Shown: one piece after another, positions 1 through 64,000 of the stretch
How the letters are laid out: the number at the start of each line of letters is the position of its first letter
How positions within the stretch are numbered: the first letter of the stretch is position 1
Source: Porphyra umbilicalis
Lineage: Eukaryota; Rhodophyta; Bangiophyceae; Bangiales; Bangiaceae
Direction of reading: 5' to 3'
NCBI GenBank assembly: GCA_002049455.2
Contig: KV919098.1
Coordinates: 17,157-81,156, forward strand
Length of the DNA stretch: 64,000 bases
Notes under the pieces: model-generated
The model's database searches: none
The model's input: only the letters and a program-made list of their open reading frames with translations
Told to the model about the DNA's origin: nothing
Made by a program: the position numbers and the translations under genes

Positions 1-2854
1 GCGGCATCTTCCAATCATCTTCAGTACGCGGCACGGAGTGGGTGAGCAGCTGGACCCTGCCATACTCGCCGTCGGCGGCGGGCGCCTGCGTCGCCTCGGC
101 GACGGTGCGACCGCGCAGCGGGACCTCGTTGACTGGTACCAGGAGCAACGGGATCACAGGGGCCGTGCCGCTGCCAGCAGGCGTGTCGACCACAGAAAGT
201 GTGTCAACGTTAACAGGCACGTCGTCGTCGGCAGGCGGCCCTCTGGTATCGATAGCCGCGTCGGCTCCAGCCCTTGTGTGTTCATCAGAAAGCGCGTCGG
301 CATCAGCCGGCGAGTCGGCGTCGGCTTGCGCATCGGCGTCGGTAGGAGCGCCAGCATTGGCACGCGCGACTGCATCGGCAACCGCGCCGGCGCGCCCGAT
401 CGACAACTGGTGCATCTCTCCGACCAGCTCCCCGTCACCGTTGCCCTCAGCAGCCGCATGCACGTCGGGCGACCCGCCGGCAGCCACCAAGTCCACCAGG
501 GAGTCGACCGAGATGTCTTGGTCGTCCTCGTTGTCATCGGCGCTGCTTCCGTCGTTGGCGGCTTCGACCAAGTCGGCAGGTCGCCCCTCCGCAGGCTCCC
601 CGAGTGCTGCACCGGGAGGAATGGCTGCTACTTCCGCCACGACCGCCGGCACAACCGCGGGCACGGCTTGTCGCTCGGAATGGCTCACGACCTCCCAGAA
701 GTTGCTGAACAGCACCGACGACGCCCACTCGAGCGCGGCGGTCTTCTGGGCGCGGGTGCGGGCGGCGATGACGTCGCGGCCCCCCGACGGGGGAGCGCCG
801 AGCCGGGCGGCCGAAAATACGCGCCACGCCGTCGCTTCCGCCGACGTCAGCGCCGTGTCGTCCTCGGCGTTGGCGCGCACGCGCTTTCGCACGACCCGAC
901 GCACCTTGGCGCTGCGGATGGCGCACGCAAACACGAGGGAGAAGTCCACGCGCGGGGCGTTCATGCTGGGCCGAAGCATCTCGACCACATGCTCTTGGAG
1001 CACAGATAGCACCTGGCCGTCGCATATTACGCAGCGGAAGCGGCCCCCCACACTCTCCTCCGCACCGCAAGAGTGGCACCGAAAAGCGGTCTCGGGAATG
1101 ACGAGGGTGCTCGAGAACTCGCCGCACGCGTCCGAGAGCAGCTGCCGCGCTTGGCCGGGCTCCATCTCCGAGTAGGCAAGCGTGTTCCGCAGCAAGCTCG
1201 TCAAAAACTCACTGGCCGCCGCCATCGTGCTGCGCGCAATGACACACAGCTCCAGCACAGCGTCCAAGAAGGTGCGCACATACACGGTGTAGCGCGTTGC
1301 CACAAACAGGCCGTTGGGGGACCCGTCGTACTCAACAACGTTCCTGCACGAGGGACACTCCCACGACCCGATAAAGATCTTGAGCCACCCACGAATGGAG
1401 TACAGCTCCACCTCCTCAGAGTCCACCGGCGTGTGCACCTCCCGTGCGGTGTCGCAGACGAGGCACTTGGGCTCGGCGTGCGTCATGTTGAGAACCTTGG
1501 GCGCTCCCTCGGCTCGGCACGAGTCGATGACCGCCGCGTACTTGTCGCACTGGATCACCTCATTGACGCACGGAAACATGTTGCGGGCCCGCCGCAGCCG
1601 CCTCGGTAGCGGCGTCGGGGGAACTGGAGCAGCGGGCGGGGCTGGCGGGCTGGGATCGCTCGCCTCCTCCTCGTCCCCATCCCCCTCATCGTCGTTGAAG
1701 TCGCCGTCGGGCCCAAACTGGAGCGCGTCGTTGAAGTCCGCCGCCGCCGCCGATGCCGCCGCCGCTTCCAGCCGGTTGTACTCGTTGACGGCCTGAGCGT
1801 GGATACAGCCCCACGGGCGGCTGGAACAGGAGAGAAGGTAGCAGGTTGCCAACTTGTGCTTGTTGCCGTGGCGCCGGACGATGGCGGGGCTCCAGATGCC
1901 GTCGTAGTAGACAGCGAATACGGGCACATGGTTCTTCTTGCCGGCGTACAGCGCCAGATGTACGGCCGTGTCCTCCTCCGCCTCGGCCTCCTTGTCGTCA
2001 TCGTCCCCGGCGAGATCGGGGAAGAGCCTGACCAGCTCGTCGACATTGTCCGCTTCGTTCTCGTACGCCAGATCGTCGTAGGCGAGCTGCAGGGCGAGCG
2101 CGTGACGGCAGGTGGACGACTTGGCACACGCCACTTGCATGTTGACGTGCTCAATCTTCTCTCCAGTGAAGGACCGCCGGCCGCTGCCGAGCACCCCGCC
2201 GCAGGAGCAGAACGTCACCAGCGCGCCGTCTGACGACGCCGACCAGACACACACGGGGTCAAACAGCTCCACAAGTACGAGCACGCGGGCGCCGCTAACA
2301 CAGCGCGGTGCGACCGACAGCATGTCAGTGCCGGAATCCATGTGGGCGGCGAGACCAACAGCAACGCGGAGCTCTGCGCCAAAGTCGGCGCGCAGCTGCT
2401 CGACAGTCAATGGCGCCGCGTTAGCTTTGGGAGCACGCCGCGGACGCTCGTTCCCGGTCTCACGCCCGAACTTGTCGACGTCGACACACCTTCGTCGTGG
2501 TCTTGGTAGCGCGGTTGATCGATGGGACGCATGCGGCCGAGAAGAGCTGTCTCCATCGTCAACGCTTCTCGAAGTGGCGGCCCGTGGCGCCTCCGCGGTC
2601 TCCGTCTCCTCGTTGCCCGCCCCTTCCGAGTCCCCGTCCCAATCCTCCTTGTTGAGCTTGTTAGCTGCGACAGCCACCATCCACGCGTCCCGCGCCGTTT
2701 CGAACAAGCCCGACAGCGAGGCGCTTGCCGGCGTAGGAGTTGAGCCGATCGGATCGCAGATGTCGTCCGCGCGGTCTAGGAAGACGGCAGCTTCCTCGAT
2801 AAACCCGCAGCGCAGGTGCGTGCCGGACGTAGGCGGGGGACGAGCGGTCGACAT
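1..2854 (-). CDS. Zinc-cluster (CxC) protein of the KDZ-transposon-associated type, 3' end outside window
   Basis: One uninterrupted frame starts at the ATG at 2854 and is still open at base 1, giving more than 950 residues. Three cysteine clusters are visible. The first is a CxC..H..C..CxH knot with C216, C218, H236, C243, C249 and H251. The second is a WECPSC cluster (C500, C503) followed by a VEYDG motif, preceded by scattered Cys from residue 429. The third is FRCHSC...FRCVICDGQ with C593, C596, C608 and C611. This order and the 'VxxDG' residues resemble the CxC clusters that accompany KDZ (Kyakuja-Dileera-Zisupton) transposases, where the DDE domain lies C-terminal. Here that part would lie left of the window. 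The C-terminal visible part is acidic with Asp/Ala-rich repeats. The function (DNA binding within a transposon) is inferred from family resemblance by eye. It could instead be a domesticated host protein. Confidence 0.6.
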   Translation of the reverse strand, partial: MSTARPPPTSGTHLRCGFIEEAAVFLDRADDICDPIGSTPTPASASLSGLFETARDAWMVAVAANKLNKEDWDGDSEGAGNEETETAEAPRAATSRSVDDGDSSSRPHASHRSTALPRPRRRCVDVDKFGRETGNERPRRAPKANAAPLTVEQLRADFGAELRVAVGLAAHMDSGTDMLSVAPRCVSGARVLVLVELFDPVCVWSASSDGALVTFCSCGGVLGSGRRSFTGEKIEHVNMQVACAKSSTCRHALALQLAYDDLAYENEADNVDELVRLFPDLAGDDDDKEAEAEEDTAVHLALYAGKKNHVPVFAVYYDGIWSPAIVRRHGNKHKLATCYLLSCSSRPWGCIHAQAVNEYNRLEAAAASAAAADFNDALQFGPDGDFNDDEGDGDEEEASDPSPPAPPAAPVPPTPLPRRLRRARNMFPCVNEVIQCDKYAAVIDSCRAEGAPKVLNMTHAEPKCLVCDTAREVHTPVDSEEVELYSIRGWLKIFIGSWECPSCRNVVEYDGSPNGLFVATRYTVYVRTFLDAVLELCVIARSTMAAASEFLTSLLRNTLAYSEMEPGQARQLLSDACGEFSSTLVIPETAFRCHSCGAEESVGGRFRCVICDGQVLSVLQEHVVEMLRPSMNAPRVDFSLVFACAIRSAKVRRVVRKRVRANAEDDTALTSAEATAWRVFSAARLGAPPSGGRDVIAARTRAQKTAALEWASSVLFSNFWEVVSHSERQAVPAVVPAVVAEVAAIPPGAALGEPAEGRPADLVEAANDGSSADDNEDDQDISVDSLVDLVAAGGSPDVHAAAEGNGDGELVGEMHQLSIGRAGAVADAVARANAGAPTDADAQADADSPADADALSDEHTRAGADAAIDTRGPPADDDVPVNVDTLSVVDTPAGSGTAPVIPLLLVPVNEVPLRGRTVAEATQAPAADGEYGRVQLLTHSVPRTEDDWKMP

Positions 2855-2865
2855 ACTGCGTTCGG

Positions 2866-3330
2866 GGTGGCCGCCGCAGCGGCGGTGCCCATAGGTGGTC
2901 GCCACAGCGCGGGTGGCCGCCGCACCGGGGGTGGCCGCCGCACACCGGGGTTGGCCGCCGCACCGGGGGTGCACGCCGCACCGGGGGTGCCCGCCGCACT
3001 GGGGGTGCCGGCCGCACCGGGGCTGCCCGCCGCACGGGGAGTCCCCGCCGCACGGGGGGTGGCCGCTGACCGGGGGTGGCCGCCGCACGGGAGATGGCCG
3101 CCGCACGGGAGGTTGCCGCCGTACCGTGGGCGGACGCCGCACCGGGGGTGGACACCGCACCGGGGGCAGACGCCCAACCGGGGGTGCCCGCCGCACGGGG
3201 GTGGCCACCGCACGGGGGTGGCCGCCGCGTAGGGGGTGACCGCCGCAGCAGCGGTGGCCGCCGCAGCGGGGGTAGTCGCCACTGCAGGGGCGGACGCCGC
3301 AGCGGGGGTGCCCGCCGCAGCCGGGGGAGC
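2866..3330. repeat. GC-rich minisatellite, about 18-bp unit
   Basis: Degenerate units of about 15-18 bases built around GGGGTGCCCGCCGCACC follow one another for more than 400 bases. They begin directly upstream of the start codon of the leftmost gene. The array then grades into GGCGGC/GGGGGC triplet-like sequence up to about 3560. All six frames are nearly open because the unit lacks stop codons, so long ORFs here are not evidence of genes. Confidence 0.8.
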
Positions 3331-3560
3331 GGCAACGTCGTTCCTGCGGCAAGCTGGTGGCGGCGTCGTGGGGTGGAGGGGGCGGGGGCGGCGGCGCGGC
3401 CGGCGGTGAGAGCGGCGGCGGGGGCGGCGGCGACGGCGGCAGCGGCGGGGGCGGCGGCGGGGGCGGCGGCGACGGCGGCAGCGGGGGCGGCGGGGGCGCG
3501 GGCAGGAGCGCGGCCAGGCGCGGCGGCAGCGCCGCCAGCGCGGGCCGCAGCGCGCTGCCG

Positions 3561-4944
3561 GCGGGTGCAGCAGGGCTGCCAGGGAGCGGCGCTGCCCAGC
3601 GCTGATGGCTGGTCCGATCCGCTGGGACCAGTCATGCCCGCCACAGTACACAACAATCTCGCGCGCGGCCTGCAGGGTGGCGGATATGCTGGCATTTGGA
3701 AGAGCCACGGGACCGAGATCCTTGCACTGATTTTTTTTCGGCGCTCAATCGAGTGGTCAGGATGTCGCCGGTGTCGTTGCACGTGAGGCCGACGAATCGA
3801 GGCCGTGGGAGGGTGCCTCAGACGTGTGGCCGTGGTCGTGCAGCTGCCTCGGCCCTGTGATGATATTAGCCAATGGGCATGCGTGCCACATTCGCAGCAG
3901 TCGCGCACTGGAGGACCCGTGAATTGTGGGGGGCGACGTCCGAGGATACGTGCGTCACATCAGCAATCGTGAGCTGGGGCCACTGGTGAGACCCCCCTCA
4001 GATAAGCCGTAATGGCATGTATTTTCGCAATCTGATTGGCTGAGAGACTGGCACGCGCATATTGGCACGAATGGGCCCGTGCCAAAGTGCGATCCGAGGC
4101 CATGGAGGCCGCTGTTGCGGCGCCTCAAGGCCTGTGCACCGACCGTGCCACTAAATTCGAGGTGTTCCTTTGTGGGCTCTGCCCCGCCGGCCGCCGCGGC
4201 AACGCCGCGACGACCTTCCCGCCATTCCCCGCTCGTCCCGCGCGGCCACCGGTGCAGCGGCGCAGGCGCGCGGCCGGCGCCGGCGGGGCTCTCCCGTAGC
4301 GCGGCGCGCGCGCGCCCGCGGGCGGCGCGCCGCGGCGGGCGCCCGCCCGCGCTCGGTCGGCCGCCCGCCCGCGTGGTCGGCCGCCCGCCCGCCGGCCGGC
4401 CCGCCCGCCCGCCGCCGCCCGCCGCGGCGCGGTCGTACATAAGCGCCCGCCGGCGGCGCGGGTGTCCCACCGAGCGCGGCGCCCGCACCCGCCGGACGCC
4501 GTGTCGTCCCCCGCGTTGGCGCCCCTCCCGACCCGAGGGGGAGGCACGTGGCGGCTGCTGCGGCGGTGGGTGTCGCCAAGCCCCGTCGTTGCCGCCGCTG
4601 CAGGTGCCCGCCGCCGCTCCCTTGCGTGGCGGTTGCGGTGGGACCCCCCCCCCCCCGCCTGCTGGATGCCGCCCCGCGTCGCCCCGCCGTCGCCCCCGTG
4701 CCGGTCCCCCCCCCGCCATTGATTTCCGTGTCGAGCTCGGCGGCGCGCCCGTCCCCTCCCTCGCCTCCCCCCCACCCCACCCCCCCCCGCTCCTTTCTCT
4801 CTCACCCGGGCTTCCATTGCGCCCCCCTCGACCTCGTCGAGCTCCCCCTTCTTCCGTGTTGCGCGCCCCCCTGGACGTGCTTCTTCCAACCCCCCCGCCC
4901 CTCCCTCCCGTCTAGGCCGCCGCTCCCCCCCCCCCCACCCCGCC
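3561..4944. other. Intergenic, no supported gene
   Basis: Spacer between the divergent zinc-cluster gene (-) and the Siva-like gene (+). 3600-4080 is of moderate GC and shows nothing recognisable. 4200-4440 is an extremely GC-rich GCCCGCC block ending in a weak TATA-like CGTACATAAG at about 4433. 4640-4940 contains several C runs directly before the next start codon and may be its 5' leader. Confidence 0.5.
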
Positions 4945-5890
4945 ATGGCGCTCGTGGCGGCGCCGCTGGCGGTGCCCCTCGCCGCCACCCCCCCGCCGCC
5001 GTCCCCGCGGCCCGCCGGCGCGTCGACGGGGAAGCGGCGGCGGCCGGCCATGGAGGCGCCCCTGGGGGGTCCCGCCGCCGCCGCTGCCGCCGGCGGCGGG
5101 GGGGCGGCCAAGGCGCGGCGACTTGGCCTCCCGTCGCCGGCTGCCGCCGCCGCCGCCGTCGCCGCCGCCGCCGCCGCCGTGGCGGCCATGGTCGCCGAGC
5201 CGACGGCGCCGCCGCCGCCGCCGCCCCCGCCGTCGACGCTGGGGGGGGGGGGGGGGCGCCCGCCGCCCCGCGTCGGCCGCCGGCGGCCGTGACGCGGGCG
5301 TTGCCAAGGGCGGGTGGGCGCCCGCCGCGCCGCCGTCGACGGCCGCCGCCGCCGCCGCCGCCGCCGCACCCGTCGACGTGCCGCCCGTGTGGGCGGGGTG
5401 GGGCTGGGGCGCCGCGGGCGGACGCAAGCGCGTGCGTGCCGCCGTGGCGGGCGCCCCCCACCCCCCCAGCGGGCGCCCCCCCCCCCCCCCCCCCCACCCC
5501 CCCACCGACGTGTGTGCCGTGTGCACCACCGCCGCCGTCGCCGCCGAGTCGCCGTGTGGGCGCTGTGGCGGCGGCGCGTGTGTGGCGTGCCTCGCCGCGT
5601 GCGACGGGTGCGGCGGCCGCTTTTGCGCCTTTTGTGCGGGGCCCGACTATGGCGGGCGCTACACGAGGACGACCTGCCTCGGCTGCGCGGCGGCGCTCGA
5701 GGGGGGGGGGGGGGGGACGCGCCCTGGTGGTCCACGCCCCCGCGCGCAGACGACGCGGCCGTGGCCGCGGCGACGGCGGTGGGCGGTGACGGGGTGGGGG
5801 ATGCGGGGGGGGGGGGGGGGGGGGGGTCCTGGGTGCCCCCGAGTGGGATGCCGCCGACTATGTGGCGGAGGAGGGGAGCTCGTGCTGTGA
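4945..5890 (+). CDS. Siva-type zinc-finger protein (frame-broken at G runs)
   Basis: The start ATG in CCGCCATGG opens an Ala/Pro-rich N-terminus with a GKRRR basic patch. A G16 run at 5241-5256 must be crossed by a frame change. After it the frame reads into the diagnostic segment CAVC, CGRC, CVAC, CDGCGG, CAFC and CLGC (about 5504-5702). Those six Cys pairs have the same spacing as the C-terminal zinc-binding domain of Siva (SIVA1 in animals), a small cysteine-rich regulator that binds zinc through about twelve Cys. The classical N-terminal Siva helices are not evident. Past two more G runs (5701-5716, 5805-5826) the true C-terminus is uncertain: one frame stops at 5890, and others run to about 6072-6083 through a plausible EWDAADYVAEEGSSCCEW stretch. 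Siva in an alga would be unusual, so the name rests on Cys spacing only. Confidence 0.6.
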
Positions 5891-6138
5891 GTGGGCGGGG
5901 TGGCTTGGCGGACGCCGCGGGTGGGGGCGCCGCGGGTGGGGGCGCCGCCGTCGACCGACTGCGTGCACCTCGCCAACGTCCCGCGGACGCTGCACTTGTG
6001 GGCGCGGCGGTCGCCCCCCCCCCCCCGCCGGCCCTTCCGCCGCGGTGGTCGTGGCGCACACGGCGGTGGTAAAACAACTTTAAAAGATTAACGGGCGGGG
6101 GCCGACGCGCGCGCCCCCCCGACGCACCGCGTCGCCCG

Positions 6139-8228
6139 CTAGTACTCAAAGTTCTCCGTGGACACCTCGCACAGCCCCTCGGGCCCACACTCGAGGCCCA
6201 TGCGGCACCCGCCGCACGCGGCCGTGCACCGGTCCCCCGTGTCCCCGCCGCTCGTGCACGTGCCCTTGACGCAGGCGGTGCCAAACGCGCACGCGCCGGC
6301 GCCGGCGCTGCCGCACGCGCCGCAGCGGGGCACGGGCGCCGGCGCGGGCGTCGGCTGCGGCGTCGGCGTCGGCGACGGCGACGGCGTCGGGGGGGGTGTC
6401 GGGGGGGCCGTCGGGGGGGCCGTCGGGGGGGCCGTCGGGGGGCCGTCGGCGGCGCCGTCGGCGGCGCCGTCGGGGGGGCCGTCGGCGGCGCCGTCGGGGG
6501 GGCCGTCGGAGGGGCCGTCGGGCGGGCCGTCGGCGGCGCCGTTTGCGGCACGAACGGCGGCAGGGTGCGCCGCGGCCCGGTGATGACGCCTACACGACCG
6601 CCCGTGGCGTAGGACGTGGTGGGGGCCGCCGCCGCGGGGGCCTGCTCGGCAGGCGCCTGCGTGGCCGCCCGCCCGCCGGCAGAGGGCCTCCACGCACCGC
6701 CGAAGCCGGCGTACGACTCGTCGCGGCTCGGCGTCGTGGGCGCCTGCGTGGCGGGCGCCTGCTTGGCAGGCGCCTGCGTGGCCGGCCGCCCACCGGCAGA
6801 GGTGCTCGACGCACCGCCGTCGCCGGCGTACGACTCGTCGCGGCTCGGCGTCGTGGGCGACTGCTTGGCGGGGGCCTGCTTGGCAGGCGCCTGCGTGGCC
6901 GGCGGGCCGCCGGCAGAGGTGCTCGACGCACGGCCGTCGCCGGCGTACGACTCGTCACGGCTCGGCGTCGTGGGCGCCTGCTTGGCGGGCGCCTTGTTGG
7001 CGGGCGCCTCCTTAGCGGGCGCCTTCTTGGCAGGCACCTGCGTGGCCGGCGGGCCGCCGGCAGAGGTGCTCGACGCACGGCCGTTGCCGGCGTACGACAC
7101 GTCACCGCCGTCCGACACGTCGCGGCTCATGCCCGACGAGCGGGTGGGGTCGCGGCCGCTCGACGCGCGGCGCCGTTCGCACGTGCCCGCCGCGCCGCAG
7201 ACGAGGTGCGTCTTGCACACGACGCACCCGTCGTTGCACTTTTTGCCGAGGCACCCCACCGCCGCGCACGTCGTCGCCGCCCCGCCCGCGGTGGCGCGGC
7301 AGCGCGTGCCCCGCGCGCAGGTGCCCGCCACGCCCGCCCCGCACGGCGCGCACCGCGCAATGGTCGTCGACGACCGCGGCGTCGGCTGCGGGCGTGGCGG
7401 CGGCACCACCGCGCCGCGGCGGTCAACGTCGGGGCGCTTGGCAGGGACGGGGCGGCGGTCAACGTCGGGGCGCTTGGCAGGGACGGGGCGGCGGTCAACG
7501 TCGCGGCGCTTGGTGATGGCGCGGCGCTTGGTGACGGGGCGGCGGACAATGACGGGGCGCTTGGCAACGACGTGGCGCTTGACGACGACGCGGCGCTTGG
7601 CCACGGCGGGGCGGCGGGCCGTGACGGGGCGCTTGACGATGCGGTGGCGGACGCCCCCCGTGTGGTAGACGACGCGGCCGTGGGTGCCGGCGGGGCGGTA
7701 CACGACGCGCCTGTGGCCCGCCCGGCGGTGGTGCACGACGCGGCGGCGCGTGGCGACGGGGCGCTTGACGATGCGGTGGCGGACGCCCCCCGTGTGGTAG
7801 ACGACGCGGCCGCGGTTGCCGGCGGAGCGGTACACGACGCGCCTGTGGCCCGCCCGGCGGTGGTGCACGACGTGGCGACGCGTGGCGACGGGGCGGTGGA
7901 CGACGCGCCTGTGGCCCGCCCGGCGGTGGTGCACGACGCGGCGGCGCGTGGCGACGTGGCGGTGGACGACGCGCCCGTGGTGCCCGCCGAACCTCGTCAC
8001 AACGCGGTGGCCACTCACGTGCCGCCGCCTGTGCGTGTGCCCCGAGTGGTAGGAGCGGAAGCGCGCCCACACCGGCAGCGTCTCCGCCTCGTCGGCCGCC
8101 GTCGCCGTCGACGCGGCGGCGCCGTCGGCGGGCGCAGCGGCCGCGGCGGCGCCGGCGCCGGCGGCAGCGGCGGCGGCGGCAACCGCCAGGGTGGCCACCA
8201 GCACCCACAGGGCGGCGCTCCGCGCCAT
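6139..8228 (-). CDS. Secreted repeat protein: His/Arg/Val repeats, two cysteine knots, Pro-Thr linker
   Basis: About 696 residues once a one-base deficit is corrected. The N-terminus MARSAALWVLVATLAVAAAA is a clear signal peptide. Residues about 60-270 are basic repeats of the type RRVVHHRRAGHRRVVYRPAG, passing into KRPVVAKRP and DVDRRPVPAKRP repeats. Residues about 291-350 hold the first Cys knot (RCAPCGAGVAGTCARGTRC ... CLGKKC ... CVVC ... LVCGAAGTC). Residues about 370-540 hold four copies of an SRDESYAG...PATQAPAKQAP repeat. A (APPT)n linker follows, then a second Cys knot with the same CxxCG...GT.C...C..C...L.CG..G.C layout, ending ENFEY. The linker unit is 12 bases except once: a 6-G run at 6437-6442 where its neighbours have 7. 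This breaks the frame exactly there, so a sequence error or recent indel is likely. Extracellular matrix or cell-wall role is inferred; no family recognised. Confidence 0.7.
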
Positions 8229-8966
8229 GGCGCGCGACCGCGTCTCGCGCGACCGCGTCGGGCGCCCGACCGCCGCCGCCGCCGCCGCCGCTGCCGCCGT
8301 CGACGGGCGTCGGGCGGGGGCGCTGTCGACGGTCACGTTGCGACACTGCGCGCGGGGCGGTCGTCGGGCCGTCGGTGGTCTCTGGCAGAGGGCGGGGGGG
8401 GGGGAGGGGAGGGCGCGGCGCCACGCCGCCCCCGCCGCCGTTTATCTACCCGCCAAAGACGGGCGGCGGCGGGGGGGGGGGGGGGGGGCGCCGGCGGGCG
8501 ACGCCGCCCCACGCCACGCGCCGAGCGCCCCCGCCGCCCGCGGCGGCCGCGCCCGCCCCGCACGGCGGGCGGCGGCGGGTGGGGCGGGGGCGCACCCCCC
8601 CCGCGGCGCGCCCCCCGCCGGCGGCCGCGCGCACGCGGGCGGCCGGGGCGGGCCGCCGCGCCGCGGCGCCGCCGCCGAGGGGGCGCCCCCGCCCCCCGCC
8701 GTCGGCGGCGGCGCCGCCGCCGCGCCCGCGCCCGACCGGGGGACCGCACCCCCACGGCCGCGCCTGCGCCGACGCCACCGCCGTGGGGGGGGGCGACGGC
8801 GACACCACCCCCCCCCCCCCCCCCCCCAGGCTCCCCCGTCGCGCGGGCGGCGGTCACCCCCCCGGGCGGCGTGCATTTGCCGACCCGCCGCGGCCGCCCG
8901 CCGCCGAGCACCGACGCGACGGACGGGGGGGCGTCACCGCCGCCGCCGCCGCCGCGCCCGCCGCTC

Positions 8967-9000
<34 letters not shown>

Positions 9001-9916
9001 TGCTGCGCCGCGGCCGCCGACGTTGGGCGGGGGGCGGCGGGGCGGCGGGGAGCGGCGCGGCCGTTGGGGTGGGGTGACCCCCCCCCACGCCGCCCCCCCC
9101 GCGCGCACACCCCAGCGGGCGTGGCACCGCGCCACAGACGGCCGTCGGTACGCTGCGCGCCGCCGCCGCCGCCGCCGCCGCCGCGCGCGGGCGGCGCGGC
9201 GGGCGGCGGCGGGGGGGGCGGCACCGCCGCGCCGCGCCGCGAGCGGCTGCCGCGCCCGCGGCCGTCGGGGTGGCGGCCGTCGGGGTGGGTGCGCCGCCGG
9301 GCGGGGGGGGGGGGGCCCTGTGGATGAGCACCGCCGTGGGGTTGCGGGGGGAGGGGACGCGCCGGGGCGCCGCCGCGGCCGCGACGCTGACCGGGCGCGG
9401 GCGGCGGCGGCGCCGCGCCGCCGCCCGCGCCCGGTCCGCGCTGCAGCGGCGTGGCCGCCGACGCGGCCGGGCGCGCGGGCGGCGACGCGGCGGCGCCGCC
9501 CGCCCGCGCCCGGTCGCGGCCCGCCGCCAATGCACGCACGGGGCGGGGGAGCGCGGTCGGGCGGCCGAAACCTGAGGAGCCAAAAAGCCTCAATCGCTGG
9601 CCGATGGGGCCAACTCAGGAGCTCCCCCTTTTTTCACATAATTTGTCGTACTTGAGGGGGATCCGAGGGTGGCCGCTGCAAAGGGCGGGGGGCCCCTCGA
9701 TGGCCCACCGCAGCGGCCGGCAGCGCCAGCGTCTATGTATCATACGGGCGGCGGCGCCGCCCGTAGCCGCGGCCGACGCTGCCGCGTCCGACGCCTGTGC
9801 CGCCGGTCCGAGGGCGCCGGTGCGTGCGGGGGCGACGACCCCCTCGCCGCGCACCCCCGCCCGCCCGTACCCCCCCTCGTCGCGTCCGCCCCCCTATCCC
9901 CACCCCGCCCCCGGCC
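8229..9916. other. Low-complexity GC-rich spacer, no supported gene
   Basis: Dominated by C and G homopolymers, GCC triplet arrays (for example 8940-9010) and CGCCCGCGC mixtures that leave long frames open on both strands without any domain-like sequence. The last 350 bases are less extreme: a T run at 9628-9633 and a GTCTATGTATCATAC stretch near 9731 may belong to the promoter of the downstream carrier gene. That is only a guess. Confidence 0.5.
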
Positions 9917-10021
9917 ATGCCCGCCATCTGCGGGCGGAGCGGGTGCGGTCCGCCGCGGCGGGCGCCCCCCCCCGGCCGGCCCGTCGCTGCCGTCCCGACC
10001 GCTGCCGCGGTCGGCATGGCG

Positions 10022-10057
<36 letters not shown>

Positions 10058-10211
10058 ACGACCACCGCCACCGCGTCGCCGTCTGCGCTCCCCCCCCTCC
10101 CCGCCTCCACGGGCGTGCGGCTGGCGGCGACGGCGGCGGGGGTGGCGACCAAGCTCCTCCTCTTCCCCCTCGACAGCCTCAAGGTGCGCGTGCAGACGGT
10201 GCGGCTCGAGG

Positions 10212-10243
<32 letters not shown>

Positions 10244-11546
10244 GCGGCGACGGCGGTAGTGCCGCCGCCTGCCGCCGCCGCCGTCCCGTCGGCAGCGGCG
10301 GCGGCGGCGGCGGCGGCGCCGCCGCCGCCGTCGGCGTCGGCCCTCCGCGTGGCGCTGCGGGCGGTCGGCGCCGGCGGCGGGGGGCTGCCGGGTGCCCTCC
10401 GCCGCTTGTACCGGGGCTTGCCGGCGAGCGTCGTCGGCGTGTTGCCCCACGCGTGGGTGTACATGCCCGTGTATGTGGGCGTCGGCGAGGCGCTCAAGGT
10501 GCGTTGGGGGGGGGGGGGGGGGGGGGGGGCGTGGGCGCCGCCGGCAGCGGGAGGCCACGCCCGTCGAGCGGCGTCACCGCGCGTCGACGGTGGCGTACAA
10601 GCGCCGGCGCGTGTCGCCCGTCGCGGCGGGGGGTCGCTCGTGGCTGCATGCACGCGACGACACGTTTGGCTTGGCGGGCGGTGGACTGACGCCTCTGTGC
10701 TTGTTGGTGCGCCTCGGTTGCCCCCCGTGTGCGTGGGGCCCCCCTCTCCCACTGCCGCCCCCCACAGCCCCACATCCCCCACCGGCGCACCCGCCTGACG
10801 ACCGCCGCCGCCACCGCCGGGGTGGCCGTCTCCCTCGTCCGCGTGCCCCTCGACGCGTGTAAGAAGCGCGTGCAAGCGGGCGCCTACCCGACGCTCTGGG
10901 CGGCCGCCCGCGCGCTCGTGGCGGGGCCGGTCGCCCACCCCCCCCCTCCACCGCTGCCGCCGCCGCGCCCGCCGCCGCCGCCGTTGCGGCGTTGCCCCTC
11001 CTCCTCGCCGCCCGCGTCGCGCACCTCTACCCAGGCTGGTCCGCCGCCGTTGCCTACGACGTGCCCTACGCGGCCGTGCAGTTGACGTGCCTCGACACCC
11101 TCACCGCCCTCGCGCGGCGGCGGCGGCGGGCGGGGGACCCCGGCGGCGGCGGCGGCGGCGGCGGCGGGGGTGCGGCGCGGGAGCTCGGCGGCGCCGAAGC
11201 GGCGACAGTCGGCGCCCTCACCGGCGCCGTCACGAGCCTCGTCACGGAGCCGCTGGATGTGGTGCGGACGCGGTCCATGACCGCCGGCGCCGGTGCCGCC
11301 CGCCGGTGGCCGTGGGCGACCGCCGCGGCGATTGGGCGGGAGGAGGGGGTCGCGACGCTCTGGCGCGGCACCGCCCCGCGGCTGATCAACGTGACGCTCG
11401 CGTCGGCGGTGTGGTACGCGGTGTATGAGGGCGTGCGGCGGGGGGCGGTGGGCGCCGCGGAGCGGCGGCGGCGGCAGGAGGTGGGGGGGGGGGGGTTGCT
11501 GCAGAGGGGCGGACGCTCGCCATGGGCGCGCCGCGATGAAGAGTAG
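9917..11546 (+). CDS. Mitochondrial carrier (SLC25), S-adenosylmethionine-carrier-like, two exons
   Basis: Exon 1 is 9917-10498, followed by a phase-0 GT-AG intron 10499-10767 and exon 2 10768-11546. All three carrier signatures are present: FPLDSLKVR, VPLDACKKR and EPLDVVRTR, each at the end of an odd-numbered helix. Typical follow-up segments LYRGLPASVVGVLPHAWVYM and TLWRGTAPRLINVTLASAVW are also present. The segment YDVPYAAVQLTCLDTL matches the REIPFxxVQFPxxExLK region of SAM carriers (SLC25A26/Pet8) better than other subfamilies known to me, so import of SAM across the inner mitochondrial membrane is plausible but not proven. An alternative start is the ATG at 10016. Within exon 2 the C9 run at 10938-10946 must carry an indel: upstream reads ...ARALVAGPVAH, downstream resumes STAAAAAPAAAAVAALPLLL one frame over. 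Poly-Gly and poly-Ala insertions enlarge the matrix loops. Confidence 0.85.
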
Positions 11547-13330
11547 GAGTAAACCAAGCGTGTCGGTGTCGTGGCGGCAGCAGCCGCCAAGAGCCCATCA
11601 CTTCAGCGGAAATGTCAGGTCGGGCGAGTGGCGCTCTGAGCGTGAATGGTGATGCACTCGCGGTGCTCGCAGCCCGACACGTTGTCACTCGCAGGGTGCC
11701 ACCGCGCTTGGCGTTCTTTCCCTGGAACGAGCTCGTGACGCGCGGCCATGGATGCGGATGGGCCTGGCGTCTGGCCCGACGGGCGGGGTTGTCGTTCCGG
11801 CACGACAAGCTGCCTCGCGCACTCCCACGGCCAAGTCAACGACCGTCTGGATCGTGTGGGAAAGCTGGCAACGCCTCGATGATGGACGCACAAATCAAAG
11901 CGCCGGTCGCGGATCAAATCAATTGTGCCGACAACAGCGGACTTGAGAAGGCGTCGTCGTCCGTTCGTCGGCGTGCGCCGAACACGACGACGGCCTTCGA
12001 TCTTGGTCAAGGCTGCAGCTCCGCCGCCGCTGCTGCGCCTACTGGTGCCTCGCCTCTGGCGGCTGTTCCTTCATTGTGGCGCTGATTGTGGCGCTTACCA
12101 CCTGTTCTTCTCCTTCTCTTTCTTGATGAGGCGCTGCCGCTTGCCTCCTTGCGGTGCCCCGCGACCGATACCACAGGTATGTCCCCGCCCGCCGCGCCGC
12201 CCCCCCCCGTCGCCAACGACGCCGCCCCCGTGCAGGATGATCGCGGGCTTTGTATTTTTACAAAAACGACTTCTTCTTCCACTGATTTCTGGATGATTGA
12301 TACCGCACCCCCGCCTCGGCTGGGAACAGCCGCTTCTGACACACGCCGCCCTTGTGCCGCCGCCCGTGTGCAGGCGCCCCCCCGGTGGGGCGTCTGCGCT
12401 TTGGGCGGCGGCGCTCGCGTTGATGCGTTGATTACCTTGCCGTCTGGCACATGAAACTAACCGACGTCCGTGTGGTTTTTTTTTTTTTCTTGCCTTGTGA
12501 CTGTGGATGCCTTCACTGCTGGCTTGTGTGCTCCACCCCATTGGCTGGATGGATTGGCAGGTGTTGTAGACGCTCATGCCACTTTCTAATCGCTTTGTTT
12601 GTGCAGGTGCCATTGCCTCTGCTGTGCTCTGCATTGTCGCGCCGACCGTCAATAAAGGAAGCTCGCTGAACACGTTGTGCATCATTTTCCGATCGAGTCT
12701 GCCATCACTTGTAGTCTGAGTGTGTTGACCGCATGGAGCACCATGGAGCACCAAGGAACCGGCACCTCGTTGATAGGAGCTCACGCCCCCCACACTGGCA
12801 ACACGCGACAGACTGCCGCCTTCAACACCACCACCGTCTGCGCCGAGAGGACCGAAAAGTAACGCAGGAGACGGCGTTGCCGTTTTCTTTTCAACAGTCC
12901 ACCCCGCGCGCAGCGCCAGGGGCGAGACAAGACCAAACAAAAAAGGCATGGGCGCCGCGCCTGCGCGCCGCCCGCCCCGCCGAGCCCGCCGGAAAAGCAA
13001 CCGGGCTCGGCGGCCGCACCGGGCCCGCGTCCCGACCGGCACGAGCGCCCGACGCCGCCCCGCGCCGCCGCGGCTCGAAAGCGCCCGCGGTGCGTTGCCC
13101 GAGCCGCAGCGCCCCCCCGCGGCCGCCGACAGCGGCGGCCGCGCCACCAGCACCAAAGGGGTGTTGTTGCACGGCGGAAAGACGCGCGGGACACGCCCCA
13201 CCCCCACCAACCCACCGCCGCCGGCGCCACGCGCCCAAAAAAAACAACGCGCCAGCGGCGGCACGAGCCCGCCCACAGGCCGGCCGCACACCCACGGCCA
13301 GCACCGCCGACCCCCCCCCCCCCCCCCACC
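11547..13330. other. Intergenic; possible transcribed non-coding or 3' region
   Basis: No protein family recognised on either strand. 12,090-12,620 holds several pyrimidine tracts followed by CAG and a consensus AATAAA at about 12,651, so it could be a spliced non-coding transcript or a long 3' region of the carrier gene. No coherent reading frame joins these sites. A T11 run lies at about 12,477. 12,890-13,330 is Ala/Pro/Arg low-complexity sequence just beyond the 3' end of the next minus-strand gene. Confidence 0.4.
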
Positions 13331-14741
13331 TCAATACGACGGGCGGTTCAGCCGCGCCTCGCGCAGCCGACACGCGGCCTCAAGGTCGTCGAGCAGGGCG
13401 CCCGCCCACCCCCCCCACCCCGCCCACGGCGCCCCGTCGGTGCGGCCACGGCGGACGACGACCCCGATGCGCGCGTCCGAGCTGCGGTCCACCGCCACAA
13501 CGACGCGCGCGGCGGCGGCGGCGGCGGCAGGCGGCGACGCTGGCAGCGTCGGGTGGCGGTGCTTGGCACCCGCCCCCCCCCCCCCAACCCCGACGCCGCC
13601 GCTGCCGCCGCTGCCGCCGTCGCCGCCGCCGGCGGCGGCCGCACGGCAGCCTCGAGGCGGAGCTCCCGCTTGGCGGCCGCGCCGACGGCGGCGCCGCCGT
13701 CGCGCAGCACCTGCCCCGCCAGCCCGAGCACCTCGGCGGGGGAGAGGATCGTCGACAGCGCCCGCCGCACCGCCCCGCCGCCGCCGGCGCCGCCGACGCG
13801 CGTCGCGGCGGCCGCAGCCGCCGCCACCGCAACCGCCCGCAGGCGGCCGACCGCGACCGTGACGCGGAGGGCGGCGGCGAGCGGCGCCGCGGCGGCGGCG
13901 GCGGGGGTGGCGGGGGGGGTGCCCACGGGGGCGCCCGCCGACGCTGCCGCCGCCGCCGGGACGGCGCGCGCGGCGGCGGCGCGCGCGGCGGCCGCCGACG
14001 CGGCCGCCCCGTCGGCACCGCCCGCGGCGGCGGCGGCGGCGACCGCCGGGTCCCCGCCGCTGGTGGAGGAGCGGCAGCTCTCGTCGCTCACCACGCTGCT
14101 GCTGCTGCCGCCCGACGGCGCCGGGCGGCGGCGCCGGCCGACCGACGGGTGCGGGGCGGGGGCGGGGGCGGCACCGCCGCCGCCGCCGCCGCCGCCGCCC
14201 CCACCCCCACCCCCCGCCGCGCCGACCGCCGTCCGCCGCGGGTGCCCGCCGGTGGCCGCGCGGCCGCCGCCGGTGCCGCCGGTGCCGCCGCGGGCGGCGC
14301 CCAACGACGGGAGGGAGTGGAAAGAGTCGTCCCCGGTCCCCCCCCCCCCCGCGTCGCCGTCCCTCCCCCCCCCCCCGGGCGGTGGCGCCCGCGCCGCTGC
14401 GGGCGGGTCGGGTGGTGGCGCCCCGCGGGCGGGGGCGGCCCCCCCCCCACGGGGGACGCCGCGCCCCGCCGCTCCCCGGCGGCGCGGATCAAGTCGGGCG
14501 CCGACCGGCCGACCGCCTGCATGCTCCCCGCCGCCCCCGAGGGGCTCCCCCCCGCCCGCCGCCGCCGGCGCGTCGCACCCGCCGCACCCGCCGCCGCCGG
14601 GGGGGCGGCGCCCGCGCCGCCGCCGCTCCCCCCCTCCGAGTCAGAGGAGGAGGTGGAGGCGGCGCGGTGGAGGGCGCCCGAGCGGCGCCCGCCGCCGCCG
14701 CCGCCGAGCTCCAACGCCGACGCGGAGTGGGGCACGTGCGC

Positions 14742-14773
<32 letters not shown>

Positions 14774-15260
14774 CACCGCCGCCGCCGCCGCGGGGCCCCG
14801 GGGGCGCGGCAAACATGGAATCCTCCACATCGTGCAGCCGCCGCTCCAGCTGGTGCAACACCGAGTCGATGGCCGCCGCGTTGAGGGAGCCGCCGCGGGG
14901 CGGCGCGGCGCCGCGCGACCTCCGCGGCGTTGCCATCTTGCGCGCCGCCGGGGGCGCCGCCCCCGCGTGCGCGTCGGCGGCCGCCGCCGCCGCGGACGCG
15001 GGGACGGGCGGGTGGCGGTGGGGGTGGGACCCGACCGCCGCTGTCGCCGCCGCCGCCGCCGCCGCCGTCGTTGGGGGTGGGGGGAAGGGCACCGACTGGG
15101 AGCGCACCAGCGCCTTGGGCGGCGCCGACGGCGCGGGGACGGGCGGGGGCGGGTCACCCGCCGGGCCCGCCGGCACGGCGGACCCGAGGCGGCCGGGGAG
15201 GGGTGGGAGCGGCGGGCGCGCCCGCCGGCGGCCGTCGGGGGCGTCGAGGGCGGCGGTCAT
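13331..15260 (-). CDS. Unrecognised Ala/Gly/Pro-rich protein (frame-broken)
   Basis: I do not recognise a family. The chosen ATG at 15260 begins MTAALDAPDGRRRARP; an internal ATG at 14936 (MATPRRSRG) is an alternative. Order of recognisable segments: a Ser/Pro-rich part with KALVRSQSVPF, a helical segment AAAIDSVLHQLERRLHDVED, poly-Gly, then RSAPDLIRAAGERRG. After C runs at 14338-14350 and 14365-14376 the frame shifts to GDDSFHSLPSLGAARGG, a poly-Ala/Gly region with SSSSVVSDESCRSSTSGG, and a helix LSTILSPAEVLGLAGQVL. After a C12 run at 13573-13584 it shifts again to the well-formed C-terminus ARVVVAVDRSSDARIGVVV ... LLDDLEAACRLREARLNRP and a TGA. Charged, non-repetitive ends in three successive frames separated only by homopolymers argue for one real gene with assembly indels. 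Confidence 0.5.
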
Positions 15261-16188
15261 GGCCGCACGCGTGCCGGGACGGGGGGCGGGCAGGGCGCGA
15301 GAAAGCGCGTCGGGGGCGGCGGCAACAAGGACGGCCTCCCCCGTCACACCTGCCCGCGGGTGTTGGGTGACCGACGCAACGGGCGGCGCCTGGACGACAG
15401 CGGTCGGCGTCGGGGGGGGGAGAGCGGGGGGGGGGGCGCCAGGAGGGAGGGACAGAAAGGGACGACGGCGACGCGACGGTGACCGCCACGACCGACCTGC
15501 CCGCCGCGTGGGGGCAATCGCCGGCGGCAAAAAAAAACAGAGGGCCGTGCGTCGACCGTCGGACGGTGCCGCGCCGTGCAACGGATGGGAGCGATGGATA
15601 CGCGCCGCGCAACGGCGGCGCCCTCCGTGGGAATCGATGAGCGGGGGGGTTGCGGGGGGGGGGGGGGGGGGCACGTGGGACCGGGGGTGCGCGTGGCAAA
15701 AAAGCCCTCTCCGTTCAAATCTGCACCGTGGCCGCCGCCGGCGGGATCCAGCTTGGCGCGGCACACACCCCCAGCGCCGGTGGGGGGAGGACAGCGACGC
15801 ACCGCCCAGCGTGTCTCGTTGCGCGCCGGCTGCGTCGAGGTCATTGCTGCTGCGAGGCCCAGCAGGCGCGGTCGCCCCCTCCCTCCCCTCCTCCGCACAC
15901 GCGACGTGCGGCAGGCCGTCACCCGCAAGTGTCTGCGACCGAGGGGTGACCGGTGCGCCCGCCACACACCCGTTTTCTACCAGCGTCTGGCCGACGTGCA
16001 GCCTCCAAGGTGTGGTCGCTTGTCGCGCCGCCAAGCCGGCGCTAGCACCGGGACGAGCGGGGTGTCGCGGCGGCCCCCGCCGGCAGTGGGACAAAAAGCA
16101 CGTGGCGGGTGGGCGGCCAGCGTGCAACACCAGCTGCGGCAGCTCTCCTCGCACACAGCTAGCCAGCTAGCCGGCGAGAGGAGGAGAA
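15261..16188. other. Intergenic, no supported gene
   Basis: Upstream region of the preceding minus-strand gene, rich in G and C runs (G22 at about 15,650-15,671). Open frames run through it in both directions but contain no recognisable domain. It ends at the target-site duplication of the hAT-like element. Confidence 0.4.
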
Positions 16189-16196
16189 TGCCGGTC

Positions 16197-17055
16197 GGGG
16201 TGTCCAATCGGATTGAGATGCCAAACTGGTTAAACCGGTTTTCATTACCACTCATTATCGATTCCAAACCGATTCATAGTTACTGGTACAACCAGCTCGC
16301 TAAGTTTCCAATAACTTCTTGGTTCTATAGATCAACACACAGCATTCCTTGAGCAACGAATCTCACCTAGCGCTTTTCGCGCACTTCCAGGGGCTGCTGC
16401 AGTAGCACTCTGCGGACTGCGCCCCAGATAGGTTCAGCTGGTGCCGCAGAGGAAGAGAGCAGACCCCACCACGAGCCACAATGTCTCATGAGCCAACGAG
16501 ACCTCTCCAGTAGGTATTGTCCATGCCCTGGATGCAGGTACTCGTCGATGAAGAGACCGCTCGCAGAACCAGATCAAGTGTAGGTGCTGCTTCGTACAGT
16601 TACCATCTGGCCTACAAAGACCTTCTGTGAATGATGGAGAACTGCGTACTGCGCGGTGTCTTCGTAAGAGAGCGCTGTATTCTTATGGAGCATCGCGAAG
16701 CCGATGCTCTGACTCCACCCGTAGAGGTAGACGAAGGACGTGAAAGTAACAGGCCGGGCTTTGCGATGAGCTCGGTTGTTGCTGCATTAGTCCAGGGCCC
16801 TTGACATGCCATCGTCCTAAGCACTGTTGACCGAGCGGCCTTCCTCAGTGGATCCTTGGATGAACATGCTCAAGAATTGTGAATACTGTATTCTGACCGT
16901 TCCAAGACGCGCATGAGCTGGGGAACTTCCGGGAGTTAGATCGACTCGGGTGGCCCGATTTATTTGCCTCCGAACCGGTACGTGATCGATTTTAGTTTCT
17001 GGCCAGATTTGATCAATGTCAACCGATTGCGATTAACCGATTGGACACCCCTAGG
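16197..17055. mobile_element. Non-autonomous hAT-like DNA transposon with 8-bp target-site duplication
   Basis: Perfect 15-bp terminal inverted repeats: GGGGTGTCCAATCGG at 16197-16211 and its complement at 17037-17051, the right end extending four bases further (TAGG). The octamer TGCCGGTC lies directly outside at 16189-16196 and again at 17056-17063. Eight-bp duplications and (T/C)AGGGGTG ends are hallmarks of the hAT superfamily. The interior is markedly AT-richer than its surroundings and has no transposase-like frame, only a frame of about 70 codons on the minus strand. The left end appears to lack the terminal TA or CCTA, so the copy may be immobile. Confidence 0.75.
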
Positions 17056-17290
17056 TGCCGGTCTGTTTGCCGGGTCGGCGGCATGAAAATTTGTGTCGGC
17101 CGGCCTCCCCCTGTGCACGGGCGTGGCGGAAGAACTGAGACGATAGCCAATCAGTGATCAGTGGAAGTCAGCCCTGTTGGGATACTGACCACTCGGTTGC
17201 TAGACTGGACAGTGACGGGGTCAAAATGTCCGGATTCGATCAACTGGGCGGCCACCGTGCGCTAAGGCGCGCAGCCGTTTCGCACTGGCC

Positions 17291-17451
17291 CGTCCTCACA
17301 GGCGCGCGTTGTGGCTGTCGTTGCAGGCTGCGATTACAGTACAGAAAGGGGTCGTCCCCATTCGTATGGCTGCCGTCCTCACAGGCGCGCGTTGTGGTTG
17401 TAGTTGCAGGCCGCGATTACAGAAAGGGGTCGTCCCCATTCGTATGGCTGC
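17291..17451. repeat. Two-copy tandem duplication of about 80 bp
   Basis: The segment beginning CGTCCTCACAGGCGCGCG and ending CGTATGGCTGC occurs at 17291-17373 and immediately again at 17374-17451. The copies differ by a 5-base deletion and a few substitutions. No coding potential was seen. Confidence 0.85.
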
Positions 17452-18553
17452 CAATGGCAGTACTCGCCAGCCGCCGCCATCATGGCGGGCCCATGATGAG
17501 CCACACGAGCGGGTGTCGGGCGCTACACACTGTACACCCGAGGCTCCTCTCGTTTTCACAGTGGTCAGCCCATGTTCACCATTGGCGCTGCCGTTGTGCC
17601 AGGATGCCCCGCAGGTTCTCCCCGGCAACACAAAGCCAGCCCGGCCACGAGTCAAGTCGTGTAGGGGTGGATGGCATTGCGAGACTGCACTTGCGTGCCC
17701 GACCACTGCGCGCTACACTGTAGGTAGGTGGTGCTCATGGCAGGTCCCGTCGCCACAGGAGCTCCGGTTGTCGACCGGCAGTTTCTTTGTTGCAAGCCAC
17801 TCGTCCTTGTTGTGGCGCGACTTTGGGCAACCGACGGGCGACCTGGCGCTGCTTTCAGGCTCCAAGACGAGCTCCGCAGTCCGTGCAGGCCGCGCCGGCG
17901 CCGATGCGGATGTGGATGGCTCTCATGGCGAATGCTGAGCAGGCAATCGTCTCCCTTTTGCGCCAGCCCGAGCCACACCCCCGAGTCATTCTCCTGGTGT
18001 CCAGCTCCGCTCGTCCCAATGGAACACCAGCATGGTGCCGCAAACCAAAGGGGAAGGCACCATGGCATGAAATCCGCCATTCTCGCGGTACGCCGAACCG
18101 CACCGCTCTCCAACAGTGTCCGTGACGACACCTGTCTTCTCCCCTCGGACGCGCGCCAGATGCTTGTACACCCGACCCAGTAAGAAAAAAACGCAAACAA
18201 GTAGCAACAGGCTCTTTGGGACGTGGGGCGGGTGCGTCAGCAAACGGCTTTTGGGTGCCTCTTGGCAGACTCGCTCTGAATACGACACGCGTCGTGGCGG
18301 CTCTCTCCTCTACCACGTCTTGATCCACGCGCCGTGCTCGGCGCCCCCACCGAGCCCCCACCGCCCGCGTGCCCCCACGCGGTGGCGACGGGTGGCCTCA
18401 AACGACGGCGGCAACCATGGACGTGTCTCTTCGTGCATAGCATCATTTGCGACGCGCACGGTCTGCCCCACCCACCCACCTACGCGCTCCCGGTGGTCCA
18501 CCCACCCCAACCACGGCTTGTTCCCCCCCCCCCCACAAGAGCGGGTGAGGTGG
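17452..18553. other. Intergenic, nothing recognised
   Basis: Moderate-GC sequence with short overlapping frames on both strands but none with a recognisable domain or coherent splice pattern. I see no tRNA-like fold, no terminal repeats and no tandem array in it. Confidence 0.4.
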
Positions 18554-19121
18554 ATGGCGTCGGCCGCAGCACCGAGCCCACCCACCGTCCCGCCCGAGGC
18601 GGTGGCAGAAGAACCAGCCCCCGCACGCCCCTTGGCCGCTCGAGGGTCGGCCAGCGGCACGGTCACGGACGACCCGCCCCCCTCCACCTCCTCCCCCGCC
18701 CCGTCTACCATCTGGAAAACACACGCCTACTCCCCGCACGCGCACCGGGGGCTCTGCCCGCCCGCCGGCTCCCGCGGCGGCCGCCCGTTGCGCCATCCGC
18801 GGCGCGGCGCGCGGCCGGTTTGGCTACGCCACCTCGACGTGAGGGCGCTCCCGCCCCCCGCCTCCCCACCTTACCCCCCCCCCCCTCCCCCCCCCCCCCC
18901 CGCCTCCTCCCCCGCGAGACGCCCAGGAAGAAGCGCACAGCGCCATGACAGCTGCCGGGTGTCGCGGCGCCCGGCGGCGCGGGCGCATACCGCCGCCGCC
19001 GAGTGGCGCGGCGCCCCCCGTCGCCACGGGTGGGGGTGCGACCGCGTCCGCCGCCCCAATGGGGGGGGAGGAGCCACGGCACGACCGGGAGGGCCGGGAA
19101 GGGGGAGGAGCCACGGCGTGA
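18554..19121 (+). CDS. Possible small gene, model uncertain
   Basis: The ATG at 18554 opens MASAAAPSPPTVPPEAVAEE, an acidic/Pro-rich segment with GC3-rich codons. Two continuations are possible. (a) A phase-0 GT-AG intron 18839-18926 joins to an exon reading EEAHSAMTAAGCRGARRRGR and ending at the TGA at 19119-19121, giving 159 residues. (b) An indel in the G run near 18749-18753 moves into a frame reading AAARCAIRGAARGRFGYATS and ending at 18842, giving about 96 residues. Neither product is recognised. The donor GTGAGG and a long C-rich tract before the acceptor support (a), while the natural look of the Ala/Arg segment supports (b). Confidence 0.3.
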
Positions 19122-20187
19122 CCGGCGGCGGGGGGGGGGCACGCCGGCGCCCGCGTGATGGCGGGCGGGGGAGGCCGCGCGCGCTGCGGCAGGCGGTCAA
19201 CCATTGACGGGGCGCGGTGGCGCTCTCGGCGGCCGCTTCGTGCGCGCTTTTGATGCGGTTCCGGTCACGGGGCCAACGCCGTCCCGGCGATGCGCACACG
19301 ACACCAGTCGGCACACGCCGCCCAGCGTCAATCGGCTCCGACGCACCGCTCGCAGGTCAACACACCACGGCGTCTTGGATTGATACAGGCTTAGAGTGCA
19401 CTTCAATTGGAAAACTATTTGTTGCAAGTGCGAGGAATTCGAGGCGCAGCTCAGAGCTCGTCACTCGAGTGCCTTCAGGTTGGTGCGCTCTCGGTGACCT
19501 GCACCGCCCGCTACGAGCGCCCACCTTGTCCGCGCCTTGCTACGCCCACCCCCGCCTGCCTCTACGCTCCCCCCCCCCCCCCCCCCCCCCCGGCATCGGA
19601 CAGGCCCCCTAACATGCACCAGGCAGCCGCACTTGACGTGAGGCATGTGGCAGGAGCCGGCCCGCCCGCTCGGCAACGTGGGCTTTCGTACGGACCGGGC
19701 AAGAGGCCGACGCCGCCGGGATCACGGCCGATCCCCCCGACATCAAGCCGGTGGTTTGCCACATTGGGGCCACGTCGAGGCCCCGGTCGTCCCACTTGGC
19801 AGCCGGGGCACCGTCGGACACGCGGCGCTGCAGGCGTGGCGCGTGCATCCCCACCGGCGGGCCGGCGCGGCGACGGCGGCAGCGGTGACGCCCGGCGGCA
19901 CGGCGGTGGCGGGTGACGGCGTCGCCGCCGCCCTTGTCGGGGGTGCCCACCCCCCCCAATTCCGGCAACCGTGGCGTCCACTGTCCGGCCGGTCGCAGGC
20001 GCCGGTCCATGACGCGGCGCGTCGCTCGACGCCTCGGAAAGTTTCGCGTGCGACCGTTTCGGACAAACAAGCAGAGCACCGGGCTGCTGCTCCGAGACCA
20101 TCTGGAGGAACCGCGTTCGCCTTCTTCTTTATTGATTAACCGCCCCCGAGCCCCCGCACCCCGCACGCACGCGGCGGCGCCGCCGCC
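19122..20187. other. Intergenic, nothing recognised
   Basis: Contains a C run around 19,569-19,592 and an AT-richer stretch at 19,370-19,430. 19,600-20,130 has open frames on both strands without recognisable motifs. A TTCTTCTTTATTGATTAA stretch near 20,120 lies just beyond the stop codon of the next minus-strand gene and may be part of its 3' end. Confidence 0.4.
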
Positions 20188-20378
20188 CTACACAAACCAG
20201 TTGCCAATGCCCGCCACCCCCGACACGAGCGCCCCAAACGACGTGCGGCGGCGCGTGCGGCCGACGCGGTTGCCCCCCTCCCCCCGTCCAACGAGGCGAC
20301 GCCCCGCTCCAACGAGGGTCGCGGCGGCGCACACGCCGCCCGCCCCGCGCCGCCCACGTGGCGCCGCGGCAGCCCCGC

Positions 20379-20417
<39 letters not shown>

Positions 20418-22765
20418 CGCCGTCGCCACCCCCACCGCCGACGAGGGCGGCGGCGCCGACGGCAGGCAGCCGCTGACCTTGCACGCGGCCGGGCGGCGCG
20501 GGGGCTTGGCCGCCGCCGCCACTGGCGCGCGCACCTTGGAGCCGGCGGGCAGGCTCGGCCGCCGCCCCGCGGGCGGCACCCCCCCCCCCCGACCCCCACC
20601 GCCGTGCCATTGCCCGGCGGCGGGAGCGGCGGCAGCTGTGCGGTCGCCGCCCGCTGCCCGTCGGCGGGGGCGTCGACGAGGTCCCGCAGCGGCTGCCGCC
20701 GCCGCCGAGGATCCTCCCGCGACCGCCGCCCGTCGGCCGCAGGCGCGGTGGGGCCGTCGGGCAACACGGACCAGCCGGTCGTGTCGTACCGCACGACCGC
20801 GGGGGGGGGGTGGGGCGCCGCGGGCGGCGGCCCCACGGGCGGGCGGCGGCCGCCGCAGCCGCCGCCGGCCCCGGCGCCGGCGCCCCCCCCCGGCGCGCCC
20901 CCCTCCCCGTCGGCCGACGTGTCGAGCGTCGGCAGCGACTGCACGCGGCGCCACGGGTGCGGCGGCGCACCATTGGCGCCGCCGACCGTCGCGAGCGGCC
21001 GCCCCCCTCCCCGTCAGCCCACACGACGGTGCGGGTGCGGCGGGCGGGGGTCGGCCGCTTGACGGCTCTGCCCGGCGGGCTCCGCGCCGCCCGCTTGGTC
21101 GGCGGCGGCGACGGGGGCGGGGACCCCGCCAGGGACAGGTGCGGCATCGTGTCCCCGCCGGGCGGCGGCGGTGGCGGCGGCGTGACGGGCGACGGGGAGG
21201 CGGGGGAGGGGGAGACGGGGGACGGCGGCAGCGGCAGCGGCAGCGGCAGGGACGCGGGGCCGTCGCGGCGGCGCGCGCGGCGCTGTCGGCGGGGGCGGGG
21301 GCGGCGGGGCTCGGGCGCGGGCGCGGGGGTGCCCGACTCGCCCCACGACGGGAAGGGGCGCACAAAGCTTGCCGCCGCCGCCGGCGGGGCGCCCGCATAG
21401 GGCGACCGCCGCCGCGGCCGCCGGTTGGCGAGCGTCGCTTCCGACGCGCGGCGGGCGGTGGCGCCACCGTGAAAGGGCCCGGTCGGGGCGTCCAAGCTCC
21501 CGCGCCGCCCCCCGCCCATCCACCCGCCGCCGCCGCCGTCGACGCTGTCGTCCGTGTCGGCCGTGTCGCCCTCCTCCTCGCTCGTGCCCCACACGTCGGC
21601 CGCGCCCGCGTCTGGGCCGAGCGACGCGGCGGCGGCGGGCGCCACGCCCGCCGACCGCCGCGCGACCGCCACCGCCGCCGCGTCGACGACCGCCACGGCC
21701 GGGAGGGGCGGCGCCCAGATGCCCGCCGCCGGCACCGCCACGGCGGCCGCTGGCGGGCCACCGACCGGCGGCCCCGCCGGCAGCTGGTGCAAAAAGTCAT
21801 TGCGCATCACCTGCAAGACGGCGGAGAGGGTGTCGTGCCGCAAATCCCGCTCCTCGGCGGCGGGCACCCGCTGCGCGAGCGCCGTCGTTGCGCGCCGCGA
21901 CGGCTCTGTGACGCGCAGGCGGCCGCCCATGCGGCACCGGTCGAGGGCGCCGTCAAAGGACGCTTCCCGGCGGCCGGCGGGCGGCCGCTCCCGCGCCACC
22001 GCCGGGGTCGGCCGCGGCACGGCCATGACCTCCTCGGTGGTGGTGAGGATTTCGTCGGGGCTCACCGCCCACTCGGGGCACCCGTAGCCGCCCCACCGGC
22101 CGACGACGCGGCCGTCGCGGGTGACGAGCGCCACGCGGGGGGCGCCGGGGGGGGCCCCGCCGGGGGGGGTACCCCCCGCGCCCGCCTTGTCGGCGGGCGC
22201 CGGGCTGCCCAGCGAACAGCCCGACGTGCAGTCCATGCCGGCGAGGAGGTGGTGGAACAGGCGGCGGCCGGCGCTCAGGCCGCCCCCCCCCCGCCGCCCC
22301 CGCCAGCCGCGTCCCTCCGACCGACGGCGCCACCACCGCCGGCGCTTCCCCTCCCCCCCCCCCCCTCCCCCGCGTGACACGACCCCGACGGGACCGCCGG
22401 CGGCGGCAACACCGTCTCCGCGTCGAGGGCGGCGAGGAGCGACCCGTCCGTGTCGCCCACGACCAACACCCGCCGCCGGAGCGTTGGGGTGGCGAGCAAC
22501 CCCGCCCGCCGCGCGTCATCGTCGGCGGCGGTTTGGGGGCCGGCGGCGAGCAACAGCAGCGCCGCGTCGGCGGTGCGGAGGCGGCGGGCGAGCGCCGGCA
22601 CCGCCGACCAGCGGGCGGGGAACGTTGGGGGGGCGGACGGGGGGCGGTCCGCCTCGGGAGAGCCCCTCGGCTCGGGCGGGGGGGGGGGGGCGGGGGGGTG
22701 TAGGCGCAGAGGATGACGAGGGAGCGCTCCAGGCGCGCCGCCCGGTACACGTCGAGCGCCGACAT
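20188..22765 (-). CDS. Unrecognised protein with conserved-looking N-terminal region (frame-broken)
   Basis: Family not recognised. The start ATG at 22765 gives MSALDVYRAARLERSLVILC. After a G-rich homopolymer tract (about 22,678-22,697) the frame continues SAVPALARRLRTADAALLLL and RRVLVVGDTDGSLLAALDAE. After C runs near 22,360-22,372 it continues AGRRLFHHLLAGMDCTSGCS, RVALVTRDGRVVGRWGGYGC, WAVSPDEILTTTEEVMAVP and LRHDTLSAVLQVMRNDFLHQ. The distal half is Pro/Ser-rich and low in complexity, with RYDTTGWSVLPDGPTAPAAD and a final SFGALVSGVAGIGNWFV before the stop. Further frame changes are needed at a C run near 21,002-21,009, the C run near 20,580 and in the 20,280-20,420 repeats. The beta-strand-like N-terminal segments look globular. 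The tail is probably disordered. All breaks coincide with simple sequence, so one gene of about 850 residues is likely. Confidence 0.5.
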
Positions 22766-24702
22766 GGTAGGGGTGGGGGTGGGGGTGGGGGGATCGGTGG
22801 ACGGGGGTTGGGACGGGGGGGATTGTAGGGGGTGGGAACAAGAGCAGGGATCCAACGAGGGGATGTGGGGGACGGCCGCCACCGCGCGGGTCGGCGGGGC
22901 CAGGTATGAGCGGCACAAAAGGGGCGGGTAAACAGTGCGGCGCACAGCGCGATGGGCGCGGCAACCGACCCACGGAGGCGCCGGTCACCACCGCGGTCGA
23001 CGCCCCCGCTGACAACCGCAAGCGTTTGCACCAACAGTGGCTACACAGAGGTATAGTACGGGCCCGTCGTCCGACACTGTGCGAAGGGGGGTCAGACGGA
23101 CACCACCGTCAACGTGTCTGCTCAGGCCACCGGCAAAGCGTCGTTGACGGCGCCGCGTCGGACGCGGCTCGCGCTGACCGCCACGGGGCGGGGGTGAAAG
23201 ACGCCACGAGGTCCTCAAGTGTGGCGTGCGTGCGTCGGAAGGAGCGGGGCCGTGGGACGCCCGGCCGTCCCGTGGACGACTACGTCGCCGCTGCTGCGCA
23301 TCGGGTGGTGGTCCAGCACGAGCGGGCGAGCGGGCGCCGCACACAGGCAAGGGGGCACACGGCCACCATATCAGGGCGTCGGGCGCGCGTTCCCGCCAAC
23401 CCACCACTGATGACGGGCGACCCGGTGCCGGACAGTCCCCCCTGGCGCAGCAGCAGCAGTCCACGCTCGCCGGTCAAGCCACATACGTGGGCGGTGCCGC
23501 CACGCAAGGCCCGCCCTTCACGCCGTTTCGACGGCGGGAGGGGCGCCACGCGGGTGTTGCTGGGGGCACCCCAAACTTCCCGCCACGGTCGGGCTCGCAC
23601 CGCGCCGGGGTGGTGCTGTGGCCGGCCCCGTGGGCGGCCGGTCCGCCCAGACAATCCCGCGAGCGGCGCGCGCACGCCGTTCTTGTGGCCCATCGGGGGG
23701 CACGCTGGCTCGGGTCCCGGTGCTCCACAGGGCGCCCACCCGCGCGGCCGCGGCCCGACGCTGGAGCGTGCTGGCCCGGCGCCGCGGAGCGGACCGCCAC
23801 GCGCGGGCCGCTGCCCACCAATGAGCGTGCGCACGCGGGCGCCGACCCCGGACGGTGAAGGTCCCTGACGCGCGGTCACCGTCCACGGTGGGGCAACACG
23901 CGGGTCCTTCGAACGGTGTGGTGTCAGGTGCGACCCACCAGGGCCAGTGGTAGACAGCCATCATCCCGCTCAGTTGTCCGACTGGGGGACCCGCCCCAGT
24001 GGCGGTGTACCCGGAACTCCCGACTCTGAGGCCCATGGTCGACAGGTGACGGTCCCGTGCAACCAGCTGCTCCGCCTTAATTCAACGCGGGGCCCCGCAC
24101 CGCGTGGTCCACGAAGGGAATGGGTGGCGGTGCCAGGCCGGTTGCCCCACGGGGCCGCCATCAGCGGGCGAAACGCCACCCAGGCTCGGCGACGGGACGC
24201 GCCCCGTAGTGGGTCGTCTCCCCACGTGCGCCGCGAGCCCCGTGCGGGACTGCAGCCAGAGCGCCTTTGCAGCTGGGTGCCAAAAGGGGAAAGCCAAACG
24301 CCGGTCCGGCACGAAACGTATCGTCGCCACACCGGTGGGGGTGTGGATCTCCGCCACGCCTCTCCACCCGCTTTGGGCGTGGAGCGCGGGAAAGACCACG
24401 CGGCCACCCGACAACGCGCCTTGGCCTCCGCCTCGCCTCGTGGTTGGCCAACCTGTCCCGTGCCGCCGTGTGGCGAGGTCGCATAGCACACACTGTCGGT
24501 GAAAAAGTGGCGGGAAAACGCGCAACTTCTTTGCCGGTGTGCACGCTGAGCGGCGATTTCAAGGGGAGCTGATGCAAAGCTGGACTCTGCTCACACAGGC
24601 AGCCGCATTTTCGCGACCGCTCCGTTGATTGGCGCTCTGGCGGCATGGCGTCGCCAGGTGTAACCACCAGCAGCTGCCTTCACCTCCATCGTGGTTTGAT
24701 AC
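22766..24702. other. Intergenic, nothing recognised
   Basis: A GGGGGT tract at 22,766-22,800 lies immediately upstream of the preceding gene. The remainder is moderately GC-rich with many short overlapping frames, none showing a domain, a signal peptide or usable splice sites. No terminal repeats or tandem arrays were found by eye. Confidence 0.4.
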
Positions 24703-24990
24703 TCAGGATGCCGCCCCTGTCGCCCCGTGCGGCGTCGCCGCTGTCTGTACCGCCCACGCCGACTGCGTGACCGACCCCGCCCGCAGCCAATGTCGCCCCG
24801 CCACACGGCGTGCCAGCGCGAGGACATGGGTTTGGCCGTCCGAGTAGAGGTTGACCCAGAGGGACAACTCCTCCATGGCGGCAAAGCAAGCGGCGAGCGT
24901 CGACCACCGCTCCTTGTCGAGGGTGTCGACCGACCGCCAGGAGAGAGACGGAAGCGCGGATGCGCTTGATGAACGGGGCAGACACGTAGT
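24703..24990 (-). pseudogene. Coding-like fragment without start codon
   Basis: A 95-codon frame between two stops reads like real protein: SWRSVDTLDKERWSTLAACF, AAMEELSLWVNLYSDGQTHV and LALARRVAGRHWLRAGSVTQ. Its Trp/Glu/Leu content is unlike the Ala/Arg noise of the other frames. There is no ATG at its beginning, so it is either an internal exon or a relic, perhaps of a retroelement. The family cannot be named from the sequence. Confidence 0.3.
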
Positions 24991-25842
24991 CTACAAAGGA
25001 GGGCGAAGAGCCGCCCGCCCAAGGGCCCATCTTTCTACGCGCGGGGCGCCTGGCTGACCGCCTCCACGGTTGCCAACCGAGGAACTCGGCTGTACTGGTG
25101 CGTACCCCCGCCGTAGTCGGCGTGCCGGACGAGCCGGCGTGCGGGGCCCCGAGCGGCGCGGCGGCGGCGGTGGCTCGACGTCCGCTACGCGGCGCATCCG
25201 TGGGTCCGCTGCGGGCGTGACGGGCAAAAGGGGGGGTGCCCCTGGGGGGGGGCGCACCCTGGCGCCAGAGCGGGCGGGGGAGCCGCCGCCCCGCGCGGCT
25301 GACCGCGTGGCTGACCGCGCGGGCGCCGGCGACGCAGTGGCGGCTCGGCGGGGGGGTGGGGGGGCTGGCGAGTCTCGCAGGGAGGGGCTTCCCGGAGAGT
25401 CTGGCGGGAGGGATGCGTTGTGCGGTTCAGGCAGTGGCGCTTTCGTCTGGTGTGGTTTGTGTGATTGCCTGTTTTGTCTGTTTGGTTTCTCCCGGGCGGT
25501 TTCCGCTCCCAGCCGTGGGGAGTGGCACGCTCCGAGGCTGTTTGTTGTGATCTGAACCGCCCGCGGCCAACGTTGCGAAGGGGTTGGCGGGGCCCATCCA
25601 CCCCCGAGGATGTTGCGCGCGACGAGGCCGGGGGTGCGGGAGTCCCCAAGGCCTAGAGTTGCCGTGGCCGTGGTCGCGGTGCTGGTGGCGTCGGCTGCTG
25701 TAATGTTGTCGCCACTGCCGTCTTTAACGTCGTGGAACAACATCACGCATCACGATTTTCTCCCCGCACGGTGGGCATAAGTGAAAGAAAAAAACAGAGC
25801 CAGAGAGCAAAACACGCGCTCTATTACATCGCCGCTCGGTGC
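24991..25842. other. Intergenic, low-complexity; possible 3' region of the downstream-coordinate gene
   Basis: Lies 3' of the minus-strand LPMO-like gene. A minus-strand frame starts at an ATG near 25743 (MLFHDVKDGSGDNITAADAT) but soon passes into Pro/Ala/Arg low complexity, so it is not called as a gene. 25,220-25,380 has G runs. Confidence 0.35.
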
Positions 25843-26764
25843 TCACGTGAGCACCTGCCACCGCTTGAGCGGTGGCGGCCGCTTGCCATTCTCAAACTCT
25901 TGCGGCTTGCGCATGGCTGGCTGGGGGTTCCAACACGGCTCCCTCCGGCAATTCCACGGGTTGGTGACCGAGCTCATGCACCTCCCGCCGCGGTTGTCCA
26001 CAAACTCTGGCTGGTAGCTGTCTTGGACCGGGTCGCCGCCTTGGATCCGTATTTCCGCGCAGCTCCAATAGGTACCCAGTCCGTAGCCACCAAACCAGGC
26101 AAAGCCGAGCACGTAGTCACCATCGGGAAAGACGGGGGGAATCTTGACCCACTGCTGGTACCGGCGACCGAGGTTGTCGTTGCCGCACTCTGACTGGCTG
26201 CGGTTGGGGCATGGCACCTCACCATGCTCCCAGCACGACCAGCGGAAGGCGTTTCGGTGATGGACGTTGTGGTTGTACCGGTGCTTTGTCGGAACCAAGG
26301 TCAGCCTCATGAAGCCGTCTGCTCGTGGGCCATGCAGAGCGCGAGGGTACGAGGCAGCGAAGCGAGTTGGTCAGCACATGCCTCCCTCAACACCCGCCAA
26401 GAGACGTGCTGTGGGGATTCCCGACGGGATGGACGCGGAGGGAAACCAAAGATGTCAAGCAAAGCGTAGTAGGTAGCAACGTACTCTTGTGCCTGTTCCT
26501 GAAGTAGATGACCTTCATGACCGATCCCCGCCCGTGGGTCTCGATCTTGTAGTTCGGGCGCTTGAATTCACGAGAACACGGGCCGTGGCAATCCTTGATG
26601 TAGGGCGGCTTGCCTCCCAGGCGGCAACTTTCGTCAAATTCCCGGGTCAACGGGCTGACCAACGACGAGTGGCCCGACGTGCCCATCACGTCGCCGAGGC
26701 AGCCAGCAGCGAGCAGCAGCAGCATCACCACCCACCGCATGTGGCGCCCGCAGTCGGCCGCCAT
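25843..26764 (-). CDS. Secreted LPMO-like (copper-site) protein, two exons
   Basis: Exon 1 is 26764-26485, with a phase-1 GT-AG intron 26484-26319 (donor GTACGT) and exon 2 26318-25843, giving 251 residues. Residues 9-24 (MRWVVMLLLLAAGCLG) are a signal peptide; a start at the second ATG (26740) would be equally good. The mature start includes GHSSLVSPLTREFDESC with His32, resembling the N-terminal His that begins lytic polysaccharide monooxygenases. The splice junction restores KNGFMRLTLVP, followed by HNVHHRNAFRWSCWE (candidate second copper His) and a C-terminal strand pair FPDGDYVLGFAWFGGY...GLGTYWSCAEIRIQGG. The latter matches the 'YxSCADIxI' edge strand of LPMO-like secreted proteins. 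At least six Cys suggest disulfides. A role in oxidative polysaccharide or wall modification is inferred. The extra seven residues between the hydrophobic core and His32 are atypical for an LPMO. Confidence 0.6.
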
Positions 26765-27669
26765 GTCGCCGCCGCGTCGGGGAGTGCCCTTTGTCGGGTG
26801 GCCACGCTGGTGAGCCCGGCCGTCGGACCGCCAAAAGAAGAGATAGAGGGGTGTGGAAGAGAGCGTGGCCAAGTGCGCGGGACCCAACACGCGGCGACAG
26901 GGAAAGACCAAGACATTGGCGTGCCCCGCGAGCCCCGTCAGGTGAGTGTTGCCCTGTGGCAGCGGGCGGCGCTTGCGAGGGCAAAGCGAGAGCGGTTTGA
27001 AGCGGCACTGTCTGTGCTCAAGCGTGCTGGGAGCACCGCCTGAGCGCCGCCTGCGGCGCCTGGGACAGCGGTCGTTCTGGGCGCGTCGTGCGTGTCCAAT
27101 GTACCGGGGCGTTAAGGGACCAAACGTAGGACACCGCGGACGGGTGGGCCCCGCGCGGCGGATGGGGATCACAATACCACTGCTTGCGCTGCGGTGCGTA
27201 GGATGAGAGCACCACGGATTGGGTATGTACTGTATGTTGAGAGGCCGGAAAGCGGGCCTGACAAAACCACACGATCAGCTGTCGACTGGGGATCAGGGGA
27301 CCGACTACCAACCCCGCAGCAGCGCGGGCTGGCTCATCCGGCACGCTGGGGCGCACGACGTTGAGCAGGCCACGCAGAAGACATCCAGCTGGATGCCTGC
27401 AGGCAGACGATCGGCGAGCAGATTACAAGAAAGAAGGTATTTAATGTGCAAAATGTTTTCTGTGGATATGTAGTTGATTGATCCTGATGCGTTCGTGCTC
27501 CTTGCTGTCCAGACCGACTGCCAAGCACCAGTTCCACGCCGCTCGTGTCAGTGCGTGCCGCCGACTAGACTACTTCCCAACATCCCGTCCACGCCCCCCA
27601 CTATCCCCCTCACCTCATCATCTCGGCTGTTGTGCGTACTTTCCCTGCCTTTCCTCACCTGCCGTCACC
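26765..27669. other. Divergent intergenic region, nothing recognised
   Basis: Spacer between divergently transcribed genes (LPMO-like to the left on minus, PPPDE to the right on plus), so both promoters should lie here. 27,420-27,660 is less GC-rich with pyrimidine-rich stretches (CCCCCTCACCTCATCATCTC) leading to the CACCATGG start context of the right-hand gene. No TATA box is obvious. Confidence 0.4.
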
Positions 27670-28995
27670 ATGGCCTCCCACCCCGTCGTCCTCCACGTTT
27701 ACGACCTATCTGGCGGCATGGCCGCCCAGTTTGCGCCCGCCCTCGGCATCCCCATTGACGGCATTTGGCACACGGGCGTCGTCGTGCACGGCACCGAGTT
27801 TTACTATGGCGGCGGCATTTGCGCCGACCCGCCCGGTCGCACGCCCTACGGCACGCCCGTGTCGACCCACTCCGTCGGCACGACGGGCGTCTCCCGCGAC
27901 GCCTTCACCGCCCACCTGCGGGGGGTGCTCGGGCCGGCCTTCACGGCCGCCACGTACCACCTGCTCGACCACAATTGCAACCACTTTTCCGCCGCCGCCG
28001 TCGCGCACCTGTGCGGCCCCGACGCGCGCATCCCGGCCTACATTTCCGACTTGCCGGCGGTGGCGCTGGCGAGCCCCCTCGGCGCCCTCCTCCGCCAATC
28101 CCTCGACGGCATGCAGGCGCAGATTCGGGACGCGTCGGCGGGGCACGAGTTGGCGGGTGTGGCGGGCGGGGGGCCCCGCGGGCGGCGCCCGCCGCCGCCG
28201 CCGCCCCCTGAGGAGACGGCGCTCGCGCGCGCGGTGCGGACGCCGGTCGTGGCAGCCGTCGGGGCCACCCCCAAAATCGTCGCCGCGCTCGCCGCCGCGG
28301 ACCCCGCCTTTGGCGCCCCCCCCGCTGACGGGCGGCCGCCCGTGGCGGACCTCCTCGCCTCCCTCGCCCGGGCGCCGTCGTTTGCGGCGCTCGACTTGCT
28401 GCGGTTGGCGGCCGCCGAGGCGGGGCCGCGGTCCGCCGCCGTGGCGGCCGCCCTCCCGTCGCTCCTCGCGGCCTACGCGGTGCCGGCGGGGGCGTCCCCG
28501 CTGGCGGCCACCAGCGCCGCCGCCGCGGCGGCGGGGTGGATGATGACCCTCCGCGCGGCCGTCAACCTCCTCGCGCTGGAGGCGACGGCGCGGCCGCTGC
28601 TCGCAGCCGCCGCGCCCGCCGGCGGGACGGTCGCTGCGCAGATGGCGGCGGCGCTCGCGCCCGCCGTGGGGGGGCCGACCGCGGGCGTGCGCGTCGCGGG
28701 CGCGCTGCTGTGTCGGGCGCTCGCGCGCGCCGCCGTGCACGGGTGGGGCGGCGGCGAGGACGGGGCGACGGCGGTGGTGGACGCGGCGGCGGGTCGGCTG
28801 GGTGGCGCCGGCGGCCCGCCCGCGCCCGCCGAGGAGGCGGAGCACCTGCTGACGGCCGTTGGGGTGGCGGTCGGCGGGTGGCCGGCGCTGGGCGGGCTCG
28901 TCGCGGCGATGGGCGTTGACCTTGGGCGGTATGGCCAAGGCGGGGTGGCGGCGGAGCTGCGGCGGCTCCTCGAGGCGGTCAATGGAGCGGGGTAG
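27670..28995 (+). CDS. PPPDE (DeSI-type) peptidase fused to a PUL domain
   Basis: A single intact exon of 441 residues starts at CACCATGG. Residues 5-150 form a PPPDE cysteine-peptidase domain. VVLHVYDLSGG starts the fold, the catalytic His is H34 in DGIWHTGVVV, EFYYGGGI follows, and the catalytic Cys is C103 in LLDHNCNHFS. The members of this family that are characterised remove SUMO or ubiquitin (DeSI-1/PPPDE2). Residues about 160-210 are a Pro/Gly linker. Residues about 225-441 are Ala/Leu-rich helices with ALDLLRLAAAEAG and TLRAAVNLLALEATARPLL, ending EHLLTAVGVAVGG, consistent with a PUL (armadillo-like) domain of the type that binds Cdc48/p97 in PLAA/Ufd3. PPPDE-PUL fusions are known in plants and algae. 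The gene is the cleanest in the window, with no frame break. Cytosolic or nuclear location is likely, since no targeting signal is seen. Confidence 0.9.
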   Translation: MASHPVVLHVYDLSGGMAAQFAPALGIPIDGIWHTGVVVHGTEFYYGGGICADPPGRTPYGTPVSTHSVGTTGVSRDAFTAHLRGVLGPAFTAATYHLLDHNCNHFSAAAVAHLCGPDARIPAYISDLPAVALASPLGALLRQSLDGMQAQIRDASAGHELAGVAGGGPRGRRPPPPPPPEETALARAVRTPVVAAVGATPKIVAALAAADPAFGAPPADGRPPVADLLASLARAPSFAALDLLRLAAAEAGPRSAAVAAALPSLLAAYAVPAGASPLAATSAAAAAAGWMMTLRAAVNLLALEATARPLLAAAAPAGGTVAAQMAAALAPAVGGPTAGVRVAGALLCRALARAAVHGWGGGEDGATAVVDAAAGRLGGAGGPPAPAEEAEHLLTAVGVAVGGWPALGGLVAAMGVDLGRYGQGGVAAELRRLLEAVNGAG

Positions 28996-29417
28996 CGGGG
29001 GGGGGGAAGGTGGACACCAGTGGAGTTGGACGGCAGGTGCGGAGGTGTGGGAAGGTGGTCGGCAGGCTGGGTGGGGCGGTCGGGTGGTCGGCAGGCTGAG
29101 TGGGGCGGTCGGGTGTTGCTTGCGGGCGGGCGCAGGCACGCACGGCACAGCCGCGGCGCGTGGCAGAGCGGGCGGCCGACCGGTCGCCCACGGCCCTGGG
29201 ACGGCGGCGGGGCAGCGGGCGGGCGAGTCAAGAAGGACACATTTTTGGGTGGCGCCCGGACCGCGCGAGCCGCCCCCCGGCTGCCGCCGCGGACGACCCA
29301 GCGGCCAGCCGCCGCCTCGGGCCACGCGCCCCCCCCCCCGACCGACGGGCGCGCGCCCCCCCCTGCTGTGGCGGGTATCGTCCTGCCCCACTGGGCGGGC
29401 GACGCCGCCCGCCGAGG
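28996..29417. other. Convergent intergenic region
   Basis: Lies between the stop codons of the PPPDE-PUL gene (+) and the CBM48 gene (-). Contains a short tandem GGTGGTCGGCAGGCTG-type repeat at about 29,050-29,105 (two to three copies). No polyadenylation consensus is clear. Confidence 0.5.
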
Positions 29418-31300
29418 TCACCGGTCGGCGCCCCCCCCCCCCTGGCTCTGGCGGCGCGCGGGCTCCCCACCCCCCCCCTCTCCTCCTCCCTCCCCGCCTC
29501 CCCGCCCCGCCCGCGCCGCCTTGGCCGCCCGTGCCCGCGCCCGCTCCGCCCGCCGCCGACACCCGTCTGCGTTGCGCGCGCACAGGGCGCCGTTGGCCCC
29601 CCCCCCCCCCGCCGCCCCATACAACCCCCCCGCCTGCGCGTACAGGGTCGTCGCCTCCCCCCACCGACCCGCGCGCTCGACCGTCACCGCCAAGTGGTGG
29701 ACGATATCCGCTTCCGCCACGCCCCCGCCGGCCACCGCCGCCGCGGCGGCGGCGGAGCGCAGCGCCGCCTCGGCGGCGCCGACGCTGCGGTCGCTGTCGC
29801 CGCCGCCACCGCCGCCGCCGTCGCCGCCCGAGCGGCTCGCCGCGCGCGCGAGGAGCACGTACGCCGACGCGGCGTGCGCGGCGTGGGCGGGCCCGAGCGC
29901 CGACCACGCGGCGGCGGCGCGGGCGGCGAGCGCCGCGGCCGCGACGGGGTCGGCGAGCGCCGTGAGCGCGTGGGTGGCCATCGACGCGTACGCGGCGGCG
30001 GCGGCGGGGGTGGGCGCCGCCGCGAGGGGGGGGGGGGGGGGAGGGGCGCCGTGGGGGGGGGGCCAATGAGGATGGCGCCGGGGGGGGGGGGGGGGGGGGC
30101 GCCCGTGCAGCATTGGCGCGCTGACGACCAGGGCGCCCCCGGGGGCGTCTGCCGCGCCCGCCCGGCCGGGCGCGGGCACGGCCGCGGCGGCGGCGGCGCC
30201 GTCGGCCTTGGCGCCGCCGCCGCTGCCGCCGCTGCCGCCGCCGCCGCCGCTGAGCGCCGCCGCCACCGCCGCCGAGGTGCCACTCCAGCGGGGGAGGGAG
30301 CGCCGCGCGCGGGTGTCCCGCCCCCCTGCCGCGCCGTCGGGCGCGCCCAAGGCGGTCAGCTGGGGTGGGACGCCGCCGCCCCCCCGGCGGGGGAGTGAAA
30401 AGCGGCGCACCCCCGCGCGCGTGCGGGACGCGGCGGCGGCGGCGGCGGGGGGGGGGCCCAGCACGGCGTCGTCGGGCACCCCGACGTCGGGGAGGGAGCC
30501 CGCCGAGGAGGCGGTGCGGCCGCCGCGCCGCCGCCGTGCCGACGGGGGCGGCGTCGCGTCTGGCGGCGACGGGCGGGCGGGGAAGGACGCCGACTCGGCG
30601 GGGAGGGGGAGGGCCACCGTGGGGGGGGGGCGGGGGGGGGGGGACGGCGGGCGCCCCGCGCGGGCGGGCGACGGCGGCGGCTCTGCCGCCGCCGCCGCCC
30701 GTGGGGGCGGGGGCGTCGCCCCTGGGGTGGCGGGCGCCGCGGCCGCCGCGGCGGCGACGGTCAGCTCGTGGGCGCACACGCCCGCAGCGTCGGGGGTGGC
30801 GGCGCCCCCCCCCCCTCGTCGTCGGTCGCCCACCGCCCATCGACAAAAAACTTGTACCGGTGCGTGCCCGGCGGCACGCCCGGCACGGCGCCGACGGCGG
30901 GTCCCCCGCCGGCGGGCCGCACGAGGCGGTGGTGGAGGCCCCCATCCCACGAGCCCGCCACCGACACATTGTCGCCGGGCCCCGTGTAGCAAAAGGTCGT
31001 GCCGCCACCGTCGCCGCCATCGACGGGGGGGGTGGTCGTCGACCGCGTCGGCGGGGCACCCGCCGGCTCCGCGGCGACGCGGGGCGGCGGCGGCAGCGAC
31101 GACGCGGTCGCCGCCCGCGGCCGCGACGGCGCCGACCGCGCGGGCGTCGTTGGCGCCGACGCGGGCGCCGGTGGCGGTGCCGCCGCCGGCTGGCAGCCGC
31201 CCGCGGGCGCAGAGGACGGGCGCGACCAGAGGCGCCGCAGGCCCGCCCAGTGGGATCGGTGGGCGCGGCGGCCGCCCGCCGCGCCGGCGGCCGACGACAT
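29418..31300 (-). CDS. CBM48/AMPK-beta-type glycogen-binding protein with Ala-rich helical C-terminus
   Basis: The start ATG at 31300 gives MSSAAGAAGGRRAHRSHWAG, a basic, hydroxylated N-terminus that could be a transit peptide. About 627 residues. Residues about 101-180 are a starch/glycogen-binding module of the AMPK-beta type: TTFCYTGPGDNVSVAGSWDG, then PGTHRYKFFVDGRWATDDE. The Trp and Lys carbohydrate-contact positions are present. An indel in the C11 run at 30805-30815 is needed to continue into TPDAAGVCAHELTVAAAAA, which closes the fold. The middle is a Ser/Pro/Arg-rich linker (FSLPRRGG, RRSLPRWSG). The C-terminus is two to three Ala-rich helix pairs (AAWSALGPAHAAHAASAYVL, VHHLAVTVERAGRWGEATTL), TPR-like in pattern. 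The AMPK-beta ASC domain that binds alpha/gamma subunits is not recognisable, so a kinase-complex role is doubtful. A floridean-starch-binding scaffold is an alternative inference. Confidence 0.7.
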
Positions 31301-33031
31301 TGGGCGCGCACCGGGGGGGGCCGCCCCTGCGCCGGGGCGGCGCGCGGCGCGCGTCGGGCCGGGAGACGGCGGGGGGGGGGGGAAGCCGCTCGGTCGCCGT
31401 CGGTCGGCGGCGGCGGCAGGGGGGGCGGAGCGCGGCGCGGCCACGGCGGCCGGTCGTTGCGGGGCGCGGCGCGACGTCGGCGGAGCACGGGTGCCGCCGG
31501 GCGGTGGCGCGGGGGGATGCGGTGGGCGCTGCCCGTGGACGCCGGCACGCGGGCGCCCACCGTCGGGGCGCGCGTGGGCGGGGCGGGCGGCGGCGGGTGG
31601 CGCCGCGGGGCGCCCGACGGCGCGCCGATGAGGCGGGGCCGCGGCGTGGCCGCGGACGTGACACGGCGGGGGGGCGGGGAGGCGGCGGCGCGGCGGCCAG
31701 GGAGCAGCGGCGGCAGGCGGCGCGCGCGGCACGCACGCGCGCCGCAGGGGCCCCGTCGGCCGCCGCAGCGGCAAAACGGCCCGGCGGCCAGCGGCAGCGG
31801 CGCCAAGACCGCAAATGCACCGGCAGACGGGGGGGGGAGGGGGGGGGGGCGGGGGGGGTTCCCACGCACAGTGGGGGCGTCGACAGGACGGCCCTGCAAA
31901 CAGGGAGGCGGGGGGTGGTAGCGTCGGCGCTGGATGTAGACGGCGTGGGGCATGGGGACGGCGTGGCGCAGGGAGACAGACGGGTCGGCAGCCGCCCGTT
32001 GTGGGAGTCGAGGCGCGGGGAATGGAACAACCCCGCCGCTGAGGCGTGGGGCCGCGCGTGCGACCCTCCACGCGCCCCGGCACGGGCGAGGGGGGGGGTC
32101 GACGGCAGCACGCAACTGCCCGGCGTCGTCTCTGACGCGCGTTTGGACGGGCGGCGTGCCCCGACACGCCGCCTCGGAGTCGGGGGGGGGTGGGAGGGGG
32201 GGGCAGAGGGGAGACGGGAGGGGGGGTGCGCCCGCTGTGACGACACGCCACACGCGGTGCAGACGGCGGCAGCTGGTCACGCGGCCGCCATCCGTCGCAA
32301 TCGCCGTGGCGCGTCGGCGGCTGGCAGCGCCGCGCGGCCACGCGGCGTGCGCGCCAACGGCCGCGCCACCGCACCGCGCTTCCAGCGGGCCGCCGCTGCC
32401 GGGGCCCCTGCGTGGCGTGGCCGTCGACGTTGGACGGGGGGCCGCGGGAGGTGGGACGGGATCCCCCCCCCCCTGGCAGGTCAGACGCGGGACGCCCCGC
32501 ACCCGGCCGCGCGCGCACGTGTGTGGCCGTTTTTTCTTCTTTAGATGACGGGCGTTGACAGCGGGTGGCGGCGCCGCGACCGCCCGCACGTGGGGGGGGG
32601 GGAACGGGGGCGGGCACGCTGTGTCGAGCAGCGGTGGGTCGGCCCTGCTGTGGCGTCGCAGTGGCACGCATGCCCGGCGGCCAACGCCATTGGCGGTGGG
32701 GGCGCGCGTCGGGGATGGCGGCGGGCGGGGGGTCGCCATCCGCCCGGTCGCCCGCCCCGGGCAAGTGACCACCGGTGGGACGTTGCGTGCGCGGTAGCAG
32801 CGGGCGGCGGGGGTCTGGCGATCCGTGGGCGGGCCCGGCCACCACGGCGCACTGCACGGGAGGCCAGGGAGGGTGTGGTCGATTCAAACATTTGGAGCGC
32901 CCGTTTAAAAAACGCAGCGGGCGGCACCGTGCGGCCCGCCGGGATGTCTGCCAGCCGGTGCCTGCTGTGCCGTCGAGATCCCAGCGCAGTGCTCACTTTC
33001 CTAAAGCCAGGCTCGTGACAAGGGCCGATTT
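31301..33031. other. GC-rich intergenic region, no supported gene
   Basis: Upstream of the CBM48 gene. Many C/G runs (for example 31,829-31,857) and long open frames on both strands, all with Arg/Pro/Ala noise composition. A T-rich patch CGTTTTTTCTTCTTTAG lies at 32,528-32,544 and AT content rises from about 32,880. No domain or tRNA seen. Confidence 0.4.
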
Positions 33032-33701
33032 CCCTGGCCTTTAGGACAGGGTGCTCTCAAAGTGTAGTGATGCACACATATACTTAGATCATGGAACTTG
33101 CTCTCCGTTTCAGAGGTGGCAGTCTGCATTCGTGTCCTCAGGGATCTGAGGGCGTGTCAGCGTTGGAAGGGTCGCGATGACGCTAAAAGCGAATATAGTT
33201 ACCTGGCTCAAAAGGGCTGTCCTGCCACAGGGGTCACAGGGCCCGGACGGCGCCTGCCCCCCTGCCCCCCCCAACCGCCTCGAGTTGCGCGCGGCAACCG
33301 ACTTCCGGGGTTCGAAGCGCCCACGATGACCCGCGGATGACCGTGCCTGCGCGCCGGCTTCTGTGGCGGCGGCGCGTCGGCGGTTGCTGACGCCATCTAC
33401 CGGTGCGGTTAGAAGCGCCCGGTCGCGCTGTGATCGATCCCATCCGCCCGCCCGTGCGCCGTGTCGGCCGCGCGCGGGTGCGCTGCGCGGCGGGGTGACG
33501 GCCCCGCCCGTAGGCGTTGCACCACGCCGGCGGGCCGCCGCAACTGCGGCGGCGGCGGCGGCACCCCTTTCCTCGCCCCACGCCTCCCCCGCCACGGCAA
33601 CGTGGCTGTTCGTGCCCCCGTGCGTGCTCGCGGCCATGGAGCCGGCCGGCGTACCCGGTGTCTATGCGTCGCCGAGCGCGCCACCGCCCTGAAGGCCAGG
33701 G
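33032..33701 (+). mobile_element. Inverted-repeat element, copy 1 (14-bp TIRs)
   Basis: Begins CCCTGGCCTTTAGG and ends with CCTGAAGGCCAGGG, which is its complement with one mismatch. The whole 670 bases recur in opposite orientation at 36823-37440, and homology continues about 27 bases past the inner end (to GAATTCTT). Both copies start with a short frame MLSVSEVAVCIRVLRDLRAC, which in the other copy extends to about 180 codons and then degenerates. This is either a small DNA transposon or a duplicated fragment of a larger one. No superfamily-specific target duplication was found. Confidence 0.6.
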
Positions 33702-34261
33702 TATTGCACGTACGTGCCTGGAATTCTTGTCTCCGTCCAGGTGAGAATCTGTCACGGCTTGTCACGGCTCTGTCACGACAAGAAGACAGCCCGGGAGAGC
33801 TGCCGCCCCCATTAAATAGTCTAACGACCACCAATGTCGTTAAATCGACACAGAAGTACGTTTAAATACAGTGCTAAGGCAAACTGACAAACGAAACAGA
33901 GCGCTGCAAGTCTATAAATAGCAGGAGTAACTGCAACAAAAACTCCCCGTGGCCGGTCTACAGCTCCTGCTTTGGATGCGAGATATGGCGCGGCGCCAAA
34001 GAACGATCGGATCCGAGCAAGTTGCACAGCAAGTTACAGCATGCTGTGACCGTGCTGTGACTGTGCTTTGAAATAAAACTAGTGCCCGGTGGTCGGCTAG
34101 CGCCTGGAGGGCACTTTGAATTATAAGACCGGACACTATTCAGTAACATGGCAGGTGCCACTATGACGACAGGACGCGCGCGTGTCTTTTCATGCGAACA
34201 CTCTTCATCACACTCCTGTACTGCGCCTTCATCATGCCAATACCGACACAGCACCCTGGTG

Positions 34262-34664
34262 TATTGCTGATCTCCGAATTTTGTCCTGGGGGACAGAGAC
34301 GGAGACTGACTCTGAATAAGAGCACTCTATTGGTTTAAAACGACAGTAAGAAGGCATCGAAGCCAATAGAAAGCCCGCATTCTGTGCCAGGACCTTGCAT
34401 CGAGCAGAACTCACTGTTTGTTGCCGCTTGATCCGCTTTTCTTGGCATTGAGCAAGGTGCCCACGCGAGATCTTGAGAATTTCTACTGTCTCCTCGCCAG
34501 AAGTGCAGATGAGAGGAGGAGCTGATGTTGATTTCCAGGCTGCATGGGCACATGTAAGAAATCAGGAGCACCAAGTCAGTCCCAGGGGCGCATCTGATTG
34601 GTGGAGAGAGTCGGTCCGCAAGTCAGTCTCTGTCCACCAGGACAAAATTCGGGGATCAGCAATA
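34262..34664. mobile_element. Tc1/mariner-like MITE nested in the preceding element
   Basis: Termini match over 40 bases with two mismatches when inverted (34261-34300 against 34626-34665). The match starts TTGCTGATC and includes GAATTTTGTCCTGG. A TA dinucleotide lies just outside each end, as expected for Tc1/mariner or Stowaway insertions. The interior of about 325 bases is non-coding. Confidence 0.6.
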
Positions 34665-34799
34665 CTCTTCGCGGTTCATCCCAGCCCAGCCCACCTGTAC
34701 GTCCAAGCACAGCTCACCCCACTTCAACAACCGCACATGCCCCACCCCATACACTCCAACCACCGGACCCTACCCACATCCACGCCATCCGAACCCGCC

Positions 34800-35110
34800 T
34801 CGCCTCGCCTCTTACACACTGCACACCCTACCAACCCCGCCCTACGCACACGCACACCACCCCAACCCACCCCGCGCCGCCTCCTACGCCCCCCACACCC
34901 CCCACCCCACACCCCCTCCACCCCACACCCCCCCACCCCACACACCCCCCACCCAACGCACCCCCCACCCCACACACCCCCCACCCCACACACCCCCGAC
35001 CCCACACCCCTCCCACCCCAAACCCCCCCCACCCTACCCGCACCCACCCGACCCCGCCGCGATCACGGCACCCCACCCGACCCATGCCCCCCACCCCACC
35101 CACCAACGAC
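34800..35110. repeat. C/A-rich strand-asymmetric simple array
   Basis: The plus strand is almost devoid of G and consists of CCCCACCCCACACACCCC-like units, so the minus strand is G/T-rich (GGGGTGTGTGGGG). Frames across it are open only because of composition (Pro/Thr/His). The G/T strand could form quadruplexes. It is telomere-like in skew but has no fixed telomeric unit. Confidence 0.7.
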
Positions 35111-35484
35111 GACCACCGCTGAGACTACTTTTGGACGAAATAATTCTGTCATGGGGGCTGAAATTCCGACCGACCCGCGCACTTCATGTGCATGCCGTGT
35201 CATGAATTACTCTAGTGCCTGTGAACACTGGCCCAGTGGCTGGAATCGGGTGTGAAAACTGACACTGTTGAACGATCAGCAATCCGGGGTGGTCGCGGAC
35301 GGACAAAGTAGCCTACAAGCGTCTTTAAGAGAGTAGATGCATTCTGAGGGCTCCTGGATGGCTCTGTGGGAGGCAAGGGCGATCACAGCAATTTTAAATT
35401 CTGTGCTGTGAGCTGCTGTGAACTGCTGTGACTTGCTGTGAGCGTTTCTCAGATCCGATCATTCTTTGGCGACGCGCCATAGCG

Positions 35485-36576
35485 AATGGCCTGAGCTCGA
35501 TCCCGGCCGCAAGCGCTTTCTCTTTTGGCGTAGGTAATGGCGGGGCCGTCGCGTCGGTCATCATCCACGATGTGGCAGCGCCGGTTAAGTCAGTGTGTCT
35601 GGGCCAGGTGCTTGTTGGTTGGCGTTGCAGTGGTGCTGGGTGACGGGCTTGGTGCTGTCTTCGCTTTTATGACGGTGCATATGGGGGTGGCAGTGGCGGT
35701 GGGTGACTGTGGCCGTCGCCGTGGTCGCCGTCTTCCGCTCTCGTGGCCTCGTATGGTTCCAATAAAATAAAACCATAGTACTGAATGTGGTCACAGAACG
35801 GCTGTAAAATTAGATAGCCGGATCGATGATGATTAATGATCAGGCCTCAGCAGTTCCTTCGTTCATGTGACGCTTCGTGTGACGAGCTCTCAGCTTAGAA
35901 AGGTCGCAGTGGGTTGTCCCTTCGTGTGACAGTGTGAGGCGGAATTTTTTCGATGAATTTAACGTAAGTGATTGTTGGTCAAAGGGCTGACTTCGAGCGC
36001 TCGGTTGCTGGGCTCGGCACGGGCGCACACCGATGCTGTAAACACCGTGGTTCAACATATGCCATGAGGGCGACGCCTTCGTCGCCCTCCCCTCGTTGCC
36101 GGCGCCTCGTTGCCGAGCCAGACAGCCTGAAATTGAACCCTTGGCGCCACGTTCGCCGAACCAGGATAGCCTTCCTGGATGGTCCATGCAGCAGGCTGTG
36201 CACAGCCGGGGAAGAAGTCCATTCGGGGGCGCAGCTTGGGCCCACCATGATACCCGCAGCGTACGCTCGTATCGCGCTGCGGGCGTACTGAGGAATCCTC
36301 GAATTTGTGCTGTCGTACAGAAACGGCGACGGCGAGGCGGCCATCTGCCACAGGGCAGCTTAGGGGGCCAGCTGGTCGTTCGGACAAGACTGGGGGGCGT
36401 GGGGCGTCGCCGACGAAGGGGGAAGACGTGGCCCGACTCGACTGTGGCGTCGCTTTCGGCTGCAGCCAGCAGGAGCCGACGGACTCGAATGTCCATCACA
36501 CCAGTCGATTTGGAATTGATTGTTTCCCAATTTGCACTTGAAACCGTTCCGCAAGACCAGCACGCCGCAAGGTCGA
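35485..36576. other. AT-richer spacer, nothing recognised
   Basis: No coherent gene. Short motifs CATGTGACG and TTCGTGTGAC recur at 35,870-35,930 and again, partly inverted, at 36,620-36,710, so the stretch may be the interior of a degenerate transposon whose ends I could not fix. Confidence 0.35.
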
Positions 36577-36635
36577 TGTGATCACATGAAGCAACGTCGG
36601 AAAGTTCTTTTCCGACGTTGCTTCGTGTGATCACA
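36577..36635. repeat. Short hairpin with 27-bp arms
   Basis: TGTGATCACATGAAGCAACG continues to a 27-base arm, then a 5-base loop GTTCT, then the complementary arm with a single mismatch. The outer TGTGATCACA is itself palindromic and recurs once more just downstream. Confidence 0.8.
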
Positions 36636-36822
36636 TGTGATCACATTGTTTCGCGTTGCAGCCAATAGCTGGTCGCCCCACATCGTCACATGAACCGTCA
36701 CACGAACGAAGCCGCAGCTCAGAAAGGGCCTCACCGAGAGTATTTCGGCAAGGGTATGACGTGAGTATAATTTTCGGGTATACAGCCGTTCTCCCAAGAA
36801 TTCCAGGCACGTGCGTGCAATA

Positions 36823-37440
36823 CCCTGGCCTTCAGGGCGGTGGCGCGCTGGACGACGCATTGACACTGGGCATGCCGGCCGGCTCTATGGCCGCGAGCGC
36901 GCACGGGGGCACGTACAGCCACGTTGCCGGTGTGAGGGCGGCGTCGGGCGCGGAAAGGGGTGCCGCCTCCGCCACCGCAGCGGCGGCGGCCCGCCGGCGT
37001 CGCGCGGCGCCCACAGGTGAGATCGTCACTCCGCCGCGCAGCACACCTACGCACGGCGGGCAGGGCGGCCGACACGGCGCACGGGCGGGCGGATGGGACT
37101 GATCGCCGCGCGACAAGGCGCCTGTAACCGCGCCGCTAGAAGGCGTCAGCAACCGCCGGAAGTCGTTGCGCGCGGTCACCGCGCGCAACTCGGGGCGGTA
37201 GAGGGGGCACGGGGGCAGGCGCCGTCCGGGTCCAGTGACCCCTGTGGCAGGACAGTCCTTCTCAGCCACGTAACTCCATTCGTTTTTAGCGTCATCGCGA
37301 CCCTTCCAACACTGACACGCCCTCAGATCCCGGAGAACACGAATGCAGACTGCCACCTCTGAAACGGAGAGCAAGTCCCTTGATCTAAGTATATGTGTGC
37401 ATCACTACACTTTGAGAGCACCCTGTCCTAAAGGCCAGGG
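36823..37440 (-). mobile_element. Inverted-repeat element, copy 2 (14-bp TIRs)
   Basis: The same family as 33032-33701 but in opposite orientation and some 50 bases shorter, with ends CCCTGGCCTTCAGG and CCTAAAGGCCAGGG. On the minus strand it keeps a frame from ATG 37374 of about 180 codons (RDLRACQCWKGRDDAKNEWS, then Ala/Arg low complexity). The better preserved beginning suggests it derives from a coding sequence, although no family is recognisable. Confidence 0.6.
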
Positions 37441-37540
37441 AATCCCGCACTCCAACTGTCGCAAAAGAGTTCCAAATCGGCCTCTACGACCCCGCAGAGG
37501 CCGATTTGGAACTCTTTCGCAACAGTTGGAATGCGGGATT
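37441..37540. repeat. 100-base near-perfect hairpin (45-bp arms, 10-base loop)
   Basis: Arms 37441-37485 and 37496-37540 pair with only three mismatches around the loop ACGACCCCGC. The arm includes GAGTTCCAAATCGGCCTCT. It abuts the end of the copy 2 element and the perfect 20-bp repeat. Size and pairing would suit either a foldback MITE end or a small-RNA precursor. The sequence alone cannot decide. Confidence 0.8.
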
Positions 37541-37697
37541 TTTGGGAGAACGGCTGTATACTCGTACATGTGGAATATGTCGACGCGTCGACATATCGAC
37601 CAAGGAGAGCAGGGGGCACGAGGGCGTGTGGGCCGGTGGCGGCGGCTGTGTGCGCTGATGCGCACGCGGCGGCCAACAACGTCGCTCGCGCCGTGGT

Positions 37698-38816
37698 GCG
37701 CCCCTACGGAAAAAGCCGGAGTCAAAAACCGGCATACTCCTATCGAGAACTATGCCGGTTTCCTAAAGTTTGAGACGCACCACAGGGCCCTTCAGGGGAC
37801 CCAAGTATTCCGGAAAAAACCGGCATCAGTGAGACAATGACCGGTGTCTGAGACCTCCTCACGGCAAAAAAGCGGCATACGTGGGCTCATGAGGACCGCA
37901 GAAACGCGGGACTGCGGCAGAGCTCTGTCACTCTCATCCGTTCATTTCATTATCGACCAATAGGGATGGAGAGTGTCGTTGCATCCAAACCACAGGCTGG
38001 TGCACGGCCCTGGACAGGATCTCAAATTGTACCGATCCGTGAATATTCCAATTTATCATTCCCCAAATACGGCCAACAACGTAACGTTGACCTTGAGCAT
38101 GAGCAATTGGGTCCATACGCGGATCCCGGGTCGGCAACGCGCCGACCAAAGCGAGGGTAAAGATGCAAAGCAGATAAGAAGCAGAGACACGTGCCGATGG
38201 TCCTGGTCCAACATGGAAGCGGGGGAGAAAAACACCGAGGGGAGCAGAGGGGCAGCGAGAAGAAAGGACGTTGAGGGACAGGGGGGAAGCAAGAAAGGAG
38301 AGAGAGAGCGCGCCATTCAGTTACTCAACCCTCCACCCGCCGTCGCCCGCCGTCCGTGCCGCCACGCCCGTCCGCCCGCCGTCCCGTCCCGCGCCGTTGG
38401 CGCGGTGCGCCGTCCGCGCGCTTGGCCGCGTGCGCACGGCTACAGCAGTGGGGAGGCGAGAGGTGGAAGAATGAGCTCACGAGGGGGGGGGTGGTTGTGG
38501 GGGGGGCGTGATGGACGGATGGTGTGTTTCGATGGGGCGTCGTGGTTCTCAAGTTGAGGCTGAGCTACCGTCGCAGAGGCTGGCCTCGGGGTCACCCTCA
38601 TGTCCTCGGGGGCACCCCCTCTTGACGGCCTTTGTTGAGCCCCTCTCCTTGTCCAGTGAAATGGGGGGTGGGGAGCAGCAGGCGAAGGTGAGCGGCGGTG
38701 AGCGGTGGCCGACAGTCGATCCCCAGCGGGTGCCACAAAACCGGAATAGTGAGTCGAGTATGCCGGTTTCTGTTAGGAGATGCCGGTTTTCCGCCCGGTT
38801 TTTCCCGTAGGGCGCG
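37698..38816. mobile_element. Element bounded by CCGGCAT-containing inverted repeats
   Basis: GCGCCCCTACGGAAAAAGCC followed by AAAACCGGCAT(A)CTCCTA at 37698-37750 is found inverted at about 38766-38816. Additional ATGCCGGTTT copies lie just inside both ends, typical of subterminal repeats. The 1.1-kb interior has no recognisable gene. Confidence 0.5.
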
Positions 38817-38984
38817 TCGGCGACAAAACGACGGCGGACTTGTTGGCGGGGTCGCTGGTGCAGGCGGGGGCGGGCACACGCGCCTCCGCGCACGGTGGAT
38901 GAGAACGTCGCGCCCGCGGTTGTGCGCGGCGGTGCGGGAGAAGCGGCGGACGTGTGAGGTGGGACGTTGGTGGATATCTCAGCG

Positions 38985-39415
38985 GCCATGCGCGCCGCCG
39001 CGCGCTTGGGGTACTACAAGCTCGCGCGCGTCGCGGTGCGCGGCGGCGAGGTGCCGGTGCCGGACCTGTAGGGGGGGACGTTGCTGCAGGCCGTGGCGGC
39101 CATGGACGCCGCCGCGCGCGCGGTGCTCAACCTTTTTGCGCGCGTCACTGTGCATAGCGGCGCGGTGGCAAAAACCAATGTGGTTGCGGGCGCCGACCGC
39201 GCAAGGGGTAGCGGTGGGCTGGTTGGGACAGAACGTGGCGCCCGTGCGCGCCGCGGCGTATGCTAAGTTCAAAATCTTCCCCTGCGTCTACGTGCGTGGC
39301 GGCGGGGCGCGACGGCGCCGGTGTGCGTGAGGGCGTTCGTGCCAGCCCTGGCGGCCATGCGCGCAGCGGTGCATATGCCATTCAGCATCGTCGCGCGCGA
39401 TACAGTGCCAGTTAC
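38985..39415 (+). pseudogene. Decayed repeat-protein fragment (AAMxAAAR...ARVxV repeats)
   Basis: Successive units of about 110 bases translate to related segments, interrupted by stops and frame changes: AAMRAAARLGYYKLARVAVR, then LLQAVAAMDAAARAVLNLFA with RVTVHSGAV, then AAYAKFKIFPCVYVRGGG, then LAAMRAAVHMPFSIVARDTV. The shared AAMxAAAR core shows a tandem-repeat protein that is no longer readable as one chain. The parent family is not recognised. Confidence 0.4.
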
Positions 39416-39904
39416 TTGAGACGTGCACACGCCGGCCGACCCCCACACCGTGACAAGCGATCATTGCTTGTGCTTGGTGCATAGGGTGTATCATGCAATG
39501 GGGGACTCGGCCACGCTGGGGCGTACATGTCGTACAGCGAGCGCGACACCCGCCAGCCCAGTTCTATCAAATTCTCAGCCACAAACGTTGTTGTCAATCA
39601 CTGCATATTTTCTTTGGCATTGGCGTCGAGGCTTCATCCAGTTATTTATGCTGAGAAAACGCAGCAGGCCAACTATCGACGTGGCCGCCAATGGGTCACC
39701 TTCGAGGTAAACTCGATAAGGAGTAGCCGCGGCGTGTCTCTCCGGCAACAAAGTCCCGCGGTCGTCGGTCAATGCCACGCCTCCGTCCCCTACACTATGT
39801 CCACGAGTCCGTGCCTGTCAGGCCTACCCACCTCCCGGGAAGTGCTACTTTGAAGTGCCGCCTGCTCCTTGCAAGTGCAGTGCCGACTTGAGAGACATCA
39901 GTAT

Positions 39905-40443
39905 CAGGCCCCACCAAGGGTATCAGATTTGGCCACGAGCACGGTATTCGGCTCTGATCCAGCCACTGAGTATTTGCTGACAGTGCGAAGGACTTTCAGC
40001 CGTTCGAGTATGAGTATCTCCGAAACCTGACAGAGAGGGTATCAAGGGTATATACCCGCGACATTATGGGCTGTCGGTATCCAATTTTGATATTCGCGCG
40101 GGTATGCGTATACCTTTTACTGGAACTAAATTCCAGATCCTGCAGTTAGCTGTTGATTTCGGTAAGTATATTTTAGATTTCGTGACATACTTATTTGTCA
40201 GGCGGCTCACGTGGTGACGGCGCCGCACTGCGGGACGCTGTCAAGGGTATCGGCTTCTGCAGAATTGAGAATACGAGTAGTACTTTCGGATACCCCTGGT
40301 GATTCGATGTCGCGAGTATCTGGCCACGTCCCATTCGCGAGTATGAGTATGGGCGACGCGTCGAAATATCTCACGGGTACGAGTATATACCCGAAAAAAA
40401 TACTCGGGTGATACCCTTGACGAAGTACTCTTGGTGAGGCCTG
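39905..40443 (+). mobile_element. hAT-like non-autonomous element, left copy
   Basis: 539 bases. The left end CAGGCCCCACCAAGGGTATC and the right end, read inverted as CAGGCCTCACCAAGAGTA, form an 18-bp imperfect terminal repeat. AAGGGTATC and GAGTATGAGTAT motifs recur many times near both ends, like subterminal transposase sites. There is no transposase frame. It matches the right copy at about 98% (roughly ten substitutions and a one-base indel). It is AT-richer than the neighbouring genes. Confidence 0.8.
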
Positions 40444-40676
40444 GTGTAGCCGTGACTATGACACGGTGCGAGTCTTGATGCACGTTTCAGCAGAAAGCGT
40501 CACTTGTAGTGTCACTGTTGCAAATTTTGGAGTGCTGGGTTTTTTGTGGAACGACTGTATGTCTACTCTGGGTATGCCTGGCAGTCGACTTGGGACCCGA
40601 CACGGTTGTCGGCGTGCCCGTCGCCGTCGCTCTGCCGGCCCGCGTCGCCCTCGAGGCGCCCCTTTGCCGCGACACC

Positions 40677-41948
40677 ATGCATCGCCTCTGCCTGGCTGCT
40701 CAACCGTCCCTCGTTGTGGCGTCTGCAAGGAAGGCAGCTCCACTAGAGTTGCCGCTTCGTTGGACCCCGCTCTCCACTTCGGCTGCTGCTGGGGCCCCCG
40801 CCGGGAATGGCGACTCGTCTGTCGACGGCAACGGCGGCAGCGGTGGCGGCGGCGGCGGCCGGGGCAATGCCGGCGGCGGCTACGCTAGCAGCAACTGCAG
40901 CGACCGTGTGAGTCCACCCCCCCCCCCCCCCCCCACCCCCGCCACTGACCCCGCCGCCGTCGCCACGGCGTGGTCGGCCGACGGGTCCACCGACGCGCCC
41001 GCGCCCCGCCGGTGGAACGGGGGCGGCCAGCGGGGCGGTGGCTTTGGGCGCCCCCCCGCTGGCGGCGGCGGCGGCGGCGGCGGCTTGCCCGACGACCCCA
41101 TGTTTTCCCACGTTGCCACCGCGGGCATCCCCGACGCCAAAGTGCGCCGCATGGCCGCCATTTACCGGCTGGTGCGGGAGCACGCGGACGCGGCCGCCGG
41201 CGCGGGGCCGCCCGTCGACGCAGAGGCAAACGTGCTCCTCGGCCCGCGGCTGTCGCCCATCCGGTCGCTCCCGCGTGTCGCGCCGGCGGTGCTTGCTGAG
41301 CTGCGCCACCAGCTGCCGGCCGCCGACGCGGCCGACGTGCTCGTCTCGTCGGGGTCGGCGGCGGCGCCAACGGCGGCGGCGGCGGCCGCCGCCGCCGCTG
41401 GCGGAGACGGCCGCGCGGCGGCAGAGGCGGCGCTGTGGCGCCGCGTCGACGCGGCAACGATGGACCCCCACTCGTTTGCGCGCCTCGTGCGCGCGTCGGC
41501 GCTCGGGGCGGGCGGCGCGGCGGGTGCGGCCGGGGCGGCGGCGGGGCGGCGGCGGCGCCCGGCGGCGCCCCGGCGCCCCGGCGGCGGCGGCGAGCTTTGG
41601 CGGCGCTCCCGGGGCGGCCGCTGCCGGCGGGTCCGGCCGCCGCCTCGGCGCCGGCGGCCGCACCGGCCGCACCCGCACCGCCGCGCGCGCGGCGTGCCCC
41701 CTCTCTGACGCCCGCGGGCGGGTGGAGGTGGATTACCGGCAGTTCGAGCTGCTCCGCACCTTTGTCAACCCGAGCGGCCGCCTGCTCGGGCGGCGGGCCA
41801 ACGGGACGACGGCCAAGGCGCAGCGGCGGGTGTCGCGGGCGGTCAAGACGGCGCGGCAGATGGCGCTCCTCGACCCGACCGTGCAAACGCCGATTGCGTA
41901 TGCAGAGGAGGGGATGGTGGGGGGAGGGGGGGGGCGGGCGTCTACTAG
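40677..41948 (+). CDS. Mitochondrial small-subunit ribosomal protein bS18m with long N-terminal extension
   Basis: The start MHRLCLAAQPSLVVASARKA is a basic, acid-free presequence typical of mitochondrial import. A Gly/Pro/Ala-rich extension of about 340 residues follows, including DDPMFSHVATAGIPDAKVRR and LGPRLSPIRSLPRVAPAVLA. One frame change is needed in the GC-rich repeat region about 41,535-41,575. This one is not a simple homopolymer, so a small undetected intron is possible. Downstream is the S18 core: ARGRVEVDYRQFELLRTFVN, RLLGRRANGTTAKAQRRVSR and AVKTARQMALLDP, matching the IDYKDVxLLRxFV...GKILPRRxTGTxAKxQRxLxxAIKRARxxALLP pattern of bacterial S18. A G run (about 41,917-41,936) then obscures the end; the nearest sensible stop is 41,946-41,948. 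Red algal plastids encode their own rps18, hence the mitochondrial assignment (inference). Confidence 0.75.
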
Positions 41949-42260
41949 GGCGGTCGGATTTGGGGCGAGCGTCGGTCTGGGGGGCCGCCGGCTTTGTCGG
42001 TGGCGGCGTCGCGCTGTGGGTTGCTATGAGAGGCGGGCGGCGGGTGCCGCCGCCAATGGCTGCACCGTCCACGTGAAGAATACCGCGATTGTTTGCTTGC
42101 TACAGAACAGCCCGACGCATGCGGACCACCCGAGTCATCTAAGCGTGTGCCCCGTGCTCTGGCCCTCGCCACGGCCCACCCCTCCCCCCCAAAAATTTCC
42201 TCTCGTTGAGGAAAGCACAGAGCTCGGCAACCTGCCGACCGCCGCTGGCGCGCATCCGCC

Positions 42261-43868
42261 TCAGACCGCCGTCACCACAAACCTGGCGTCGACCGGCACG
42301 TCCGTCCACGTCGCGGTGCTCCCGTCACTCCACTCGACCGTCAACTCCTCAATCGCGTCGCGGTCGCCGAGCCCAAAATGCACGACGCGGAGGTCGTCGG
42401 TGATGCCGCTGCCGCCCGCCCCCCCCACCCGCCGCACGATCGAGCGGGTGCTCCCCGTGCCGTCTGCGCTCGCTGCGGTGACCGTCACGAGCGCGTTGGA
42501 CGGTGCCGCCCGCCGGTTCGGACTCCGCCCAACGTCGACGAGCAGCCAGTGGCCACCCCCGTCGTCGGGCAGTGGGGAGGTGTTGGCAAACAGGGACCAG
42601 GAGCCGAGCGGGCCCCGCCCGGCCACCTCATCACCAGCGCCGATGAGCAAGTCGAGCCGCCCGTCGCGGTCATAGTCAAACGCCTGCACCGAGTCGCCCG
42701 CGGCGGGGCTCACCTGGTTGGCACCGTGGTCGGTGGAGGCCGTAAACCCGCCGTCGCCGTCGCCGGTCAACAAGACGTCGGGCCGTGCCACGGCACCGCC
42801 GGCGGCAACCGGCTCAGCAGCGTAGGAGAGGAACACGTCCGTTGCGCCGTCATTGTTGAAATCCCCGACGGTCACATCGCAGTGGCCGCGGTGCTTGCCC
42901 GCTGGCGGCGGGGCGGCGACAAAGCGGGAGTTGCCATCGTTGACCAGCAGCACGTCGGGCTGCCACTGGCGCGCCAGGTACAAGTCCCACCTCCCATCCC
43001 CGTTTACGTCGAGCTCCGCCGCCGCCCAGACACTCGAGCCGATGGACCTGCGGTTCGGGATGTCCCGCAGCCAATGGTAGGTGCGGTCGGCAAACGTAAA
43101 CGGGCTTGTCGCAATGTAGATGCGGAGGAAGGGAAAGGCAACGACATCCATCCAGCCGTCGCCGTTGAGGTCGGTCAGGATGGCGCGCTCGACATTGGCA
43201 TCCTCCAACCCCGAGTCGTTGCGCCGCACGTACACCCCATTGACGTTCTCATACACCCGCTGGCGAGGGCCGGACGCCTTAGGGCTGACAACGTAGTTGA
43301 GGAGGATGAGATCGAGGTCGCCATCGCGGTCCATGTCGACAAGCAGCGGCGTGCGGCCGCGGCCGCCCGTGTCCGCTTCGAGCGTCGTGGCCCGCTGCGC
43401 CTGCTCCAACTTCCGCCTGCGGCCTGCCGAGCGGAGCAGCCGGGGCGTGGCGGGCGCGCCTCCGTTGGCCCCCCCCTGCATGACGATGAAGTCAGACGAG
43501 CCGGTCATGAAAATGTCCCCGGCCGCCATCCCGTGCGCGTCAATGAGAAAGGGGAGCGGGTCCTTCGCACGGGTGAACCGCCCGTTGCGGGTGTTCCAAA
43601 ACAGCTGCAACGCGGTCTGGTCGTGGTTGTTGAGGACGAGGTCGTACCACCCGTCGCCGTCCAAGTCAGAAATAAGGGCGCCGCCCCACTTGGTCGAGGG
43701 GGACGTCTCTAAGCCGACAGCGTCGGTGACGCTCGTCCAAGTCGCGGTGCCGGTGCCATTGACGCCCTCGCCGGCGGCGGCGGTGAGGAGGGCGGCCGCG
43801 GCCACGGTCGCCAAAGCTGTCGCCGCAGCCGTCGCGTACACAGCCAGCGGGTGCTGAGGGATGCCCAT
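42261..43868 (-). CDS. Secreted FG-GAP/VCBS beta-propeller protein with ASPIC/UnbV domain (CRTAC1-like)
   Basis: A single intact exon of 535 residues. The start MGIPQHPLAVYATAAATALA leads a signal peptide (residues about 1-35). Six calcium-binding DxDxDGxxD motifs mark propeller blades: DLDGDGWYD (68-76), DMDRDGDLD (178-186), DLNGDGWMD (233-241), DVNGDGRWD (287-295), DFNNDGATD (336-344) and DYDRDGRLD (398-406). Residues about 455-535 (NALVTVTA...FGLGDRDAIEELTVEWSDGS) form an ASPIC/UnbV domain, as in animal CRTAC1 and bacterial UnbV proteins. An extracellular or secretory-pathway calcium-dependent adhesion role is inferred from the family. An upstream in-frame TTG/CTG-rich stretch is not needed. 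The gene is convergent with mitochondrial S18, about 310 bases away. Confidence 0.9.
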   Translation of the reverse strand: MGIPQHPLAVYATAAATALATVAAAALLTAAAGEGVNGTGTATWTSVTDAVGLETSPSTKWGGALISDLDGDGWYDLVLNNHDQTALQLFWNTRNGRFTRAKDPLPFLIDAHGMAAGDIFMTGSSDFIVMQGGANGGAPATPRLLRSAGRRRKLEQAQRATTLEADTGGRGRTPLLVDMDRDGDLDLILLNYVVSPKASGPRQRVYENVNGVYVRRNDSGLEDANVERAILTDLNGDGWMDVVAFPFLRIYIATSPFTFADRTYHWLRDIPNRRSIGSSVWAAAELDVNGDGRWDLYLARQWQPDVLLVNDGNSRFVAAPPPAGKHRGHCDVTVGDFNNDGATDVFLSYAAEPVAAGGAVARPDVLLTGDGDGGFTASTDHGANQVSPAAGDSVQAFDYDRDGRLDLLIGAGDEVAGRGPLGSWSLFANTSPLPDDGGGHWLLVDVGRSPNRRAAPSNALVTVTAASADGTGSTRSIVRRVGGAGGSGITDDLRVVHFGLGDRDAIEELTVEWSDGSTATWTDVPVDARFVVTAV

Positions 43869-46377
43869 GGTGCAGAGCAAAGTGGCAGACAGCAAAGGAT
43901 GAGACGCAGCAAGTCACCACGACGCCGCGCTCCGAGCCGTGTCGTCGACAGGTACAAAAGAGCGACCAGATGAGTGTGTGTGTCACGCTCTGTCCCGACA
44001 ATGAGCGCCACCTTGTCTTGAAGTTGCAGTCGGTGAACCAGCTCAGAAGCAGACCGGCCTCAAGACAAGAAAAGGGAGTCAAGCCAGAGCGCTGTCAAGC
44101 CGTACACCACCCTCCTCCAACACGCCTACGCCACCCCCACCCCCCCCCCCTACCGCCGCACACCCCGGCACTTGACGGTCGCCGCCCCCCTGCCCCTTCA
44201 CCACGCGTGGGTGCCAGACGAGGTCAACACACTGTCCCCGTGACACTCCCGTCGGCAGGCAACACTGCGCGGCTGTCACAGTCCACCCCGCTCGTCGAGC
44301 TGTCACGCCCTCCGCGTCCTCTGACGCCGTCGCCCGCCGAGCGCTCCGGCACTTGGCGGCCAGAACCCGTTGATCACCCCACCACGCTGCCGGTAGTGGC
44401 CGACACACTGTCCCCGTGACAGTCACGCCGACAACGACGTGCGGCCGTAACCGTCCGCACCGCTCGTCCACTCCCGGCGGCGTCTTCGTGGCCTGCGCCT
44501 GCCACCGCCTTCCACTGATGTCGACGCAGGCCCTTTCCGCCTCCACCCTGACGAGCCGCCGTCGCAGTCCCCCCGTCCCGTGGGTGGCCGTGACACATCG
44601 GTAACACCGAGGTCGCGTCGCGCGCCAAGGCAGCGCGCCGCGGTGGCTCTCAGTCTCGGGCGTCGGGGCGCACGCCACCGGTGCGTCCACCTCGCCTTGG
44701 CGCGCACTTTGCCATGCCGTCCACCGCCCACCTACTTGTACCCGAGCGGGCGCGGGCGACGCGCACACCGACCCCTCCGTTCACCGGGCGGACGGCACGC
44801 GGTCGCCCACCGTCACGCAAGAGGGTTCCCAGGGAGCACCAAGGGCCACCAGAGGGGCGGACGTCCCCTCTTCGCGGCGGCCTCCGCGCAGCCACCGCCA
44901 CTATCCAGGAGGCGGCGGTGCCCCCACCGGGCACAGGTGTTGGTTGCTGGCTGCGCGGGCGCGCCCGGAGGGTCCCCCCCCGGGCTCGGGGCGTCTCTCC
45001 ACGGGCTCGGCATCCACCCCGCGCCACCCCGACGGCCTCCCCGCCGAGCCCCTCCCCGCGCCCCTCCCCGTATCCCTCCCCCCTCGTCCCGACCTCCACC
45101 CGCTTCCCCCGACTCTGCGCTGATGCGCGCAACTCTCCCCCCGGCGATGGGTCGACCGCGGCGCGGCGGCCGGCCGCGCGCCTCCGTGTCGGGAGTCTCG
45201 GGTGCCCACGTTGCGCCGCGCCGCGCGCGGTGCGTGGCGGATGCCGGGGGAACCGGGATCGGCGTGACGTGGCTTGGGTGGCTTGCGGCCAACATGGCGG
45301 CTTGCCAGTCAGGCACCTGGGGGGAAGGGCCCTCCAAGGGGCCGATGCGCCGCTGTAACGAAGGAGAGAGAAGCGGCAGGGAGGGGCGTGGAGGAACGGA
45401 GGTGCTCTCCCCCGCATCGTTGTGGAGCAAGTGCTCCCCCACCGGCAGAGTGGGAGAGCCCCACCTGCTGCGCGGCAGGGAAGCACTGACAGCACTGCCG
45501 GCGGCCGGTGTCATTGCGGACGGGGCGGGCGTTTCACCCCCGGCCGCACCCCTGCACCAACCATCCCACCGTGCCAGCCGATGCACGGGCGGCCGGCAGG
45601 CGCCCCCGCGCGCCCCTCTCACGTGGTCTTTGACCATCGTTTCACCCACCTAGCGTGCCCGTGGCGAGGCGGTGGCGGCCGCCACTGTCATGCCTTCCCG
45701 GTCGGCGGCGGCACAACACTCGACGCCGCGGACGGCGGTGCAGATGCGGAGGGGGGGTCGGCCGGAGCAGAGGCGGAGGGGGGTGCGGCCGGAGCAGAGA
45801 CGAGCACACGCCGCGACGAGGAGGTAGGGGGGAGTGAGTGGTTGGCAGACGCGAGTGGTTGGCAGACGCGCCGACAAGTATTGGCAGCAGCGGCGTTGGT
45901 AGGTGCCCGGGGAATGGGTGCTTGTAGCGGGAGCAGGGGCGCCTGCGAGAGGTGCGGCCGACGAGCCCGCCGGCGGCGCCGCCCAACCCACCGCCCCAGC
46001 CGTACGCACCGCGGGCGGCCACAGCCGTGCGGCGGGCGCGCGCGCCGGTGGCGGCTCGCCGAGCACTCGCTCGGCGGGCGCGCCGCCAGTGCCACACCCA
46101 CCCCCACTGCCACTCCCACCGCCACTGCCACCGCCGTCACGGCACACGGGTGGGCGCAGCAGCGGCACCGCGACCGCCGCCGCTTCGCCGACTGTCGGGG
46201 TGCCAAAGCGCTTGCCCGCCCGACCCCCCCGCGGTGGGTGTCAGGTGGCCGCGCGACCGCCCCCAGCCGCCGCCGAGACCGCCCCGCCGCGTGCGCGCTG
46301 GTGGGGGTGTCAGCGCGCGGGGTGGGCGGCCAAGGGGGCAAGTGCGGGTTGCCGCTCTGCTGCGCATCCAGTCTCGC
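43869..46377. other. Intergenic, no supported gene; includes a degenerate 181-bp direct repeat
   Basis: Upstream of the FG-GAP gene. Two degenerate direct units begin GGCACTTG at 44,167 and 44,348 (period 181) and share CACACTGTCCCCGTGACA. 44,600-46,300 has long open frames on both strands with low-complexity Arg/Pro/Ala content and GGAGCAGAGGCGG-type short repeats near 45,755-45,800. No domain was recognised. Confidence 0.4.
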
Positions 46378-46490
46378 CCCCCCCCCCCCCCCCCCCCCCC
46401 CGCCCCGCCCCCCCCCGCCCCGCCCCCCCCGCCCCGCCCCGCCCCGCCCCGCACCGCACCGCCCCGCCCCGCCCCGCACCGCCCCGCTCC
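46378..46490. repeat. Poly-C followed by (CCCCG)n microsatellite
   Basis: About 22 consecutive C, then CGCCCCGCCCC units with occasional A. Prone to polymerase slippage and assembly error. Confidence 0.9.
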
Positions 46491-46596
46491 CAAAAAGTCC
46501 CCACCGCCGACGCGCCACGGCACCACCGCCGACGGGCGGGCGCCCGTCGATTGCGTCGCGGCACGCCCCACGCCTCGTGCCGCGCCCGTCGCAGTC

Positions 46597-47610
46597 GTCA
46601 GAATAACCTGCAGCCTGGACGGGAGGAAATCCCGTTCAGGGTTTCGTCACGGCACAAGGCCTGAACAAGCGATTCCTTGTTACAATCCCGTCCAGGTGCA
46701 CGGTCCCTGTCGCGAGTGGAAACGCAGCGAAGATCACGTGGTGCGATTAGGATCGATGTGCACGATTATGCCAGGGACGTTAAGACCTGCCTGCACGTCT
46801 GTTATGTTAAGTACTCTTCAAAATGCTGCGTGTCAATTGCATACACTGTGGCTGCGACCCTTCGTCGTCACGACGGACTCCATCCACATCCGACGATGTG
46901 AAGCCGCCGCGATTGTGGACGTCGGGAGCTCGTGAAGAGAGCGCCGCGTCACGGAAGCGTGCGAGTCCTCGACAGACATTGGGCAAGAAACGCAAAATTT
47001 CCAATCGCGAAGCGAATGGAGACGCGCTACGTGCAGCACGGCTTGTTGCTCCGTCGCTGACTTTGCGCGATATTCACGACGAAGTCAGAGGTGGTGACGG
47101 CGTCCGCCGGCGTGAAGAAGACGAGCGCCGATTTGGTCGTGACGACGACGAGGCGGAAGCGAAGTACTCGACTTTTACTACAAAATGCGTAAGTTGTGTT
47201 GCAAGATCTGAGGAACCGACCTCGTGCCGCCGCCTCGGCCACACACGGCGTTCCGGGAGACAGGAACGGTGTCGCAGATAGTCAGGGCCTGAGGCAGGCG
47301 GGAGCTGCGCGGAGAAGAAGGCCTGCAGAGCCAGACCCGTGCAGCGTGCACAACGATCACCTACCATGCGAGATCCAAGCAAACTAAGCCTCTGATTGGC
47401 CGATACTAGCAGTGAGCTCGTGTTTGACCTCGTGACGATCCGGGTGCTGCAAGGAAGAAAAACAGAGCCTGGCAACCTAGCCCTGAACGGGAGTCGCTCT
47501 TGTCCAGGGGTTTGTTACGGCACAAAACCCTGGACGGGAAATCGCTCGTTCAGGGCAACCGACAAGGAAACTCCCGTTCAGACTCCCGTTCAAGTGCACA
47601 CTATTCTGAC
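46597..47610. mobile_element. 1.0-kb element with GTCAGAATA inverted ends
   Basis: GTCAGAATA at 46597-46605 is complemented by TATTCTGAC at 47602-47610. The inverted match continues with TGCA...TGRACGGGA on both sides. Internal short palindromes (ACGGGAGGAAATCCCGT; CCTGGACGGGA / TCCCGTTCAGG pairs) occur near both ends. GTCGCA occurs just outside both ends, but a clean target duplication cannot be fixed. The interior is AT-richer and holds the spliced-looking ORF below. Confidence 0.5.
46823..47188 (+). CDS. Exon-like basic/acidic ORF inside the 1.0-kb element
   Basis: The ATG at 46823 opens MLRVNCIHCGCDPSSSRRTP, then KRASPRQTLGKKRKISNREA (nuclear-localisation-like) and LTLRDIHDEVRGGDGVRRRE with an acidic DDDEAEAKYSTF tail. 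At 47189 the perfect donor GTAAGT appears, so this is probably a first exon; the acceptor and later exons are not identifiable with confidence. Unspliced, the frame runs to 47281. Codon use and composition are unlike the GC3-saturated host genes, which fits a transposon-borne gene. Function unknown. Confidence 0.35.
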
Positions 47611-47783
47611 GGTCGCACGGCGGCGGGACCACCGTCCGCGCGCCGCGTGACACTCGCGCCAGCGCCGAACTAAGCGCGTGTGTGTGCGGCCGCGCGGGGG
47701 ACGAAACGGGGCGCGCGTGTGTGTGCGGCCGCGGGGGATGAAACGGGGCGCGCGCGCGCGCGCGCGGCGCTCGCCGCGGGTGG

Positions 47784-47867
47784 AGGTAGTATTTGACATT
47801 CTCGATCACGTACCGTTTTTTGAGGTAGTATTTGACATTCTCGATCACGTACCGTTTTTTTGGTGCG
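47784..47867. repeat. 39-bp tandem duplication, inverted copy 4.3 kb away
   Basis: AGGTAGTATTTGACATTCTC followed by GATCACGTACCGTTTTTT occurs twice in tandem (47784 and 47823). A third copy lies inverted at 52117-52159 and includes the flanking GGTGCG. The inverted pair brackets the whole C-rich/G-rich repeat region between 47.9 and 52.1 kb. Confidence 0.8.
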
Positions 47868-48129
47868 TGAGGGGGGGGGGGGGGGGCGGCCTGTGCGCGC
47901 GCCACGTGGGGGGATTCAGGGGGCGCGTGGGGGGTGGTTTGGTGGGGGGGCTAGCTCTTTTTGAATTCTGTCGAATTCGTGCCACGATGCGACCTCGTGC
48001 ATTTTTGTACTTGCAATGGAGCTCGTGTCCAGACATAACCGCCCCGACACCGGTGTCTGGCATCACGGTGATTCAGATGGGTGTTGGGCTGTCCTCCTCA
48101 CTCAGCGGGGGGGATCTGCACTGTCACTG

Positions 48130-49065
48130 GGCGTGCAGGAACTGCCGCCCCCGCCCTCGCCGCCGCCGCCACCGCCGCCACCGCGGCCCCCGCACCCGCT
48201 GCCGCCGCCGTCGCCGCCCCCGCCCCCGCCACTGGCCGCGGCTCCGCCACTGGCGCCTCCCCCGCCCCTGGCCGCCTCCCCCGCCCCTAGCCGCCTCCCC
48301 CGCCCCTGGCCGCCTCCCCCGTCCCTGGCCGCCTCCCCCGCCCCTGGCCGCCTCCCCCGTCCCTGGCCGCCTCCCCAGCCCCTGGCCGCCTCCCCAGCCC
48401 CTGGCCGCCTCCCCAGCCCCTGGCCGCCTCCCCCGCCCCTGGCCGCCTCCCCCGCCCCTGGCCGCCTCCTCCGCCCCTGGCCGCCTCCCCCGCCCCTGGC
48501 CGCCTCCCCCGCCCCTGGCCACCTCCCCCGCCCCTGGCCGCCTCCCCCGCCCCTGGCCGCCTCCCCCGCCCCTGGCCGCCTCCCCCGCCCCTGGCCGCCT
48601 CCCCCACCCCTGGCCGCCGCCCCCTCCGCTGGCACCCGCCCCCCCTTCGGGCCACCACGCCCGCTGCTGCCGCAGCCCCTGCCGCCGCCATCGCCGCCAC
48701 CCATGGCCGCGGCCCCCACGCCCGCCGCCGCTCCCGCCCCTGCCTACAGCCCCCGCCGCCGCCGCCGCCCCCGCCCCCGCCTCTGCACTCGCCGCCGCCC
48801 CCGCCGCCGCCCCCGCCCACGCGGCCGCAGCCCCCGCCGCCGCCACCGCCGCCGCCCCTGGACGCGGCCCCCGCCACTGGCGCCGCCGCCGCCGCTGGCC
48901 GCTACCCCGCCTGCTGCCGCTGCTCCCGCCGCCGCCGCCACCCCCGCCCCTTGCCGCGGCCCCCGCCACCGCCGCCGCCCCCGTCCCTGGCTGCAGCCCC
49001 CGCCTCCGCTGCCGCCCCAGCCCCTGGCCGCGGCTCCCGCCGCTGGCGCCGCTCTCGCCCCTGGC
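48130..49065. repeat. C-rich block containing a 19-bp minisatellite
   Basis: From about 48,247 to 48,620 the 19-base unit CTGGCCGCCTCCCCCGCCC repeats some 18-19 times with few variants. Either side is CCGCCGCCCCCG-type sequence. Because 19 is not a multiple of three, translation gives a 19-residue pattern in every frame with no stops, which explains the very long artefactual frames. Confidence 0.9.
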
Positions 49066-50559
49066 CGCCTCCCCTCAGGCTCATTGGAGTGGCGTGGGTA
49101 TTGGGCTGGTGAAAAAGGTGTCGCCGTGGGTGATGGAGGAGGTGGGGTACGGGGTGAGGGGGGAGGATTGGTACTGAGGCGCAGGTGGAGCATGGTACAG
49201 GGTGGGAGGGCAGCGAGGTTTGGGTATGGTCCGAGGTAGCTAACTGGATGGGGGTGGAATCGGGGTACTGACTGGGCGTGTTTCTGGCGACCGGGGCGTG
49301 TAGCCGAGCGGGCGCGGGGAGGTGAATGCGGCGTGTGCTCAAGAGAAACATCTTGGGACCTGTCGCCACATCCTGACCACTGTATTACTGTTTTCTGAGA
49401 TTTGGCCCACTTGGACAGGAACAGGACTGGACCGAAACGTGATCTGATTGGTGCACGTCATTTTTCTGTTGCGCCCATTGGCCGAGGCGGCTGTTTGTGC
49501 CGATGTTGTTCTTGTTCGCATCTGCTAAAATTCAGCAAACAGCAATATTCGGTAAGATCGCTGACACTGCATGGCCCAGTTGATCACACGTCTGTCTGAT
49601 GACACTGCACAATCCAGTGGAATCGTTGGTTGCGCTTCCCTACCTGCCTACAGCAGCTCTCGTTGTGCTTTCACAAAAAAAATACCATTGCACATCACTA
49701 ACAAGGTTATGTGTGCTTCCTGACCAGCTGCGAAAAGAAAAGGTGCTGCTGGGTGCACTTGCTTCACGCGTTCCTTCACTTGTGCAGCCCTGCTCACATC
49801 GGAGGTACGTCGAGCACTTCTGGGACAAACACGAGCAAAACACAACTTTCTTGGAGAGGATCCTTGTTGGGTCTTTGAAGGGCGCTGGTTACGGCATTGT
49901 GGGTCTTTTTGTGCACAAACACTTCTTTCATACCGTTTCTGCCCTCCAAAGGTATCAGTCACCAGTACCCGACACCACCTCCCCAGCCTGCCATACCCAT
50001 CCATACCCCAGGCGTTTTAGCGCACTGCCACCGGCATGTACCAGCCCCTCAGTAGAGCCCAAAAGACGGGACTACTACTATCACAGGAAGCCTAGAGGAC
50101 GTCCTCTGCCACGTACTTTCCCCAGACCTGCCCAGCTATGGGCACGAGCTGCCTACAGAGGTCCCAAGCTATCAAAGTACTCTGAGCCACTCTGGAAGTT
50201 GTGTACACCCCCTGCAAGAAAAGTATCCATGGTATGCGGCCCCCCCACCGACGTGTATACGGCAACTTAACGATTGCTCCTTCCGGCTACGGAAGGCAAC
50301 AAAGTCATGTGGCGGTCAACAACACACTTTACAAGGTGCGTATACACATGGAGTAGCACAGAGACTGTGCGGGCTCCATAGAACTCGCCAGGGAAAAGTA
50401 CAACACGACATTATACCCCCCCCAACTGACCACACCAAACCAGCCCAGTACCCCGACGGCACCTACCCCCGTCCGCCCGAGTCAGGGGGAAGTGGTAGGG
50501 ACAAAAGGCACCCACCTGTGGCGCGAGCCGCCACCAGGGCGGCACCAACGAACGGCTGC
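49066..50559. other. AT-richer island between the two repeat blocks
   Basis: A plus-strand frame from ATG 49599 to 50270 (223 codons, starting MTLHNPVESLVALPYLPTAA) has more Lys, Tyr and Phe than any GC-rich host gene here, for example VEHFWDKHEQNTTFLERILV. It could be a transposon relic or an orphan gene. No family is recognised and no terminal repeats were found directly around it. The rest holds nothing recognisable. Confidence 0.3.
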
Positions 50560-51830
50560 CGCAGCCGCCGCGCGGACGGCAGCAGCCGGCGGCAGCGGCA
50601 GCCGGTGGTGGCGGCGGCGGCAGGCGGCGGCGGCAGGCGGCGGCGACAGGGGACTGCGGCGGCAGAGGTGGTGGCCGGGGGCCGCGGTGGCGGCACGCAA
50701 GGGCGGCGGCGGCAGGGGGCGGGGGCGGCGGCAGCAGGAAGCGGCGGCAGGGGGCAGCGGCGGCGGCGGTGGCGGCAGGAGGCCGCGGCGGTGGCACGCA
50801 GGGGAGGCGGCGGCACGGGGCGGCGGGCGCGGTGGCGGCGGCAGAAGGCGGCAGCGGTGACACGCAGGGGCGGCGGCGGTAGAAGGCAATGGCGGCGGCG
50901 GCAGCGGCGGCAGGGGGCCGTGGCGGTGGTGGCAGCGGCGGCGGCGGCCGCTGGTGGCGGCGACGGCAGGCAGGGAGGGCGGCGGCAGGAGGCAGCGGCG
51001 GCTCCGGCAGCGACACGGGGCGGCGGCGGCGGCAGTGGCGGCAGGGGCTGGCCGGAGAGAGGGCGGCAGGGGCGGCGGCGGCGGCGGGGGCGGCGTGGGC
51101 GGGGGCGGAGGCGACGGCAGCCGCGAGGGCGGCGGGGGCGGCGGGGGCGGGGGCGGGGGCGGCGGCGGCGGGCCGCGGGGGCGGGGGCGGGGGCAGGGGC
51201 AGCGGCGGCGGGGGCGGGGCGGTGGCAGGGGCGGCGGGGGCGGCGGGGCGGCGTGGGTGGGGGCGGCGGGGGCGGGGGCGGGGGCGAGGGCGGGGGTGGC
51301 GGGGGCGGGGGTGACGGGGGCGGGGGCGGCGGGGGCGGGGCGGCGGGGGCGGGGGCGGCGGGGGCGGGGGCGGGGGCGGCGGGCGGGGGCGAGGGCGGGG
51401 GTGGCGGGGGCGGGGGTGACGGGGGCGGGGGCGGCAGGGGCGGGGGCGGGGCGGCGGGCGGGGGCGAGGGCGGGGGTGGCGGGGGCGGGGGCGGGGGCGG
51501 CGGGCGGGGGCGAGGGCGGGGGTGTCGGGGGCGGGGGTGGCGGGGGCGGGGGCGGCGGGCGGGGGCGAGGGCGGGGGTGGCGGGGGCGGGGGCGGCGGGC
51601 GGGGGCGAGGGCGGGGGCGGGGGCGGCGGGGGCGGGGGCGGCGGGGGCGGGGGCGGCGGGGGCGGGGGCGGGGGCGGCGGGCGGGGGCGAGGGCGGGGGT
51701 GGCGGGGGCGGGGGTGGCGGGGGCGGGGCGGCGGGGGCGGGGGCGGGGGCGGCGGGCGGGGGCGAGGGCGGGGGTGGCGGGGGCGGGGCCGGCGCGGGCG
51801 CGGCGGCGATGGCGGTGGCGTGGTCGTCGT
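50560..51830. repeat. G-rich block, (GGGGGC)n-type with quadruplex potential
   Basis: Starts as GGCGGCGGCAG-like sequence and from about 51,090 becomes nearly pure GGGGGCGGGGGCGGCGGGCG units for more than 700 bases. Plus-strand G is extremely high, the mirror of the C-rich block 1.5 kb to the left. Gly-rich frames on plus and Pro-rich frames on minus are compositional artefacts. Confidence 0.9.
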
Positions 51831-52260
51831 GCCCGTCATGACGGTCACGGTTTACACCCCCAGGCGAGGCCTGTTGGTGGGGTCGTGGGTAGCAGTGTAG
51901 GGGGGGGGGCAGTCATGGATTCTGGTCATGCCCGGTCACGCCCACGGTGGGGTGATTACTCATACAGGAGTGCATCCGAGGAGGGTAGGTAAGTATCGAA
52001 CTGGGCACGTGGCACTGTTGGGTGTCGTGGCAGGTCCCGCCGCCGGGCCGGGGAGCGGGCCCGGCGCGGCCGGGCGCGGCCCGCTGGCCGGGCGCCCAGC
52101 GCTGAGAGCGCTTCTCCGCACCAAAAAAACGGTACGTGATCGAGACTTTCAGATACTACATGCGCGGGTGCCACCACGGCTCGCGCGCGGGCAGACGGGT
52201 GCGGGCGGCAACCAATCGCCGCGGGCGCCCCAAACGCGCCGGCCAATGCCGAGCCGCCGG

Positions 52261-54847
52261 CTAGACGATGCCGGTGGCGAGCGCGGCGGCGGCCGCCGCG
52301 TTGCGCTTCTTTCCACCCCCACCGCCGCCGGGCCCCCCGCCATCCCTGTCGTCGTCCGCGTCAGGCGGCGGCGGCCGGCGCTTCCAGTTTGGGGGGCCAC
52401 CGCCCCCCCCCCCCCCCCCCCTTGCGGCCGCCGCCCCCGCCCCCATCACCGCCGTCGTCCTCGTCGCGCACGGGCGCCCACAGGTACACGCTGTAGCTCG
52501 AGCCGGTCGCGAGCACCGCCGCCGTCGGGTGCAACTCGTTGAGCGTGCAAACGGTGTTTAGGCGGGCGTCGGCAAGCGCCGTTGCGTGGCGCCACGCCAG
52601 CCCGTCGGGGGCGTCAAACAGGTCGACGGGGTGCACGGTGACGGGGCGGACGCGTCGGCGGCCCGTCGGCGTCACGCCGACCACCTCCTCCCCGAGGAAG
52701 CGGCCGCACACAAAGCCCGTCTCCCGCCAATTGTCCGCGTGCGGGTCCCAGGACGCGACAAAGGAGGCCGGGTAGCCCGCCCAATCGTGCGAGTGGATGA
52801 GCGTCGACGACGGCGTCGCCGCCGCCGCCGCCGCATGCGCGCGGCCGGCGGGCGCCCCGGCAGGCGCGGGCACCGCCGCCATGGCCTTAAAGTCAAAGCG
52901 GTCGAGGCGGGGGAGGGCGGCCATCCCCACCACCGCGTGCACGTCCCCCCACACCCACACCCGGTTTTCCTGCCCCGTCACGAGCAGCCGCGTGCCCGTG
53001 TGGGGGGAGAAGGCCGCCCCATAGATGGACCGGTTGGCCGTGGCGCCGCCTACGGCGCCGGCGGTGCGGCGGCCGACGCTGCCGCCGCCGCCGCCGCCGG
53101 CACCGCCGCCCGCCGGCAGGCGGCGCACGTCCCACAACCGCACCGCCCGGTCGCTGCCGGCGGTGGCCAACAGCCGCCCGTCGCCGGCATTGACGGCGAC
53201 CGAGTTGACCCGCCGCTGCGCATGCGCGCGCCAGGTGCCCCCGGCCGCCGCCCGGGGCGCCCGCGGGTCCACCCGGTGCACCCGCCCCCGCGAGTCGCCG
53301 ACGTAGACGAGGCCGCTGCCCGCGTCGACAGTCACAGACGCAAAGCCGGTGGCGTCTGCGCACCCCACATCCGCCGCGGCCAAGAGCGTCGTCGTGTGGG
53401 GGGCGGCCGCCCCCCCCGCCCCCGCCCCCGGCTCAAACGCGGCCAGGCACAGCCGCCGTAGGGACCCATCGACGCCCGTCGTGTAGACACCGTCCGCGTC
53501 CCGGGCGGCGTCGGACGCCACCCCAGTCACCGCCGTGCCGCCGACGTGGACCGGCGCGGTTGTGATGCAGTCAGAGACGGCGCCGTCCCCCCCCCCCGTC
53601 CACGCCGAGCAAGTCGTGGCGCCACACCCCCACCGCCCCCGCCGCGTCGGCGGCAACGACCAGCCGCGGGTGGGCGGCCGGCAGGCCGAGGGCGGTCACC
53701 CGCGTCGGCAACATCCGCACCGCCGCGGCGGCAACGGCGACGGCGCCGCCGAGGCGGTGCCGCCGGCGCAGGCGATTGCGGAGGGCGGGGGGGGAGGGGG
53801 TGCTCGCCCGCGCCGCCAAGTAGCGGGGTGTCGTCAGGGCGCCGCGGGGGGGGGCCTCGGCGCGGCGCGAGGCGCGTCGGCCGTGGCGGCGGCACTCCCA
53901 GGGAGCGCCACACCAGCCACCCGGTGGGGACAGTCGGTAAAAATGTGGCCGGCGCGGCGGCAGAGGTAACACTCGCGCACCGGGCAGTAGCGGCGGGCGT
54001 GCCACGGGTCCGCGTCGCAGTAGAGGCAGCGGCCGTCATTGTAGTTAAAGTGGCCAGAACCGACGGGCCGGGGGCCCCGTGGCGTCGCCGCCGCACCAGC
54101 GTCGACGCTGGCGTCGGGGGGGGGGGCGGCCGCCGCGGCGCCGCCCCCGACCGCACCGCCAATGCTGCCGCCCGCGGGGGGCGACGAGCGCAGTGCAGAC
54201 GCGGTGGTGGCCGCCGCCGCGACAGACAGCTCCCTTTGACCAGTGGCGAGTGAGGAGGTCTGCCGCAGAGGTGGGGCCGGCGTTCCCGCTGAAAGACGGC
54301 GGTTGAGGCGCAGGCGCAACGCCGGCCGCGACGGCGTCGACGCGAGGTTGCCGGCATCAGCGCTAGCAACAATGGCGGCGGCGCCACGGGCAGGCGTTAC
54401 CGGCGTGGTCAGAAACGTGTCGCCACGCACCGTCGGGTCACCATCTGCACTTGCATCGTCATCCTCCCAGGTGCGGTCGCTCCCACTGTCACCGTCGCTG
54501 TCATCGTCGGCGCCGCTGTCCCCACGCGGCTCCTCATCGTCGTGGTCGGCGGCAGCGGCACGGACGCCTGCCGCTTCGACAATAGTACGCCTCCGACCGG
54601 AGCGGCGCAACAAGGGGAAAGCGGGAGAGTGGGCGGTGGAAGTCGCTGACGGCGGGCGGTTGATGGCAGTTGTCGACGAGGAGCCGCAACGGTCACGTCG
54701 TGGAGGCGGCTGAGTCGAACAGCAATCGCGACGCCCCCCCAGCGCGCGCTGCGTCGGCGCGCACCGACGCGATCGGGTCGACGGGACAGCCACAAGATCA
54801 ACAAATTCATGCGTTGGATGCACAACGATTCGTGATACTTGATTCAA
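52261..54847 (-). CDS. DDB2-like damaged-DNA-binding protein: CCHC zinc knuckle plus WD40 propeller
   Basis: N-terminal part: an acidic stretch (ADHDDEEPRGDSGADDDSDG), then a Cys-rich knuckle CLYCDADPWHARRYC...CYLCRRAGHIFTDC. A frame change at the G9 run 53846-53854 leads into the first blade (VTALGLPAAHPRLVVAADAA), and another at the C11 run about 53587-53597 into further blades (ATAGSDRAVRLWDVRR, TGQENRVWVWGD). The end is diagnostic: HSHDWAGYPASFVASWDP, CGRFLGEEVVGV and TVCTLNELHPTAAVLATGSS with YSVYLWAP, matching the terminal blades of plant DDB2, which also carry an N-terminal CCHC. After the C19 run 52403-52421 the likely C-terminus is PNWKRRPPPP...KKRNAAAAAA, a nuclear signal, ending at 52261. 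No in-frame ATG is visible at the 5' end, so the start or a first intron is unresolved. The frame opens only 26 bases from the right-hand hAT-like copy. Role: UV-lesion recognition with DDB1-CUL4 (family knowledge). Confidence 0.75.
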
Positions 54848-54872
54848 TTATATACTTGTGTCGCTTCAGCAC

Positions 54873-55410
54873 CAGGCCCCACCAAGGGTATCAGATTTGG
54901 CCACGAGTACGGTATTCGGCTCTGATCCAGCCACTGAGTATTTGCTGACAGTGCGAGGACTTTCAGCCGTTCGAGTATGAGTATCTCCGAAACCTGACAG
55001 AGCGGGTATCAAGGGTATATACCCGCGACATTATGAGCTGTCGGTATCCAATTTTGATATTCGCACGGGTATGCGTATACCTTTTACTGGAACTAAATTC
55101 CAGATCCTGCAGTTAGCTGTTGATTTCGGTAAGTATATTTTAGATTTCGTGACGTACTTATTTGTCAGGCGGCTCACGTGGTGACGGCGCCGCACTGCGG
55201 GACGCTGTCAAGGGTATCGGCTTCTGCAGAATTGAGAATACGAGTAGTACTCTCGGATACCCTTGGTGATTCGACGTTGCGAGTATCTGGCCACGTCCCA
55301 TTCGCGAGTATGAGTATGGGCGACGCGTCAAAATATCTCACGGGTACGAGTATATACCCGAAAAAAATACTCGGGTGATACCCTTGACGAAGTACTCTTG
55401 GTGAGGCCTG
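54873..55410 (+). mobile_element. hAT-like non-autonomous element, right copy
   Basis: 538 bases, same orientation as the left copy at 39905, with identical terminal and subterminal motifs. Left flank TTCAGCAC differs from right flank ATCAGTAT, so this copy lacks its own target duplication. The right flank equals the left flank of the other copy. Confidence 0.8.
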
Positions 55411-55418
55411 ATCAGTAT

Positions 55419-56813
55419 CCAGTCGACGTTGGCCCGAGGTCCTTGGGCCGTGAGCCGAAAAAGGACGTGTCCTTCCACCACAGTCACAAGACAGTTCTGG
55501 TTAGGGCCTTGTCGGAGAAGCCAGAGCCCAGCGGAAGCCAAACAAACCCCATCCTTTCTTGGACTCGTTGGGTATTGAGATGCCAACGAGAATGGTGGCC
55601 GTTGGGAAAGCTCGGAACAGCTGACGATGGATGAGGGGCCGTTGGTCACGTCTCGGCTCGTCAGCGACTGCCGCTTGGCGCATCTCGACGCGGCACCACC
55701 CGGTGCCCGTCTCCTCAGCTCAAATTTGCGTTGGAAGGATGCCCGGGGCTCTTTTCAGGGTTGCTCTTTCGGCGCTGTCCGGGTGCTGTTTACCTATTAT
55801 GTACATAGCTCCCGGGCCCTTGGAGGTGAGGGCGTCGTTCGGGCGCTCTTAATGTCAGGGCGACCAAGAAATTCTCTCAAGCTGCTTGAAGGTCGCCCAG
55901 ACAACCTTCAGAGAGGCTCGCAAACCCAAGAACATACATTCACGGGTGCTACTACACAATTGACAATCGCAGAGGGGGTTAAAAGGCGCGCTGTGGGGCG
56001 CTCAGCCACTTTCTTGGGCGCGCTAGGATATTCGGGCGCTCTCGGCTCTATTCCTCCCCAGCGCCCCCCCCAAATAGGGGCGCGCTACGTACTGCAAATC
56101 CTATCCCCGGCAACAGCTGGCGATCGAACCTTCCACCCACCCCTCGCAGTGGCCATGGCGGTGGCGCGGGCGCCACAACAATGACCCCGCGACTCGCCAA
56201 GGGCGAGGCCCGCGAGCTCGCAGGGCCCACCAGACCAGGCAGGCGGCACGCCGGTGCGGTGTCCGTCCATGGCCCGTCGTCCCTGTCACCGCACCCCCAG
56301 ACGAGCACCCCGTGTGCTTGCGGGGGTGCTGGCCCCGCCGCGTTCTCGCCGGTCGCGTGCGGCCCGCGCCGCGGCGGTGGCTCGCACCGCCCTTGCGCAG
56401 CGGTGCGCTGCCTGCGGGCCAGCCGCGCCGGCCGGGATAAGACCCGACCTCGCCGCGGCGCACTGCCTGCGGGCCACGCGTGCGGGCCGAGACAAGACCC
56501 GACCCGCCATCGGCCCAGACCCGCCATCGGCCCAGCCGTCTGCGCTACGGTCCGGCCCGCGCTGGCGCCGCGCGCCGCGTCGTCGACGTCCCCCCCCCCC
56601 GCCGGCGCCACCTTCGAGGCGCCCGTGTCCGTCGGCGCCCGCCGCGACGGCGCAGAGGCGGCGCTTCCCCCGAGCTCTGCTGCTTTTTTCCCGCTTGCCC
56701 CTGGTGCCCGTGCGCCCTCACCGCCGGGTGGCGACGGCCGGCAGGGGGCGACGCGTCGTCGGGGACACGTGACGCGCGGCGCCCATCGTCGCCGCCGTCA
56801 CCTTGCATCCACA
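55419..56813. other. Right flank of the composite element and upstream region of the first duplicated gene
   Basis: The first 230 bases have coding-like minus-strand text (LVTVVEGHVLFRLTAQGPRA) that stops being open at the insertion point; its family is not recognised. 55,850-56,180 is AT-richer. From 56,181 an upstream in-frame ATG extends the gene's frame by 211 codons of Arg/Ala/Pro sequence, but the similarity to the second copy here looks like promoter or leader DNA, so I start the gene later. Confidence 0.35.
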
Positions 56814-58355
56814 ATGGCGCCGCCGTGCGCCTGCGGCGGCTGCGGCCGCTTCGACGCCGCCGCGGCGTCGATGTCCCCGTCATGGTCGCGCAAGCCGCTG
56901 GCGCCGCTGGCGTTCCCGACACACTCCGCGCCACCGCCCGACATCTATGACGACGGCGGCTGCTGCCGCACCGGCGGGGCGCCGACGCGCCTGCACCCGT
57001 CGCGCAAGCCGCTGGCGCCGCCGGCGTTCCCGACACACTCTGCGCCGCCGCCCTACACCTACGACGACGGGGGCTGCTGCCGCACCGGCGGGGCGCCGAC
57101 GCGCCTGCACCCGTCGCGCAAGCCGCTGGCGCCGCCGGCGTTCCCGACACACTCTGCGCCGCCGCCCGACATCTACGACGTCGGCGGCTGCTGTCGCACC
57201 GGCGGGGTGTCGTCGCGCCTGCACCCGTCGCGCAAGCCGCTGGCGCCGCCGGCGTTCCCACCCGACACCTCGCCGCCGTCGTGCGCCTGCGTCCGCCATT
57301 CCCCTTCGCTCGCGACCGACGACGAGACGGAGGGGATAGCGGCGGCGCTCGCCGCCGGCTGGCAGTTCCCCGCCGCCCGCGCGGTGCTGGAACACCCAGC
57401 CTGCGAGTGGGCGCCGCCTGCGCTGCCGTCGCCGCCGCCGCCGCCCGCTGCCGCCGCGCCGCCGCCGCCGTCTGGCTCAGTGTCTGTTTCGCGCACGCGG
57501 CGGGGCGGTGCGCGGTCGGCGCCGCGGCAGGCGGCACCGCGCGCGACGGCGGCATCGCTGGCGGCGGCGGCGGCGGAAGAGCGGCGTGCCGCGTGGGAGA
57601 GTGAACCTCGCGGCTCGAGTGCCCCACTGGTGGCTCTGCCAACGCTGCCGACGGCAGGCGACGCGGGCGCCCGCTCGGCAGCGGCAGCGGCGACGGGTCG
57701 CCGGCCGACGGCACCGCCGCCGTCCGTGCCGGCCGCGGCGGCGATGGGGCGGCGTGGCGACCGACGCGGTCGCCGCGTCCACGGGCAGCACGGCGGGCGC
57801 GGTCACGGCGGCGGCGGCCGGTCGCGCGCGGCGGCGGCCGCCGACGCGGCCGCCGCAGCGGCCACCCCCCCGGCGCGCTGGGTCGACCTGACGCCGCCGA
57901 TGCCGCGCCACCCGCCCTCGTCGGGGGACGGTGGCGGCCGCTCGACGGACGCACGGACGGCGACGGCCGACGCGGCCGCTGCGGCGGCCACCCCCCCGGC
58001 GCCCTTGGACGATGTGCCGTCGCCGGTGCTGCGCCTCCTGCCCTCGCCGGGGGACCGTGGCGGCCGTTCAACGAACGCACGGACGGCGACGGCCGACGCG
58101 ACCGCTGCGGCGGCCACCCCCCCGGCGCCCTTGGACGATGAGCTGTCGCCGGTGCTGCGCCTCCTGCCTCCTCCGGGGGACGGTGGCGGCCGCTGGACAT
58201 ACGCACTGACGGCGACCGACGAGGTCGGCCGGACGTTGGTGGCTCGGGGCGACATGGACGGCGGCCAGTGGCGGGCGGTCGTTTGGGAAGGCCTCCCGCT
58301 GGGCACGGGGGGGATTGCGACGGTAGCGTGGGGGCCCTCCGACGAAGAAGATTAG
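56814..58355 (+). CDS. Ala/Pro-rich repeat protein, paralogue A
   Basis: One open exon of 513 residues, family not recognised. The start MAPPCACGGCGRFDAAAASM is a Cys-rich head. Four tandem units of about 38 residues follow (SRKPLAPPAFPTHSAPPPDI with YDDGGCCRTGGAPTRLHP), each carrying a CC pair. Residues about 150-330 are a linker including TDDETEGIAAALAAGWQFPA and ARAVLEHPACEWAPP. Then comes a basic RGRRVHGQHGGRGHGGGG patch and three units of about 42 residues (ADAAAAAATPPAPLDDVPSP with VLRLLPSPGDRGGRS). The C-terminal domain LTATDEVGRTLVARGDMDGG, WRAVVWEGLPLGTGGIATVA and a DEED end is shared with paralogue B. An ATG at 56181 would add 211 residues of low-complexity sequence. No signal peptide or membrane segment is seen. 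Possibly an intrinsically disordered, lineage-specific protein. Confidence 0.6.
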   Translation: MAPPCACGGCGRFDAAAASMSPSWSRKPLAPLAFPTHSAPPPDIYDDGGCCRTGGAPTRLHPSRKPLAPPAFPTHSAPPPYTYDDGGCCRTGGAPTRLHPSRKPLAPPAFPTHSAPPPDIYDVGGCCRTGGVSSRLHPSRKPLAPPAFPPDTSPPSCACVRHSPSLATDDETEGIAAALAAGWQFPAARAVLEHPACEWAPPALPSPPPPPAAAAPPPPSGSVSVSRTRRGGARSAPRQAAPRATAASLAAAAAEERRAAWESEPRGSSAPLVALPTLPTAGDAGARSAAAAATGRRPTAPPPSVPAAAAMGRRGDRRGRRVHGQHGGRGHGGGGRSRAAAAADAAAAAATPPARWVDLTPPMPRHPPSSGDGGGRSTDARTATADAAAAAATPPAPLDDVPSPVLRLLPSPGDRGGRSTNARTATADATAAAATPPAPLDDELSPVLRLLPPPGDGGGRWTYALTATDEVGRTLVARGDMDGGQWRAVVWEGLPLGTGGIATVAWGPSDEED

Positions 58356-58483
58356 CAACGGTCCTAATGTAAGTTTGTTCTACTACATAGCAATTTCTTT
58401 CAACAACCTGTGAGTGTGTACATTTATACAGAGCAATCTTGACCGTCCAAAACAATCGCAGGCCATCTGGTCATCATGAAGTA

Positions 58484-59211
58484 CAGTCATTATTCGGGTA
58501 TATCCATCGCCATTTTTGTTTACAGTTGCTGACAAAAGTTATCAGCGCCTTGAGAGACTTCGCGATCGGCTGCAATGAGGTGTTTCAATACTACTCGGCA
58601 GCAAAAGAAGTATGGAAGGCAGCATTTATGGGGATCTCAGACGGGATGAAATGCAAGATTTATTTGCCTTGGCAGAACCTGATAGCACGTCAACGTCACT
58701 CGTATCCCTCCCCCATGCCCCATCACTCGTCATCGTCCGCCCCAGCCAGGACCATGTCAACCATCTGATCGATGGCCTCAACATCGGTCTCAGCGACCAG
58801 CCAGCGACGCATCGCCTGCGCCTGGTCCGGACCGCTCACGCCCTCAAACTCGTGCTCCAGCGTCGTGTTGGCCATCATGGCTACTAGAGAAGACACGTCC
58901 AAGTTTTTGTTGTCAGCAACAGGCTGAAAGTCATCAGGCTGGCGTCTGAGCTCAGTGTTGGCCCTGTTGGACAGGCAGTCCGCCTTCAGGCAGACCGGCG
59001 GGCAATCTGCGCGGGCATCATTGCGTTCCATTCCTGCAGGATGAGCTAGGAATTGTGTAAGTTGATCCTACCTGAGAATAAGTTCAAAAGGTCGACCATA
59101 AATGTGATTGCAGTCCACATTCCCCGTTGTCTCGGCGCCTGTGGTGCGTTCTTCGGCCCGGTTATATCCACTGTGGATATAACCGGGACGGATATAACCG
59201 AATAATGACTG
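58484..59211. mobile_element. Tc1/mariner-type element with TA target duplications
   Basis: Ends are CAGTCATTATTCGGGTATAT on the left and, inverted on the right, CAGTCATTATTCGGTTATAT (one mismatch). TA lies directly outside at 58482-58483 and 59212-59213. Near the right end is an extra palindrome CCGGTTATATCC/GGATATAACCGG. The element is AT-rich and sits exactly in the spacer between the two duplicated genes. Confidence 0.75.
58723..59031 (-). CDS. 102-residue ORF within the Tc1/mariner-type element
   Basis: The ATG at 59031 begins MERNDARADCPPVCLKADCL. The C-terminal half is amphipathic and acidic (SLVAMMANTTLEHEFEGVSG, MRRWLVAETDVEAIDQMVDM) and ends AGADDDE. Balanced composition and a defined stop suggest real coding history, perhaps the tail of a transposase or a captured exon. 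No catalytic DDE/D residues can be assigned. A pyrimidine tract plus CAG ends directly before the ATG, so it may be a last exon. Confidence 0.35.
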   Translation of the reverse strand: MERNDARADCPPVCLKADCLSNRANTELRRQPDDFQPVADNKNLDVSSLVAMMANTTLEHEFEGVSGPDQAQAMRRWLVAETDVEAIDQMVDMVLAGADDDE

Positions 59212-60021
59212 TACCCTGTGTGCGGTGTCTTGCTCAGGGATGGATACAGTACATATATGCATATTTCATCGCGCAGAACATGTACTTTCCATGTAGTTTT
59301 TCGTTTCGTGGGCCTCGGTCACGCCTCGTCTTGGCAATGACTGCCGCTTGGCGCATCCCGCCGCGCACCGCAGGCGGTGACGCGTCTCCCCGACAACGGC
59401 CGGCCGTCCCCCCGCCCCGCGCGGTGGCGGTGGCGCCGCCGCCGCCGCCACGACGCTTGGCGGCGCCCCTCGGGGGGCGCGCCAGACCACGCGGGCGCCA
59501 TGCCCGTGCCGTCTGCGACCGTGGCGCACCACCCCACCCGCGTCCGCCGCCCCAGACGGGCACACCACCGGGGGGCGCGCGCGCCCCCCCCCCCGCCGCG
59601 TGCCCGCCGCGCGGCGGCGGTGCGCCTCGCCCCGCCTGCCCGTGCGCAGCGGCGCCCCGCCCGCGAGGCGCCCACGCCCCCAGGCCAAGACGAGGCCACA
59701 CCCGCCGTCGGCACCGCCGCTGTCTGCGCCACCACCACCCCCCCCCCGCGCCCGCGCGTCGACGCTGCGCGCCGCGCCGCGGAGCCGCCGTCCCCCCCCC
59801 CCGTGCCGCGCCGCCCCCCCTGTCGGGGCGCCGCCGTGACCGTCGGCGTCGTCCGCGGCGGGCGGCGCTTTTCCCCCGCTTGGCCGGGGGACCCGCTGCC
59901 GCCGCCCGGGCGGTCGGTCGGGAGCCGCCCGCGCGAGCGCGTCGGCGCGCGGCGCGCCGCGCAACGACGCGGCGGGGGGCGCCGCGGCCGAGGCGCGCCG
60001 CCCGTCACCGTCGCCGGCGCC

Positions 60022-60148
60022 ATGCCTGCGCCCCTGCCGGCGCCGCGGTCGGCGCTCAAGGGGTCGGCGCGGCCGCGCGCGGGGCGGGTGCTGCGCTTTA
60101 GTGCAACAACCACCGACATTCCCGACGTGGGGGGCGACGACGGCGACG

Positions 60149-60179
<31 letters not shown>

Positions 60180-61145
60180 CTGGGCAGAGTACGCGCCCTA
60201 CCCCCCACCGGCGGCAGCCGCAGCGGCGGTGACCCACCGCCCGACGTACGTGGCGACGCCGGCCGAGGGCGTCGTCGGCGCCCCCCCCCCCCCCCGACGT
60301 CCGAGGCGGCGGGCGGCGGCGGCGGCGGGGGCCCCCCCCGCCCCCTACCCCCGCCACCTACGTGCACCTGCGGCGTCGGCGCGGCGGCGGGTGCCACGGC
60401 GCCGCGGTGCCGCCGCCGCCGCCGGTGGGCGACCCCCCGCCCCCCCGGCCGCGACCGCCGACGCGACGGCCGCGTTGGCGGCGGCGCTCGCGGCGCGCGG
60501 CCACTTTCCGCCCCCCGACGCGGTGCCGCCGGGCGCCGCCGCCGACGCGCCCGTGCCGACCATTGGGGAACTGTCCATGGTGCGGGTGCGCACCGCCGCG
60601 TGGCCGCCGCCGTCGTTTGTGGAGGGGGGGGGGGGGGGGGGGGCACCCACGCGCCCCGCAAGCCGCGGCGGGAAGCGCCTCCCGGTGGGGGGGCGCCGCG
60701 CGCGACTCGGCCGCCGCCCCCGCGGGCGCCGTCGGTGGCAGCGGCCGTGCCGCCGCCGCCGCCGCCGCCGCCGCCGCGGGCCGCCGCTGCCGCTCCGTCG
60801 CCGCCGCCGCCCGTGTCGGCGGCGTCGACGCGCAAGGTGCCGGCGCCCCCCGCCCCGTCGCCGCCCTCTATCTGTGTGTCGCTGGCCGGCACCCGGTGGG
60901 GCGTGGCGCCGTTGGCGTCGCGGCGGCCGCCGCCGCGCGCGCCGCCGCGGCTGCCGGCCGCCCCGCCGGCGCCGGCCGCCGCGTGGGCAGTCGCCAAGCT
61001 GTCCATGAGCGTGCCGCCCCGCCCCGCCGCCCGGGCGCCGGCCGCCGCCGGTCGGGGGGTCGTCGGCACGGGGTCGGCGGGCGGTCCGCCCCGCGCCGTT
61101 GCGGGCGCCGCCGTCGCGCCCGCCGTGGGGGGGGCCGCCCCCACC

Positions 61146-61184
<39 letters not shown>

Positions 61185-61712
61185 GCGGCGGCAGACGACC
61201 CGCGTGCCTGCTGGGCGGGCGTCATTCGCCGCGCGCCCGCCGCGCCGGTGGCGCTGTCGACGCGCCCGACCGCGGTTGCGGCGGCCGCCCCCTCGGCGGC
61301 GGCAGCGGCGGCTGGGCGCCGGGCGACGGCGGCGGCGCCGTCCGCGCCGCCCGCGTCGGCGACGGGGCGGCATGGCGCGCGGCACGGGCGCCACGCGCAC
61401 CGGCGGCACGGCGGGCGTGGCCACTGCCGCGGCGGCCGGTCGCGCACGGCGGCGGGCGCCGACGCGGCCGCCGCGGCGGCCACCCCCCCGGCATCCTTTG
61501 TCGGCCTGTCGCCGCCGCTGCTGCGCCGCCTCCGCTCCCCGGCCGACGGCGGCGGCGGCGGCTCGACGGCGGCGCTGGCGGTGACCGACGCGGCGGGCCA
61601 GCCGTCGGGTGTGCGGGGCGACGTGGCGGGCGGCCACGGGCGGGGGGTTGTTTGGGAGAAGCGCCCGCTGGGCACGGGGGGCGGGACGGCGGTCGCTGGG
61701 GGGTCCTGCTGA
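60022..61712 (+). CDS. Ala/Pro-rich repeat protein, paralogue B (frame-broken)
   Basis: The start MPAPLPAPRSALKGSARPRA leads to GRVLRFSATTTDIPDVGGDD, poly-Gly, WAEYAPYPPPAA and THRPTYVATPAEGVVGAPPP. After C-run interruptions near 60,285-60,345 the same frame resumes with TAALAAALAARGHFPPPDAV and VPTIGELSMVRVRTAAWPPP. The G run at about 60,627-60,645 then shifts to the final frame: SICVSLAGTRWGVAPLASRR, CWAGVIRRAPAAPVALSTRP, a GRHGARHGRHAHRRHGGRGH basic patch, one ADAAAAAATPP unit and the shared C-terminal domain AALAVTDAAGQPSGVRGDVA with VVWEKRPLGTGGGT. Paralogue A has four CC-containing units and three Ala-Pro units where B has none and one, so the repeats expanded or contracted after duplication. 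Function unknown. Confidence 0.55.
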
Positions 61713-61750
61713 GCGGGTGATTAGGGGTGGGGGAGGAGGCGGCTGGTGGC

Positions 61751-61871
61751 GTCAGTAGGACCCCGCCGGCAGCCGGCTGCTACAGCCGGCAAGCACCACT
61801 GGGCTGTTTGCGGCCGGCGCGCCCACACCCTGCTGCGTTGTTTGGGGCCGGCGCGTCCCTGTCCTACTGAC
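61751..61871. repeat. Small inverted-repeat element, 11-bp perfect ends
   Basis: GTCAGTAGGAC at the left and GTCCTACTGAC at the right enclose about 100 bases containing GCCGGC-rich short palindromes. Possibly a miniature transposable element. No duplicated target is evident. Confidence 0.6.
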
Positions 61872-61980
61872 GTTGGCGGTGGCGGGGTGGGACCACCACC
61901 CCGACGGCCGCGGCGGTGGCGCCAGCAGACGCGGCGGTCACGACCGGCGGTGACGGCGGCGGTGACCGCGCGGTAGAGAT

Positions 61981-62055
61981 GCGGGCGAGCGCACCCCGCT
62001 TTTACCTCGACCCCGCACTGCGGGGCCGAGGTAAAAGCGGGGCGCGCTCGCCCGC
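61981..62055. repeat. Cruciform-forming palindrome, 37-bp arms
   Basis: GCGGGCGAGCGCACCCCGCT through CCCCGCA is mirrored after a single-base centre with two mismatches. It contains TTTTACCTCG/CGAGGTAAAA. The outer right arm is the first unit of the adjacent minisatellite. Confidence 0.85.
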
Positions 62056-62360
62056 CGGGCGCGCTCGCCCGCCGGGCGCGCTCGCCCGCCGGGCGCGCTC
62101 GCCCGCCGGGCGCGCTCGCCCGCCGGGCGCGCTCGCCCGCCGGGCGCTCTCGCCCGCCGGGCGCTCTCGCCCGCCGGGCGCTCTCGCCCGCCGGGCGCTC
62201 TCGCCCGCCGGGCGCTCTCGCCCGCCGGGCGCTCTCGCCCGCCGGGCGCTCTCGCCCGCCGGGCGCTCTCGCCCGCCGGGCGCTCTCGCCCGCCGGGCGC
62301 TCTCGCCCGCCGGGCGCTCTCGCCCGCCGGGCGCTCTCGCCCGCCGGGCGCTCTCGCCCG
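62040..62360. repeat. 17-bp minisatellite, about 19 copies in two variant blocks
   Basis: About six copies of CGCGCTCGCCCGCCGGG are followed by about thirteen of CGCTCTCGCCCGCCGGG. The clean switch between variants indicates two homogenisation events. All frames are open on both strands, producing Ala/Arg/Pro/Gly artefacts. Confidence 0.9.
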
Positions 62361-64000
62361 CCCGCAGTGGCGCACGAGCGCACGCGCGGTGATCCGACGG
62401 GCACCAAAAAAAAGAACAGATAAAGAAAAAGGGCCTCGAGCGCCCTCTTGTCCGCCACGAGCTGTCCCAGGCCGTCTTGCCGCCCTCTCGACGCGGCCGA
62501 CGCGACAGCCGATTGCACGCGGGGGACGCCTCGGGCGCTTTCCAGAAAAACTGGCCGTTTTTGTACCGACACCGGCCCAGCCGCGAGGCGGTCGGCGCGC
62601 GGCCGCGCGGGGACCCCGCGCCGCCAACTGGGACGGTGGCGGCAGCCATTGCAATCGAGGCGCCCGCCGGCCGCATCGGTGGGGGATAGTGTTTGGTGCA
62701 ATCATGGCCTCCACGCGGCGCCCGCTGTCAGTGGCCCGTCCTCGAGTCGTCGGCGAGCTGCCACAGCTGTTGGGTTTACCGTCGGTGTTCGACTGACGTC
62801 GAGGCAGGCGAGGCGCGGCCGCAGCTCGATTGACGACGATCACGAGAAACCTGAATCGAGACCGAGATTGGCCCGCGTAGACATACTTGTGGTCGCCAGG
62901 GGCAGCATCGCGGCTCCCACTTTGGGTCTGCCGACCACTGTGAAGGTGTAAAGTGGGCGGAAATCGCCGCGGATCATCGACGCGGCGTGCGCTTCGACCT
63001 GTGCTGCAGATCTGCGGCTGCAGATGGCACTTTGCACCAGTCGTGCTCCGCCATCGACCGCGTAGCGAGCTGCTGTACGATCCAGTGGGCGCCAGCCAGT
63101 AGCCTGGATCTCAAAGGCGCTGACCAATTCAGCTGCGGACCATGGCCATGCCCGCCATTATGGCGGGCTAGACACTGTTTTTTCCGTCCTCGCGGACCTA
63201 CTGTGCTAGGACCTGCGTCCATGGTCCGGAAACGCGAACTCATGGAAACCAGGTTCCTGGTGCCATCCCTGCGAGGCTGGGACCCCCCCTCTCATGGCAT
63301 CAATCAACGAGGTCGTGAGCGCCAGATGGCCTCGAGAACGCTGGGTCTGCACGCTACGGCCCAACACGTGTGGGATATCTCGTTGAGGTTTTTCTACAGC
63401 ACAAGGTCAGGGTGGGCACGTTGGCGTGTAATGTCGCTAAGAATTTTGTCTCGAACGAAAGCCCGAACGACACTCACATTCGGGACAACCCCGAATGGGA
63501 GCCCCTGCCGGTCGCCTCCAGTTCGCGGCTGAGAGGCGAACGCGAGGGCACCCATGATGCTGGGGTCTGACCGATATAATCGTCCGACCGAGCCAGTCTC
63601 AATTGTTTCACTTCGATATCGCCTTTTTTTGACCAATAGGAAGCGCTGTGCCCTTGGGTTGGACTGCCAAAGAGCGTATCTAATGTCTATTCCCCTGATC
63701 TTGAGGATCAATTGATCCTACTTACGCGAAAAAAAATGAATCTTTCTTCCTTGCCGTGCACGTTTTGGTGCCCTCAGGTGCCCTTGAACAGTCCGACGGG
63801 TAAGACGGGAACGCTGCGTTCGCCTGTGTCGAAAAAAAACAGAACGGACGTCAGGAAGGTTCTTTTTTGAGGTGCCTCATATGAGGATCAATTGATCCTC
63901 TAAGCTGAGAAGCTCTGGTGTCCGTGACTCGCGTGACTGGGGCCGTGATCTTGGACCCGAATGCGTCTAAAGCGAGAGACGCTTTCGCTCAGCGGATTCT
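62361..64000. other. Right-end spacer, nothing coding recognised
   Basis: GC falls from 62,790 onward. Short frames only. A 16-base palindrome AGGATCAATTGATCCT occurs at 63704-63719 and again at 63884-63899. Several A8/T6 runs occur in between. No tRNA, terminal repeats or domain were found. Confidence 0.4.

Follow-up and report, generated by a model that had tools for sequence, protein, structure and literature searches.

A block of host genes bounded by two direct copies of a short MITE, E, lies within the window (the whole 64,000-nucleotide stretch of Porphyra umbilicalis DNA analysed, C338:17157-81156), and the best explanation for it is probably macrotransposition, in which a hAT-type transposase would have transposed the whole block via the outermost ends of the two elements. 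One-step transposition by these ends accounts together for the outer target duplication, the inner sites and the empty target that are described below. This interpretation is drawn from comparisons across the 83.8-Mb, 665-contig assembly, which was covered by the searches.

The presence of two direct MITE copies bounding positions 39905-55410, observed in an earlier sequence-only reading of this DNA, was confirmed, and their features are given in Table 1. The left copy (EL) and the right copy (ER) are in the same orientation and are 98.0% identical, in agreement with the approximately 98% previously given for copies of 539 and 538 bases, and no open frame of at least 150 aa is present within either of them. 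The octamer ATCAGTAT was found exactly twice in the 64-kb window, both times at an outer MITE end, as had been claimed when it was said to abut only the two outer ends, and its reverse complement occurs zero times in the window. Based on the composition of the 29 distinct target duplications of the family, 8/8 agreement between two unrelated octamers is expected only about once in 1,115, and the shared outer octamer is therefore more than chance. A macrotransposon should have one shared duplication, at the outer ends of its two elements only, and this is the arrangement observed.

Table 1. Features of the MITE-bounded block in the window, with positions counted from the first letter of the window.
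Feature	Position	Strand	Remarks
Outer target duplication, left copy	39897..39904		ATCAGTAT, abuts left end of EL
EL, MITE copy, 539 b	39905..40443	+	Ends CAGGCCCCACC...GTGAGGCCTG
Inner flank of EL	40444..40451		GTGTAGCC, the remaining half of EL's first target duplication
Cargo, left part	40444..46597		0.64% substitutions compared with C331:19724-25855
Ribosomal S18 domain	frame 41038-42675	+	Pfam, cargo left part
FG-GAP/ASPIC gene	42264-43895	-	Pfam, cargo left part
INS1, ~1.0-kb inverted-repeat element	46598..47611		Many genome copies; absent from both C331 units
INS2, 4.38-kb element	47783..52162		Flanked by 8-bp CGCGGGTG at 47775-47782 and 52163-52170; absent from both C331 units
DDB2-like WD40 gene	matches at 52164-53714, also 47673-47732	-	Pfam and named C331 relatives
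Cargo, right part	52163..54872		0.67-0.74% substitutions compared with the two C331 units
Inner flank of ER	54865..54872		TTCAGCAC, the remaining half of ER's first target duplication
ER, MITE copy, 538 b	54873..55410	+	Family alignment and flanks
Outer target duplication, right copy	55411..55418		ATCAGTAT, abuts right end of ER

A genome search for further copies of the 538-bp element, as proposed in the sequence-only reading, produced 42 matches, comprising 35 complete copies and 7 pieces of incomplete copies. These come from the 40 of 137 first-look candidates that were scored, and the family may therefore be larger than 35 complete copies; the 35 also include single loci repeated across contigs, and C385, C649 and C460 share octamers. 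The hAT hallmark of an 8-bp target duplication is carried individually by 32 of the 35 complete copies (28 at 8/8 positions and four at 7/8), the three without one of their own being EL, ER and the copy on contig C24. Of the 29 distinct octamers, 27 have T at position 2 and 24 have A at position 7, which fits the nTnnnnAn target preference of the hAT Ac family. The octamers do not follow the nnnTAnnn preference given for the hAT Buster family in the excerpted text of PMC3517528, as T is present at position 4 in 9/29 and A at position 5 in 10/29.

Two complete direct copies of E were also observed 1.7 kb apart at C385:547-3370 (redundant contig C649). This linked pair was ruled out as a composite, on C385 and C649 alike, because each E has its own duplication; it does offer a ready starting point from which two copies could transpose jointly in the same way.

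Larger elements with E-like ends were found at C327:70578-76118 (5.5 kb) and C243:74898-87484 (12.6 kb), and are flanked by the perfect 8-bp duplications CTGCTGAC and CTCAGCAC, respectively. The hAT dimerisation domain PF05699 was matched inside both, that of the C327 element within an 849-aa open frame. E thus shares its short inverted ends with elements in which this domain is matched, the left end being one base different from that of E in 18. The description of the MITEs as hAT-like is borne out by the 8-bp duplications together with the hAT domains in these nearly same-ended elements. The 5.5-kb element on C327 is a candidate trans-acting source of transposase for E, and as PF05699 has 133 matches in the genome, the enzyme could equally have come from elsewhere. 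In the 12.6-kb unit on C243 PF05699 is located near the left end, and this unit may represent either an autonomous element that carries nested insertions or a further large cargo unit.

The inner flanks of EL and ER differ from one another and had been interpreted as the remains of each copy's own insertion. Contig C331 allows them to be compared with a related locus, as it carries two units related to the cargo (19848-32466 and 52729-64687), which are a tandem duplication with the units approximately 33 kb apart. The window cargo has 0.6-0.9% substitutions relative to the C331 units, and is collinear with one unit except for INS1 and INS2. In the first unit the left inner site is occupied by an E that is flanked on each side by GTGTAGCC (19177-19184 and 19724-19731) and followed by the cargo, and the second unit has a left edge without E. 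At the right inner site both units have TTCAGCAC once, followed by CCCAATC, with neither an E nor a footprint. The filled GTGTAGCC site and the empty TTCAGCAC sites bear out the earlier interpretation, and they show that the right flank of EL and the left flank of ER are each half of an earlier single insertion of that element, as should be the case in a macrotransposon. Similarity to C331 starts at the left end of EL and stops at the inner site of ER, and for the DNA outside EL and ER there was no C331 match of at least 200 b and at least 85% identity, nor at 100 b and 88%.

The tandem arrangement of the C331 units would also suit a Composite Insertion, in which transposition by reversed ends is accompanied by re-replication and the product is resolved by recombination between tandem units. 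Such products are known in maize, and one was resolved by recombination between repeats, according to the excerpted text of PMC4270019. The window cargo is, however, collinear with single C331 units and, the two transposon insertions aside, has no junction inside it. E copies would also be needed at the facing ends of neighbouring units, and the second C331 unit is without E at its left edge. A Composite Insertion is therefore considered very unlikely.

The variants within the E copies bear on the choice between macrotransposition and homologous recombination. In the latter, a single E would have been present first at ATCAGTAT, and the cargo would later have come to lie between two E ends, either through a pair of ectopic crossovers or because an excised E-cargo circle integrated into that E, leaving the same flanks as macrotransposition. 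Copies of E are numerous, with a mean difference of 22 substitutions in ~539 positions, and at alignment columns 215 and 260 there are variants common to EL, ER and the C24 repeat of ER alone, and absent from the C331 E, which indicates that exchange between E copies has happened. The structure of C24 (see below) further points to a rearrangement at a different repeat, INS2. However, the variants at columns 132 and 393 are confined to EL and the C331 E within the set of 35 complete copies, which is what movement of an intact EL out of a C331-like site would produce. These restrict the left crossover to roughly the opening 131 of 539 positions, or one quarter of E, and so make recombination less probable; the circle version requires two such breakpoints. 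One more E insertion and further events would be needed, and no E with ATCAGTAT on both sides was found among the 35 complete copies. Recombination is thus regarded as improbable, and macrotransposition is preferred.

The state of the target before insertion was examined by joining 300 b from the end of the left flank to 300 b from the start of the right flank, with ATCAGTAT included once. Alignments of this construct extend across the junction in C234, C87 and C88, and partly in C1. Identical positions number 230/293 on the left and 207/289 on the right in each of C234 and C87, 215/286 and 173/249 in C88, and 48/59 (only 59 left positions align) and 152/203 in C1. Given their nearly equal alignment scores, C234 and C87 may be one locus assembled twice. 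The junction reads AGCAGTAT in C234 and C87, the same with one extra base in C1, and CGGCGTAT in C88, and no octamer repeat is present there in any of the four. As a control, 200 joins to farther right-hand DNA were made, and these matched at most 76 right-hand positions compared with 207 (C234 only). Paralogous DNA runs uninterrupted across the joined flanks, and on the evidence of these alignments the block in the window is therefore an insertion whose limits are the outer ends of the two MITEs. The target was contiguous beforehand, as expected for a macrotransposon, judging from the paralogous empty sites on C234, C87 and C88, and partly C1. The proposal of a composite moved by its outermost ends is accordingly supported by the ATCAGTAT pair, the C331 inner sites and this contiguous paralogous target.

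The nature of the target family was also considered. Pfam searches of ten frames from the outer flanks returned no family, and a 724-aa frame in the right flank matched two unnamed proteins, with one relative at 94%. At C1:456308-473022, ~15.7 kb of other DNA seems to split a target-family paralogue, and does so at a point different from that of the composite.

The history envisaged under macrotransposition would begin with insertion of an E beside the gene block at GTGTAGCC, a state that is still present on C331. A second E, in the same orientation, would have inserted at TTCAGCAC in one lineage of the block. A hAT transposase acting in trans would then have treated the two outermost ends, the left one of the left E and the right one of the right E, as those of a single transposon, and the whole block would have been inserted into repeat-family DNA at ATCAGTAT, duplicating those 8 bp. 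We infer from these comparisons the single transposase reaction, its transposase and this order of events; INS1 and INS2 may have entered before or after the jump.

No donor with E at both inner sites was present among the 35 complete copies. An excision scar was sought using 500 b from either outer flank of the donor, and none was detected among the best 40 of 62 and the best 40 of 135 candidates scored. Both donor flanks were matched on C331, C446, C147, C53, C46 and C22, and on the last five contigs the pairs lie at least 7 kb apart. The pair on C446 is 13.6 kb apart with cargo in between, and its left piece ends 61 b before the junction. The right-hand donor flank was also matched on C353, C114 and C615. 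As neither a donor with both MITEs nor an excision scar was found, the block may have been either moved or copied. Therefore, of the original claim that the pair had relocated a multi-gene block, the insertion of a gene block stands, but relocation as opposed to copying does not follow.

Ten chosen cargo frames were searched against Pfam and three had matches, to ribosomal S18, FG-GAP/ASPIC and WD40. The C331 relatives of the WD40 protein are named DNA damage-binding protein 2, and four Pyropia vietnamensis relatives are listed for the ASPIC protein. The cargo genes had been thought to be apparently single-copy, and this was contradicted by 95-99% matches to the first 4 kb of the cargo outside the window, of which two are on C331 and the others, both incomplete, on C434 and C446. 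The DDB2-like copy in the window looks interrupted near its 3' end, as INS2 separates the part that matches the final 20 residues of one of those C331 relatives from the remainder. The C434 cargo copy and a neighbouring similar-ended element were evaluated as a second composite and rejected, as the element has its own duplication, GTTATTAA, and is thus an ordinary insertion.

Both INS1 and INS2 are repeated in the genome. INS2 is a GC-rich repeat of ~4.4 kb with the imperfect ends GAGGTAGTAT/CATGTAGTAT, and in the window its left end occurs twice in tandem. Contigs C24 (INS2 from C24:140323 onward) and C338 are alike from INS2 to the right flank, and have different DNA to the left of INS2. Between the two there are 6 substitutions in 8,552 positions of the right flank (48 gap columns in ~8,600) and 19 in 2,678 positions of the right part of the cargo, the latter in three clusters, of which the two inspected adjoin gaps. 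The C24 E copy and ER have no substitution and four gap columns between them, and INS2 has 76 substitutions in 4,323 aligned positions, with 339 gap columns. Given the few right-flank substitutions and the clustering of those in the cargo, the right-hand stretch of C24 is taken as the ER region assembled a second time, and on the same grounds it was rejected as an older-diverged allele (BLAST identity ~97%).

The disagreement to the left of INS2 implies that at least one of the contigs is mis-joined, or that the DNA is heterogeneous, and the block could in that case be an assembly artefact, with C338 mis-joined at the E or INS2 repeats. The octamers on the two sides of INS2 match in C338, but the left one is non-matching in C24. 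C338 is therefore taken as the coherent, ancestral arrangement, and C24 as mis-joined or rearranged at INS2. The junction of cargo, TTCAGCAC, E and ATCAGTAT is furthermore present in two contigs, whose E copies differ by four gap columns only, and the window cargo differs from both C331 units and carries its own insertions. The outer octamers and the paralogues also agree, and an artefact appears the least probable of the explanations considered here. As a possible rearrangement partner, C68 has an identical 300-b INS2 start; it was discarded as its flanks beyond INS2 are unlike those of the window or C24.

The block, read as a macrotransposon, shows that a natural genome outside the green plants keeps the expected traces of such an event, namely an outer duplication that is new, the two older inner sites and an empty target in paralogous DNA. 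A multi-gene host segment could in this manner be spread by as little as two minimal non-coding MITEs, and the signature to seek in any genome is two MITEs without their own duplications and with matching outer octamers. As a more doubtful extension, hAT MITEs mobilised in trans might act as end pieces of large host-gene transposons in red algae of the order Bangiales, in a continuing spread of gene clusters, with the C385 pair and the C243 unit as further candidates.

The original papers on maize Ac/Ds macrotransposons are reportedly those of Huang & Dooner in 2008 and Wang et al. in 2022. Macrotransposition is a known kind of event, and a MITE-bounded, gene-carrying, natural red-algal example was not met in the open-licence literature, where titles and the starts of abstracts gave no algal or MITE-bounded case. 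In the excerpts of PMC9319602, PMC3744419, PMC2775673 and PMC3527283 the term was confined to the reference lists.

In maize lines with active Ac/Ds, macrotransposition is documented in the excerpted texts of PMC3260210 and PMC9910405, in which the outermost ends of two hAT elements move the DNA between them. The window block resembles these in that intervening DNA would move as one unit by such ends, with 8-bp duplications. It differs in that the ends are 0.54-kb red-algal MITEs, the cargo consists of host genes, and the event was reconstructed from a natural genome and not followed genetically. According to the excerpted text of PMC4270019, the maize p1 Composite Insertions are likewise segmental duplications bounded by transposon ends and in principle remobile, but they are joined inside from two re-replicated segments, whereas the window cargo is collinear with one donor-type unit.

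A further parallel, and the nearest idea encountered in the open-licence literature, is a mosquito MITE, which is proposed in the excerpt of PMC1562414 to have originated by en-bloc macrotransposition of two P elements, the middle being deleted. In both cases neighbouring copies would transpose together with the DNA between them; in the mosquito the MITE is the product, whereas in the window MITEs form both ends and the DNA between them is retained. Lastly, E is similar to the Drosophila hAT MITE Mar, as portrayed in the same portion of PMC3517528, in being short and non-coding with CAG-type ends and 8-bp duplications, and the two differ in target preference, which is nnnTAnnn (Buster) for Mar and nTnnnnAn for E.
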